51,317 nt of DNA from Endozoicomonas numazuensis. Lineage in GTDB: Bacteria > Pseudomonadota > Gammaproteobacteria > Pseudomonadales > Endozoicomonadaceae. Below the pieces are notes generated by a model that did not search any database, had not been told where the DNA came from, and saw only the letters and a list, made by a program, of their open reading frames with translations. The stretch covers positions 252,544 to 303,860 of the forward strand of contig NZ_JOKH01000002.1 in NCBI RefSeq assembly GCF_000722635.1. The letters are read 5' to 3'. The translations under genes and the position numbers were made by a program. This document shows, in pieces, positions 1-51,317 of this stretch; positions within the stretch are counted from its first letter, which is position 1, and every line of letters begins with the position of its first letter.

Positions 1-943
1 CCTGTTGCTCAATAACAGGTTCTTCCTGAATCTCTGCATTATTTACCACTGACGGCTGAGGTTGAGCTAACTCCTGATTCTGCACCATCACAGGTTCAAG
101 AGCCGTCAAACCTTCCGCACAACGCTCCATCTGTTCAACCGAACACAGCAGTAAAACCCGCTCCATCAGCTGAGTCAGCACTTCGCCTTCTAACGCTCCG
201 TTATTCGGCAGTTGTGATAACCCGGCATCTAGCCGTTGAACTATGGGAGAAATTCCGGGATCAACAAACGCTAAACCGTGAAGTTTATCCCTGAGCCGAA
301 GAATCGGATTCAGGGCTTTCCGGGTGACTTTGCTTTTCCCTCTGAAGGTTTGCTCAAACAATGTTTGGGCATCCCGACTGATTTCTTCCCGCAGTGTGCC
401 ACCCAACTGGTTTACCTGTTGATTTAGATTCTCCGGCTGGGGTGACGCCACTACTTTGTAAGTCGTGTATCCGAAGTGGAAACGCTGACCTACATCCTGA
501 GCATCCGGTACGGCACTTCTTATGGCTTCAGCAAAATCAGGATGTGCGCTAACCCATTCCTGAATATGCTGGTCGTAGCCTGTCAGAAACGCTTGTTTTT
601 CCAGATTAAAGTCCTGCTGCACCTGATCTAGTTTCAGGCTTAAACCTGACACATAATGATCGGGCACGGCATAACCACCCAGAAATCGCACACCTTCTCT
701 GCCACAGAGCCGACACGCCTGATCCCTCAAACGATGAAACGGCTTCAGCACTTCCCGTTTACACAGCTTTTTGCTTCCCAGCGACACCACTTCATCAGAC
801 GGCAGTTGCCCACCTTTGCCTAAAACCAAATCCTCTGGTTTCAGGCGACGTGCGCCTGACCAGATAGAGCAGTCCAGAGCAATCACAGACATCTGATCCA
901 GCACTTTGGTTACAGCAGCCTGCTTTCCAAAAGAGTCTGTCAT
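1..943 (-). CDS. DUF3150 domain protein (C-terminus beyond window)
   Basis: The minus-strand frame opens at the ATG at 943 and stays open to base 1, so the C-terminus lies outside the window. It reads as a soluble protein starting MTDSFGKQAAVTKVLDQMSV, with a CRLCGREG segment and long helical stretches in the middle. In SXT/R391-type elements and related plasmids a DUF3150 protein follows the CobS-like ATPase and precedes a CobT-like protein. The order here matches, and the start overlaps the ATPase stop as ATGA, implying translational coupling. The molecular role of DUF3150 is unknown. The family call rests on resemblance and gene order. Confidence 0.72.
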   Translation of the reverse strand, partial: MTDSFGKQAAVTKVLDQMSVIALDCSIWSGARRLKPEDLVLGKGGQLPSDEVVSLGSKKLCKREVLKPFHRLRDQACRLCGREGVRFLGGYAVPDHYVSGLSLKLDQVQQDFNLEKQAFLTGYDQHIQEWVSAHPDFAEAIRSAVPDAQDVGQRFHFGYTTYKVVASPQPENLNQQVNQLGGTLREEISRDAQTLFEQTFRGKSKVTRKALNPILRLRDKLHGLAFVDPGISPIVQRLDAGLSQLPNNGALEGEVLTQLMERVLLLCSVEQMERCAEGLTALEPVMVQNQELAQPQPSVVNNAEIQEEPVIEQQ

Positions 944-1944
944 GAGTCCACTCCTGAAGACCAAAGTTCGCCAAAAACATCATGTCCGATTCGATGAATA
1001 GCTTGCCGCTCAGCCGGTTCCACTCTGGCAGTCAAAGCTTGTTCCAAAGCGTATTCAAACACTCTGGGCGCCCCCTGAAACCGAAGTGATAACCTTGCCC
1101 AACGCACAAGCCCACGAGTAGACAGGGTGACACTGAGTTGCGACTCGCCTTCCCCGGCTCTACCATCAGTGTCACCAGTAAACAGACGACGAACCTCGTT
1201 TGAGAGTTTCACCATCTTTTCCCTGACAACCACCGGTAGGTCTGGCACTACCTGATTCAGAATCATCATCTCAGTGAGTTCATCAGGATAATCAACCGCG
1301 ATAACCCTGAATCGATCCAACCAAGCCAACGATTGTCTTAATACCCCCTGATACAAACCACTGCCATCCCCTGCCCCTGCACTGTTACCCGTGGCAACAA
1401 ACCGGAACCGGGGATGCACCGGAATGATTTCTCCGCCGTTCTGCGCCAATACGAGAGGCGCACCGTCCAGCAGATCATACAATCCAGCAAGTTCGGCGGG
1501 GTCCGCCACATCCATCTCATCCAATATCAGAATATGACCATCTTTTACCGCAATACTGAGAGCGCCATACTGGAAGGGAGTTGATCCCTTATCCAATACT
1601 TTCTGTCCCAGCAAATCGTCCAACTCCAACCTTCCATGTACGGGCACCATCTGCACAGGCCAGTGCAACCTTGCAGCAGCTTGGGAAACCAGACTGGTTT
1701 TCCCACATCCTGTCGAACCACACAAAAACAGGCCGTCACCTTCCGGATTATCCAGAAACGCCAGCAACTTCCGCAGCCGGTCTCTGTCAAACACATAAGG
1801 CTGAACAGCCGGTACAGCGGGATGCCCGCACTCCTTATAACCTTCAAGCAGGATCAGTTGATTGGTATCCAGATCAAAGGTTTCATTCAGCTCATAAAAC
1901 ACCGGTTGCAAACCAGCTGGCTCAGACTGAACATCAGTTTCCAT
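940..1944 (-). CDS. MoxR/CobS-like AAA+ ATPase
   Basis: AAA+ ATPase of the MoxR/CobS type. Counting from the ATG at 1944, the Walker A motif GSTGCGKT spans residues 76-83 and Walker B is ILILDEMD with D142/E143. A sensor-like FVATGNSAG follows. The open frame extends upstream to 2019, but the METDVQSEP start at 1944 is preferred because the upstream extension looks non-coding. Such ATPases usually remodel a partner carrying a VWA domain (CobT-like). In SXT-type elements they sit beside Bet and exonuclease. The gene lies about 100 bases after the exonuclease and overlaps the DUF3150 gene by 4 bases. The substrate is unknown. Confidence 0.85.
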   Translation of the reverse strand: METDVQSEPAGLQPVFYELNETFDLDTNQLILLEGYKECGHPAVPAVQPYVFDRDRLRKLLAFLDNPEGDGLFLCGSTGCGKTSLVSQAAARLHWPVQMVPVHGRLELDDLLGQKVLDKGSTPFQYGALSIAVKDGHILILDEMDVADPAELAGLYDLLDGAPLVLAQNGGEIIPVHPRFRFVATGNSAGAGDGSGLYQGVLRQSLAWLDRFRVIAVDYPDELTEMMILNQVVPDLPVVVREKMVKLSNEVRRLFTGDTDGRAGEGESQLSVTLSTRGLVRWARLSLRFQGAPRVFEYALEQALTARVEPAERQAIHRIGHDVFGELWSSGVDS

Positions 1945-2040
1945 CGTTAATATCCTGCACTCTCTTAAAACAAAAAAAGGGCAGAAATTCCCCCCGACTG
2001 GGGAAAACAACTGCCCCACCCGGGTTAATGAAATATTGAT

Positions 2041-3078
2041 TCAGAAATAGAAGCTTTGGTTACTGACTGTTGGGTTTAACACCAACAGTTCATTCCCAGT
2101 CACTTCGAATTCCGGTTCTCTCTCGTCCACTCTTTTATCGAGCAAGGTTACTCTCACCAGCTCCCTTGCCTTGCGGTGAAAAGAGTCAAGATCAGGCAAC
2201 GCCAGCTGGTGCTGCTTGCACAATGCTTCCAGCGCTTTCTGATAATCTATGGAACCGCTGCACTCACTGCAGCAGATTCGTAAACCATCAGACTCAGCTA
2301 CCCGGAAAGTTCCCATCAACTTCTTCAATTCCTGTTGCAGTAGCTTCTGTTGATACTTTCCGCTATCCAGTTCCTCTTTCAACTCATCCAAGCGACACTG
2401 ACGACGGCGATAGACCGTTGCCATCTTGTGCCATTGCGCCTGTTCAGACAGGCCTTGTGGCACAAATACATCCAGATTCGGATCTTTCTCCGGCTCATCA
2501 CCTTCTTCCACAAGCTGCCAGAAAGCTTCTGCTTCCTGCCGCAACTGTTGAATCAGATGCTCATCTCTGTTGATACAGGCCGGAAGAATCGGCATACCTT
2601 TGCGGTAAAAGCACAACCAAGCCCTTGGAGCATCAGCGATAAGCATTTGAAACTGTACTTGAGCAAATGCTCGTCGATAGCCTTCTGACTGATCCTTCAA
2701 AGCCTTCACTTCCTGATAGACCTTTTCGGACGGAGATTTCAGCTCTACCGGGATACCGTCTTTGGTAATGCCATCAAAGCTCGCTCGTAGCTTCAGATTC
2801 TGTTCCCACTCACCACAAACAGGCAAGAGAGGTGCATCACCCAACGCTTCCTCCATCCGAATCCTTGCATCGTCTTCATCCTCAATTCCTCGTTGAACAT
2901 GAGGGTTTGAAGATAAATCCGGCTCCTTCAGAATCCCTGATTTCTCTGCCCAAAGCTGCCACCGTGATTTATAAGGCGACTGCCCAAGAATCACAGCCGC
3001 ATCACTGGCTGTAACACCACAACGACGCCAGTCTTGCCACGCCTTTGACCGCTGCTCAAGATTGACTTGCTTCATCAC
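2041..3078 (-). CDS. exo: YqaJ-family alkaline exonuclease (Exo)
   Basis: Lambda-Exo/YqaJ-type 5'-3' double-strand DNA exonuclease with a PD-(D/E)XK core. Visible residues are RGIEDED (E65), ASFDG (D102) and VELKSP (E112, K114), followed by a QVQFQM helix. It would resect double-strand ends so that the Bet protein encoded just upstream can load on single strands. The gap to bet is only 8 bases, so the two are co-transcribed as in SXT/R391. The start MMKQ is at 3078; the second Met at 3075 is equally possible. Length (345 aa) suits the family; the C-terminal 120 residues are helical and variable. Confidence 0.88.
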   Translation of the reverse strand: MMKQVNLEQRSKAWQDWRRCGVTASDAAVILGQSPYKSRWQLWAEKSGILKEPDLSSNPHVQRGIEDEDDARIRMEEALGDAPLLPVCGEWEQNLKLRASFDGITKDGIPVELKSPSEKVYQEVKALKDQSEGYRRAFAQVQFQMLIADAPRAWLCFYRKGMPILPACINRDEHLIQQLRQEAEAFWQLVEEGDEPEKDPNLDVFVPQGLSEQAQWHKMATVYRRRQCRLDELKEELDSGKYQQKLLQQELKKLMGTFRVAESDGLRICCSECSGSIDYQKALEALCKQHQLALPDLDSFHRKARELVRVTLLDKRVDEREPEFEVTGNELLVLNPTVSNQSFYF

Positions 3079-3086
3079 AACTCACC

Positions 3087-4082
3087 TTAAGCAGCCGGTG
3101 CTGCGGATGCTGCTTGCGCTTCATCCAGCCGGAACAAGCAGTAATTCAGAGCATTACCATCTTCCTTAAACCGTTCCTGGGCAAAACCCTGAGCGGCAGT
3201 AAATGCTCCTGTTCCCTTAGCTCGATCCACAATCTGACCAATAAAGGAAAGAACCTGTGGTTCAAGATCACTGGGATCAGGCACTTCATCACCCGCAATA
3301 TCCTTCGCTGGCAATAACTCTCCTGCTATCTCAGCCAACGCACTATCCAGAACATCTGGTTCAGACGACACAGGCTCAGCTATCTCCTTTTTCTCTCGCT
3401 CCTTCACCTCATTACTGGCTGCTTCTGCCAGCTTGGATTCATATTCCCGCAGATCAGGCACTGGCTCACCCATCTGGGTTTCCAGCAACCTTTCCGCTTC
3501 ATCTGGTTCAAATAATCCGCTGAGGCCATAGGCAATCCGAATCGCCTGAATCTGGGACTTGTGCCTTAACATACGTTTAGGACAAGTCTGCCAAGGGCCA
3601 GGGAACTTCTTGCCATTCTTGATCACCGCAGGTCGGTACAGCTCATCCAGGTACTCCCGCACCCGAATCGCATGCTCCCGATCCTTTCTATAGACGACGC
3701 ATTCCATCCAGGGATGACAGGCTTTCATATCCTCATCAAACTGAACCAGTTCTTCAGGGTAATGAAACTCCATACCATCGCTTTCGGGATACGCATTCAT
3801 AATCCTTGTCCACCCGTCGACAGATATCACAGGCAGCACACCGCCTCTGCGATCACTTAGACCATATATCTGCCGTATAAATGGATTCAGACCATAACTG
3901 TCAGCCACTGACAACAGAGACAGCATCTGCTCCCGTGTAGGAACACTGCCGTTCTGCTGCCGAAACGCAGTCTGCGCCAACGTATTCAGCAACTCATCTT
4001 CACGAAACCCATAACGCTCCGCAAAACGAGCCACCAGATCGTTGGCACCGCCACCATCATTAACAACACAAGAGTGATTCAT
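3087..4082 (-). CDS. bet: Bet/RecT-type single-strand annealing protein
   Basis: Phage-recombination Bet family protein that anneals complementary single strands after Exo resection. Recognisable segments are the N-terminal LSLLSVADSYGLNPFIRQIY, GVLPVISVDGWTRIMN, a PWMECVVYRKDR strand and the basic CPKRMLRHKSQIQAIRIAYG near the end of the conserved core. The last 100 residues are acidic, as is usual for the tail. The frame extends upstream to 4118, but MNHSCVVND at 4082 has an AGAGAG-type ribosome site six bases away and is preferred. With the downstream exonuclease it forms a two-gene recombination module. Confidence 0.87.
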   Translation of the reverse strand: MNHSCVVNDGGGANDLVARFAERYGFREDELLNTLAQTAFRQQNGSVPTREQMLSLLSVADSYGLNPFIRQIYGLSDRRGGVLPVISVDGWTRIMNAYPESDGMEFHYPEELVQFDEDMKACHPWMECVVYRKDREHAIRVREYLDELYRPAVIKNGKKFPGPWQTCPKRMLRHKSQIQAIRIAYGLSGLFEPDEAERLLETQMGEPVPDLREYESKLAEAASNEVKEREKKEIAEPVSSEPDVLDSALAEIAGELLPAKDIAGDEVPDPSDLEPQVLSFIGQIVDRAKGTGAFTAAQGFAQERFKEDGNALNYCLFRLDEAQAASAAPAA

Positions 4083-4655
4083 AAGAAGCTCTCTTACTTT
4101 CCTGAAAAGAAAACGCAAGACAGAACTTCCCTACATGACAGAGAGATTCTGCCATGCAGAAGGGCGCAGAATTTCAGACAGGCAAAACCAGTCGCAAAAC
4201 CCATACGTCGCTTGAAAAGTCACCAAAGTGACTGGAATGACAAGGCAGCGGATAAACCGTTGCTTTAATTGAAAATCAGCTTTCGCTGCGAACCTTCAAG
4301 ACTGTTATCGCAAGATACAGACCGTTCAGTTCATCTCCGGATTCTCTCGCAACATCACGAGACGCTCATAGCATTCAAACTATGAAGGAAACCACACTGC
4401 TACGAGCATCTGATCCGCCGGGTCAGCCGACACTCTAACCTCTGTGGTTTCATAACCTGTTAATCAATAACGTCACGGACTTCTCTCATACAAGAGAAAG
4501 TCTATTCCCGATTAGCAGGTATCAAGGAACTTTCACTATAGGACAAAGAATCTGATTTTACTCAGCAAAAATCGAACTATTCCTGTAGGAAATGATCTGT
4601 AATACAGATATAAACGACCTGTGATAAACTGATATTTAATATAAAGGAGAGCATC
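4083..4655. promoter_or_regulatory. Intergenic region with operator-like palindromes
   Basis: No credible gene is visible in these ~570 bases between divergent bet and the arfA-like gene. Two short perfect inverted repeats lie close to the arfA start: TTCCT-GT-AGGAA at 4580-4591 and ATCTGT-AAT-ACAGAT at 4595-4609. A longer imperfect hairpin (about nine pairs with one bulge) lies at 4471-4495. The palindromes look like repressor sites for promoters firing either way, but no regulator gene adjoins them and no promoter hexamers are convincing. Confidence 0.45.
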
Positions 4656-4841
4656 ATGGCTAAATCCAAACGAAAACGCCCCGCTTCAGCAGTGCTGAAA
4701 CTTATGAGTATCCCCATGTTCAGGCAGCGTAAGGTGGAACTGAAAACCCGCTACAAGCGCAAGGACAAACACAACGGTAAGTCTGATTCCAGGCTGTACC
4801 AGAAAGCACTGAATGAGTCAGTGTTTTCTCGTGCGGCTTGA
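4656..4841 (+). CDS. arfA: ArfA-like alternative ribosome-rescue factor
   Basis: A 61-aa strongly basic protein resembling ArfA, which recruits RF2 to ribosomes stalled on mRNAs lacking a stop codon. The central segment PMFRQRKVELKTRYKRKDKH aligns well with the ArfA core (PLFRQRVEKNKKGKGSY and following lysines), preceded by a short helix. An excellent ribosome site AAGGAGAG sits 4 bases before the ATG. A nine-pair hairpin inside the reading frame (4804-4826) matches the known control of E. coli arfA, whose mRNA is cut or terminated within the frame so that the protein is made only when tmRNA fails. It overlaps the convergent recombinase by 24 bases. The family call is by motif only. Confidence 0.72.
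   Translation: MAKSKRKRPASAVLKLMSIPMFRQRKVELKTRYKRKDKHNGKSDSRLYQKALNESVFSRAA
4804..4826 (+). terminator. Hairpin within the arfA-like coding sequence
   Basis: Arms AAGCACTGA and TCAGTGTTT (one G-T pair) enclose loop ATGAG, and the 3' arm runs into TTTTC. It lies upstream of the arfA-like stop codon. Termination or RNase III cleavage here would give a non-stop mRNA, the substrate logic of ArfA autoregulation. It also spans the stop codon of the convergent recombinase. Confidence 0.6.
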
Positions 4842-5834
4842 GTCAGCCCCCTTCCCTTTACGGCTCCCTAAATACGCTGACACAACCTCCACCCTATTAT
4901 GCCCAAGTAGCGCAGCAATTTTCTGTCTTGCCTCCAGATCCCTGCTTTTATCGACGACAAAATCACCCGCTATCACTGGCGCAGGTTTTCCCGTCAGCCG
5001 CTGGTATTGCTCACATGCATAAGCCGCCCTCAGGTCATGACGGTGCTTCAGTCCGTACTGTTTGAGTACTGAGCCACTGCTTTCTCTTACCTTTGCCAGA
5101 AAATCCGGCAGCCGTTTCCCCGCAGGAATCAAATTATTGGTTGTCCCCTGAAGCTTGGCAGCCTGAGTTAAAGCCAGCAGCGCAGTATCCGTGACAGGTA
5201 CCCATCGTTCAGCCCGAGATGGGCTGGTTGCAGTCCGCTTACCCCTCCCGCCCTTGGTGCCAAGCTCAATATCAATACTGCCACTCTCCTTGTATTGCTG
5301 AAGAGCTTTCTGGCAATCCAGTAATGCCGCTTCTTTAGAACGAAGCCCCAGCTCACGACATAAGCCCAATATGGCTGCTATACGATCATGGCCTTTCATG
5401 ATCAAGTCCGCTTGCACCTGCGCCAGTTTTTCACGGCTCAGCTCGGGCGCTTCTGTTCTGACCTTATGTCGATTGGCCTGTAGTGCTTCTGCCGGTTTAA
5501 TGCTGATATCACCGTTCCCACGCAATGCCCTTAACACCACATTGCACGCCGATAACCGGTTTTGTGCCGTTGCCACAGACAACGACTGACCTTCACCATT
5601 CAGACGTGCACGCAGATACTCGGCATAATGCCGGAGTGTATGGTTGTTGATTTCGTGGGCTTCCTTAATCCCCATGCATTTTGCCCAGAGACAAAATTGT
5701 TTCCAACGGTCTGAGTGGGTTGCCACCGTATGAAACTGACCGGGCATAGCCACCTTCAGAGCATTGTGTCCGGCATAGGACAAACCACGACCATAGCCAA
5801 AATTACAATCATTATGAGTCAGAAATTGAGACAT
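4818..5834 (-). CDS. Tyrosine recombinase / integrase-domain protein
   Basis: 338-aa site-specific recombinase of the tyrosine family. From the ATG at 5834 the catalytic set is readable: R165 in LCRELGLRSKEA, a lysine around 194 in LGTKGGRGK, H266-D-L-R269, H312 in LLGHNR and nucleophile Y321 in VVSAYLGS. The N-terminal 120 residues form the core-binding domain. It resembles the integrase-domain proteins found on large marine plasmids and ICEs rather than classical phage integrases. No excisionase or att site was found beside it, so it may act in dimer resolution or cassette movement instead of element integration. Its 3' end overlaps the convergent arfA-like gene. Confidence 0.82.
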   Translation of the reverse strand: MSQFLTHNDCNFGYGRGLSYAGHNALKVAMPGQFHTVATHSDRWKQFCLWAKCMGIKEAHEINNHTLRHYAEYLRARLNGEGQSLSVATAQNRLSACNVVLRALRGNGDISIKPAEALQANRHKVRTEAPELSREKLAQVQADLIMKGHDRIAAILGLCRELGLRSKEAALLDCQKALQQYKESGSIDIELGTKGGRGKRTATSPSRAERWVPVTDTALLALTQAAKLQGTTNNLIPAGKRLPDFLAKVRESSGSVLKQYGLKHRHDLRAAYACEQYQRLTGKPAPVIAGDFVVDKSRDLEARQKIAALLGHNRVEVVSAYLGSRKGKGADSSRTRKH

Positions 5835-6784
5835 AACTCTCCCCTTCCATCCAGAACTGGCACTTATGTCGAAAAATCAGAAAACGACGGAAATCTGCCC
5901 CTGGAACCCTGATCCAAGTTTAATGTGAGGCCACATCACGCAGTGGCCAGACGGGACAGCCTGTAACGCAAGGGTTGCGGGCAGTGACGCTCATCGCTAC
6001 AAAGAGCAGAGCTTTGCTGATGCCAGCAGCTGAGGCGATAACTGTTATAACCAGCACAATGACTGACCGGGTTTAGTATCACGCCTGCTTATGAAAGTTC
6101 GCCATGAAAGCGACCAAAACAATGGAAAGAAAGCCGATAGAAGACACTGGTCGATCCGCAAGGCACGAATGCCAATACAAACAGAGACGGTCTCTGGAAG
6201 CGGCTTTTTGGAAATGAGCTTTCCCAAATCAGAGCAACAAAAATTCTACGACCCGGTGAGCTGGGTGATAACAAACGTACAACTCAATATTGCATAAGAA
6301 TGGATAAGCTTTTGGAGACGACCTGTCTGACGCTTTTTCTGAAAAAGCCATCAAACAACCCGTGTGCCAGAGTCGCTATGCACTGGCAACCTCACAGCTG
6401 ATGTTCAGCTGTATGAAAGACTCGCGAAGAGTGGTCGGTGCCTCACGGCAAGCTTTGTGGTCTGATTATGACTACGTTGCAAGTAAAGTTATGCTCCTGT
6501 CAATAATCATACCAACTGTGATTTTAAGCAAAAAAGTCACAGTAACCGAGGAGGATATTATAACTCCTCATCGAGAATCTTCTATTTTCATTTAATGACT
6601 ACAAAACAAATAATTCGTTTTGTGCGGCTACCTCTATCCCCCAGAAAATGGCACAATCGAGCCATTTATCATCAATTTTCACAATATTGCTACCCGCTCT
6701 GAGACGTAATCCTGCTCAGTAATTTACTGTCGCAAGGCCTGAGGGCGATAGCGTATCTGAATACCACTGAAATATGTAAGTATC
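5835..6784. other. 950-bp region without a convincing gene
   Basis: The stretch between the recombinase and dptF contains only short open frames (about 60-77 codons) without ribosome sites or recognisable motifs. I see no tRNA, IS remnant or array. A perfect 7-bp inverted repeat at 6601-6623 is the only clear signal. The region probably contains the left edge of the Dnd cargo and the dptF promoter. Confidence 0.5.
6601..6623. promoter_or_regulatory. Inverted repeat upstream of dptF (possible operator)
   Basis: ACAAAAC and GTTTTGT flank a 9-base spacer about 160 bases before the dptF start. It may be an operator for the restriction operon. Perfect symmetry is the only evidence. Confidence 0.35.
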
Positions 6785-8368
6785 ATGTCACTAAAGCAAT
6801 TGCTTAACACTCTATCGAGGTCTTCTGCACAGGCAGTAAGCACACTGGGTAATGCAGGCAGCAACACTGTTAAAGAATATCTGTACATCAAAACCAACAT
6901 AGAAATCGCTTTCCAGAAAGCGATTGAACAAGCCAATTCACGAGAAAAAATCATTTTTCTATGTGGCTCAAGTGGTGATGGGAAGTCCGAAATCCTGACA
7001 CGCTACTACCACATGCACAAAGAGAAACTGGATTTCCATCTGGATGCTACGCACAGCTTTCAGCCGGATATGACAGCTATTGAAACACTCGACCACACAT
7101 TCAAATGTCACAAGGAAGGTAAGAAACCACTTATTGTGGGTATCAATATTGGCATGCTCGGCAACTATGCTGAAGAAGGGTCTGAAGAGCACAGCAACAT
7201 CAAACAATCCATCAAAGCATTTCTGAAAAATGACTTTGATCATATCTATACAAACCACATTTTTCTAAACTTTGAGGATTACCCTAAGTTCGAACCAGAC
7301 AATGACCAGATCATTGCACCATTCATAGAGTCGTTGTTGCTTAAATTGACAGTAGCATCTGACGACAACCCTTTCTATCAGGCATGGAAACAAGAAGAAG
7401 GTGCTAACACAACTCTACATGTCAACTATCGGCTACTGCTATACCCTGAAGTTCAGCAGGTAATCATTCGTACTCTATTGAAAGTTCGCCTGAAATACGA
7501 CCAGTTCCTGACAGCCAGAACTCTACTCGACTTTGTTTATAACTTGTTGTCTGGTCCTGGGTACCTCTTCGACAACCTGTTCACCGATAAGAATACTGAG
7601 CTAGCTAAGGCGCTGACTCATTTCGACCCGTGCACTATTCGCTCAAAAGACATTGATCTATTTATGATTCAAAACTCTCTGAACATTACTGATGAGAAGT
7701 TTGAAGCATTCAGAAGCGATGTTAGTCAGCTGATTCTGGTTGAAAAAATGGAAACAGGCTCATGGATACGCTTTTTCCACATGATTCAAGAACTGGAAAT
7801 TAGTAACAATTACCATGCTCGTTTTAACAGTGCTTTCCAGAACCAACTATACGATGAATACGTAAAAATCTGGCTTTTACATCTAAATTACAGTGGTCAA
7901 AGCTCAGAAAACAAGGAGCTTGAGAAGTTTTACAGCAAATGTTTTTTAGAGGCTTTGTTCCGGTTTGCCAATCGGTTTGCCCCAGAGTTGACCAGTAAAA
8001 GCCAGCTATTTTTAGCTGAGTATAACGGTTATCAAGTATCTACAGCTGTTGATGTTGAAGCTAATTTGCAACGCATAGTGCAGCACAAGCCTCTGCGACT
8101 GAGTCACTTCAATGCGGTGTTAGAACTAAATTATGAGGAAGATCTGCCACCTGTACCAATTAGTGCCAGTTTTTTGGATTTGATTTTAAAAATCAACAGC
8201 GGCTACCGACCAAACAAGCACGACAAAAACAATATTGTCATTCTTGAAGAGCTGATTGAAGACATCACTCGCCGTGTTCAAGAAAGCAAAAAGCTTCATA
8301 TTCATAAGGATCAAGATGAATGGACCCTTATCAATCGTGGTCATCAAATTAAAGTGAAGGGGCAATAA
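6785..8368 (+). CDS. dptF: DptF, phosphorothioation-dependent restriction ATPase
   Basis: 527-aa protein of the DptF (DndF) family, one of three proteins that restrict DNA lacking phosphorothioate marks in cells carrying dndBCDE. The P-loop GSSGDGKS occupies residues 61-68 after the strand KIIFLC, and the rest is mostly helical with no nuclease motif evident. It is the first gene of the dptF-G-H operon. The stop and the dptG start share bases as TAATG, giving tight coupling. The ribosome site is weak. Family membership is inferred from length, P-loop position and the classic FGH order next to dndBCDE. Confidence 0.88.
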   Translation: MSLKQLLNTLSRSSAQAVSTLGNAGSNTVKEYLYIKTNIEIAFQKAIEQANSREKIIFLCGSSGDGKSEILTRYYHMHKEKLDFHLDATHSFQPDMTAIETLDHTFKCHKEGKKPLIVGINIGMLGNYAEEGSEEHSNIKQSIKAFLKNDFDHIYTNHIFLNFEDYPKFEPDNDQIIAPFIESLLLKLTVASDDNPFYQAWKQEEGANTTLHVNYRLLLYPEVQQVIIRTLLKVRLKYDQFLTARTLLDFVYNLLSGPGYLFDNLFTDKNTELAKALTHFDPCTIRSKDIDLFMIQNSLNITDEKFEAFRSDVSQLILVEKMETGSWIRFFHMIQELEISNNYHARFNSAFQNQLYDEYVKIWLLHLNYSGQSSENKELEKFYSKCFLEALFRFANRFAPELTSKSQLFLAEYNGYQVSTAVDVEANLQRIVQHKPLRLSHFNAVLELNYEEDLPPVPISASFLDLILKINSGYRPNKHDKNNIVILEELIEDITRRVQESKKLHIHKDQDEWTLINRGHQIKVKGQ

Positions 8369-9729
8369 TGAATCTTGTTAAACGTCTTGCAGCCCTCGGA
8401 CACATTGAAAATGTTGCAGAAAAAAACGATCTGAATAACTACCTACCCATTCGTGGCAAAAACAACACGATCAATTATGGCACAGTGGCAGGTAAGGTAC
8501 TTGGCTTGCTCCTTGGCAAGGAACTGAACACCAGTAAATACAGTCCAGAAGAGTTTAAAAATGCCTGTCTCAATGAACTCAGCGAGCTGCAAGTAGAAAA
8601 CGACATACTAGAGCATATCGAAAAAATGTATTTTCGGAATAATGCTCTGACTAAGGTGTCCCCTGAGTTTTTACTCCTGGGGCAAGAGGAGAAAGAAGCT
8701 CCCGCAAGCAAATATCTGAGCCAGATATTTAGAAGTTTCCTCAAAACTGACGATCAACCGAGTGAACTGGATTGTAAAGCCAACTTTATCGAAGCCATTT
8801 TTATTAAAATGTTGCAGAAATATCTGCTCGATCCTAATGAAAAAAAATCAGCGAAAAGCCGTCAGGAACAACCATATCTTCCTTACATGGCAGATAACTT
8901 CAGTAAGGACATCCGCTTCCTCAGTGGCAAGACGGAATACTTACTCACTCATTTTGAAGAGTTTCTAGAGCTTTACAACTTTCTGTACTGTTCACAGCTG
9001 GCACTGAATATCCGTAGCTGGACATCTGGAGAGCCGCGAAGTCAAAAAATGTACTTCATTCTTGATACTGAGAAAGCTAGCCAGGAGCGTAGCCATATCA
9101 AGTCAGATGGTTTCTACCCCATGCATCGCTCCATGGCTACCGTTTTTCCAATTCTATCTCTCCTTGACACGATTAATAAGCAAGCGCCAGATGAGTGTGT
9201 AGCTCCATTATGGCAATACGGCGATGCCTTGGTTTCAGAAGATTATGACTCCGAAGAGCTAGCGACCCAAATTAGTCAATATGCTGAAACCTTTGCATTG
9301 AATCGTAAAATCAAACTTCGCACTGGTGAGTACAGTAGTACACCTATTGACCAATTAAGACTGCTGGTGAGGTATGCGCTTGATCAGTTTGAGCGAAGTC
9401 GTTACACAGAGAAGAAAAGTAGACACGAAGTTCGTGATGCCTACCTGAAGCAGTTCGATGAGCATATTGCAAAACACTTTGTACAAAATAGAGGTAGTGC
9501 TGGCCGTGTTCTGGTTCTGAATCAGGACTATCTGTTGCTGCTTACCAATCTGACTATTGGAGCAAATGGACAACTCCGTTTTCAGGAGCTGTTAAAAGAA
9601 TTTCAAGCTCGCGGTGTCTATTTCGACAAACAATCCGAGCAAGCATTAATCGCCTTTTATGAACGTGTTGGCAACGTTGACCGTATGAGTGACAGTGGAG
9701 ACGCCGTATATGTCCGTAGCACCATTTGA
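8368..9729 (+). CDS. dptG: DptG, phosphorothioation-dependent restriction protein
   Basis: 453-aa middle member of the DptFGH restriction complex. No catalytic motif is visible. The sequence is helical and charged, with a central IRFLSGKTEYLLTHFEEF region and a C-terminal winged-helix-like segment ending DRMSDSGDAVYVRSTI. It starts on the last base of dptF and overlaps the start region of dptH, so the three proteins are probably made in fixed ratio. Identification rests on position between a DptF-like and a DptH-like gene and on the usual family length. Its biochemical role in published systems is poorly defined. Confidence 0.87.
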   Translation: MNLVKRLAALGHIENVAEKNDLNNYLPIRGKNNTINYGTVAGKVLGLLLGKELNTSKYSPEEFKNACLNELSELQVENDILEHIEKMYFRNNALTKVSPEFLLLGQEEKEAPASKYLSQIFRSFLKTDDQPSELDCKANFIEAIFIKMLQKYLLDPNEKKSAKSRQEQPYLPYMADNFSKDIRFLSGKTEYLLTHFEEFLELYNFLYCSQLALNIRSWTSGEPRSQKMYFILDTEKASQERSHIKSDGFYPMHRSMATVFPILSLLDTINKQAPDECVAPLWQYGDALVSEDYDSEELATQISQYAETFALNRKIKLRTGEYSSTPIDQLRLLVRYALDQFERSRYTEKKSRHEVRDAYLKQFDEHIAKHFVQNRGSAGRVLVLNQDYLLLLTNLTIGANGQLRFQELLKEFQARGVYFDKQSEQALIAFYERVGNVDRMSDSGDAVYVRSTI

Positions 9730-12700
9730 ACAATTTCTTGTACAGCGCCTCACTAGCTGGCTAGAAAATCGTATTAGCGCCGGTACCCGCTACCAATTCC
9801 AGTCTCCTGATGCTGAAAATACAAAGCGGTTGTTTGATCAAATAAAGACCAATTTTTCCGGCTCAATCACATTTTTCTCAACGCCACTGCACTATATCGA
9901 AATCAATGGCGTAAAACTGATATGTGTTGTTCATGCTGAAAGTCGTGATGAGCTGAGTGACGGATTTAATGATAACTACATTTCTGCCGTGCGAGATGAA
10001 GTTGCAGGTCAATCTGGTGATTTCAGTAACAGTGCCTTGCTGATCATTCACAACAGTTTGCTGGATACATTGATAAACAGTGCTGATAATCTTGCTGCCG
10101 ATGGAATGCCATGGGCTACTGAAAGCATCAAGGTAGATCTTGAAAACATCATTCAAAACCAGCCTAAACCCAGTCGTGTATTACTGTGCCTGTTGCGTTG
10201 GCAAGCTGAAGTACTGGAGGATCTGGGCGGCAGCATGTTTGGTTATGAACAGTTGTTTAGTGCCATGTCAACTGGCAGTGAACCTGATCTCACCTCGCTT
10301 GGTCTTTTGCCTGATAGTGGCCTTACAGACATGAACAGCGACAAACAAATTGAGCAAAGACTAAAAGATAATAAAAAGTTGTTTGATGATATCTACAACA
10401 CAATCAGCAATCACCCTGAAGAAATAGCTGAGCGTCTGTCTGACTTTGGCGAAAAGTTCATTAAAGAGCAGTTCGATAATCAGGAAGATGATGCCTGGAG
10501 ACTAACTGATGTTCAGGTATTCTGGAATGAAGTTGAAGAGCAACGTAAGCAAGGTCTTGATTTTGCAGCAATTGACTCCGAAGGTTGTAAAGTTGTAGGC
10601 CCTCGTAATAAACGGGAAACTGCCGCTGGCAAGCGTGAAAAGCACCTCATTCTTGTTGCTGAGCCTGATGCTCAATACTTTGACCTTAAGCTGTCTTTCC
10701 ATGGTAAGGACCTGGAGAAAAAGCAAGTAAGCATCAGCAACAACAAAAGCTTGAAAAATCTGTCTAGCGAAATCATTCGCCTCACCTCAGGTGGTAGTAA
10801 GCGTTACTTGAAAATACTGGCTCCATTCAATGGCCAGCCAACCTACTTGACAGTAAAAACCAATCGGCCTCGTACTAAAGAGTGTTTTACTTTCCACATC
10901 CTGGTAGTAAAAAAAGGTGACTTCCTGCTGAGAGGTTTCGAAAACAACTTTCTGGTTAACCCTGGTAAGCAAAGTCTCACCTTACAGACCGAAGAGATGA
11001 GTTTGCGACTCAATGACCAGCAATCTAGCATCTTTTATCTTTCTGAAGAAAATTGTGAAGCTGATGTCAATGACTTTGGCTTTATTAATTATCAGACAGA
11101 ATATGAGAGCTCAGACGAAGTCGTATTCACTCTACGTAATGCCAATAGCTGCTTAAAATTCAACATAGTAGGCGAAGTCAACCATGAAGCTCTGAGTTTG
11201 CCGTTGCTGATGGATGAAGGCCGCTTTAACCTTCTCTTCAATGATCATTATTATGGGCAATTTAACTCTGCCAATGGCAAGGTGATCATCGATAACAAGG
11301 AAGCCCGGGTAATAGGCCGTCGATTATTGCTGTTACAGCGAGAAGAATCTTTCCTGGAACTGGATCAGGTTTCCCAGATAAAAGATGGGATAAATGCTAC
11401 TGAACTGAAAACCGTTGCCCCAGATATCTTCCACGCATGGAATACCTTGACCGCATATCTGAAGAGTCGCAACACCCTTCTCTCACTCGTATCATGGGGT
11501 CCAGTTGTAACGGAACTGGTTCGCGATTACGTTACCGCCTGCCTGAACTATCTTAACAATATACCGCTAAGTCGAAATATCAGCGATGCCGACCGAATGG
11601 TTCTAAAAGTTGGGGTCGCGCAGTATGAAGATCAGGAATACTTCACTCCCTATCATCCACTGATTCTTGGTTACTATCTCAATCTGGTCGATCAGATTCG
11701 CGCTGACGAGACGAATCGCTCATTCAAAAACCTACCGGATGTGACCCGCAAACGTCTGAACCCAAAAGGGTTACTCCCATACGTTTACTCAGAGTCAAGT
11801 AACTTCAGCTACACCCAGGTTACCGACGAAAATCCGTTCTGGTTGGAAATGGTTCCTCAGCAGGACACCAGTTACAGCTATGTCATCAAACTGGTGAAAG
11901 AAAAATCAGAAGAATTTATCAAGACCTTCAGCGAGCTGTTTAAACAGGTCGATGACGCACCTCTGATCATAAACTCAGTAAATAATCGTGACAATTGCGA
12001 GATATTTTTGGGGCTTCTTAGCTATTACCTGGAACATTTACTTCATGCTCGACACGTACATGTCAATTTGTACGATGATGAGCTCTGCGAAACAGAGTTT
12101 GACCGTTTTGCTGAGATGGGTGCTTACGATCAGATCAAACAAGAATATCAGTTGGATAAGGGTAAAGCCCGAGAGAAGGCTGATAGCATTATCGATCTGC
12201 TGCGTAGTCGGCTCTCTTTCTCAAAGTTCACTCACGATGAACATGATGAGCAACAATACGCACACCTAAGCTTTTTCAAAAATAACCAAAAGGTTCAGCG
12301 TATAAGTAGCAACATCGACGAACATGTATCTGGCGTTGCTGCATCCGGACTTTTAAACGGTGAGTCGTCACTGAGCGATAATCACAGTTACAAAACAGGC
12401 TTTGGCCTCAAGAACATAGATTCTGAAGGCAAACCGCACTTGCAGCTAGCAAGACTCTATGGCCGGCTACTGTATCCATGCAAAGAAGCGAATGAAGAAT
12501 ACTCTGAACGTTCTTCTATTGCTTTAGCGGTAAGGGATGAGTTTAAAGATCTGTTGGAGAAATCCTATGAAAGCTCCATCTGGACAACCATTATTGACCC
12601 AAAAGTCACCCTGGACTTTTTCCAGAATGAGCAAAATCTGGTACTGATTCATTACTCCGACCAGTACACCAATTCAGCAGGATATGACGCCATTACAGTT

Positions 12701-14839
12701 ACTCGGCAGACTGATTTATACAAACAGATTCTCAGTCAGCAGGGTGATGATTTAATCAGTGAGTTCAATGCCTTTAATGGCGAGTGGCTACTGAAGATGG
12801 TGACAGACCGCCCCACTGAGAAGAAAGCCAAGCTGGGCATTATTGGTGGTTGGAAATTGGTCAGCGCCATGCTGTCTGGTTCGGATATCACCTGGGTTCC
12901 AATTTCTATAGCTGAAATGGTGCGAGTGTCAGGCAATATTGGCCTGAAGATTTCCGATAGTGACTTTGCTCCCTTCCATAAAGGCGGGAAATTCAAGGGA
13001 ACAATGTCAGACGACATCCTCTTCGCTGGCTTTAAGGATGGTCAGCTTTATTTATTACCTGTCGAAGTTAAAACAGGTAATCATGGTAAAGACTCTCTGA
13101 ACAAGGCTAAGGAGCAGTGCGAAGCTCTTCAACGTTATCTGGTTGAAGGCTTGTTTGGACCCGATACTCTGGAAGGTCGCATATACCGAAGTCTGTTTAT
13201 CCGTCAGGTACTGATGCAGGTAGAAAAGTATCAGCTGTATGGAGTTTTTGACAAAGACTACTTCTCTGAGTTTCTATCAAACCGCGAGATGTGGCTCAGT
13301 GGTGACTACAAGCTGGGGCAATTACAAGACTATCCGGAAGCCATGGTTGTTGCCCATCTTGATGGAGAAGGGGTATACCAGACAGCAACAGAGTTGAAAG
13401 ACTCTGTACTTGAGTTGCAAATTCCTATTGGCTATCTGGATATGCTGGTTAATCAGCCTCTTAATACATTGCTGTCGAAACTGGTATGCGATAATCAACT
13501 AAATATTCCTGAGCAATGGTTTTTGAGCAAGGGGTTGGAGTCACAAACTTACGAGCCTGAAGCATCTGTAAATGCAGAATCAGAGAGTGACGATGATTCT
13601 GAAGATGTTGACAGTTTAGATACATTGGTGACAGTTCCTGATCGCCCAACTGCAATCAATAATCAGACAGCTCCTGCTGAAACACAAGAATTGAATCCAA
13701 ATGATGATGGGGCACTGAAAATCCAGTTTGGTTCAGACCATACAACAGGTCAGGCTGTACATTGGGAGCCCACAAATACAGAAAAGGTATTCAATCCGAA
13801 CACCGCCATCATTGGTACGATGGGCACAGGTAAGACTCAGTTTACCAAGAGTGTCATTACTCAGTTGGTGCGCAATCAGGATAATAATGTCGATGGGCAG
13901 CCTCTAGGCATTCTGATTCTGGATTACAAGGCTGACTATATGAAAGAGGATTTCATAAAAGCCACCAATGCTAAAACATTTAATCTGGAAAACTTGCCCT
14001 TTAATCCCTTGGCTTTATTTGGTGATAAACCACGCTTGCCAGTACATACAGCAAGTTTGTTCCGTTCAACTCTGGCTACGGCATTTGGTCTCGGAGCGAA
14101 ACAGCAGAACAAGATTCGCAACCTGGTGATGGATGCTTATCAGCGTTCTGGCATCAATGCTAATGACAAGAGTACCTGGTCACGCCCTGCTCCAACCATT
14201 CAGCAAGTCTGGGATGTATTCATGGAAGATGAAAAAGTTGAGCAGGATAAACTTTTTGCGGTAATGGATGAGTTGATCAGCTTCCAGATCTTCGACCCTG
14301 ATACCAACAACTGTCAATCACTATACGATATGGTTGATGGTGTTACTGTCATAAACCTGTCTGGATACGACCCGAATATTCAGAATCTTGTGGCAGGTAT
14401 TATCCTGGATATTTTCTACAACCAGATGCATCAACAGGGAAGTTCCAAGGTAGACGGGAAGTTTCGACAGCTCACCAAATTTGTTTTGGTGGATGAAGCC
14501 GACAATTTCATGCGACAAGACTTTACCAGTCTGCGCATGCTGATGAAGGAAGGCCGTGAGTTTGGTGTTGGCACTATCTTGTCTACTCAGGAAATGGATC
14601 ACTTCCGCACTAACGATAATGACTTCTCCAGCTATATCAACAGCTGGATTATTCACAAAGTGGCTAAGCTGAAGAAGCAGGATATTCAGACCATTTTCAA
14701 CACTAAAGGCAAGGATGAAGAAGAGCGGGTAATGAGCCAGATACTACAGCTTGAAAAGCACTATTCGCTGTATATTGGCGGATCGAATAGTGCCCGGAAG
14801 ATTAAGGACTTAGCATTTTGGGAGATTAAAGATAAATAA
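9710..14839 (+). CDS. dptH: DptH, HerA/FtsK-like ATPase with nuclease-like motif
   Basis: About 1709-aa protein of the DptH (DndH) family. The ATG at 9710 is preferred over a GTG at 9689 that gives seven extra residues. The C-terminal third is a HerA/FtsK-like ATPase: Walker A GTMGTGKT (K at about 1375), Walker B FVLVDEAD (D/E at 1595-1596) and a later STQEMDHF segment typical of HerA-type sensors. Before it, MSDDILFAGFKDG followed by LLPVEVKTG (E1119, K1121) has the spacing of a PD-(D/E)XK nuclease core, then a KAKEQCEALQRYL helix. An acidic serine-rich linker separates the two. This suggests the DNA-translocating, cleaving subunit of DptFGH. It overlaps dptG by 20 bases. Confidence 0.9.
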   Translation: MSVAPFEQFLVQRLTSWLENRISAGTRYQFQSPDAENTKRLFDQIKTNFSGSITFFSTPLHYIEINGVKLICVVHAESRDELSDGFNDNYISAVRDEVAGQSGDFSNSALLIIHNSLLDTLINSADNLAADGMPWATESIKVDLENIIQNQPKPSRVLLCLLRWQAEVLEDLGGSMFGYEQLFSAMSTGSEPDLTSLGLLPDSGLTDMNSDKQIEQRLKDNKKLFDDIYNTISNHPEEIAERLSDFGEKFIKEQFDNQEDDAWRLTDVQVFWNEVEEQRKQGLDFAAIDSEGCKVVGPRNKRETAAGKREKHLILVAEPDAQYFDLKLSFHGKDLEKKQVSISNNKSLKNLSSEIIRLTSGGSKRYLKILAPFNGQPTYLTVKTNRPRTKECFTFHILVVKKGDFLLRGFENNFLVNPGKQSLTLQTEEMSLRLNDQQSSIFYLSEENCEADVNDFGFINYQTEYESSDEVVFTLRNANSCLKFNIVGEVNHEALSLPLLMDEGRFNLLFNDHYYGQFNSANGKVIIDNKEARVIGRRLLLLQREESFLELDQVSQIKDGINATELKTVAPDIFHAWNTLTAYLKSRNTLLSLVSWGPVVTELVRDYVTACLNYLNNIPLSRNISDADRMVLKVGVAQYEDQEYFTPYHPLILGYYLNLVDQIRADETNRSFKNLPDVTRKRLNPKGLLPYVYSESSNFSYTQVTDENPFWLEMVPQQDTSYSYVIKLVKEKSEEFIKTFSELFKQVDDAPLIINSVNNRDNCEIFLGLLSYYLEHLLHARHVHVNLYDDELCETEFDRFAEMGAYDQIKQEYQLDKGKAREKADSIIDLLRSRLSFSKFTHDEHDEQQYAHLSFFKNNQKVQRISSNIDEHVSGVAASGLLNGESSLSDNHSYKTGFGLKNIDSEGKPHLQLARLYGRLLYPCKEANEEYSERSSIALAVRDEFKDLLEKSYESSIWTTIIDPKVTLDFFQNEQNLVLIHYSDQYTNSAGYDAITVTRQTDLYKQILSQQGDDLISEFNAFNGEWLLKMVTDRPTEKKAKLGIIGGWKLVSAMLSGSDITWVPISIAEMVRVSGNIGLKISDSDFAPFHKGGKFKGTMSDDILFAGFKDGQLYLLPVEVKTGNHGKDSLNKAKEQCEALQRYLVEGLFGPDTLEGRIYRSLFIRQVLMQVEKYQLYGVFDKDYFSEFLSNREMWLSGDYKLGQLQDYPEAMVVAHLDGEGVYQTATELKDSVLELQIPIGYLDMLVNQPLNTLLSKLVCDNQLNIPEQWFLSKGLESQTYEPEASVNAESESDDDSEDVDSLDTLVTVPDRPTAINNQTAPAETQELNPNDDGALKIQFGSDHTTGQAVHWEPTNTEKVFNPNTAIIGTMGTGKTQFTKSVITQLVRNQDNNVDGQPLGILILDYKADYMKEDFIKATNAKTFNLENLPFNPLALFGDKPRLPVHTASLFRSTLATAFGLGAKQQNKIRNLVMDAYQRSGINANDKSTWSRPAPTIQQVWDVFMEDEKVEQDKLFAVMDELISFQIFDPDTNNCQSLYDMVDGVTVINLSGYDPNIQNLVAGIILDIFYNQMHQQGSSKVDGKFRQLTKFVLVDEADNFMRQDFTSLRMLMKEGREFGVGTILSTQEMDHFRTNDNDFSSYINSWIIHKVAKLKKQDIQTIFNTKGKDEEERVMSQILQLEKHYSLYIGGSNSARKIKDLAFWEIKDK

Positions 14840-14875
14840 TTATTAAATCTCAACATATTGATGCATGGCAATCAG

Positions 14876-14897
14876 AGAGCGGTTCATAAACCGCTCT
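14876..14897 (+). terminator. Hairpin after dptH
   Basis: AGAGCGGTT and AACCGCTCT pair perfectly over nine bases with loop CATA, 37 bases past the dptH stop. The following T-tract is poor, so it may attenuate rather than end transcription into the next unit. Confidence 0.6.
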
Positions 14898-14937
14898 TGA
14901 TTAAGTTGCAGCCAAAACACTCAAAAGGTCAATAATA

Positions 14938-17043
14938 ATGACTTTAAAGCAAATAAACATTCTGGAAGAATATCGAACAGGTGAACAGGATCTTGTAGAA
15001 GGTTTCTATAAGCCCTGCCTTCGTGAGTCTTTTTTCTACGATCGAGCAGTAGGGTATTTTCGTTCGACAGTTTTCCTTTTGATTGGCCCCAGTTTAATCG
15101 ATTTTGCCAAGCGCGGCGGCACAATGCGATTAGTTTGTTCTCCGGAATTGACAAGCGAAGATTACGATGCAATAAGTACTGGCTACCAAAGTCGTGATGA
15201 TACTCTAGGAAGCGCTTTAAGCAGAGATTTCGAGTCATTAAAGAGCGATGAACGGCTACAAGCCAATACTGAAGCCTTAGCTACACTTATTGCGCTTGGA
15301 GTGATTAGCGTTAAAATTGCCTTTCGCCCAAAAGGACAAGGAATCTACCACGAAAAAATGGGAGTATTTAAAGACAAACAGGGGGATGTTGTTTGCTTCA
15401 AGGGTTCAGTAAACGAGTCTTGGAGCGGTTGGCACGAGTATGGTAACTACGAATCCTTCGATACCTACTGTTCGTGGGATGAAACCAAAGAAACCATCCG
15501 TGTTAAAAACAATGAACAGTATTTTGAGCGTTTGTGGAATAATGAATTAGAAACCGTGCAAGTGGTCGAGCTGCCTGATATCGCTCGCGAACAGATTGAG
15601 TTGGTTGCCAAAGAAAGCATCGATGACATTGATGTCGCAAAACTCTACGAAGTCCAGAATGCAGAGCTAGAACGTTTAACCTCAAACAAGCGAAAACCAC
15701 TACCACATCAACTGTCTGCAATTAACGGCTGGATAGCTCAAGGTTGCCGTGGCGTGCTCGAACATGCCACTGGCAGTGGCAAAACCTTTACTGCGCTTAC
15801 AGCAATGAAGCCCCATCTGGATGAAGGTGGAGTTGTACTAGTGCTAGTACCCGATCGCCTTCTCCACAAGCAGTGGGGTGACGAGATCCTCGAAGAATAT
15901 CCTAATGTCACCATTCTCAAAGCCGGTGATGGCCATGACCGTTGGCGTAAGAACCGTCGTCTTCGCAAGTTTACTCAACCTGGTAAGGACTTTGGGCCCA
16001 GAGTAGTTCTTGTTACTATGGCCACCGCAAGGCTGACGGAATTCTGTGATGGACTCTGCCAGGGGGTACATTTGATGGTAGTCGCCGATGAGGTACACGA
16101 AATAGGCAGTGCCGGAAATGCCAAGGCTATGACTATCCAGACAGGAATGCGACTAGGGCTCAGTGCTACTCCGCGACGCTTTGGTGACCCCGCAGGCACT
16201 GACAAAATTTTCGCTTACTTTGGTGAAGTGGTTAAACCTCCTTTTACATTGATCGATGCTATCAAGCAGGGTCGCTTGGTAGAATACGAATACCATCCGG
16301 AACCTATTCGCCTAACGGCGGAGGAATCCGAAGAATGGGAAGCAGCCACACGCGAAATATCATTAGAGTATGCCCGCTCAAAACGAGATGATAGCGGCTC
16401 ACCAGTGGTAAACCCGCGACTGCAGAATATGCTTATACAGCGATCTCGCATTGCTAAAAAGGCTTCTGCAAAAATTCCCTATGCAGTAAAAACTTTAGTT
16501 GATAACTACATCGAGGGGCAGAGCTGGCTTGTCTACTGCGAAGACCAACATCAACTAAGAGAAGTGATGGATGCTCTGCGCTCACACGGTCACGATCCTT
16601 GTGAGTACCATACAGGAATGAAAGGGGATGCAGCGGCTTCTCTCGAATGGTTCAAACGGTTCGGCGGAATCATGGTGTCGATACGTTGCCTCGACCAAGG
16701 TGTCGACATCCCCAAAATTTCACACGCAGTTATTCTTGCTTCTTCGCAAAACCCTCGGCAATTTATTCAACGTCGAGGCCGTGTGTTGAGAGTGTGCCCC
16801 GGTAAATACCATGCAGTTATTCATGATGCTGTTGTGGTGCCTGTATGTTTAGAGCAAGAACCAGGTCAATTATCACTACTTAAAAGTGAAATTCAAAGAA
16901 GTATTCAGTTTTCTAACACAGCAATGAATCGCTCAGGTTCTAATAAATTAATTAACATTGCCATTGAGCTGGGTATAGACCCCGAAGAAGTCGGACTATT
17001 TGATACGGATGGCATAGAAGAGGAAAGGACTGATGACAATTAA
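14938..17043 (+). CDS. PLD-nuclease/superfamily 2 helicase, Dnd-associated restriction enzyme
   Basis: 701-aa fusion of a phospholipase-D-type nuclease domain and a superfamily 2 helicase. The PLD motif is H138-E-K140 ... GSVNESW (N159). The helicase has ATGSGKT (K282), DEVH (384-387), GLSATPRR, CLDQGVDIP and QFIQRRGRVLR. It matches what I recall of a family annotated as DNA phosphorothioation system restriction enzyme in other Dnd loci. It begins a five-gene unit after a hairpin that follows dptH. A single HxK motif per chain suggests the nuclease works as a dimer. It probably tracks along DNA and cuts it; which DNA it targets is not shown by the sequence. Confidence 0.85.
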   Translation: MTLKQINILEEYRTGEQDLVEGFYKPCLRESFFYDRAVGYFRSTVFLLIGPSLIDFAKRGGTMRLVCSPELTSEDYDAISTGYQSRDDTLGSALSRDFESLKSDERLQANTEALATLIALGVISVKIAFRPKGQGIYHEKMGVFKDKQGDVVCFKGSVNESWSGWHEYGNYESFDTYCSWDETKETIRVKNNEQYFERLWNNELETVQVVELPDIAREQIELVAKESIDDIDVAKLYEVQNAELERLTSNKRKPLPHQLSAINGWIAQGCRGVLEHATGSGKTFTALTAMKPHLDEGGVVLVLVPDRLLHKQWGDEILEEYPNVTILKAGDGHDRWRKNRRLRKFTQPGKDFGPRVVLVTMATARLTEFCDGLCQGVHLMVVADEVHEIGSAGNAKAMTIQTGMRLGLSATPRRFGDPAGTDKIFAYFGEVVKPPFTLIDAIKQGRLVEYEYHPEPIRLTAEESEEWEAATREISLEYARSKRDDSGSPVVNPRLQNMLIQRSRIAKKASAKIPYAVKTLVDNYIEGQSWLVYCEDQHQLREVMDALRSHGHDPCEYHTGMKGDAAASLEWFKRFGGIMVSIRCLDQGVDIPKISHAVILASSQNPRQFIQRRGRVLRVCPGKYHAVIHDAVVVPVCLEQEPGQLSLLKSEIQRSIQFSNTAMNRSGSNKLINIAIELGIDPEEVGLFDTDGIEEERTDDN

Positions 17044-17233
17044 AAGTGATCCATTGGCGGTACTACTCGCAGTAAAATCTGAAATGAAGACAGAGCTTAG
17101 CGATGAGCTATTAAAGGCTTGCTATCAACTTCAGAGCGAACACCAGTACGACAAAGAGCGTACCACTATGAAAAAAATGCAAGCGTTGGTTGAAAAAGCA
17201 ATTGCAAGTGATGAAGAGGATGTGTCTTTATGA
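17033..17233 (+). CDS. Small Dnd-module-associated protein
   Basis: 66-aa acidic helical protein starting MTIKSDPLAVLLAVKSEMK. Its ATG overlaps the helicase stop by 11 bases and its end overlaps the next start by 4 bases, so it is embedded in the operon and very probably translated. It has no catalytic motif or membrane segment. Small proteins sit between helicase and SMC-like ATPase genes in several DNA-modification-linked systems, where they may bridge the larger subunits. I do not recognise a defined family and assign no function. Confidence 0.7.
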   Translation: MTIKSDPLAVLLAVKSEMKTELSDELLKACYQLQSEHQYDKERTTMKKMQALVEKAIASDEEDVSL

Positions 17234-19212
17234 AACTCAAGGAACTTACCGTCACCAACTTCATGCCCTATAAAGGTAAGCAAACAGTCTGCTTCCCTCA
17301 GCACGACACACAGAATGTCATGCTACTGTTCGGTGACAATATGCGAGGGAAAACCAGCTTTCTCAATGCGATGCGTTGGGGTTTCTATGGAGTAGCCCTG
17401 GGAAGGCATCTTCGCTCTATTCCTCGACTTAACATGATAAATATCGAGGCTGCTACGGATGGCAATTGGAATATGTCGGTTGTACTCAAATTCTCCGATG
17501 GTGGTAAAAGCTACGAAATTCGTAGACTCATAGAGAAAAAGAATCATGTATCTCAACCCAAGGTAGATGCAGATTTTGAAGAAACTGTTTGGTTGAACAT
17601 CGATGGTGAACGCCAGCCTGGAGATACAGTAGAGAATCAAATTAACCAGATTGTTCCCGAAGAAATATCTCGCTTCTTCCTGTTCGACGGAGAGTTATTA
17701 CAGGAGTATGAAAACCTTCTAATTGAAGGTGATGCTCAAGGGGAAAAGATAAAAGAGCATATTGAACAAGCGCTAGGAGTTCCTGCGTTAATTCATGGTC
17801 GTGATGAATTCAATAGCCTGTTAAAAGATGCTCGAAGGATACAAGCTAGAGACGCCAAAAAAAATACTGAGCTCAAACGCTACGCTGAGCAACAGACTCA
17901 ACTCGAAATAAAACTGACCTCAATCGAAAATGATCTCAAAGATCTTGAAGCTGAGCGAGTCGATATCGAGAAAAAAATTGATGATATTGACGATGAGCTA
18001 AAAAATACTGAAGGTGTTCAACGGAAAAAAGTAGAGCTCGAGGGCCTATCTGCCGAGCGTAAAGCCATTGAACGCCAGCTAGTTGACCTATCTAATGAGC
18101 AGCGTGAGTTACTGAAAACTGCATGGTTGGATGTACTACACAGCAATATGTCTCCACTACTCGAAACCATAAAGCGGCGCCGAGATAGTCTGCAGACGTT
18201 GGTCGAGACCAAGACAAAGCTCAGCACCCAAATAAACATGCTACAGAAAAGCATCGACAACCCCTCTTGTGTTACTTGTAATCAGGTTATCCCTGATGAA
18301 AAGATTCAGCCTATTCGTGACCAGATTGCTAGCCTTCGGGCTGAAGAAGAACTCGCTGTTTACAACCCTGAAGAAATCCGTCAACTCAATAGCAAAATCG
18401 ATAAGCTGTCTGTCATTCGTTCGGCCAATGAGGGACTTCGCCTGCAACAGAACGAAGACAAACAACGACAGTTAGATGTTCGTCTTATTCGGGTTGAAAC
18501 AAAATGGGACGAGTTGCAGGAGGAAATCCGGGAATTCGACACTGATCAAATCATCCGTCAGCGCGATAAACGCGATCAATATAAGGCGCTGCTAGCCCGT
18601 CTTAATGTCGACATTACCAATGCTAAGTTAGCTCGCGATAAAAATATTAAAGAGCAGGATCACATCGCCACACTAATCTCCAAAAGCGCAGGTGGTCAGG
18701 GGCAAAAAAGTTCAATACGAGTCAACATGTATCAAGATCTGGAGTCAATCTTTACAAAAGGCATTGATCAGCTGCGAGATGGATTACGTGGTGATGTAGA
18801 GCAGTACTCATCCGCAGCCTTTGCCGAACTCACTACCGAAAAGAGCTACAGAGGCCTACAAATCAATCACAACTACGGCCTTTCTATCGTCGATCAAGCA
18901 GGGCGTGTGCTCAAAGAGCGTAGCGCTGGTGCAGAGCAAGTAGTAGCGCTATCTTTGATTGACGGTCTCAACCGTACCGCCCGAAAGTCCGGACCTATCG
19001 TAATGGACACTCCTCTGGGTCGACTCGACCCCAAGCACCGCAGCAATGTCTTGAAGTATCTACCTAAGATGGCTGATCAAGTGGTTCTGTTAGTACACGA
19101 TGGTGAAATTGACCCTGACAAAGATATACAGAACTTTGCTGATCGTATTGGTGCCCGATACCAAATTCAGCGCATTTCTGCAACTGAGTCACGTATTGTA
19201 AAGAGTAATTGA
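17230..19212 (+). CDS. Rad50/DndD-like SMC-family ATPase with zinc hook
   Basis: 660-aa ABC/SMC-type ATPase. The P-loop is GDNMRGKT (residues 35-42), the coiled coils span roughly residues 180-550, and a CVTC zinc hook lies at residues 347-350. The signature region is SAGAEQVVALSLIDGLNR and Walker B is IVMDTPLGRLD (D593). The C-terminal DTPLGRLDPKHR followed by DQVVLLVHDGEID closely parallels the DndD encoded at 22926-24887, which has DTPLGRLDSKHR and HQVILLSTDQEID. It is therefore a DndD-type paralogue inside the effector unit. The canonical DndD here shows no CxxC hook. Such proteins tether or bend DNA and gate nucleases. The call as ATPase is firm; its partner role is inferred. Confidence 0.88.
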   Translation: MKLKELTVTNFMPYKGKQTVCFPQHDTQNVMLLFGDNMRGKTSFLNAMRWGFYGVALGRHLRSIPRLNMINIEAATDGNWNMSVVLKFSDGGKSYEIRRLIEKKNHVSQPKVDADFEETVWLNIDGERQPGDTVENQINQIVPEEISRFFLFDGELLQEYENLLIEGDAQGEKIKEHIEQALGVPALIHGRDEFNSLLKDARRIQARDAKKNTELKRYAEQQTQLEIKLTSIENDLKDLEAERVDIEKKIDDIDDELKNTEGVQRKKVELEGLSAERKAIERQLVDLSNEQRELLKTAWLDVLHSNMSPLLETIKRRRDSLQTLVETKTKLSTQINMLQKSIDNPSCVTCNQVIPDEKIQPIRDQIASLRAEEELAVYNPEEIRQLNSKIDKLSVIRSANEGLRLQQNEDKQRQLDVRLIRVETKWDELQEEIREFDTDQIIRQRDKRDQYKALLARLNVDITNAKLARDKNIKEQDHIATLISKSAGGQGQKSSIRVNMYQDLESIFTKGIDQLRDGLRGDVEQYSSAAFAELTTEKSYRGLQINHNYGLSIVDQAGRVLKERSAGAEQVVALSLIDGLNRTARKSGPIVMDTPLGRLDPKHRSNVLKYLPKMADQVVLLVHDGEIDPDKDIQNFADRIGARYQIQRISATESRIVKSN

Positions 19213-19213
19213 A

Positions 19214-19594
19214 ATGAATGAACCAAGCCGGATAGGACTGACATCAGCAACAGGTGCACAACTTGATGAGCTACTTGAAGACCTCAACCCTGACTCAGGT
19301 GACGAGGGAGTCAAGCTCATCAAATTTGATCTTTACCGCCTAGCCGTGGCTCTCCGCCTTAAAGCCAATACCCCACCTCCACCATTACCAGAGAAAAGCG
19401 TTACTAATCTGCGAGTAAAGGAGCTGGACCCAGATGGTTTACTATTTCTGGCAGCCGAAAACTCTAACCTATTACCTGCAGGCACGCCGATCTATGAGTT
19501 TATTGAACAATTGGCTGAGGCTGGAATCTCAGATTTTTATCGTGATTTTCAACAAACCGGCCAGCTGCCATTCAATCAATACTTCGGCGAGTAA
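19214..19594 (+). CDS. Small Dnd-associated protein
   Basis: 126-aa protein starting one base after the ATPase stop. It has an N-terminal helical part (ATGAQLDELLEDLN, then KFDLYRLAVALRLK), a proline-rich turn (TPPPPLPEK) and a C-terminal part (FIEQLAEAGISDFYRDF). The overall pattern resembles small proteins annotated as Dnd-system-associated protein 4, and the first half is faintly reminiscent of the DndE DNA-binding fold. Both are weak impressions. Tight packing between the SMC-like ATPase and the large HTH protein argues that it is a subunit of the same complex. Confidence 0.65.
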   Translation: MNEPSRIGLTSATGAQLDELLEDLNPDSGDEGVKLIKFDLYRLAVALRLKANTPPPPLPEKSVTNLRVKELDPDGLLFLAAENSNLLPAGTPIYEFIEQLAEAGISDFYRDFQQTGQLPFNQYFGE

Positions 19595-19603
19595 TCAAAA
19601 AGA

Positions 19604-22444
19604 ATGGCAGCACTAAAACTTTACTTTGCTCTAATTAATGAAGACTCTTCATTAGAGGTCAGCGTTCATCGCAATCTATCGACCCTGCGTGAAGCCTGGC
19701 AGCAGACTGTTCAGGCGGATTGTGTGGGCATCATTCACATTGGTTTCATTCGTCCGAAAATAAAGAATGCAACTGCCCTGCTTAAGCAGCGTGGAAAGCT
19801 TCTATTGAGCGCGTCAGCTAAATGGGCTCTACCAGACGCTTATCTCAGTTCAGTGGCGGTCATTGCAGAACTTAAGCTAGCAAGCCAGATATTACCGCTA
19901 TATCAACTATTACAGGGATTCGGCTGTGATGCCGTTGAGCCACAAGCGAATTTTCATGCTACTGCACAATTGTGCGAACAGTCACATCCTAAAAACGACT
20001 GCTCTCTCACCATTGCTGAAGCCGCTCGCCAGGTACTTAATCAGGCCATCCAACCACTGAATAAAGAGGAGATCTTCGCACGTATCGTTGAGCAAGATCT
20101 CTATCGTTTTGGTACCAAAAAACCAGTCAGCGCATTATCAGAACAGTTAAATCTCTACACACGCAATACCAGCGACAGTAATGCTGACGCTGACCCTCTG
20201 TTTATCAAGACAGAAGGTGATCGTTTCTGCTCACTGGATCATGTGTCTTCTGAGCTTAGCGGTTGGGTTAAGCATCTAGCCGAAAATTTACCTGAACTGG
20301 CTGCTGCCGCTAATCCCTTTGGTCTTACTGACGAAAAGAGCTATTCCAAACTAGCCGACCATTTGCCAGCCAGATTGCGCGACCAGCTTGATGCGTATCG
20401 ATTCAGCCAACTAATAGATACCGTGGATCAGCTAGCCCCTCAGGAGCTGCTCAATATACTGCCGTACAGTCTATTGTCAACTAACATTAGTTCGATCAAT
20501 ATGTCGGTTAGAGTATTCAATGTACTCAAGGCACACGACATTGCACATCTAGCCGACTTAAAGAGCTACTCAGTAGCAAAAATGCTAATGTGGAATAATT
20601 TTGGCCGAAAATCAGTAAGTGACCTATGCAGAGCTATGATCGATGCTGCTGAAAAAGTCGCCGCCCAGATGCTAAATGGTAAGTACAATAGCTTAGAAGT
20701 CGACAATGATGGGATTAGTGATACCGACGAGCTGAAAGATGCTGAAATTGAGCACGATGAAGCTTATCGGATGACTCTAGTCTCCAATACACCACTAAAA
20801 TCACATTTCGAAAAGGCATTAGCCGGATTACGTGACAACCACAGACAAGTCATCGAGTGCCGAACAGGCTATCATGGCACAACAATGACACTAGAAGAGG
20901 TTGGCAAACTAATTGGGGTCACACGGGAACGTATCCGCCAAATTCAAAAAAAATACGTCGATAGAATCATCAGTACTGAATTTTGGGACAACTGTATTGC
21001 CATCAAAATCGGACAACTTCTAATCAATCGAGAAACACCGCTGTATATTGAGATGCTGGAGGTCGAAGACCCTTGGTTTGAAGGTTTCATAGGTAACTAC
21101 CAGCATTTAGCAGCTATTATCGAATTATTTTCTGAAAACGAGATCCGTATCGTTAAAATTAATGGGGCAAGCCTGGTCACTCGTATCAAGCTTGATGACT
21201 GGGAACAGTGCATCAGCCACTTCCGAAAAAGCCTCAAAGATAAAGCTACCGAAGGCAGCTGGACCCGTCAGGATATTGATACGACTTTTAGAGCAAGTCT
21301 TTCTGAGAAAGGAGCGCCAGAACTAGTACCACTGATGTGGGATGAATTTGAAAACGCCCTTCAGTTTGAAGGGGAAGGTGAAGATGCTAAATTGCTATCG
21401 TTTGGAGTTAGTGCAGATTCTGTTATACAAGCTGTGCTGCTTCAAGCTGAATCTCCACTGCATTTTACTGAAGTTGCAGCACGGGCAACCAAATTACTAG
21501 GTAAGCCCGTCGATGAGCGCCGCGCACAAAATTCATTGATGAGCCAAGGCGCAAAACTCTATGGGCGTGGTATCTATGGACTCGAGAAGTTCAATCCTAT
21601 TTCTCCACGCATGTGCAGTAATATCCGGCTGGCTGTTTGCAATATCCTTTATGAAGGACCACTAATGAAGCAATGGCATGCCAATGAAATACTTGGAATG
21701 TTGCAAGCCAAATTCCCAAGTCTACCCGAAGAGTTGGATAACTATATTCTTAATATCATCTTGCAGGAGGCTGACCGGTTGGTCTATTTAAATCGTATGG
21801 TCTGGGCTCGTGTTGACTCTAAGCAGGATGTTAATGACCGTGTAGATATGGCTGACGCCTTCACCCAAATCCTTGAAGAGCATGGCGGCCCTTTGAAAGG
21901 CAAAGAGATAAAAGATCGGTTAGCGGCCATTCGCGGCGTATCCAATAAACTTCAACTGCAACCTACCGAACGAATGATCCAAATCGGTCCCGATTTCTGG
22001 GGTTTGGTTGAGCGAGATATTGGTGGAACCCCTGAAGGAAATGCTGAAAAACTTAACAACCTGTATCAGAAACTGCAAGAGCGACAAAAGGGTATACATG
22101 TTTCAGAAGTGTGGCAGTATGTAAGTGTAAGCGATAGCTCTAGAGAGCACCCGTCACCTTATGCCTTATTGAATCTTGCACAACGTGACTCTCGATTCTA
22201 TTTAGGGCGTGCAATGTACTTGGGCCTATCAGAATGGGGTGATGATACAAGGCGCCTAAATATTGCGCAGGCTGTAAGAAAACTATTTAAAAAGGCATCA
22301 TCACCAATGACAATAGCTGCAATAAATGCAGAGATAGAGGATTTAATCGAAATGCCTGTTGATGGATCAGTTACTAATACCCTTATTAATTCAGGGGCAA
22401 CATTCGATTCAGCGAGTAAACGTTGGCATTTTCCAAAAAACTAA
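19604..22444 (+). CDS. Multi-HTH protein with HARE, alpha-CTD-like and sigma region 4-like domains
   Basis: 946-aa protein ending the five-gene unit. From the sequence: a HARE-type winged helix at about residues 133-205 (LTIAEAARQVLNQAIQPLNK, DLYRFGTKKP); an alpha-CTD-like helix-hairpin-helix at about 297-345 (MSVRVFNVLKAHDI and WNNFGRKSVSDL, close to LTVRSANCLKAEAI and NLGKKSLTEI of RpoA); and a sigma region 4-like HTH at about 405-455 (TLEEVGKLIGVTRERIRQIQ). At least three further winged-helix-like repeats lie near 608-665, 746-805 and 882-944. No enzymatic motif is seen. It looks like a DNA-reading scaffold. HARE-HTH domains have been proposed to recognise modified DNA. The combination may sense phosphorothioates or promoters; this is inference. 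Confidence 0.78.
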   Translation: MAALKLYFALINEDSSLEVSVHRNLSTLREAWQQTVQADCVGIIHIGFIRPKIKNATALLKQRGKLLLSASAKWALPDAYLSSVAVIAELKLASQILPLYQLLQGFGCDAVEPQANFHATAQLCEQSHPKNDCSLTIAEAARQVLNQAIQPLNKEEIFARIVEQDLYRFGTKKPVSALSEQLNLYTRNTSDSNADADPLFIKTEGDRFCSLDHVSSELSGWVKHLAENLPELAAAANPFGLTDEKSYSKLADHLPARLRDQLDAYRFSQLIDTVDQLAPQELLNILPYSLLSTNISSINMSVRVFNVLKAHDIAHLADLKSYSVAKMLMWNNFGRKSVSDLCRAMIDAAEKVAAQMLNGKYNSLEVDNDGISDTDELKDAEIEHDEAYRMTLVSNTPLKSHFEKALAGLRDNHRQVIECRTGYHGTTMTLEEVGKLIGVTRERIRQIQKKYVDRIISTEFWDNCIAIKIGQLLINRETPLYIEMLEVEDPWFEGFIGNYQHLAAIIELFSENEIRIVKINGASLVTRIKLDDWEQCISHFRKSLKDKATEGSWTRQDIDTTFRASLSEKGAPELVPLMWDEFENALQFEGEGEDAKLLSFGVSADSVIQAVLLQAESPLHFTEVAARATKLLGKPVDERRAQNSLMSQGAKLYGRGIYGLEKFNPISPRMCSNIRLAVCNILYEGPLMKQWHANEILGMLQAKFPSLPEELDNYILNIILQEADRLVYLNRMVWARVDSKQDVNDRVDMADAFTQILEEHGGPLKGKEIKDRLAAIRGVSNKLQLQPTERMIQIGPDFWGLVERDIGGTPEGNAEKLNNLYQKLQERQKGIHVSEVWQYVSVSDSSREHPSPYALLNLAQRDSRFYLGRAMYLGLSEWGDDTRRLNIAQAVRKLFKKASSPMTIAAINAEIEDLIEMPVDGSVTNTLINSGATFDSASKRWHFPKN

Positions 22445-22509
22445 TGCGATCTGAGCGAAGAATACAGCTAAGTTAAGTTTACAATCTCTTATTATTCTTT
22501 TTCCCATAT

Positions 22510-22544
22510 AACACAGCTGGAGAAAATCCTTCCTCAGCTGTGTT
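22510..22544. terminator. Perfect hairpin between convergent operons
   Basis: AACACAGCTG and CAGCTGTGTT pair over ten bases around a 15-base loop, midway between the end of the multi-HTH gene (22444) and the end of dndE (22561). The position fits a bidirectional terminator separating the restriction and modification transcripts. The T-tracts are short, so strength is uncertain. Confidence 0.65.
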
Positions 22545-22560
22545 GTTTGTACAAGTTAAT

Positions 22561-22914
22561 CTAGCTGTAATCACTCATTAACGGAGTGATATTAATATCG
22601 TTAAGTAAAAAAGAAATTCCACGATTTAAGTGAAGCTTTAGACACAACATGAGATCGTCAGTTCCGTCTATGACAGATCGCTCTTTCAACAAAGCTGCAT
22701 AAATATCACTATATTGTCCGCCAAACACCTTCCACGTCATCTCAACAGAACTGTCAGAAGGAATGTCCTCATAAGGAGGAACAGATGGTTCAGCCAATGA
22801 AGTACAAAAAGCCCACCGACAGAGCGTATTCCAGTTTTCAATCCCTGTTCGCTTTTTCAGCTGAAGCAGCTGCTGTTTACCCTTTTCAGAAAGGCGGATA
22901 TTTTCAATTGTCAT
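22561..22914 (-). CDS. dndE: DndE, phosphorothioation protein
   Basis: 117-aa DndE. The family hallmark is plain: IRLSEKGKQQLLQLKKRTG followed by WNTLCRWAFCTSLAEPS. DndE proteins are small, positively charged and bind nicked DNA as part of the DndCDE sulfur-insertion complex. The last ~45 residues (GISFLLNDINITPLMSDYS) match the usual DndE tail region. It is the last gene of dndBCDE, starting 11 bases after the dndD stop with a GGAG site. No defect is visible. Confidence 0.93.
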   Translation of the reverse strand: MTIENIRLSEKGKQQLLQLKKRTGIENWNTLCRWAFCTSLAEPSVPPYEDIPSDSSVEMTWKVFGGQYSDIYAALLKERSVIDGTDDLMLCLKLHLNRGISFLLNDINITPLMSDYS

Positions 22915-22925
22915 AATTTAACTCC

Positions 22926-24887
22926 TTAAAAATACCCTTCTTTGATAACAGACGACTTAATATCTTCCTGATACTCAATCTTGTACTTGGCAGAGATATA
23001 AGGCTCCAGCCCTTTGCAATATTGCTGGTCAATTTCCTGATCAGTAGAGAGCAGAATTACCTGATGACTGGCATTAGGGAAGTAATTCTCAATCAGATGA
23101 TTACGGTGCTTGCTATCCAGACGACCAAGAGGCGTGTCGATAATAGCAGGCAAAGGGCGACCCGAAGCCTTTGCTAAACCCCATAAAATTGAGATAGCCA
23201 ACAGCTGACGCTCGCCTGCGGAGAGACGGGAAGGCTTGATTGGATGTTGATCCTTGCCCAGCAAGGTCAACTTGAATGTATCAGTATCAATATCGATTTT
23301 ATCAATCAGATCGTCTTTACGAATCAAAGACTGGAAGCTTTCCAGAATTTTCTGCTCCAGACGGCTGATATCTTCGTTAATCAACAATGATCTGAATTCA
23401 GTCAGTACATCTCTGACATTATCGGCCTGCTCAAGCACCTTAAGCTGACGTTCAATATCAAAGCCTTTATCAGCAGAGTCTGTCAGCTTTTTGCTGATCT
23501 GAGCATCTTGATGATTAATCGCTTCCTCTCTCTCCTGAACCTGCTGTGTCACAAGGTTCAGCTCGATATTCAGCTTTTCGACTGCTGTTTTAGACTCTTC
23601 TATTCGGTGCTGAATTCCAGCAATAATATGTTGTGCCGGAACAGCACCTAACTTACCACTTATCTGCCCTATTTTTTCCCGAAACTCATCATATCCTTGT
23701 TTGAGTTCTTTTCCTTGCGACTGCACACTACTGAAAAACTCATCGTTTAAATCAGAAAACGCTTCAGGAGAAACATTTAGATAAATTTTTTCAGGTATCT
23801 GCTTCAAGCGATCAGACTCATCTTTTTCCACAAACTGGCGTGCAGAGGCAATAGCTTCCTGACCAGCACCGGCAGCTTCAAGCAGCTGAAGGAGCTTGGA
23901 GTCTCTGACGGATAAAGATTCAACCACTGCCTTGGCAACAGCGCCCTCTTCTTCCTTAATAGCCTGCTCTTTGGCTTTGTAGATGAGATCTTTTACCAAT
24001 AAAAGAGGTGCGGCGCCTTCCGCATGTTTACGCATCTCTTTTTTGTGCTTCTCAAACTCTTTTTCAACGGCATTCTGTTCTTCTTCAAGAGCTTTCTTTA
24101 GCTTATATAGCTCGCCACCTTCACGACGAAAATCAAGCCATGCTTCATTTAATTCGCCCTCGGCTTGCTTCAGCTTCTCTTTCAATAGAGTTCTTTGCTC
24201 ATTGAGAGGCAGGAGCTCTTTTTTAAGCTCTTTTTTCCGAGTCTCCAGCTGTTGGATCTGAGCTTGAACCTCAGCAGTCTGCTGCTTAATTTTCCTTCGG
24301 TTCTTAAGAGCATTCAGATCACGAGACAAGTTATCAACCACGTCCAAGCCCAGCAGGGCATGGATACCGGTTTTAATCAAACCTGCGGATTTACGGGCAT
24401 CGGCAAGGCTTTCAATTTTTTCACCGTCAAAGAAAAACAGCCCGGAAATATTAGATGGTATGAACTCATTGACATATTCATCCCATTGCTCGGAAAGCAA
24501 TGGCTCCTCAACTCCATTTTTACATACCAGTAAATTTTCTTTGACACTTTTGCCACGAACAGACCAGGAGCGTTTAACCTGATAACGATCTCTCTTTCCC
24601 TCATTATGGTGATAGAAAAAGAGTTCCAACATGGCACTTTTGTGACGGGAATGTCGGTTGATCGTTTCTTTCAGGTAATCTTCATACGCCATACGTCCTC
24701 GATTAGACGTTTTGGCGTGTTTGCCATAGAGAACCAGCTGCAAGGCATCAAGTAGCGTGGTTTTACCGCCACCGTTCAGACCACCGATCAGGATGATATT
24801 CTTCTCCCCTCTTGGGGTGAAGAATATGGAGTGGTCGCTGCCTTTGTATATGCCAAAGTTCTCAATATTCAGTTCATCAAGCAACAT
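22926..24887 (-). CDS. dndD: DndD, SMC-like ATPase of the phosphorothioation complex
   Basis: 653-aa DndD. The P-loop is GLNGGGKT (residues 36-43), long coiled coils fill residues ~180-500, the signature region is LSAGERQLLAISILWGLAK and Walker B is AIIDTPLGRLDSKHR. DndD supplies ATPase activity and is thought to expose or bend DNA for sulfur insertion by DndC. Its start overlaps the dndC stop by 11 bases. No CxxC zinc hook is apparent, in contrast to its paralogue at 17230-19212. Length and architecture match the family. Confidence 0.94.
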   Translation of the reverse strand: MLLDELNIENFGIYKGSDHSIFFTPRGEKNIILIGGLNGGGKTTLLDALQLVLYGKHAKTSNRGRMAYEDYLKETINRHSRHKSAMLELFFYHHNEGKRDRYQVKRSWSVRGKSVKENLLVCKNGVEEPLLSEQWDEYVNEFIPSNISGLFFFDGEKIESLADARKSAGLIKTGIHALLGLDVVDNLSRDLNALKNRRKIKQQTAEVQAQIQQLETRKKELKKELLPLNEQRTLLKEKLKQAEGELNEAWLDFRREGGELYKLKKALEEEQNAVEKEFEKHKKEMRKHAEGAAPLLLVKDLIYKAKEQAIKEEEGAVAKAVVESLSVRDSKLLQLLEAAGAGQEAIASARQFVEKDESDRLKQIPEKIYLNVSPEAFSDLNDEFFSSVQSQGKELKQGYDEFREKIGQISGKLGAVPAQHIIAGIQHRIEESKTAVEKLNIELNLVTQQVQEREEAINHQDAQISKKLTDSADKGFDIERQLKVLEQADNVRDVLTEFRSLLINEDISRLEQKILESFQSLIRKDDLIDKIDIDTDTFKLTLLGKDQHPIKPSRLSAGERQLLAISILWGLAKASGRPLPAIIDTPLGRLDSKHRNHLIENYFPNASHQVILLSTDQEIDQQYCKGLEPYISAKYKIEYQEDIKSSVIKEGYF

Positions 24888-26607
24888 GATCTACAGTATT
24901 TCCATCCTGAGCAGTGGTCTGTGGTGTGATGATATGTACCAGATCAACATCTTCTTCAAGGGACAGTACATCCTTAAGCTGGTCTCTCGCTATCTGTAGA
25001 CGCTGCTCAGTTTCTTTAATCTCTTTATCTTTTTTCTTCCGGAGCTCAACTTTACCGGAAAGGTGTTTGACTTCTTCCATCAGAGTATCGAGTTTTATTT
25101 CCGTACTCTTGATCTCTTTGCGAAGACGGTAAGTCAGAGCTTCTGTCTCATTCGCAAAAGAATATTTCTCAATGGCTCGCTCCAAAGTGTCATAAAGCTT
25201 GGCACGTCGAATCATGGTTTTATTCTGGAGCTCGATATGCAACAGTTCACGAGTCTGCTTATAGAGAAGGATTGGGTCTATTTCACTGTCTGGATTTTTC
25301 TTCACATACAGTTCACAGGCACGTTTCAGCAGAAGCATTTCTTCGGCACCAAAAGACAAACCTTCGGTCAATTGAATGCCAGGATACGGCTCACCCATCA
25401 CTTCTTGATACAAGCCTGGCAGAGCATCTTCTATCTCATGTTTTTCCATGACCCAGATGCGTCGAATGGCTTCCATATCGTCGTCGTTGAGCAGCTTCAT
25501 GGAACGAACTTCTTCAGGGCCGTTTTCCTGAATAGCCAGTTGAGCTCTTAACACAGCTTTGAACAGTTCGTGTCGATGTTCTTCAGTGTAAGGACCATAA
25601 ACCAACTTGGCTTCGCCATAGCGGGTATTGATATGAAGGGTTGTGCGACCATCCATGCGACGCCAGTCTCTGCGAGAACGATCGACCTCATAATTGGTAT
25701 GATCGAGGTAATCATCTCGCAATTCCAGTAGAGGAGCCATCCAGATTTTTTCATCATCATTATGGATCATGGCGTGCAGGGATTTATCCTGGCCAACCAA
25801 GGTGCAAACATAGCAACCAAAGCGGCTGTCACCACAGCTTGGCGTGGTTGTATCTACCACCAGAGGGCATTCATTATCTTCTGTAGCACCCTGATACATC
25901 GTCTGGAGCTGGAAGTTCTCAACACCCCAGGGATTTCTGATCTGGTTCAGGTAAACCCAAACATCATCATTACTCCATTCACCAATCGGGGTGAACTTCC
26001 AGACACGATCCAGAGTTTGGTCTGCCACTAAACCTTCACGAGTATTGCGTTCATGCTCTTCTGCTTCACGCATGTTGGCAGAACGCGTTGTACTCTCAAG
26101 CTTGCGGGTACCAAGCACCAAAATCGCTTCGCCATTTTGCTTAACCGTATCTTTGATAAATGTTTCGGAAGGCTTAATCTTCAAACGATCAGTACACCAG
26201 CGAAATTTTGGCCGAGGTGCCGGATAGCCCTTACCAATCACATTTACCCAGAAACGGTTTTCTACTGCTGGTGTCAGGCGATGTGCCTGAATAGGTAAGT
26301 CTTGCGCTTCTGCAGACTGGTTAATTTTTGCCAGAGAAGCTTCTACCCACAGAGCAACCACAGGGTTTTCTACCAGTGTATCGGTGCTGATGACATGCAC
26401 TGGTTTGATATGCTTCTCTTTGGGCAGATCAGCAAGAGCCAGCCATACCAACTGCAACACGGCGGTAGAGTCTTTACCACCGCTATAACCCACAACCCAG
26501 GGGATTTCATCGCTTAAGTAAAGTTCCTGCGTTTTTTTCAGGACTTCATCGATGGTTTGTTTGAAGCCTTGCGCTTTAAAAGCAGACTTTCGTGCATTAC
26601 TTGACAT
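24877..26607 (-). CDS. dndC: DndC, phosphorothioation sulfurtransferase
   Basis: 576-aa DndC of the PAPS-reductase/ATP-pyrophosphatase superfamily. The PP-loop is YSGGKDS (residues 41-47 from the ATG at 26607). RPKFRWCTDRLKI and the cysteine cluster CGDSRFGCYVC with an upstream CPLVVDTTTPSC fit the iron-sulfur ligands of the family. DndC activates the DNA backbone and inserts sulfur delivered by DndA. The open frame runs to 26646, but MSSNARKSAF at 26607 has GAGG five bases upstream and an 11-base overlap with dndB, so it is preferred. The C-terminal coiled segment (residues ~480-560) is typical. Confidence 0.95.
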   Translation of the reverse strand: MSSNARKSAFKAQGFKQTIDEVLKKTQELYLSDEIPWVVGYSGGKDSTAVLQLVWLALADLPKEKHIKPVHVISTDTLVENPVVALWVEASLAKINQSAEAQDLPIQAHRLTPAVENRFWVNVIGKGYPAPRPKFRWCTDRLKIKPSETFIKDTVKQNGEAILVLGTRKLESTTRSANMREAEEHERNTREGLVADQTLDRVWKFTPIGEWSNDDVWVYLNQIRNPWGVENFQLQTMYQGATEDNECPLVVDTTTPSCGDSRFGCYVCTLVGQDKSLHAMIHNDDEKIWMAPLLELRDDYLDHTNYEVDRSRRDWRRMDGRTTLHINTRYGEAKLVYGPYTEEHRHELFKAVLRAQLAIQENGPEEVRSMKLLNDDDMEAIRRIWVMEKHEIEDALPGLYQEVMGEPYPGIQLTEGLSFGAEEMLLLKRACELYVKKNPDSEIDPILLYKQTRELLHIELQNKTMIRRAKLYDTLERAIEKYSFANETEALTYRLRKEIKSTEIKLDTLMEEVKHLSGKVELRKKKDKEIKETEQRLQIARDQLKDVLSLEEDVDLVHIITPQTTAQDGNTVDHVA

Positions 26608-27718
26608 GTTCACCTCGCTTAAAGGCTTCTTCAGTTCGCTGCTCATCCGGCGTCAAACTGATGCCAAGCTGCATTTTGATGTAGTTGGATGTAAGAGTAA
26701 CATTGTGCCCGGCTTTGGTGACACGTCCGCCAGACATACAGCGGCCTTCCCAGGCCTTGGAGTTGGTGCGTCGCCAGTCAATATTGTTCAAACCTGATAA
26801 TTTCAGTTGTCTATCTCTCATAGATATATTAATCAGCCGATTGCAAACGGCACCCAGCGCTTGCAGTACCACGGCATGACTATGTATAAACTCTTCTCGT
26901 ACATCACCTGCGGTGATTTTTGATTCACTGACAAGCTCCCATTCGGGGATGTTTGCAGCAACTTCGTCCCAAAAATCGATGCAAAGTCCAGCAGCTTCTT
27001 CAACACTCATTCCATCTGTCTTATCCTCTGTTTTTAACTCAACACCACTCAACATCGCAATATTTGCTGAGTTAATTGAGCTTAGAGTAAACAGTTTTCG
27101 TGAGCGTGCGGACAATGCTGATTTTTCCATATCCACTAAGCCACTGAAGACCTCGGACTTCATGGCCACCAGCCTGGAAATTTGGGCTTGTGCATCCCGG
27201 TGATCATAACACAAACCTAACGATAAACTTGTTTTAACAGCGTATCGATTTAAGTCCGCAAACATCTGCTGACAACGGTTCAGACCACGGTCAACAAAAA
27301 ACACTACAGACAAGGTTTCCTCGCCCAATGCTGGGTGTTGCTTGAGTGCTTCTTCGATAGCAGCTCGGCGATGCTGACCATCATTGATGATAAAATGTGA
27401 CTGCATATCGACTCTCAGCGAGCCGACCAAACTTTCATCACCATCATCACCTAACGGAATAAAATCAACATCGCCATCAATCGAGGCTGTGATCGACGAA
27501 AATACGTAATCATCTTTGTTCCTGACCAAGTAGCGGGCTATTTCCGGTATGCGCGATCGGTTCAAAAGCCTCTGCGCTCGAAGCTCTGGTTTTAACTCTT
27601 CCTCATCGAACAGAAATATTTTGGGAATCAGCTTAAGTGGACACATGGAAACATAATACTGACGCCCTGCCTGAGTACCCCGTATGGATGGGAATACATA
27701 CTCGAATGAAGCAGTCAT
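26597..27718 (-). CDS. dndB: DndB, DGQHR-domain regulator of phosphorothioation
   Basis: 373-aa DndB with the DGQHR motif at residues 113-117 (FIINDGQHRRAAI). In studied systems DndB negatively regulates dnd transcription and influences how often sites are modified; it is dispensable for modification itself. It is the first gene of dndBCDE and is divergent from dndA with a 113-base gap, where it could act on its own promoter. The protein starts MTASFEYVFPSIRG, a usual beginning for the family, and overlaps dndC by 11 bases. Confidence 0.93.
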   Translation of the reverse strand: MTASFEYVFPSIRGTQAGRQYYVSMCPLKLIPKIFLFDEEELKPELRAQRLLNRSRIPEIARYLVRNKDDYVFSSITASIDGDVDFIPLGDDGDESLVGSLRVDMQSHFIINDGQHRRAAIEEALKQHPALGEETLSVVFFVDRGLNRCQQMFADLNRYAVKTSLSLGLCYDHRDAQAQISRLVAMKSEVFSGLVDMEKSALSARSRKLFTLSSINSANIAMLSGVELKTEDKTDGMSVEEAAGLCIDFWDEVAANIPEWELVSESKITAGDVREEFIHSHAVVLQALGAVCNRLINISMRDRQLKLSGLNNIDWRRTNSKAWEGRCMSGGRVTKAGHNVTLTSNYIKMQLGISLTPDEQRTEEAFKRGEHVK

Positions 27719-27831
27719 GGGGATAGTATGGATATAAAACCAAGGAAGTTTGTGAGATTATGACATTCTGTTTGTTTGTTATCCAGACGATTTTCATCTG
27801 AAGATAAAGCTGCTTATACAGGAATAAATTT
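27719..27831. promoter_or_regulatory. Divergent dndB-dndA control region
   Basis: 113 bases separate the two divergent starts, so both promoters must lie here or overlap the genes. The dndA side has AGGAATAAATTT before its ATG. I could not assign -35/-10 hexamers with confidence. DndB autoregulation at this site is a reasonable expectation from known Dnd loci. Confidence 0.5.
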
Positions 27832-28959
27832 ATGTCGGTTTATCTGGATTGCAACGCTACTGCTCCCATTGATCCAGCCGTAGCGGCTGTAGTCACAAAA
27901 TATCTTATTAAAGAGTTTGGTAATGCTGGAAGCCGAACTCATGACTTTGGCACCCGAGCTAAACAAGCTGTTGAAAAAGCTCGTCAGCAATTGGCTCAGG
28001 TTGTGTCTACAGGTAAAGATGAAGTTATTTTTACCAGCGGTGCTACTGAAAGTAATAATCTGGTCATTTTAGGACTTGCCCCTGAAGGTGAAAAAACGGG
28101 CAAGAAGCACATCATCACCACAGCGATTGAACATAAAGCTGTTCTGGAACCTTGTGAGGCTCTTGAAAAGAAAGGCTTTGAAGTCACTTATCTGAAGCCT
28201 GGTTCTGATGGTCGTATTAAGCCTGAAGATTTGGCTGATGCTTTACGTGATGACACGCTGCTGGTGTCGATTATGCATGCCAATAACGAAACAGGTGCCA
28301 TTCAGCCGTTGGCTGAATGTTTAGAACTGCTTAAAACGCATGACGCCTATTTTCATACTGATGCCGCCCAAAGCTTTGGCAAAATCCCCAAAACACTGGA
28401 AAACAAGCGTATTGATTTTATCAGTGTCAGTGCCCACAAGCTGTATGGTCCCAAAGGGGTTGGTGCATTAATTGCGCGTAAAAGAGGCTACAAGCGCCCT
28501 CCCCTGTCGCCAATTATGTTTGGCGGCGGTCAGGAAAAGGGCTTAAGACCAGGGACCCTGCCTGTACACCTGATCGCAGGGCTGGGTGAAGCTGCTGAAC
28601 AAGCACTTCAGAACCAGGCACAGCGTAAAGAGGCATGTTTAAAGTTAAAAGATGAAGCACTCTCTGCATTGTCGGAACTGAATCCTCGCTACCACGGAGC
28701 TGATAATGCTTTGGCTCATACCATTAACTTCTCCGTCCCGGGCATTAATTCTGAAGCAGCCATAGTTGCTCTAAAGGGTATTGCTGCGGTCTCTAATGGT
28801 TCAGCCTGTACTTCCCAAAGTTATACCCTCAGCCATGTTCTGACTGCGATGGATATGCCGCAGGAAGAAATCATGGGTGCGATCAGGGCATCCTGGTGTC
28901 ATATGACAGAAACCGTTGACTGGTCAGCGATAGTGAGAGCATTGAAAGAACTGTTGTAA
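27832..28959 (+). CDS. dndA: DndA/IscS-type cysteine desulfurase
   Basis: 375-aa PLP-dependent cysteine desulfurase. The PLP lysine is K203 in SAHKLYGPKG and the persulfide cysteine is C326 in GSACTSQ. The SGATESNN and TDAAQSFGK motifs complete the active site. It would load sulfur from cysteine onto DndC. In many genomes IscS substitutes for it; here a dedicated copy is divergent from dndB. The first residues, MSVYLDCNATAPIDP, are canonical. The next gene starts directly after its stop codon, so they form one unit. Confidence 0.94.
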   Translation: MSVYLDCNATAPIDPAVAAVVTKYLIKEFGNAGSRTHDFGTRAKQAVEKARQQLAQVVSTGKDEVIFTSGATESNNLVILGLAPEGEKTGKKHIITTAIEHKAVLEPCEALEKKGFEVTYLKPGSDGRIKPEDLADALRDDTLLVSIMHANNETGAIQPLAECLELLKTHDAYFHTDAAQSFGKIPKTLENKRIDFISVSAHKLYGPKGVGALIARKRGYKRPPLSPIMFGGGQEKGLRPGTLPVHLIAGLGEAAEQALQNQAQRKEACLKLKDEALSALSELNPRYHGADNALAHTINFSVPGINSEAAIVALKGIAAVSNGSACTSQSYTLSHVLTAMDMPQEEIMGAIRASWCHMTETVDWSAIVRALKELL

Positions 28960-29772
28960 ATGGAAAAAAGGACTATTGTACAGGCTGCTGTTGCGGTACT
29001 GGAAAAGGCAGCGCAGCCTCTCACGATCAGTGAGATTCATGGAGAGATCGTCAGAAATAATCTCTACACGTTTAATACCCCTACTCCTGAGCAAGTGCTA
29101 AGGGTGCAAGTTGTTCGCCACTGCGAAGGGGCTACATGGTCAAATATGGCCAAGAAGCGGTTTTTCCAAAAGGTAGGTGACAGTCGCTACGCCTTACTGT
29201 CTGATAAGGTAGAAGAAAAATCACCAGACCCAGAAATTATTCAGCCTGAGTCATTCTCATATATTGAAGAGATTAAGAAGCTGCAAGAGCTGCACCTTTG
29301 TCAGGTTAAAGGACATATTCTCGATGACCTGAAACGGCTGTCTCCCTATAATTTTGAGCGTTTCTCTGCTCAACTGTTATCCCAATACGGATTTCAGGAT
29401 GTCAGCGTTACCAGTGTGAGCAATGATGGCGGTATTGATGCTCACGGGAAACTGAAAGTCGGACTGTCTTACATGAATGTGGCTGCTCAGTGTAAACGTT
29501 ACACCCGGCGCAACAAAGTTTCCCGTCCTGAAATCGATCAGTTCCGTGGTGCCATTCAAGGCCGTTATGAGCAAGGTATTTTCTTTACTACCAGTGAGTT
29601 TACCGATGGGGCGCAGAACGCGTCCTTTCAGACTGGTGCAGTACCCATCATACTAATCGACGGCCCACAACTGGCGCAGATAATGATTGATCATCAAATT
29701 GGTGTCCAGCGTCAGGAAGTTCCGATTTTCAGCTATGATATGGAAATGGCTATTTCTTCAATGTATGACTAG
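28960..29772 (+). CDS. HARE-HTH/Mrr-type restriction endonuclease
   Basis: 270-aa two-domain protein. Residues 5-83 form a HARE-HTH winged helix (VQAAVAVLEKAAQPLTISEI, then NNLYTFNTPTP). Residues ~125-245 are an Mrr-like PD-(D/E)XK nuclease with NFERFSAQLLSQYGF, NDGGIDAHG (D160) and AAQCKRY (Q177, K179). Mrr-family enzymes cut modified DNA, and the HARE domain has been proposed to recognise modified bases or chromatin. Its ATG directly follows the dndA stop. It may attack DNA with foreign modification, or respond to phosphorothioates. The same HARE fold occurs in the 19604-22444 protein. Confidence 0.87.
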   Translation: MEKRTIVQAAVAVLEKAAQPLTISEIHGEIVRNNLYTFNTPTPEQVLRVQVVRHCEGATWSNMAKKRFFQKVGDSRYALLSDKVEEKSPDPEIIQPESFSYIEEIKKLQELHLCQVKGHILDDLKRLSPYNFERFSAQLLSQYGFQDVSVTSVSNDGGIDAHGKLKVGLSYMNVAAQCKRYTRRNKVSRPEIDQFRGAIQGRYEQGIFFTTSEFTDGAQNASFQTGAVPIILIDGPQLAQIMIDHQIGVQRQEVPIFSYDMEMAISSMYD

Positions 29773-30016
29773 CTGATCATCTTCTGAGCCTACAACAAAG
29801 GATTTCTGGACAGGCTACTGTAGATTTTTCTGGAGTAGTTATGGAACAAGCAACCAGCAAATCCTTTTCTGTAGTTCAAAGCTGTAACCGTCAGGAAGCG
29901 GCTGCAAACACCTCCGCAGATGGATCTTTTTACTCTGTTCCAAAATTGCTCTTGCAAATTCAGGAGGAATTATCTGAATCTGATTTTCTTCTCCTTGAGC
30001 TTAAAGCCGACAATAA

Positions 30017-30037
30017 CCTGAATCCGTGACTTCATCA
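30017..30037 (+). repeat. IS left terminal inverted repeat
   Basis: Begins CCTGAATCCGTGACTTC and matches the inverted right end at 17 of 21 positions, preceded by target duplication AATAA. Confidence 0.9.
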
Positions 30038-30125
30038 GCAATAAAAAAGCCTTAAAGCCATCCACCGAAAGGGGTGTAGGCTAAAATACGACCTACTCGT
30101 TTTTTCACTGAATAGGTGAATTTTT

Positions 30126-31463
30126 GTGGAACTCCATTTTGAGCAGTCTGATACGGAATTCTATACACCATTTGCTGGCCTTGCCTTTATTGGTCACGCC
30201 CTCAATAAAAAAACATCCCTCAAAAAATCACTCCGTAAGATTAAGAAGCGACATGGAATCGCCAATATTGATTTAGTGCGTGCTTATGTTGGCTTGCTGG
30301 CCCTCGGCAAAAATGACTTTGACGCCATTGACACCCTTCGCCATGACGATTGGTTCCAGCAATGCATGGGAATAAAACAGATGCCATCTGCCAGTCGATT
30401 GCGCCAGCGCTTTAATGAAGATGCTACCCAGCTTATTCCGCTGATTGAGGAAAGTCTTGCTGAGTTGCTTATAGAACTTGATGCTCCGCTTACACCACTT
30501 CCAAAAGAACTTGATCGCCAACAGCATATACCATTAGATATGGATGTCACGCCTCAAGACAATAGCAACTCCAAGAAAGAAGGAGTGAGTTGGACATATA
30601 AACACTTTTTCGGCTACTCCCCCATTATGGCTTACCTTGGGCAAGAAGGCTGGTGCATGGGGTGTGAGTTGCGACCAGGTTCGCAACACTCGCAAAATGA
30701 TTTCATCCCATTCCTGGGTGCCGTTTTACAGAGAGTACGTCGTATAACGCAACAGCCGATATTGCTTCGGCTCGATAGTGCTCACGATGCTGAAGATACC
30801 CGCATGGCCGTTGCTCAACATGCTAACGTTGACCACATAATTAAATTGAATCCTCGCCAACAGTACACCTCCAAGGCCTGGCTACCTAAGTTTGAAGCAG
30901 CGAAGGTAGAGTGGCATGAGCTACGAGCAGGTAAGCACTATGCGACTTTGACTATTAACCATGAAGCTCACTATGGTCATCAGCGACTGATTATCAAAAT
31001 GGTCAGACGAACGTCAGATGCCGTTGGTCAGATGTTTCTAACTCCAGACTACGAGCTGGAAGGTTGGTGGACAACATTGAATGAAGAAGAATACAGCGAT
31101 AACGACGTTATTCTGCTGTATGAGAATCACGCCACCAGTGAGCAATTTCACAGTGAATTAAAAACCGATATGGATCTGGAAAGGCTTCCTTCTGGAAAGT
31201 TCGATACTAATGATTTAGTAATGTGTCTGGGCGCATTAACTTATAATATGCTGCGTTACATGGGGCAATCTTGTTTGCTGGGGCCGCAGTCACCTGTTCG
31301 TCATCAGGCAGCAAGGAGAAGAATAAAAACCGTCATGCAGGAGTTGATTTATCAGGCTGCCCGCTTTTTGGAGGCAGGCCGTCGCAAAATACTACGATTT
31401 GGCCGATATAGCCCGGCACTCCAAGTGTTTATGGGGCTTTATCCAGAAAAAATGCTTTGTTAG
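30126..31463 (+). CDS. IS1380-family DDE transposase
   Basis: 445-aa DDE transposase starting at a GTG. Acidic catalytic regions are readable as PLDMDVTP, LLRLDSAHD and the family-typical SEQFHSELKTDMDLERLPSG, which holds the glutamate. Length and motif spacing are normal, so the enzyme is probably active. It lies between intact inverted repeats. A short hairpin sequence in the left end (CCTACTC... near 30103) precedes the start. Confidence 0.94.
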   Translation: MELHFEQSDTEFYTPFAGLAFIGHALNKKTSLKKSLRKIKKRHGIANIDLVRAYVGLLALGKNDFDAIDTLRHDDWFQQCMGIKQMPSASRLRQRFNEDATQLIPLIEESLAELLIELDAPLTPLPKELDRQQHIPLDMDVTPQDNSNSKKEGVSWTYKHFFGYSPIMAYLGQEGWCMGCELRPGSQHSQNDFIPFLGAVLQRVRRITQQPILLRLDSAHDAEDTRMAVAQHANVDHIIKLNPRQQYTSKAWLPKFEAAKVEWHELRAGKHYATLTINHEAHYGHQRLIIKMVRRTSDAVGQMFLTPDYELEGWWTTLNEEEYSDNDVILLYENHATSEQFHSELKTDMDLERLPSGKFDTNDLVMCLGALTYNMLRYMGQSCLLGPQSPVRHQAARRRIKTVMQELIYQAARFLEAGRRKILRFGRYSPALQVFMGLYPEKMLC

Positions 31464-31654
31464 CCATCAATATTATTCTGTCTTTCTGAAATGAATGCCA
31501 GGTCTTGGTAGGTGATGCATCGCCTGAATTTCAAAATAATGACAAAAACAGCTGGGGTCTTTGCTGGATTATTCTGTTATTTCCTGATCAAAGTAGTAAT
31601 AAAGTGATTTGCGGTAAGGTTGGAGCTTAAATTACACGATTTTCTCGAGATTAA

Positions 31655-31675
31655 TTAAGAACTCACTGATTCAGG
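31655..31675 (-). repeat. IS right terminal inverted repeat
   Basis: Read on the minus strand it begins CCTGAATCAGTGAGTTC, the inverted partner of the left end, followed outside by target duplication AATAA. Confidence 0.9.
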
Positions 31676-31973
31676 AATAACTTATACCGCACAATTGCGA
31701 ATGAGCTTAATCTAACCCCCTACACCGTTCGCAGGCAACTCGATGCTTTGCTTTCCAGAATATCTCAGCAGTATTCTGCAGACCTTTTTGAATTCGCATG
31801 GGTTTTAGACTTGGTTCTTGATGAAGCTAATGGCGAGAGTGATTTCAGAAGCCTGAGCAGCCGTTTGGGAATGAAGGCGTCGCAAATAAAATTCCTGATA
31901 CTGCTCACCAGAGATTTTGTGAAGTATCCCGTCCAGCACTACAAGAATCGGATTTTTCGTATCAAGACAGAAC

Positions 31974-33998
31974 TCAGCCGTTTACCTTGAAAAAACGATA
32001 CCCCCTTATCTCAATGCCATAAACTTCCTTCAGTGCAGTGGTCAGTTCACCCATAGCTGGACCAAAGTTTTTGTTCTCTTCAAGCAATCGCATCTCTTGC
32101 AACCTCTGGTCAAAAGATAATTGCTTTTTGCAATCTGCAAAGCTGTCATCAATAAGCTTCGATTTCCAGTACAGCGGCTGCGGCTCATACTCCCCATATC
32201 CATAGTCAAAGAACTCTATTCGCCCTGCTCTCATATTGATTTTGATCCGCTCACGCAACATAGGTAAAGGCTGGGTTTCAAAATCGTCGTAAACCATTAG
32301 AGTCAGCTTTCCTGAACGGATATGAATTTTTATTAGGTCTATCCCTTCAATTTCGCCATAAAGCTGCGTCGCACAACCAATGTAGAGCTGTAACTCTATA
32401 GGAAGCTGATCAATAAAGCGGGTATGCAAGATCAGAGAATGTCTGACATTTAAAATACTGGCGGGCAGTGACTGGTGAGCTTCTTCGCACTTCTGATCAA
32501 TGAGATCGGGCTGAGCAAGAGAGAAGAGAAGGTTCTTCGATTCCTCTGTAGCTGAGCGGTAATTTCCAAAAAATGCTTTGATATCCCTTTTTAGCTGTTC
32601 AGGCATGCTGTTGTAGGGGCGGCGCTTGCTGAAGAGTTGCAGGGCAAAATAGATCAGCAACTCCTCTTTCCTTTGCTGCTCTGAACGTAAGAAGTCATCT
32701 TGATCGTATTTCAGGCAAGCCAGTTTAAAAGCCTGTTTGGGTGAACCCAGACAGGCTTTTATTTCATCACTAGCATCAAGTTCTTCCAGCGCAGGTAGTC
32801 GGCCAAGCTCAAGACATCTCTCCCAAAATGACTGAACTAACTCAGAATGTTGCTCCAGAACTTGCTGAGCTTTGGGAACACGTATAGATTTTTGTGACAG
32901 CTGCCGCCATCGCTGCCGACGCCGACCTTTATTTGCAAGATATAGTTGCTCTTCCTCTTTATCTTTAAAGACGTAAAATACGCCGGGGCCTACAGCTATC
33001 GGCTCTTCTTCTAACACCTGCTCAATAAAGCTTTGCAGCTCTGGCTGGCTGTAATATTTTTGAAAGGTGTTTCGTGAAGTTATCACCCCGTCTTTGTAGG
33101 CTTTAAATTTACTGACGTGAGCTTCTGTTCCCAGCATGGCTGCAATGACCAGGACTTTATCGGTAAGCCGCCATGCGCCAATCAGGGCATCAACCCGCTC
33201 TTCAATATCTTCGATAACATTAATCACAAAACCAAGATTGACCAAATCTGCATTGACCTTGCTGCCATCCGGTCGCCAGTTAGGGTCCCAGCCCTGAGCT
33301 GTGATTCCATGGGCTTCCAGTTCCCGTAAATCATCACCATGGCCACAACCGTAATCAAATACTGAAAACCGGCCATCCAGGTAGCCGTGATTGGCCAGAG
33401 ATTTCATCGGTGTCGATAAATCATCTCGGGATAAAGCAGTCTTATGCCTGTCTATGGTATGTGCTTCCGCTGAATCAACAGCTGCGGATCGAAACAGCCG
33501 CCCATCCACCAGCGTATAGCCCCTGCTTTCCAGCAAACTTTCCCAGGATCGCTTGAAGCCAATTGCTCTGCTGTTTTCATATAATCCAGCCAGCTCTCCC
33601 TCTTGGGTAATCAGGCAAAAATCTTCGTAGTGTGGTGAGTTGCTCTGCACCATTAGCTCTTTACGGTGCAGTATTGGCGGGTTATCTGTTTTCTGATAAC
33701 AGGTTTCTTTGCATTGCTGTTTAGCCAGATCAATGCTGATACTTTTTTGTAAGGCGGGATAAGCATCAGAAAAAAAGGCGGGATAGCTGAGCAAGGTCAG
33801 TTTGAAACCATCACGATGAAATTTGAGAATATCCCAGTCCTGCTCCTCAAGCCCTATGGTTGCCACTTGCGTAAGGGCATATTCTTTAAGCTGTTCATCA
33901 ATACTCGGCAGTGCCGATTTGTGCAGATAAACAGCTTTGGGCAGCTTTTTCCCAATAGATAAGCCATTAACATATTCGTGGTATTGTTCAGGACTCAT
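31974..33998 (-). CDS. Dnd-associated putative methyltransferase
   Basis: 674-aa protein matching what I recall of the DNA phosphorothioation-associated putative methyltransferase family. It opens with KKLPKAVYLHKSALPS, continues with IDRHKTALSRDDLSTPM, and then has a Rossmann SAM-binding signature FDYGCGHGDDLRELEAHGI with GWDPNWRP and LVNLGFVINVIEDIEERV. Target and product are unknown; the family is defined by its co-occurrence with Dnd loci. The open frame runs to 34154 but the ATG at 33998 overlaps the preceding stop by 11 bases and starts the conserved region, so it is preferred. Last gene of a four-gene minus operon; it ends 17 bases inside the convergent HTH pseudogene. Confidence 0.88.
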   Translation of the reverse strand: MSPEQYHEYVNGLSIGKKLPKAVYLHKSALPSIDEQLKEYALTQVATIGLEEQDWDILKFHRDGFKLTLLSYPAFFSDAYPALQKSISIDLAKQQCKETCYQKTDNPPILHRKELMVQSNSPHYEDFCLITQEGELAGLYENSRAIGFKRSWESLLESRGYTLVDGRLFRSAAVDSAEAHTIDRHKTALSRDDLSTPMKSLANHGYLDGRFSVFDYGCGHGDDLRELEAHGITAQGWDPNWRPDGSKVNADLVNLGFVINVIEDIEERVDALIGAWRLTDKVLVIAAMLGTEAHVSKFKAYKDGVITSRNTFQKYYSQPELQSFIEQVLEEEPIAVGPGVFYVFKDKEEEQLYLANKGRRRQRWRQLSQKSIRVPKAQQVLEQHSELVQSFWERCLELGRLPALEELDASDEIKACLGSPKQAFKLACLKYDQDDFLRSEQQRKEELLIYFALQLFSKRRPYNSMPEQLKRDIKAFFGNYRSATEESKNLLFSLAQPDLIDQKCEEAHQSLPASILNVRHSLILHTRFIDQLPIELQLYIGCATQLYGEIEGIDLIKIHIRSGKLTLMVYDDFETQPLPMLRERIKINMRAGRIEFFDYGYGEYEPQPLYWKSKLIDDSFADCKKQLSFDQRLQEMRLLEENKNFGPAMGELTTALKEVYGIEIRGYRFFKVNG

Positions 33999-34554
33999 GA
34001 TCTGCCAGTTGCTGTAAAAAGCCTTCAACAGTGTAGCGACGAGGCTGTCGCCTGCCAAATCGAGATCCTGTGAGCCAGCATATTTCGCTACTGGGGTTGC
34101 TGGAGTAACTGACATGGATGGGGAGGTCACTCCCATAGTAATAGAGCCGATCAAACGGACAATGGCTCACCAGCCAAGCGGCAACCTCTGATGATAGAAA
34201 TCCAGGGATAATAAAGTCACAGGCCTGACCACCACGCTCACAAATTCGCTTGCCCTTACTGTTCAGCTCATAGCCTGCGTGCTGATCAAGTTTTGGTGCT
34301 ATTCGAGGGGAGCTATTTTTTGTTATGGCTAACCCCAGTTTGTGACTGCAAAAGCCATAGGTAAGATTTATTGAACCGAATTGGTCAACCACCGGATCGA
34401 GAATATTTCGGGCAAGGTCTGATATCGCTTCCCAGCTAGCCTGTTTTAGTGGCTGGTTATCGGTCGTCTCCCGCACAAAGGTTTCACCACAACAAATGAT
34501 GTCCCTGTAATAAAAATGACGACTGCATGGCTGATCTAATCGCTCCGAGTTGAT
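33988..34554 (-). CDS. M15-like metallopeptidase-fold protein, possible ATC start
   Basis: Protein with a D-Ala-D-Ala carboxypeptidase (M15_3)-like pattern: HFYYRDIICCGETF, LTYGFCSHK, LDQHAGYE (histidine), GGQACDF (aspartate) and LPIHVSY (histidine). These three residues could bind zinc. Conservation appears to begin near NSERLDQPCSRHF, where no ATG, GTG or TTG exists. An in-frame ATC at 34554 sits 7 bases after a perfect AAAGGAG. The alternative ATG at 34680 lies deep inside the HIT gene. Similar proteins accompany the Dnd methyltransferase, and a DNA-processing rather than cell-wall role seems likely, but nothing proves it. No signal peptide. Confidence 0.7.
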   Translation of the reverse strand: MNSERLDQPCSRHFYYRDIICCGETFVRETTDNQPLKQASWEAISDLARNILDPVVDQFGSINLTYGFCSHKLGLAITKNSSPRIAPKLDQHAGYELNSKGKRICERGGQACDFIIPGFLSSEVAAWLVSHCPFDRLYYYGSDLPIHVSYSSNPSSEICWLTGSRFGRRQPRRYTVEGFLQQLADHES

Positions 34555-34952
34555 AAGTAATCTCCTTTGCCGGGAAACATATGCCTTACTCCTCCCCTGG
34601 GATTGGTTACATCTCCTTTCCGTCTTGGGATCAGGTGGATATGACAATGAAAAATAGTCTGTCCAGAATCTACTCCACAATTGATACCAATATTAAAGCC
34701 TGTCACTGATGGGTCAACGGCTCTGATTGCGTTTTGCTGTATGGTCAGCAATTCATGCAGAGCTATAACCTCATAGTCATATAAATCGAAGTAACCTGCT
34801 ATATGCCGGTTGGGAATAACCAAGGTATGCAGTTGAGTGACAGGGAAGGCATCTCTGATCACAAATGCGTGATTATTTGCGTCAACGAAGGATTCCTGTG
34901 ACTGTTCGCAAAACGGGCATTTTTCTTTGTTTAAAGTCTCCCGAACACTCAT
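34536..34952 (-). CDS. HIT-domain nucleotide hydrolase
   Basis: 138-aa HIT-family protein with the histidine triad HCHIHL (H102, H104, H106) and an N-terminal CPFCEQ that may bind zinc. HIT enzymes hydrolyse or transfer nucleotides (AMP-lysine, dinucleoside polyphosphates, adenylylated ends). It lies 4 bases after queH and overlaps the M15-like gene, so it is translationally coupled to the Dnd-associated pair. The C-terminal GVRHMFPGKGDYL is typical of a subfamily found in defence and mobile loci. The exact substrate is unknown. Confidence 0.9.
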   Translation of the reverse strand: MSVRETLNKEKCPFCEQSQESFVDANNHAFVIRDAFPVTQLHTLVIPNRHIAGYFDLYDYEVIALHELLTIQQNAIRAVDPSVTGFNIGINCGVDSGQTIFHCHIHLIPRRKGDVTNPRGGVRHMFPGKGDYLSTRSD

Positions 34953-34956
34953 AAAA

Positions 34957-35679
34957 TCATGAACTCGAAGCGATGACGTTTATTGCTACAGATTCTTCAT
35001 TGTCATCCTGTAGGTTGCCATAAAACTTTACCAGTCGCTTCACTCTCGGCCTGCCACTCGCCATACGATGCCGGTTAGTATCCCTCAGACTGTAAACACA
35101 GCCACAATACTCCTGCTGATAAAACACTTCTTGCTTGGCCAATTCAATCATTCGCTGGCTCCCGCCCTGTTTTCGCCAGTTGAATGTCCAGTAGGTGACC
35201 TCAGGGTAATGTGATGCTGCCCTGATACCAGACTCATTAATCTGTTCCATATTTTTCCAGCGGGAAATACCCAGAGTGCTGGAGATGACAGGGAAATCAT
35301 GCTCACTAGCATAGAGTGCTGTACGCTCAAAACGCATATCAAAGCAGACTGTGCAGCGCTTGCCCCGCTCAGGTTCGTTTTCCAGCCCTTTGACCTGCTC
35401 GAACCAGTTGTCCTTATCGTAGTCTGCATCAATAAACGGCAGTTTCAGCTTATCGCAGAAACGCTTGTTTTCATCCTTACGAAGCTCGTACTCTTCCACC
35501 GGATGGATATTGGGGTTGTAGAAAAAGACCGTTTGTTCGATGCCTGATGCCTGAACCGCCAGCATCACTTCTCCGGCACAGGGAGCGCAGCAGGAATGCA
35601 GGAGTATTTTGTCAGCCTGTCCGGGTGCTTCGAGGGCTGGACGCTGATAGTCATCGAGGCTAAATGATGGGTTTGCCAT
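34957..35679 (-). CDS. queH: QueH, epoxyqueuosine reductase
   Basis: 240-aa QueH (former DUF208), the non-cobalamin enzyme for the last step of queuosine synthesis in tRNA. Diagnostic cysteines are visible: LLHSCCAPC (C30, C31, C34), [14 protein letters not shown] and [13 protein letters not shown]. These bind an iron-sulfur cluster and a second metal. The ATG at 35679 ([10 protein letters not shown]) is preferred over an upstream extension to 35751. It starts the four-gene minus operon and is divergent from the beta-grasp gene at 35729. On a mobile element it may top up host tRNA modification; a DNA-related role is speculative. Confidence 0.92.
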
Positions 35680-35701
35680 TGTAGAATTGTCACTCTGCTT
35701 C

Positions 35702-35714
35702 CGGGGAATCCCCG
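35702..35714. promoter_or_regulatory. Palindrome between divergent queH and beta-grasp gene
   Basis: CGGGG-AAT-CCCCG is perfect, and the flanking CTTC/GAAG extends it with one bulge. It lies in the 49-base gap between divergent starts and is a candidate operator shared by both. Confidence 0.4.
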
Positions 35715-35728
35715 AAGGTGGGAATAGT

Positions 35729-36157
35729 ATGGCAAAGAAAGCTGAACTCACTCATAACTTCATTCCAAGACAAGCCTGTTTTCGCTTCTATGTAGAATTG
35801 AATGATTACTTGCCTATCCATTGCCGCTATCAGCAGAATACTTATCGCTTTATCGACACCCCATCTGTCAAAGACGCTATTGAGGCTCAGCAAGTTCCTC
35901 ATACGGATGTTGATTTAATCCTGATTGATGGTCATTCATCCCTCTTTGATCAGTGCATTCAATTTCAGGGCTGTAGTTTGTCTTCAGGTCTGGTCTCTCT
36001 GTATGAGTTGGTACTTCCGATAGTTTGTTTGTCTTGGGCATCGATGGATTCTTTACAGCCATTACTGAATGAACTGTCGTATCTACCTGATATTGCAATC
36101 TGGCTGTCACACCTTGCTTTATTTTTATACTATCCACGCAAGTGTGTGTCAGATTGA
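35729..36157 (+). CDS. Mut7-C-type beta-grasp protein, apparently 3'-truncated
   Basis: 142-aa reading from the ATG at 35729 (AGGTGGG site upstream). Residues ~12-80 resemble the ubiquitin-like domain that precedes Mut7-C RNase domains: [13 protein letters not shown], then [20 protein letters not shown]. Full-length members continue into a PIN-like Mut7-C nuclease with zinc cysteines. Here only a possible beginning ([15 protein letters not shown]) is present and the frame stops at 36157, while the antisense replication gene runs across the same bases. I read this as a chromosomal-type gene cut at a junction. A functional stand-alone beta-grasp protein is the alternative. Confidence 0.6.
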
Positions 36158-39059
36158 TTTGCTTGTGAGCCGCTCTGGATCGGGTATAACCACGCATGCA
36201 AACTAGTGACTCCTGGTTGATGCTGTAGCGCCTTACTCGCTTTTCCTTGCCAGTATCTGGAAGCATTTCCCCTGTGCGAATCTGATGACTATTAATGACC
36301 AACCCTGCCATTCTCAGTAATCGATTGACGAAGTTACAAGCGGATTTTGGGCGTTGGAATTTTGCACCTTCCGGCGTGTTCAGAATCACAGAATCCGGTA
36401 TCAGCTTGAGTTGGTTCAGCATGAAAGGATATTCGTTGTGGTAAGCATCAACCCTGTCTACTACCCGCTCTGCTTCCGACTCTCCCCAGGATCGCTGGTA
36501 GTCCCAATTGGGAAATAATGGCTTCAGAAACTCTCGATAAACATCGACACCAATGGATTCAAATCGTCGGTGACAAATGGAAGTACCTTCCTGGTCTAGC
36601 TGAGGCTGATAATGGCTGCCATCCGGTAATGGGAACTGCATAAATCGCCTGAGTCGTGTAAGGCCAACTTTTTGCCAAAACTCAATGTCCTCTTCTTTAA
36701 GGGCTACAGGTTCAATGCCCAATTCATCACAGATTCGGTAGCGTTCACAGCTGCATATTTCTTGTAGCCTTGGCTCTACTTTGTGGGACAGTTCATCGTA
36801 CTGGCTTGCAGACACAATAGGCGATTGCTGTATCGCCGCCCTCTCCTCTTTTTCCACTTCCTCTTCAGTAGCTTTCCAGCGCAATTCAAACGATTCTGAC
36901 TGCTGCTTACCCTGGTAATACTCCATAGAAAACCCTCGATTCTGCATCAGATAAAAAAGACCATTACCGCCCAAGGCTTTGAGCTTTACCTGTCGGCTGC
37001 GTTCTGCTTCACAAAATCCGTCGTATTCGCCAACGGTTACCCCATCGGTGTTGCGAACATAACGCTCTGCATACTGCAATGCCCGGACTCTCGCCAGCCA
37101 GTCTTCATTGTCTTTTTTGCCGGGGATCAGATCAGCGACAACCGTGAACTCCCAAACAGACCGAAACCGCCGGAGCATTTGCACAAACTTCGTCGGCAAG
37201 ACAACATTATGGGAAAAACCAAACACCTGATCGAACGGTGCCTGAATGGAAACGCCTGATTCAATGGCTGGTGTATAGATGATGACCTGGTAGCGCTGAG
37301 CTTCCTGATCAAAGTTTTTCTGAAAAGCTATCTGATCAGGCTCATTACGATTTTTCCCGTGAAACAGTAGCATTGAAATATCAGGGAACTGTTTGCGAAT
37401 GATTTTTTCCAGCTTGCCTGCGTATGCCCTACTATCTGTGGCAATTGCAATTTTTTTGCCCTGAGCAATGGACGGTAATAGCTGGTGATCGATGACCGAT
37501 TTAGCCTTAGCTTTTCCTGTAGCAAACTGGCAGGTCAGCGTTAAATCCTGAGAATATGACATCTCATAAACGTGAATTTCTTTTTCTGGAAACCACTCCT
37601 GCAGAAGCCCTACATGATAAGAGGACAAATCAGCATCACAGATAACAACGGTAGGCGTTTGCTCAATCAAATCCAGATAGCGGGCCAGCACTGATGGGTC
37701 TTTGATATGCGGACTGGTTCCCAGTACGGAAATATGCTGAGAGAACTCATCCAAAAGCAAAATGTCTGTCTTTCCTGATTCCAAGAATCGGCTGACATTC
37801 GGCGCACATAGGCTGTTAATACACGTCACCAGACGGTTGACCGTTGCCATAAAAGATTCCGGGATATCGAGATAACTCTCCAGCCCCAGTCGTCTTGCCA
37901 GTTCATGAGCCAGGGAAACCAGATGAGTGCCTGCCAGAACTCGCTCGCCTTTCTGTAATGCAGCCTGAGACAATGCCGACATTAACTTAGTCTTGCCCGA
38001 AGCATAAGGGGCTTTGATCAGGGTGATCTGCCCTTTTTCCAAAGAAACGGTTTTGGGATTGATAACTGAAACAGAATGATAGCGCTCTGCAAGCGACTTC
38101 TTTTTGCCAGAGCTTAACCCGCACTCACCCTGAATCACCTGTTGCTGCCTGAAACAGTAACCGCTTAACTGCCGTTTAAGCTGATTCAGTGTGTCAGGGT
38201 GCAGGAGATAAGGATTTGCAGCCTGAATCCGCTGTATAAAATCATGCTCATCGCACTGGGCAGGCACCTTATAGTGAAACCGGCTGACAATGGCTTTTGC
38301 CAGTGTGGCTGCACATTGCTCATTGTTGGCTTTGGCGAGAAGCTTCAAGGCACTTCGATAGTTACCACAGAAATTGTCCTTTGCCATCTCGACAGCGGGT
38401 GCAGGTACAGATTTCAAATCAATGGGCTGAATAGGTTTTCTTACCCACTTCAGTTGTCGCTTTAAACTCTGTAATCCTGCATCAATTCGAACATCACTCC
38501 AGTCCTCACCATATCTTTGCGGTACTACCCACCGAAAACCTGCCCGATGACAGGCCATTATTCCCGGCAGATCGTGATCAAGAGCAACTATCAGATTCCG
38601 GGCAAGGTGCGGCCACTCCTGAGTCAATTGTGCAACAATCGAGCGGGCATTATTCTCGCCGACGATACAGGCCACAGGTTCACCAGTGGCTAGATAGACA
38701 TTGACTGCATCTGCCATTCCGCCAACGATTCGTAAGCAGCCAAAATAATGTGGAAGTTCTGATAGAGACACCCCCACCAAAGCGAAGCTTTCAGAAACCT
38801 TGGTACCTTTGGTGACTTTTTTATTATCTTTCGATGAAAAACGTTCCGGACATTTCTGATGCAGTAGGCCACGAGAATAAATCCGTTCACACCCTGTAGT
38901 TTGCCCTTTGACATTTATTAGAGGGTATTCAAGGCAGTCTCCATACCACCAGTCCTGAGCGCACCTTAATCCAATCAACGTACTTAATAATTCAAAGCTC
39001 AGTTTTTTCTCCTGCAAATACCCTGCAGGGTCGTGAGCTAAAACTGACAACCTGGACAT
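35877..39059 (-). CDS. CyRepA1-like replication protein (Toprim + origin-binding helicase)
   Basis: About 1060-aa replication protein. The N-terminal part has a Toprim-like fold with LRIVGGMADAVNVYLATGEP and LIVALDHDLPGI. The middle is a superfamily 2 helicase of the origin-binding (CyRepA1/UL9-like) type: LIKAPYASGKTKL, LLLDEFSQHIS, ICDADLSSYH, and FVQMLRRFRSV as motif VI. The C-terminal IRTGEMLPDTGKEKRVRRYS is basic. It probably primes or opens the plasmid/ICE origin. The frame extends to 39149, but residues before MSRLSVLAHDP look non-coding, so 39059 is used; this is uncertain. The last ~90 residues overlap the beta-grasp gene antisense and look unlike the rest. Confidence 0.85.
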   Translation of the reverse strand: MSRLSVLAHDPAGYLQEKKLSFELLSTLIGLRCAQDWWYGDCLEYPLINVKGQTTGCERIYSRGLLHQKCPERFSSKDNKKVTKGTKVSESFALVGVSLSELPHYFGCLRIVGGMADAVNVYLATGEPVACIVGENNARSIVAQLTQEWPHLARNLIVALDHDLPGIMACHRAGFRWVVPQRYGEDWSDVRIDAGLQSLKRQLKWVRKPIQPIDLKSVPAPAVEMAKDNFCGNYRSALKLLAKANNEQCAATLAKAIVSRFHYKVPAQCDEHDFIQRIQAANPYLLHPDTLNQLKRQLSGYCFRQQQVIQGECGLSSGKKKSLAERYHSVSVINPKTVSLEKGQITLIKAPYASGKTKLMSALSQAALQKGERVLAGTHLVSLAHELARRLGLESYLDIPESFMATVNRLVTCINSLCAPNVSRFLESGKTDILLLDEFSQHISVLGTSPHIKDPSVLARYLDLIEQTPTVVICDADLSSYHVGLLQEWFPEKEIHVYEMSYSQDLTLTCQFATGKAKAKSVIDHQLLPSIAQGKKIAIATDSRAYAGKLEKIIRKQFPDISMLLFHGKNRNEPDQIAFQKNFDQEAQRYQVIIYTPAIESGVSIQAPFDQVFGFSHNVVLPTKFVQMLRRFRSVWEFTVVADLIPGKKDNEDWLARVRALQYAERYVRNTDGVTVGEYDGFCEAERSRQVKLKALGGNGLFYLMQNRGFSMEYYQGKQQSESFELRWKATEEEVEKEERAAIQQSPIVSASQYDELSHKVEPRLQEICSCERYRICDELGIEPVALKEEDIEFWQKVGLTRLRRFMQFPLPDGSHYQPQLDQEGTSICHRRFESIGVDVYREFLKPLFPNWDYQRSWGESEAERVVDRVDAYHNEYPFMLNQLKLIPDSVILNTPEGAKFQRPKSACNFVNRLLRMAGLVINSHQIRTGEMLPDTGKEKRVRRYSINQESLVCMRGYTRSRAAHKQINLTHTCVDSIKIKQGVTARLQYQVDTTVHSVMAVKNPSMPKTNKLSEVPTHTERPDLKTNYSPEIECTDQRGMNDHQSGLNQHPYEELAEPQ

Positions 39060-39235
39060 ATTCAACAGCCTTGCCAATAGCTTCAGCAATGCCTGCCAAA
39101 GTACTGGCATCACAGACCGCCATTTCAAGAGCAATAGCCGTTTGACCATTACCCTTAGAATGGAGTCATAAAATAGGAAGGCTTTATTTCAAAGCACCAG
39201 CGATCTGATTGGTTCAGTAAATCAGTTGCAGTGTC

Positions 39236-39258
39236 GGTATCGGTAATAGAGTGATACC
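39236..39258. repeat. Inverted repeat upstream of the replication gene
   Basis: GGTATC and GATACC flank 11 bases, about 180 bases upstream of the preferred rep start. Candidate operator or origin element; symmetry is the only support. Confidence 0.3.
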
Positions 39259-39364
39259 AGTGTCAGGAGAGGTGTTGAGGACAAAAATTGTTGATTCGCC
39301 ATGTTCATTACTCTTCTGAGTAACCATGCCGAAGTCAGCAAAAGACGTTTGCTATACTGCGTCA

Positions 39365-39453
39365 GTCTTGATGTGACTTCGTACGTGCGTGGTCGTTTCG
39401 TCAAGACAGTGTGCCAGGCACACGACTCCCACTCTGGTGCAACAGAGTGGGGG
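39365..39453 (+). other. Three consecutive hairpins: candidate structured RNA or origin
   Basis: Three stems follow each other: GTCTTGA/TCAAGAC at 39365-39371 and 39401-39407; GTGTGC-CAG-GCACAC at 39409-39423; and a ten-pair stem (one G-T) around CCCACTCT/AGAGTGGG at 39426-39453. No convincing gene covers them on either strand. They lie between the divergent replication and PAS-LuxR genes. Possible roles are a regulatory RNA or 5' leader, a single-strand initiation site, or an origin of replication or transfer. Confidence 0.5.
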
Positions 39454-39518
39454 GTTACCAAGCATACGGGGTCAACCGTTCCGCTAATTAAAGCAATGAT
39501 CGCTGGTAGAAGGAGGCG

Positions 39519-39552
39519 TTTTTTTGCTAGTGGTAAATACCTAGCAAAAAAA
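39519..39552. repeat. 12-bp perfect inverted repeat upstream of the PAS-LuxR gene
   Basis: TTTTTTTGCTAG and CTAGCAAAAAAA flank a 10-base loop (TGGTAAATAC), ending about 60 bases before the regulator start. The T-run lies inside the 5' arm, unlike a usual terminator, so an operator or replication element fits better. Confidence 0.55.
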
Positions 39553-39613
39553 CAAAACCTGCTTTCTGCTCCTTGTCTTAAGCTTACAAAGCTCATCAAA
39601 CAAGGAATGCGAT

Positions 39614-40384
39614 ATGAACGAGATCATGTTTTGTGACCCTGAGGTGCCACTGATGAACATACCCGGCTCGGTTATGGACAGGCTGAATAAGAGCAGAAAC
39701 TCTATCCATATCATGGACAACGAACATCGTTGTTATTTTGTGAATGCTTACTGGAAGCAACTGCACCAGCTTGATAAAGCCGAAGTATGCATTGAAGGAT
39801 TGCCCTATTCCGCTATTCCTCATAATGCATTCTATTCCTGTTCGGATCGCTTTGAAGCTCATGATCAGGAGGTGTTCAAAACCCACAAGATGATTCCCAG
39901 CCTGGAGATTCACCACTATGACAGTATTGGTGGCTGGATGGCGTTGCTGCTGACAGTGCAACCAATAGAGATCGAGAGCAAGTGTGCAGGCCTTATTGGT
40001 GAAGCTCAGCCCCTGCCTGAATTTCTGGTGAGAAATTACCAAAAAATGCGCAACAGCATTATCACTCCCAGAAACCCTGAAGTTGATTACAAACTGTTTC
40101 TGACTAATCCGGATAAACTCCACGACGCCGAATTCGACACCGTGTATCTGTTGATGCTTGGGCTGAAGGCTAAACAAATCGCAGCTCGGCGAAATATTTC
40201 TGTTAATACCGTCTATTCAACGCTGGCTAATATCAAAGTTCGGTTGGGATTGAATAAACCAGATCAGATTGTCGAATATGGGATTGAAAACGGCTGGCAT
40301 GACCATGTGCCCCATATGTTTCGAGAAACCGAAACCACCCTGCAATTAGGCAAAGCTGCACTGGGGTTTGATTATGGCGCATAA
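39614..40384 (+). CDS. PAS-LuxR transcriptional regulator
   Basis: 256-aa regulator. Residues ~15-115 resemble a PAS sensor domain (SIHIMDNEHRCYFVNAYWKQL, later LEIHHYDSIGGWMALLLTVQP). Residues ~178-235 form a LuxR-type HTH: FDTVYLLMLGLKAKQIAARR followed by VNTVYSTLANIKVRLGL. There is no phosphorylation domain, so activity probably depends on a ligand or a partner. AAGGA lies 8 bases before the ATG. The next gene, an Hsp70 substrate-binding domain protein, overlaps by 11 bases, suggesting a regulator-chaperone pair. The strong palindromes upstream are natural targets for autoregulation. Targets might include the transfer operon; this is inference. Confidence 0.82.
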   Translation: MNEIMFCDPEVPLMNIPGSVMDRLNKSRNSIHIMDNEHRCYFVNAYWKQLHQLDKAEVCIEGLPYSAIPHNAFYSCSDRFEAHDQEVFKTHKMIPSLEIHHYDSIGGWMALLLTVQPIEIESKCAGLIGEAQPLPEFLVRNYQKMRNSIITPRNPEVDYKLFLTNPDKLHDAEFDTVYLLMLGLKAKQIAARRNISVNTVYSTLANIKVRLGLNKPDQIVEYGIENGWHDHVPHMFRETETTLQLGKAALGFDYGA

Positions 40385-41030
40385 ATATCTCTCGGATACC
40401 ATAGGAGTATCCACTGAATGCGGATTGTCTATACCTGTTGTTATGGCAGGGCAAGTGCTTCCCTATCATAAAGGGCAATGGCTGTTTTCGGTGGTGGATG
40501 AACAACAGCAGCAAATGGACATAATGTTACTGCAGGGAAACCGAACCCGTGCGTCTGATAACAAGCTGCTGGGCAATATTTGTATCAATCAAATCAGTGA
40601 TGTTTGTAGAGGGGTTCCCAGTGTTCGCTTGTCACTCTCCATTGAAGAGTCAGGTGATTTACTGGTATCCGCTGAGAACCTGAAGAATGGCTTGATCCGT
40701 CGCATGAGAACCCAAATCGAAACATCAGATTCATCAATCGCTAAAACGAAAGAGTTGGTTGAAGATATACGATTTAAAGAATTCGCCAAGGCCGGAACCC
40801 TGGCCAGAAAAATGATCCGATCGAATACCAGAACGCTCTCCAGAGCAGTAAGAATCGATAAGCATTCGGCAAACATTGAACGTCAAATGCACTCTGTCAT
40901 GTCAGAGCTTGAACAAATCATCCAGGCGGGATCTGATTTGCAGCAATTACAACTTCGTATGAATGACCTGTCTCAACTTTCGCTCCAGTTCCACTTTGCT
41001 GCCTATACCAACCCTATTAAGGCGACATAA
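40374..41030 (+). CDS. Free-standing Hsp70 substrate-binding domain protein
   Basis: 218-aa protein matching only the C-terminal half of DnaK. The beta-sandwich reads LSDTIGVSTECG, FSVVDEQQQQMDIMLLQGNR, ASDNKLLGN, RGVPSVRLSLSIEESGDLLV. DnaK has [49 protein letters not shown]. A helical lid follows, ending LQLRMNDLSQLSLQF. The ATPase domain is absent and is not encoded upstream: the ATG overlaps the PAS-LuxR stop in a different frame. It could bind the regulator, a host J-protein client or a phage peptide without ATP control. A GGGG site precedes the ATG. A decayed dnaK fragment is less likely because the reading frame is intact and coupled. Confidence 0.8.
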   Translation: MAHKYLSDTIGVSTECGLSIPVVMAGQVLPYHKGQWLFSVVDEQQQQMDIMLLQGNRTRASDNKLLGNICINQISDVCRGVPSVRLSLSIEESGDLLVSAENLKNGLIRRMRTQIETSDSSIAKTKELVEDIRFKEFAKAGTLARKMIRSNTRTLSRAVRIDKHSANIERQMHSVMSELEQIIQAGSDLQQLQLRMNDLSQLSLQFHFAAYTNPIKAT

Positions 41031-41031
41031 A

Positions 41032-41739
41032 TCAGTCGCCTGCCGATGCTGGGCATTGAATGGTGCTGTGTTTGGTTTCGTGATATTCCAGAAGCTTGCC
41101 AATAACGACAGCCATACTGACACCTGAAAGCCAGATCAGAATGCTCTGGCATAGCCAGCCTTTCAGCAGATCATCCATAAGAATTGGGTTTTGATGCTGA
41201 ATTTTGAAGTACCCGAGAATATTGTCCAGTAAGCGGGTATAGGCCAGTTGGTAAAACAGTGCACCACCCGTAAGTGTCGCCAGAAGGTTGCTGAACAGCA
41301 TTCTGATATAGGGTTTACAACTCACTTTGATGACCGCCCGAAAAACCAGAAGATCAACTAATCCCCCCACATTGACCGCTGCAAAGGTCGCTACGCACAT
41401 ATTTACCGGCAATGAGCCAAACAGACTGAACAGCAGAGATATGACAAAAGAGGTCGTCATCATAAAAGCCAGAGAGTGTTTGAGCAGCAACCCCGATTGC
41501 TCTGCATAATGCTGAGCAAACGAGCAGCTGACGTCTACTAGCGGAACTATCGTTATCGCTCCAAGAGGTATCCACCAGCCCTCTCCCAGCAGTAAGCTCA
41601 AATCCACCCGAATCATGCATCCGTATTGCCCCAATAAAGACATCAAAGAAAAAATGATCAGCCAGACAAAAAACTTTTGACCAGTTTGCGAAGTGTACAA
41701 AATCCTTGATCTCTGCCTGATCGAGTATGGCTTGGGCAT
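41032..41739 (-). CDS. VUT-family (queuosine-precursor-type) membrane transporter
   Basis: 235-aa integral membrane protein with about six hydrophobic segments (for example FFVWLIIFSLMSLLG, SLAFMMTTSFVISLLFSLFG, MLFSNLLATLTGGALFYQLA). The arrangement resembles the VUT/YhhQ family of queuosine-precursor transporters. From the frame start at 41787 the better start is MPKPYSIRQR at 41739, with AAAGGTG upstream. It follows psuG by 19 bases, so the two form an operon for nucleoside or base salvage. A substrate cannot be fixed: with PsuG it may be pseudouridine-derived, and with queH nearby a queuine precursor. It converges on the Hsp70-like gene with one base between stops. Confidence 0.72.
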   Translation of the reverse strand: MPKPYSIRQRSRILYTSQTGQKFFVWLIIFSLMSLLGQYGCMIRVDLSLLLGEGWWIPLGAITIVPLVDVSCSFAQHYAEQSGLLLKHSLAFMMTTSFVISLLFSLFGSLPVNMCVATFAAVNVGGLVDLLVFRAVIKVSCKPYIRMLFSNLLATLTGGALFYQLAYTRLLDNILGYFKIQHQNPILMDDLLKGWLCQSILIWLSGVSMAVVIGKLLEYHETKHSTIQCPASAGD

Positions 41740-41758
41740 TACATCACCTTTCGATTTT

Positions 41759-42724
41759 TTATTGGTTGGTCTCTCGTGCATAGTCAACAGCTATGTCTGC
41801 GGCCAGCGAGGCGTTATTGATTAAAAGCTGAATATTACTGGATGTACTGCGCCCCTCAGAGAAGCGGCTAACCTGATCCAGCAAAAAATTAGTGCGTTCT
41901 TTTCCGGGTACAGCAGTTTGCTCCAGCGCAAGCAGAGCCGACTGGATCAAGTCGTTCATTTCTTTCGGAGAGAAGGCAAACTCATCAGGCACAGGGTTGG
42001 CAACAACGACGCCTCCTTGCAAACCTAACACCCATTTACGCTGTAATATTTCCGCTACTTCGACAGAAGATTCTACTCGTCGATCAATCGGATATTCGGT
42101 TTCTTTTACACAGAAAGAAGGAAAAACATCGGTCTGGTAGCCCAAAACCGGAACAGAATGCGTTTCAAGGTACTCAAGGGTCAGCCGTAAATCGATAATC
42201 GACTTTGCACCTGAACAAACGACAGCCACACTTGAAGTAGCTAACTCATAGATATCCGGTGAAATATCATAAGTCAGCTGTGCATTTTGATGAACACCTC
42301 CCATACCGCCAGCAGCAACAATATTTATACCCATTAAGTCCGCTATCTTCGTGGCTGCAGAGACCGAAACCGCACCATGTTGCTTTGTACCCAGGATAAG
42401 AGGTAAATCCCGGCGACTGATTTTTCTAATTGAGGAATTCCCGTCAAAAATCCTTTCCAACTCTTCATGGTGAAGCCCCGCCTTTAATTTTCCATCAACA
42501 ATCGCAATCAAGACGGGTAGCGCCCCCTTTGCCCGAACAGCCTGATCATACAAAAGGGTTGTTTCGTGCTTTTTTTCGTTGGTTTCCCCGCCATGAATAA
42601 AAGCATTCACGGTTTCAAGTGCAACAACGGGCTGATTATAGTGCAATGCCTCTTTCACATCAGCACTGACTTGGATCATCGATGGATGTGAATCAGTGAC
42701 ACTATCGTTTAAATGATCAGACAT
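41759..42724 (-). CDS. psuG: Pseudouridine-5'-phosphate glycosidase
   Basis: 321-aa PsuG, which reversibly splits pseudouridine 5'-phosphate into uracil and ribose 5-phosphate. Active-site regions are preserved: VVALETVNAFIHGG (glutamate), RKISRRDLP (lysine), GGMGGVHQN (histidine), DISPDIYEL (aspartate), VCSGAKSIIDLRLTLEYLET (lysine) and GYQTDVFPSF. The usual GGVHRG is GGVHQN here, a mild change. No PsuK kinase is adjacent. GAGGTTAAG precedes the ATG. Found with a VUT-type transporter, it suggests salvage of modified nucleosides. On mobile DNA this is unusual but the enzyme call is firm. Confidence 0.93.
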   Translation of the reverse strand: MSDHLNDSVTDSHPSMIQVSADVKEALHYNQPVVALETVNAFIHGGETNEKKHETTLLYDQAVRAKGALPVLIAIVDGKLKAGLHHEELERIFDGNSSIRKISRRDLPLILGTKQHGAVSVSAATKIADLMGINIVAAGGMGGVHQNAQLTYDISPDIYELATSSVAVVCSGAKSIIDLRLTLEYLETHSVPVLGYQTDVFPSFCVKETEYPIDRRVESSVEVAEILQRKWVLGLQGGVVVANPVPDEFAFSPKEMNDLIQSALLALEQTAVPGKERTNFLLDQVSRFSEGRSTSSNIQLLINNASLAADIAVDYARETNQ

Positions 42725-43198
42725 ATCTTAACCTCAATAATCGGCAAAAGACTTTATTAAAATCGACCAGTACCATTAGACGGCATAGCCTGCTAATAAG
42801 TTAGATCAACGATCAAAAAGCAAGTGGTATTTTTAGAGACTTTTAATAATCAATGTGAATTAATTTGGAGAAAATTTAGGCTCAACAAAAATAAGTAAAA
42901 TCCACTAGCAAAAATACTTCTTTCAATTCCTATAACCTGTGCTTAAATTTTTCCGATACTGCTCTTTTCTGTTGCACCAGAATATAAAGAGCAATCATTT
43001 CACTGATACACACACGACATTTTTATGAATACTCATCTCCCTATTTCGCCTCCTCTTATCTCGAAATCAATTTGCATTATTCAGACAAATTACTGACAGA
43101 TCGAAGGTTTATCTTCTCTGCAAGCCCTGATATTCACTTGTTTTTAATGCCATCAGAAATGCAGTGTCCTTTTTACGGAACGGGCGGGAGCTTAAGTC
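42725..43198 (+). promoter_or_regulatory. Upstream region of the transfer operon
   Basis: About 470 AT-rich bases separate divergent psuG and the RfaH-like gene. No gene is visible. The region probably holds the main transfer promoter and an untranslated leader. I could not assign promoter hexamers or a regulator site beyond the ops-like motif at its 3' end. Confidence 0.5.
43183..43192 (+). promoter_or_regulatory. ops-like element / ribosome site before the RfaH-like gene
   Basis: GGCGGGAGCT resembles the RfaH recruitment site GGCGGTAGCGT and lies 6 bases before the ATG. The same GGGAG also serves as ribosome-binding site, so the resemblance may be coincidental. Confidence 0.35.
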
Positions 43199-43798
43199 AT
43201 GTTGAAGCAAAATCATCAAGAGAGATCAGGAGATCTGTTACCTGACTATTCATTAGCTGAAGGCTGGTATCTACTGAGCATCAAACCGAACCAGGAGCAG
43301 CGGGCCGAGCAAAACTTACTGGAACAGAATATTCCTGTGTACTGTCCCTATATTGTTAGAAAAGATACTAAACAAGCCCTGTTTCAGGGTTACCTGTTTA
43401 TCAACTTAAAGGGCAATCTCTGTTTTTATTTTCACAAAATAAAATACACCAGAGGCGTTGTGGGTTTTGTTTGTTTTGATCAAAATACCGGACAATTTCC
43501 CAAGCCAGTTCCCAGTGGAAAGAAGATCATTGAAGATGTGAAGAAAATAGAGCTTTTAATCAATCGTCAGAACGAAAAGCACACCAATAGACACAGCTTT
43601 CATAATGGCGACAGGGTTAAGGTAAACTCGCCTCTTTTTCATCACTATCAAGGGAGGTTTCTCAAACAGTCTGGAGAAAATCGTGGGTTATTGCTTCTTC
43701 AATATATAAAGGAGACAAGGAGCAATGACCAGCTCTGTAAAGAAACTCTTGGCGAAAAGATTATTCAGGTTCCACTGAGTCAACTCAGAAAGATCTGA
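43199..43798 (+). CDS. RfaH/NusG-like specialised antiterminator
   Basis: 199-aa NusG paralogue. The NGN domain starts GWYLLSIKPNQEQRAEQNLL and continues NIPVYCPYIVRKDTKQALFQ and YLFINL. The C-terminal KOW-like part is HNGDRVKVNSPLFHHYQGRFL. Such proteins bind elongating RNA polymerase at ops sites and carry it through long operons. It is the first gene ahead of the F-type transfer genes, where RfaH-like proteins often control transfer of large plasmids and ICEs. An ops-like motif sits at its own start. Longer than E. coli RfaH (162 aa) by a tail of ~35 residues. Confidence 0.87.
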   Translation: MLKQNHQERSGDLLPDYSLAEGWYLLSIKPNQEQRAEQNLLEQNIPVYCPYIVRKDTKQALFQGYLFINLKGNLCFYFHKIKYTRGVVGFVCFDQNTGQFPKPVPSGKKIIEDVKKIELLINRQNEKHTNRHSFHNGDRVKVNSPLFHHYQGRFLKQSGENRGLLLLQYIKETRSNDQLCKETLGEKIIQVPLSQLRKI

Positions 43799-43820
43799 CT
43801 GATATTGTGGTAGCACTACC

Positions 43821-44390
43821 ATGAATGACCGGAAAAAACGTTCCCAGCCAGCTTTGCTGATGGACTTCAATTTGAAAACTCATCAGGGACAAAGAATGTG
43901 CCAATGGATGGATTATCGTTTGAAGAATCTTCTGTTCATGCTTGAGGTGGTTTACTCAGAAAATCAGTCTCTACATGACCTATCAACCAATGCCATCAAA
44001 GAGATCTCGCAGGAATTTGAATCTTTAGATCAAAATTTACAGCACTTTCTTGATGCGATGCCCCAACCAAATAACAACAAAGCATCAATCCGCTATAACA
44101 AACCAAAGAATTTTACGATCCAGTGTACAACTCCCCAGGTCATCACCTACGTCAATATCCTGAAGAATTACGATCTTCTGATTCAGAAATGTGACCGCCT
44201 GTGGCTGACCCAACAATGGGGACGGATGGAGTCAAGAAAACCAATTCATGAATGGGGACAAATCATCAGCAAAAGCATAAGTTTCTGTTCTGAGCTGTTT
44301 GCTCCACTACGCAGCCAGTACATTCAATACCGGAAGCTCCAGCATAGTGATGATGAAGAGAATAAACCAAATGATCAGGAGCAGTCATAA
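43821..44390 (+). CDS. Transfer-region protein of unknown function
   Basis: 189-aa soluble helical protein (MNDRKKRSQPALLMDFNLKT...), with the central stretch RLKNLLFMLEVVYSENQSLHDL and a tail rich in acidic and polar residues. It lies 22 bases after the RfaH-like gene and overlaps the traH start by 20 bases, placing it in the transfer operon. It faintly recalls the DUF1845/ICE-associated helical family, but I cannot confirm that. No catalytic motif, signal peptide or membrane segment is present. Confidence 0.6.
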   Translation: MNDRKKRSQPALLMDFNLKTHQGQRMCQWMDYRLKNLLFMLEVVYSENQSLHDLSTNAIKEISQEFESLDQNLQHFLDAMPQPNNNKASIRYNKPKNFTIQCTTPQVITYVNILKNYDLLIQKCDRLWLTQQWGRMESRKPIHEWGQIISKSISFCSELFAPLRSQYIQYRKLQHSDDEENKPNDQEQS

Positions 44391-45783
44391 ATCATTTTAT
44401 CAATTGCTGCTCACCAGTTTACTCATTGCCTGTTGTATAGGGCTGGTTCACGCCAGCTCACTGCAGCAGGAACTGAACAAAATGCTAAACACACTTTCCA
44501 GCAGTTCTGATCCTGCGGTCTATCAGACCCAGCGTCGTGGAGTTATTTCGGGTGGCTCCTTTCATGCCCGAACCCGGATCAACGAGACCAATCTTATGGG
44601 CTTTGTGCCTCCGGAATTTTCGGCAGGCTGTGGCGGTATTGATCTGTATGGAGGCTCGTTTTCCTTCATCAACAGCGAGCAATTCAATAAGTTGATACGC
44701 GATATTGCTGGTAATGCTTCCGGTTACCTTCTGGGATTGGCGATCAGTGCCATGAATGAAAAGGCGTATCAGCACATTGAAGCTCTTCAGGAAAAAATCA
44801 TGCACCTGAACAGTCTGTTCTCCAATTCCTGCCAGATGGGGCAAGGCATCGTGAACAGTATGCCGATGCCTGCGGCCATGAAGAAGTTTCAGACCGACGC
44901 TTCACTGAATATCAGTCGTGCCAATGTTGCCGATACTTTCCAGTCGTTTACCGGCACTGGATTATCCAACCGTGATCCGGTGAAAGCCTGGCGGCAGTCG
45001 TCCAGCCCACAGGATCAGGAAAAGATGCTGGGTAATCTGGTTTGGAATGCACTGAAAAAATCCTCTGCCATTACCGGTAATGAATATCGAGAAGCAGTTA
45101 TAAGCCTGACCGGAACCATTATTGTTTCCATGGATTCTGGTGATACACAGCCACGGCTGTTCAGTTATGTGGGCAACCAGCTGAAAGTGGAAGACCTCAT
45201 TTACGGCTCTGAGCAAGTGAGCCTGTACCGTTGTCGTAACCACTCAGATTGTTTGTCCATGACTTTGATGGATAAACAAAAACTCTCAGGATTATCCGAA
45301 CACTTAATCCAGTTGCTGAATGCTCTGGCTGAGCATTGGCACCACAACGCAAAAGATTCCCTGCTGACAGTAAATGGTGTTTCAGCCACAGCCCTACTTC
45401 AGAATTTGCCTGTGGGCACTGGAGGCATGATTCGCAACCTGACGGCTGCCGACGTTCAGTTAGCGAAACTGTTTATTGCTCAGGCGGCGCCCCATATTGC
45501 TTTTTACATGGTGCATCAGTTTATGGAAGACCTACACCAGATCACGGTATCGCTGGTGAATATGGAGGGTGACTATCACCCTTTCGCCCAGCAGCTGCAG
45601 GAGACTTTGAAGTCTTCAAAAAACCAGTTACATCAGGAACTTCAGCGACTGGGAGAACGTTATGGGCGATTTGGTGAGCTGATTCAGGATTATCGCCATA
45701 TGCTGGCGGTGGCTGAACAGAAACGATACCAGAGGCTTCATCTGGAACCTGATCACTCTGCACGCTATCAGAAAACCAAATGA
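44371..45783 (+). CDS. traH: TraH, F-type conjugative pilus assembly protein
   Basis: 470-aa TraH from MIRSSHKSFY at 44371. A clear Sec signal peptide (FYQLLLTSLLIACCIGLVHA) is followed by the mature protein. Family motifs are FVPPEFSAGCGGIDLYGGSF and an SFINSEQF stretch, then SCQMGQGIV. In F, TraH is a periplasmic protein working with TraG and others in pilus extension and mating-pair stabilisation. The longer frame from 44299 would bury the signal peptide. It overlaps traG by 4 bases. The C-terminal coiled region (residues ~385-440) is as expected. Confidence 0.93.
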   Translation: MIRSSHKSFYQLLLTSLLIACCIGLVHASSLQQELNKMLNTLSSSSDPAVYQTQRRGVISGGSFHARTRINETNLMGFVPPEFSAGCGGIDLYGGSFSFINSEQFNKLIRDIAGNASGYLLGLAISAMNEKAYQHIEALQEKIMHLNSLFSNSCQMGQGIVNSMPMPAAMKKFQTDASLNISRANVADTFQSFTGTGLSNRDPVKAWRQSSSPQDQEKMLGNLVWNALKKSSAITGNEYREAVISLTGTIIVSMDSGDTQPRLFSYVGNQLKVEDLIYGSEQVSLYRCRNHSDCLSMTLMDKQKLSGLSEHLIQLLNALAEHWHHNAKDSLLTVNGVSATALLQNLPVGTGGMIRNLTAADVQLAKLFIAQAAPHIAFYMVHQFMEDLHQITVSLVNMEGDYHPFAQQLQETLKSSKNQLHQELQRLGERYGRFGELIQDYRHMLAVAEQKRYQRLHLEPDHSARYQKTK

Positions 45784-48700
45784 TTGAAACCATTTATTCC
45801 ATTGGCGACGCTCGATTTCTCTACACAGTCCTGAATGGCCTGGTGATGATCGTCAATGATCCTGAATTCCTGATGACCATCAAGATTGGGTTCACTATTG
45901 GTGCGTTTTATCTCGCTCTACAGGGGCTGATGGCAGGGAAGTTTCCTGCATTTCAACATCTGCTGCTAAGCCTGCTGATTTACTCAGCTCTGTTTGGTTT
46001 ACCTGCGGCTGGCAAGAGTTACAAGGGTATCGATGTGGATATATATGATGTTTACACCGACACCAACCGCAAGGTCGATAATGTACCGTTTGGTATAGCC
46101 CTGACGGCAAGTATGCTTTCAACACTGACCTGGAAGATGACGGAAACTTTTGAACAAGCCTTTCATAGCACAGATGCTGTGAAACTTACTCGTAACGGTT
46201 ATTTGTCTAGCTTGACCAGAATGATGGAAGCTCGCAGCAAAGCCATGATCCAGTTTCAGAATAATCCGGCGCTGGCTCAATCATGGCGAAACTACATCAA
46301 GGAATGCACTCTGATTGGCATCGATCTGAATTTCAAGACAGTTCATGAGGTCTTCAATAACAGCGATGTTCTAGCCGCACTGGAATTTCCTTCTGAAGTA
46401 TTCGGGACTTTGATTTACAGAAATAGTCAGCCTACGAATGTGACCTGCACAGAAGCATTCACCTGGTTGAAGCCGAGAATGGTAAGCTGGTTCGATCAGC
46501 AGATTCAAAGAGAAAATGTCTCACCTGATAGAAGCTTATCCTTAGGCTCAGCATTACAGGCATTAAGCCAGGGTGCAGAATCCAGCCGTAACTTTCTGAT
46601 GGCTTCTGCCCTGCTCCCTATTTATCACGATGCTACCATCGAAAAGCTGCAGGACATGCAGCAGCCCCAAGCAGCCATTATGACTCATCAGGCAATATTG
46701 CAGCGCAATACCCAGTGGGCAGGTGAACAGCATCTTTTCCTGAGCAGTATGCGGGCAATGATGGCGTATATCGAAGGGTTTGTGTTTGCAGTGACTCCTC
46801 TGATGGGGCTGCTGGTTTGTGTCGGATTATTTGGTGTGCGACTGGCGTTTAAATATCTGATGCTGCTGTTATGGATTCAGCTCTGGATGCCGGTACTGGC
46901 CATTAATAATCTTTACATTACTTTGGTTTCTCAGGGAGCCATGGCAGCTTTATCTGCCCCAATCACCAGCTTTACCGGCATCATGGAGTCGGGACCGATT
47001 CTGGAGTATTGGTTAGGCGTTGGTGGCTTAATGGCTGCTTCTACTCCTGCCTTGGTTCTGATGTTGCTCTATGGCAGTGCCATAACTGCCACTCACCTGG
47101 CAGGCAGAATGCAAAGTGGCGATTTCGTGAATGAGAAAGTTTCCGCCCCCGATATTATGATGCCCGGTTCAGCGATCAATCAGCAGGCTGGCTGGAATAT
47201 CGGACCACAGCAGGGCGCAACTCGCGGGCAGATTGATCAGGTAGTTCCGGCATTATCGACCAGTAGTCATCTATCTAACCTCGTGCAATCCAAAGATGCA
47301 GCACGAAAATCTTCAGGGATGGCTTTCAGTCAGGCAACCAGTCATGCGATTCAGCAACGGTATGGAGATTCTATTGATAGCCGGGAGTTACAGCAGTTCA
47401 GTAGTAGCCTGAGTACAGGCCAAAGCCAGACTGCTCAAATGAGGGATGATTTAGCAAGAGATTTGCAGAAACAGTTTGGTCTAGGTTCTCAAACTGCCAA
47501 AGATATGGCTACTACAAAGGTACTTGAAGCCAGTGGTGGTATATCAACGGGTAGCTTACTTGGGAGTTTATTTAGCGTAGCTGGTAATTATAAAAAGCAG
47601 TGGTCAGGAATAAACCGCGATGTAAAAACAGATGCATTCCAGGATGCTGTCTCATACCTGAATAAAGAAAGCTTCTCAAAAAACTGGAGCTCTCAGCTAC
47701 AGAAAGCCCTTTCAATGGACGCAAGCCAAAGTCATTCCCAAAGCTGGATTAAAGAACTGGGGATGACGGATAACCAGTCCTACCAAAAAATGGCTCAGGA
47801 AAATCTCAGTAATGAAAAGAGTTATGAACAGGCCAGTCAGTTACAGCAACAACTAGGACAGGCTCTAAAAAGTGGACCTGCCGTCTGGACAAACCGATTG
47901 GCAGCTTCAGAACCAGCCATGGACATACTGCAATCAAAACCCTTTGATCCTGAGTTCCAGCAACAAGTTAACCGCAATGCTCAAAGATTCAGTGGGCAGT
48001 TTGCCAACCCATCAGAAACACTGGCTGCGGCTCTGGTTTCAACCTATTTGAGCAGTTCCAGCGAGGCAGATTTGGGAAGGCTGGGTGAAGCTTTGCAGAA
48101 AGCTGGCATAATCAGCTCAGATACCGAGAAGCACAGCCCTGAATCCAATCAGTCATTGGTTTCACAGCCAGTCAGTGGTGGCAGTCTTGCAGGCACTGTC
48201 AATAAAGCCCTAAGCCAACCGGAAAGCCTTAGCGATAGCCAGGTTAAACAACGCCTGTCAAAGTCCAGCCAGCTACCGGAACAAAAGGCCTTACAAGAGG
48301 CAAATCTTCAGTCACCTGCCATACGACAATTGCCCAAGGCTCTCCAGCCACTGGCTAAAGCCCATAACCAATCCAGTCAATCGATCAGTGGCCAGTTCCT
48401 CCATTCTGGTCAGAGTAAGCCCTACATCACCAGCCTGTTAAAACACAGTGCTTATGGTACAGCCCCTTCCACATCGGGATCGGGACTTAAGCTGACATAT
48501 AACGAGGCTTTTGATAGAGCTGTATCCCAAGGTCTTACAGATACTCAGGCGGCGACGTTTGCGTCATTGGTTAAAGATCGTGATCCAAAATATGAACGAA
48601 GCTCTGACCCAGAAGATCGTCGTCACCGTTTGGGACAATCCATTGCTGAGATCAGTAGAGGCTGGGGAGACCATGGAGCTGTATTAGGACAACACGCTTT

Positions 48701-49070
48701 TAATCATCTGACCCACGCCGCTGATAATCCACAGCATACCAATGCCGCTCTCACACTTATCGGTGAAATGAACCGACTTTACCAACCAGAACTGAGACAG
48801 TATGAACAATCAGTTGATAAATGGTTGAAAGGACAGTCATTACTTCCGATGGAGGGCAATTATCTTGATACGACTATGCCTCCTGAACATATTGGCAGCA
48901 ATGTCGGGAAAGAGATTCAGCAGCGACAGTCAGATAACAATCAGAGGGTGTTCGACAGACAGGATAAAGGTCAATTTCAGGAGCCTTCAAGTAAATTATC
49001 GAGAACACAAAGGGATATGAGTCAGAAGCTATCGAACTTGATAAAGCCTGACTCTGGACGTCCACCATAA
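45780..49070 (+). CDS. traG: TraG, F-type mating-pair stabilisation protein
   Basis: 1096-aa TraG. The N-terminal ~440 residues match the TraG-N region with several transmembrane segments (FTIGAFYLALQGLMAGKF, LLLSLLIYSALFGL, FVFAVTPLMGLLVCVGLFG, LMAASTPALVLMLLYGSAI) and the motif NVPFGIALTASMLSTLTWKM. The long C-terminal part is polar, rich in serine and glutamine, and probably periplasmic or delivered to the recipient, as in F TraG (pilus assembly, mating stabilisation, entry exclusion with TraS). ATGA overlap with traH. It converges on the small gene at 49022 with 49 shared bases. Confidence 0.92.
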   Translation: MIETIYSIGDARFLYTVLNGLVMIVNDPEFLMTIKIGFTIGAFYLALQGLMAGKFPAFQHLLLSLLIYSALFGLPAAGKSYKGIDVDIYDVYTDTNRKVDNVPFGIALTASMLSTLTWKMTETFEQAFHSTDAVKLTRNGYLSSLTRMMEARSKAMIQFQNNPALAQSWRNYIKECTLIGIDLNFKTVHEVFNNSDVLAALEFPSEVFGTLIYRNSQPTNVTCTEAFTWLKPRMVSWFDQQIQRENVSPDRSLSLGSALQALSQGAESSRNFLMASALLPIYHDATIEKLQDMQQPQAAIMTHQAILQRNTQWAGEQHLFLSSMRAMMAYIEGFVFAVTPLMGLLVCVGLFGVRLAFKYLMLLLWIQLWMPVLAINNLYITLVSQGAMAALSAPITSFTGIMESGPILEYWLGVGGLMAASTPALVLMLLYGSAITATHLAGRMQSGDFVNEKVSAPDIMMPGSAINQQAGWNIGPQQGATRGQIDQVVPALSTSSHLSNLVQSKDAARKSSGMAFSQATSHAIQQRYGDSIDSRELQQFSSSLSTGQSQTAQMRDDLARDLQKQFGLGSQTAKDMATTKVLEASGGISTGSLLGSLFSVAGNYKKQWSGINRDVKTDAFQDAVSYLNKESFSKNWSSQLQKALSMDASQSHSQSWIKELGMTDNQSYQKMAQENLSNEKSYEQASQLQQQLGQALKSGPAVWTNRLAASEPAMDILQSKPFDPEFQQQVNRNAQRFSGQFANPSETLAAALVSTYLSSSSEADLGRLGEALQKAGIISSDTEKHSPESNQSLVSQPVSGGSLAGTVNKALSQPESLSDSQVKQRLSKSSQLPEQKALQEANLQSPAIRQLPKALQPLAKAHNQSSQSISGQFLHSGQSKPYITSLLKHSAYGTAPSTSGSGLKLTYNEAFDRAVSQGLTDTQAATFASLVKDRDPKYERSSDPEDRRHRLGQSIAEISRGWGDHGAVLGQHAFNHLTHAADNPQHTNAALTLIGEMNRLYQPELRQYEQSVDKWLKGQSLLPMEGNYLDTTMPPEHIGSNVGKEIQQRQSDNNQRVFDRQDKGQFQEPSSKLSRTQRDMSQKLSNLIKPDSGRPP

Positions 49071-49378
49071 GGTGTCCCTCCCACATCAATCCCACCTGCC
49101 ATAGGTAAGCCAGTTGTCGGGTTCGTTTCTCCCTCTAACTGCCAGCCCTTATTTACTGGCTTGGAAACGGTTTTTTCAGGGTACTTCCGGTTAAACCGCC
49201 ATAGCAAAGAAAAACACACAACAGAAAACAGGCTCCAGAGAACCGGAGAGCTCAGAAGCTTCCAGCCATAGCCTGGAACCAAAACCAGGTACCCCAACTG
49301 CTCGATCAACAGACAACAAAAAGTCAGCAATAACAGACTCGCTACAAATCCTTTAATCCGTTTTAACAAATTCATCAT
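49022..49378 (-). CDS. Small two-helix membrane protein
   Basis: 118-aa protein from the ATG at 49378, which has GGAGG five bases upstream. Two hydrophobic helices (VASLLLLTFCCLLIEQLGYL and VLWSLFSVVCFSLLW) precede a soluble tail with NPTTGLPMAGGIDVGGTPYG. Similar short tails are common in small proteins encoded near transfer and stability genes, but function is unknown. It is transcribed against the transfer operon and its 3' end overlaps traG. An entry-exclusion or immunity role is conceivable from position and topology only. Confidence 0.68.
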   Translation of the reverse strand: MMNLLKRIKGFVASLLLLTFCCLLIEQLGYLVLVPGYGWKLLSSPVLWSLFSVVCFSLLWRFNRKYPEKTVSKPVNKGWQLEGETNPTTGLPMAGGIDVGGTPYGGRPESGFIKFDSF

Positions 49379-49455
49379 CTTCACCTCCCAGTAGCTGCCT
49401 ACTGAGTTTTCACTTGCGTTATTCAACATAGTTCAAATCAGCCAGGAAATACCGA

Positions 49456-51317
49456 ATGTTCGCCAACACAACTGTGCCTGTAGAACCGCAATATACGGAT
49501 TCACTGCTCACTACCCGAGCCTATGATCCTGAGAGCCAGATATTCTTATGCGACGATAAACATCTGTTTTTCGGATTTCTCAGCTTGCCCCTCAGCGGTC
49601 TGGACAGTGGACTGGATGACCGGTTGAACGGGTTACTCAATCAGGATTGGCCTGACGATACTCTGTTGCAGTGTGGCCTGATCTCCAGCCCCGATGTTAT
49701 GAATACCATCCACCAACTGATGCTCGCCAAGGATCGAACGGAACCACGCTTCAAAGCCATGCTGAAACAGAATATTCAGCAGTTGCAGTCCGGCGTTCAT
49801 GAGCCGGTCACCAATGAACAAATGCTCCGGCATGGGATTTTATGGTTTACAGTCAAAGTTCCTACCCGAGAGCTGTCACCCAACGAAGATGACTTATTAA
49901 AAATTCGACGGCTTAAATCCTCCTTCCAGGGAGGGATTGAGACAGCCGGATTGTTATCTATTCCCATGAGCCAACATGACTGGCTGCGCCTGAACATGAT
50001 TCTGGTCAACCATCATGAACACGGACATTGGGCAGTGAATGGTGCCCAGGTAGATTCAGAAAGACCACTTAATCGACAGGTATTCGATCCTGATACCCCA
50101 CTGCAAGTCTCTCCGAATGAGATTCAATTGGGTTCTGAACAAAAATCCAGAGTCGCAAAAGTATTGATCGCCAAAAAGCTGCCTGCCTATATCCCACTGG
50201 GGCAGGCATTTAATTATCTGGGCGACAGCCAGAATGGACACCGGGGCATTAAATGTTACGCCCATATCCATGTACTGCTGCATTTTCCTGCAATCAATCA
50301 GCTGCAATCGTCACTGAGCAACAAACAGCGCATTGCTATACAGCAAGCCTCCAGCCCCATTACTCGTTTTGAACCGAGACTAATGGAGCGCAAGAAAGAT
50401 TTTGATGTGCTGTTTGAAGCACTCAACAAGGGCGATGCGCCCCTGAAGCTAACTTTTTCCTTAGTGCTTTATTGCAATTCTGCGAAGGAAGCCAGCCGGT
50501 TGTCGTCCAACGCCTGCAGCTACTTTCGAGAACTCGGATTTATGTTGTATGAAGACGTGTATTTCATGCTCCCAATGTTTCTCAACACATTGCCCGGCAA
50601 CGCCCAGAAAAGCACCCAAACTATTGCCATGCATGAGAAGACCCTGGCGACCCGTCATGCCGTTCCACTGCTGCCCTTGTTTGATGACTGGTCGGGTCAT
50701 CAGGAAGCGTTGCTGAATATGGTGTCCCGCCGGGGACAACTGATGAACCTATCGCTGTTTGAATCCAATAGTAACTACAACGCTATTATCGCTGCCACTT
50801 CCGGAGCGGGAAAAACTGTTCTGGTCAATGAGATTATCAGCAATATTCTGATTCGTGGTGGTCAATGCTGGGCACTGGATATTGGCGAGGGTTATAAGAA
50901 ACTTTGCCAGCATTTTGATGGACTGTTTCTGGATTTTGATCAGGGCAGTGAAATTGGTATGAATCCTTTTGCACTGGTTCATGACTATGAAGAGGAAGGT
51001 GATATTCTGCTGGCGCTGATTATTGCTATGGTTTCGCCGCGAGAGCCATTAACGCCCTACCAGGAAGCCAGTTTACGGGAGCAGATTCGAGAACTTTGGG
51101 AAAGTGAAGGTACCGGCAGCTCCATTGACCTATTACAGGAGCGATTACAGCGACATCCGGATGAACGAATCACTGACCTTGCCGTGCAACTTAGTGCCTT
51201 CACTTCAAAAGGCGAATACGGTCGTTTTTTCTGTGGTGACAATACGCTCGATATTAATCAGTCATTTACAGTACTTGAGTTACGGCATCTGGACAGCCGC
51301 AAACACCTTCAGCGAGT
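49456..51317 (+). CDS. traC: TraC-type F-T4SS ATPase (C-terminus beyond window)
   Basis: Open frame from the ATG at 49456 to the window end (620 codons visible). It matches TraC/VirB4-type ATPases: an N-terminal TraC-like domain (YDPESQIFLCDDKHLFFGFL), then a P-loop AATSGAGKT (G450-T454) with VLVNEIISNILIRGG and WALDIGEGYKKL. It powers pilus assembly at the inner membrane. It follows traG and the oppositely oriented small gene, an order different from F (traC before traH/G). The Walker B region lies past the end of the window. Confidence 0.92.
   Translation, partial: MFANTTVPVEPQYTDSLLTTRAYDPESQIFLCDDKHLFFGFLSLPLSGLDSGLDDRLNGLLNQDWPDDTLLQCGLISSPDVMNTIHQLMLAKDRTEPRFKAMLKQNIQQLQSGVHEPVTNEQMLRHGILWFTVKVPTRELSPNEDDLLKIRRLKSSFQGGIETAGLLSIPMSQHDWLRLNMILVNHHEHGHWAVNGAQVDSERPLNRQVFDPDTPLQVSPNEIQLGSEQKSRVAKVLIAKKLPAYIPLGQAFNYLGDSQNGHRGIKCYAHIHVLLHFPAINQLQSSLSNKQRIAIQQASSPITRFEPRLMERKKDFDVLFEALNKGDAPLKLTFSLVLYCNSAKEASRLSSNACSYFRELGFMLYEDVYFMLPMFLNTLPGNAQKSTQTIAMHEKTLATRHAVPLLPLFDDWSGHQEALLNMVSRRGQLMNLSLFESNSNYNAIIAATSGAGKTVLVNEIISNILIRGGQCWALDIGEGYKKLCQHFDGLFLDFDQGSEIGMNPFALVHDYEEEGDILLALIIAMVSPREPLTPYQEASLREQIRELWESEGTGSSIDLLQERLQRHPDERITDLAVQLSAFTSKGEYGRFFCGDNTLDINQSFTVLELRHLDSRKHLQR

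Follow-up and report, generated by a model that had tools for sequence, protein, structure and literature searches.

Phosphorothioate-blocked DNA exclusion, PbeABCD, belongs to the systems that Rakesh et al. (PMC10853773) describe as CxC-ATPase-anchored; their text reassigns the name PbeB to a small protein and PbeD to a cognate of DndE. According to the text of PMC6459918, Pbe protects against a virus only if the host makes phosphorothioate (PT), and a PT-marked virus escapes. The finders of Pbe report seeing no DNA cleavage (PMC6459918), and cleavage was argued for later (PMC10853773). In bacteria, Xiong et al. (PMC6459918) describe 25 clusters in which pbeAC and dndFGH occur together near dndCD.

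The stretch of DNA analysed here, called the window, comprises 51,317 nucleotides (252,544 to 303,860) of contig NZ_JOKH01000002.1 of Endozoicomonas numazuensis. A previous sequence-only reading had described in it five tightly packed genes between dptFGH and dndBCDE, and this layout was borne out: the five ORFs, all on the + strand, lie where they had been placed, in the order PbeA-PbeB-PbeC-PbeD-P5, neighbours first overlapping by 11 and 4 bases and then standing 1 and 9 bases apart. P5 is a label coined here for the 946-aa fifth protein, which has no Pbe name. Model and domain matches also confirmed DptFGH upstream and dndBCDE downstream, where a dndA-type gene is present as well (Table 1); P5 and dndE are convergent, with 116 bases between them. 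The unit is the single match in its own 6.34 Mb genome. No promoter-like site was found on the + strand near the start of pbeA; from 14600 to 22700 there were 7 promoter-like sites, against a shuffled mean of 12.8, and 6 terminator-like sites, against a shuffled mean of 7.0.

Table 1. Features of the five-gene unit and its neighbours (positions are those of the window).
Feature	Position	Strand	Basis or remark
dptF, dptG, dptH	6785..14839	+	separate neighbouring module; NCBIfam 517, 293, 1338 bits
pbeA, PLD-type nuclease fused to SF2 helicase, 701 aa	14938..17043	+	PADLOC PbeA
PbeA PLD (HKD-like) motif HEKMGVFKD	15349..15375	+	residues invariant among four PbeA
pbeB, 66 aa	17033..17233	+	Pfam Sp-DndD PF20306, 2.2e-12
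pbeC, Rad50/DndD-like ABC ATPase, 660 aa	17230..19212	+	PADLOC PbeC
PbeC CxxC (CVTC), presumed coiled-coil apex	18268..18279	+	pattern search
pbeD, 126 aa, DndE-cognate by position	19214..19594	+	homologous family, 21 rows
P5, multi-domain DNA-binding protein, 946 aa	19604..22444	+	RNA_pol_A_CTD, Sigma70_r4, HARE-HTH (Pfam)
P5 N-terminal domain, residues 1-116	19604..19951	+	no library match; 20/21 rows
P5 N-terminal HARE-HTH insert, residues 127-212	19982..20239	+	only in dnd-linked P5
P5 RNA-polymerase alpha-CTD-like domain, residues 290-341	20471..20626	+	Pfam 1.5e-11
P5 sigma-70 region 4-like domain, residues 405-452	20816..20959	+	Pfam 1.6e-11
P5 C-terminal winged-helix/HARE-like region, residues 598-946	21395..22441	+	at least 3 related units
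dndE	22561..22914	-	PF08870, 8.8e-35
dndD	22926..24887	-	AAA_23 and SMC_N domains; position in dndBCDE
dndC	24877..26646	-	PAPS reductase domain; TIGR03183 614 bits
dndB	26597..27718	-	PF14072, 1.1e-130
dndA-type cysteine desulfurase	27832..28959	+	Aminotran_5, 2.3e-74; function by family, position
HARE-HTH and Mrr nuclease	28960..29772	+	HARE resembles P5 insert

By sequence, four of the genes make up PbeABCD, three by family match and the fourth by standing in the place of pbeD. The sequence-only reading had called a PLD nuclease with an SF2 helicase, a Rad50/DndD-like ATPase and RNA-polymerase-type DNA-binding domains in the fifth protein, and our domain searches agree. The three domains by which PbeA is recognised in PbeABCD, PLD, type III Res and helicase C, were found in the 701-aa protein (Pfam PLDc_2, ResIII and Helicase_C), the PLDc_2 match taken alone being weak (20.7 bits, under the Pfam cut-off of 27), and the PADLOC PbeA model matched residues 3-669 at 1.1e-218. 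Walker A, DEVH and QRRGRVL helicase motifs are present, and a PDB sequence search with PbeA returned XPB-type and RecQ helicases. Residues H138, K140, D146, N159 and E172 are unchanged across the four PbeA aligned; the PLD motif of PbeA retains its H and K, but not its D, in two relatives, L033 and L034. The helicase had also been likened to Dnd restriction enzymes. Some likeness to TIGR04095 ('dnd_restrict_1') does exist, but its 306 bits against a curated cut-off of 600 would make PbeA a divergent member of that family at best.

In the PbeABCD pattern pbeA is followed by a gene for a small protein, of about 66 aa, and 66 aa is also the length of PbeB in Haloterrigena jeotgali as given in PMC6459918. 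The second protein of the window has exactly this length and matches Sp-DndD, the Pfam family for a small protein of certain Dnd systems; PADLOC and NCBIfam gave no match. The third protein, with the AAA_23 domain expected of the PbeABCD ATPase, scored 1075 bits against PADLOC PbeC, compared with at most 184 bits against DndD models among the matches listed. Walker A, signature and Walker B patterns are all present in it; with strict patterns, Walker A went undetected in the PbeC of L046, and Walker B in those of L043, L046 and L047. The middle region carries a CxxC in 24 of the 24 PbeC examined, unlike the CxC hook described in the text of PMC10853773. The 126-aa fourth protein, shorter than the 152 aa of the PbeD compared, had no match in the Pfam, PADLOC and NCBIfam libraries scanned, and a PDB sequence search returned nothing significant. 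Its profile matched DndE weakly in hhalign (probability 38%, 48 columns) and TIGR04062-type PbeD more weakly still (18.7%), so that its assignment as PbeD is made by position and family conservation.

The unit thus shares with PbeABCD the gene order A-B-C-D, a PbeA with PLD and helicase, a DndD-like PbeC, a small protein in the PbeD position and adjoining dnd genes, and departs from it in the PbeD and CxxC features just given and in having P5 as a fifth gene after pbeD. The sequence-only reading had listed PbeABCD as a comparator while finding no complete system it could name; with four of the genes accounted for by PbeABCD, one of them by position and family, and with the joint presence of pbeAC and dndFGH near dndCD already published, that claim falls and the unit does not count as a new system. 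What is left of the novelty is the fifth gene, and the unit looks like a subclade of Pbe in which a fifth component is conserved. The texts of PMC6459918 and PMC10853773, figures and supplements aside, do not mention a P5-like gene, and we found no description of a P5-type gene in a Pbe setting in the open-licence literature, figures and supplements of the key papers again aside.

DptFGH shares the locus with the unit, is likewise tied to dnd, and ends 98 bases before pbeA, which could suggest that the five genes belong to it or are at any rate unrelated to Pbe. We regard this as extremely improbable. The PADLOC matches to PbeA and PbeC speak against it, as does the fact that DptF was not found in 23 of the 23 other genomes carrying the unit (7 + 16 tested, many of them MAGs; the positive control, the own genome, was part of the 7-genome test only). 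The unit therefore occurs independently of DptFGH, from which it had been claimed to be distinct, and its inclusion in DptFGH was rejected on these two grounds. Unlike the DptFGH proteins, none of the five gave DptF, DptG or DptH among its best 25 matches in NCBIfam and PADLOC; no Ssp-named model, as would be expected for SspE or SspFGH subunits, was among them either, and these libraries may hold no Ssp models.

P5 is built from DNA-binding domains. Its N-terminal domain is missing in L046 only, among 21 rows, and the alpha-CTD-like and sigma-70 region 4-like domains were each matched in all 21 (E <=0.1). HARE-HTH was matched at 2.3e-10 for the whole protein, the best stretch being residues 136-209. 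In the C-terminal region, units 1, 3 and 5, with borders set here, are alike (hhalign 94.7-97.4%, reversed controls at most 7.9%); that all five winged helices there are repeats was considered and dropped, only these three being supported. A PDB sequence search with the C-terminus returned nothing significant, and no enzyme domain appeared in Pfam, PADLOC or the best 25 of 39 NCBIfam matches. From this architecture and its setting we consider it probable, by a modest measure, that P5 is the DNA-reading subunit of a five-gene variant of PbeABCD.

In known proteins, sigma region 4 and alpha-CTD each make contact with promoter DNA or with RNA polymerase. Both of these P5 domains stem from promoter recognition by RNA polymerase, as would suit a transcriptional regulator of the operon that binds the promoter or the polymerase and sets the level of the defence genes. 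MzaA, the annotated sigma factor of the MZA defence system, could be cited in the same sense, its sigma-70 region 4 stretch being shared with P5 and both proteins being defence-associated, but the match spans about 106 residues at 55 bits against a cut-off of 800 and does not qualify P5 as MZA. Moreover, the P5 gene closes the unit, and this large multi-HTH protein is kept with it in Pseudomonadota, Thermodesulfobacteriota and one Verrucomicrobia MAG. Sigma region 2 had no Pfam match in P5 at E 0.1, where region 4 alone was matched, which weighs against a regulator too and led us to rule out a true sigma-70 factor. Overall, we consider a regulatory role rather unlikely. The combination of sigma region 4 with alpha-CTD could also belong to a transcription sensor, which would dock on RNA polymerase or active promoters and bring the nuclease to phage-expressed DNA. 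This is less likely again, as both folds may be plain DNA binders: in PglW of BREX type 2, as described in the text of PMC12839542, an alpha-CTD-like domain is likewise followed by several winged helices. PglW, compared by description only, differs from P5 in having a kinase and other domains, of which P5 has none.

If P5 is the DNA-reading subunit, it would hold DNA through its many HTH and winged-helix domains and read its sequence or mark. PbeC and PbeD would scan DNA with the help of P5, which would signal to PbeA how the DNA is modified, and PbeA, a helicase with a PLD nuclease, would translocate and cut or block the invading DNA. We infer these steps; the pairing of P5 with Pbe is itself well shown by comparison of loci.

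This comparison drew on a collection of genomes from 84,980 species, in which a PbeA-alignment scan with two short motifs found 58 loci. Plasmids and viral contigs contributed nine more, two of which share a contig, for a total of 67 Pbe loci; since the scan detects only PbeA with one of the two motifs, the survey is not complete. The 67 include 21 loci of the close clade readable through pbeD, 7 of the close clade cut by contig ends before P5 and 39 distant ones. One of the cut loci, L080, shares its MAG with L076 and could be the other part of that locus. P5 directly follows pbeD in 21 of the 21 close-clade loci readable past pbeD; in 19 of the 20 measured, its start lies at -4 to +10 bases relative to the end of pbeD. 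The first relative to be found was on an Aurantiacibacter plasmid, with the order methyltransferase-pbeA-B-C-D-P5, in which P5 is split by an IS3 element.

Searches starting from P5 extended this set. With the whole protein, in 95 genomes, others matched only around the sigma-like region (about residues 324-491 among the matches listed), as sigma factors would, and the C-terminal part was therefore used later. The C-terminus was searched in overlapping draws of genomes, 369 at class, 398 at phylum and 391 at order level, and matched 5 non-own genomes, 4 of them with five genes: L101, L107 and L108 were new and L109 is L052. The fifth match, L102, is a stand-alone P5-like protein beside HslVU-like genes. 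A genome scan with the single P5 protein found nothing, a PbeC search at E 1e-40 in a 398-genome phylum sample found the own genome only, and scans of viral contigs with alignments of PbeC and PbeA yielded a single contig, which ends inside pbeC. No match was obtained by blastn of pbeA and P5 against E. coli genomes or by tblastn of P5 against phages.

Together with the window, 25 five-gene loci are known to us; because of close pairs (for example L044/L049, L040/L041, L037/L039 and L107/L108) the independent ones are fewer. pbeA, pbeC, pbeD and P5 keep the same order in all 24 others, and pbeB was detected in 23 of these 24, the exception being L048. Some genes are incomplete or split: P5 is split by an IS in L022, the PbeC and methyltransferase ORFs are split in L038, and PbeA is cut by a contig end in L076, while P5 is short at the C-terminus in L047. 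The gene-neighbourhood survey proposed by the sequence-only reading thus finds the unit conserved elsewhere, with dnd and without it, and these gene orders, which go beyond chance, mark P5 as a fifth partner that this clade of Pbe conserves.

Beyond the close clade, a P5 profile run over the 6643 ORFs of the 67 loci had matches in only 2 of the 39 distant loci; the other 37, some of them short, are without P5 in the available DNA. The two exceptions are plasmids of Ruegeria (L026) and Pontibrevibacter (L027), among the 7 that were read of 26 plasmid records with PbeA, and they were picked for an adjoining sigma-like annotation, so that 2 of 39 is not a rate. In both, a 'sigma factor-like HTH' protein (1026 and 1017 aa) that is a diverged P5 homologue (hhalign 99%) lies beside dndBCDE and directly before pbeA, overlapping its start, unlike P5, which follows pbeD. 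The PbeD of the Ruegeria plasmid is TIGR04062, unlike that of the window.

The distant loci bear on whether P5 might be an unrelated passenger beside a plain PbeABCD, with no defence role. The archaeal Pbe, as tested in PMC6459918, functions without P5, and both the 37 distant loci lacking it and the stand-alone gene in L102 would fit a passenger. Its constant position in the 21 close loci would not, nor would the diverged homologue on the opposite side of the pbe genes in two plasmids, or the co-divergence of P5 with PbeA and PbeC: pairwise distances of the three proteins correlate at 0.96-0.975 over 21 loci, a level that none of 2000 permutations reached for any of the pairs (L022, L038, L046 and L076 were excluded for incomplete or split genes). 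These correlations support joint inheritance and do not separate the candidate roles of P5; such co-divergence is also expected from joint transfer alone. Taken together, we judge a passenger very improbable.

What P5 as a DNA-reading subunit would read is suggested by the neighbouring genes, since in the loci compared the unit sits beside either dnd or DNA methyltransferase genes. Seven five-gene loci are dnd-linked (the window, L033, L034, L052, L076, L107 and L108), and 17 of the other 18 contain a P0012-related methyltransferase (PF01555). In L036 there was no P0012-like gene in the available locus DNA and no dndC genome-wide; methyltransferases of other types are possible there. A search for dndC in 22 genomes or records, a set that the genomes of L101, L107 and L108 lie outside, gave matches above the cut-off in 5, exactly the five dnd-linked ones among the 22. 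The genome of L037 (G488) has, on another contig, dndD, a partial dndC below the cut-off and a piece of pbeA, and the Aurantiacibacter plasmid gave a weak dndC match of the kind that controls also give. The proposal of a phosphorothioation-dependent module was right in tying the unit to DNA modification and too narrow in the mark it named, as 17 of the 25 loci adjoin a methyltransferase and not dnd. At the locus itself dndBCDE and a dndA-type gene adjoin the unit, and PT-dependent virus restriction is predicted for it.

The two kinds of locus differ within P5. By alignments and domain scans, the N-terminal HARE-HTH insert is present in 7 of the 7 dnd-linked P5 and in 0 of the 18 others; L046, one of the 18, is without the entire N-terminal region of P5. 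L101, L107 and L108 were fetched after the pattern had been noticed, and all three fit it. The contrast was at first blurred, because HARE at E 0.1 matched 16 of the 21 P5 rows; scanned singly, six of the 16 non-dnd rows either had no HARE (2) or had a short match below the Pfam cut-off in the C-terminal half (4). In the P5 of L034, HARE matches two stretches, the better of them C-terminal, and the N-terminal insert there is called from the second stretch, the alignment and the Mrr-nuclease search. The insert of the window P5 resembles the HARE of the Mrr nuclease in the same locus (36% identity over 76 aa; hhalign 99.1%), and a genome search with this nuclease matched the P5 insert in 4 of the 6 other dnd-linked genomes, whereas the 6 methyltransferase-linked genomes searched, out of 18, gave no match. 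This HARE-Mrr nuclease and DndI are, in our view, proteins of different kinds. DndI is described in the text of PMC11662687 as an NTPase and nickase.

HARE domains fused to nucleases have been proposed to discriminate modified DNA (Rakesh et al., PMC10853773). In the dnd-linked branch the N-terminal HARE may fit the P5 reader to PT-marked DNA; that HARE reads PT is inferred here. In all three trees, which are unrooted, the dnd-linked loci group into a single clade (100/100), so the link between HARE and dnd represents a single event and the association could be coincidence, while the unrooted trees allow gain and loss of HARE equally. The diverged P5 homologue of the dnd-linked Ruegeria plasmid, the one of the two that was scanned, had no HARE match, and HARE is thus not needed in every PT-linked Pbe.

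As a tentative extension, which we hold to be possible rather than probable, P5 could be an exchangeable mark-reading subunit in an immune system of two formats: the PbeABCD nuclease machinery would work with methyl-marked DNA in most of the clade, and one branch would have been re-coded to PT by insertion of a HARE related to that of the PT-linked Mrr nuclease. If true, HARE-HTH would be a PT reader. How Pbe halts viruses and how it senses PT is the question on which P5 bears. A clade in which the same unit stands beside either methylation or PT genes offers a natural comparison for it, and the HARE insert is a clear target in the search for the part that would read the mark.

In the six other dnd-linked five-gene loci, the space between the gene for P5, the multi-domain DNA-binding protein (946 aa in the window) encoded directly after pbeABCD, and dndE is in every case (6/6) filled by variable genes, as listed in the table; in the window this slot measures 116 bases. 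The P5-dndE space of the dnd-linked loci looks like a cargo slot, the content of which is possibly extra effectors.

Features of the window and of related loci
Locus	Coordinates	Strand	Feature
Window	940-5834		Left flank: CbbQ-type AAA, YqaJ exonuclease, RecT, integrase
Window	28960-29772		HARE-HTH/Mrr nuclease gene
Window	34957-35751	-	QueH-like protein
Window	35877-39149	-	1090-aa protein, origin-binding-protein/helicase match
Window	43199-49070		Right flank: NusG-like, TraH, TraG
L033	17495-20874		P5-dndE slot: DndB-like protein
L034	17488-19795		P5-dndE slot: HATPase and putative methyltransferase
L052	8195-11297		P5-dndE slot: ion-channel protein
L076	7111-9421		P5-dndE slot: weak ParB_N match, then ion-channel protein
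L107	3449-5997		P5-dndE slot: ion-channel protein
L108	3678-5655		P5-dndE slot: DndB-like protein
L102	9723-11426		P5-like protein
L103	6357-10135		dndD, partial dndC, partial pbeA

A stand-alone P5-like protein (567 aa, L102), with matches to sigma region 4 and winged-helix/HARE domains, is encoded next to a gene for a giant fibronectin-type protein; on its other side lies an AurF-like gene, beyond which come HslVU-like genes. No Pbe was detected within the 15 kb examined around it. Separately, the Geobacter MAG that is the source of the five-gene locus L037 has a second region with dnd and pbe genes, located on a different contig (L103).

In the window, the HARE-HTH/Mrr nuclease gene immediately follows the dndA-type gene, with 0 bases between them. 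Among the 13 genomes searched, full-length matches to this nuclease were confined to E. numazuensis and Shewanella benthica, the latter relative (43%) lying ~10 kb past that genome's P5. Elsewhere in the window (34957-39149), the QueH-like protein adjoins the 1090-aa protein.

Mobile-element genes are present on both sides of the window's defence island. This flanking gene set resembles that of an SXT/R391-type integrative conjugative element; the defence island would then be cargo of such an element.
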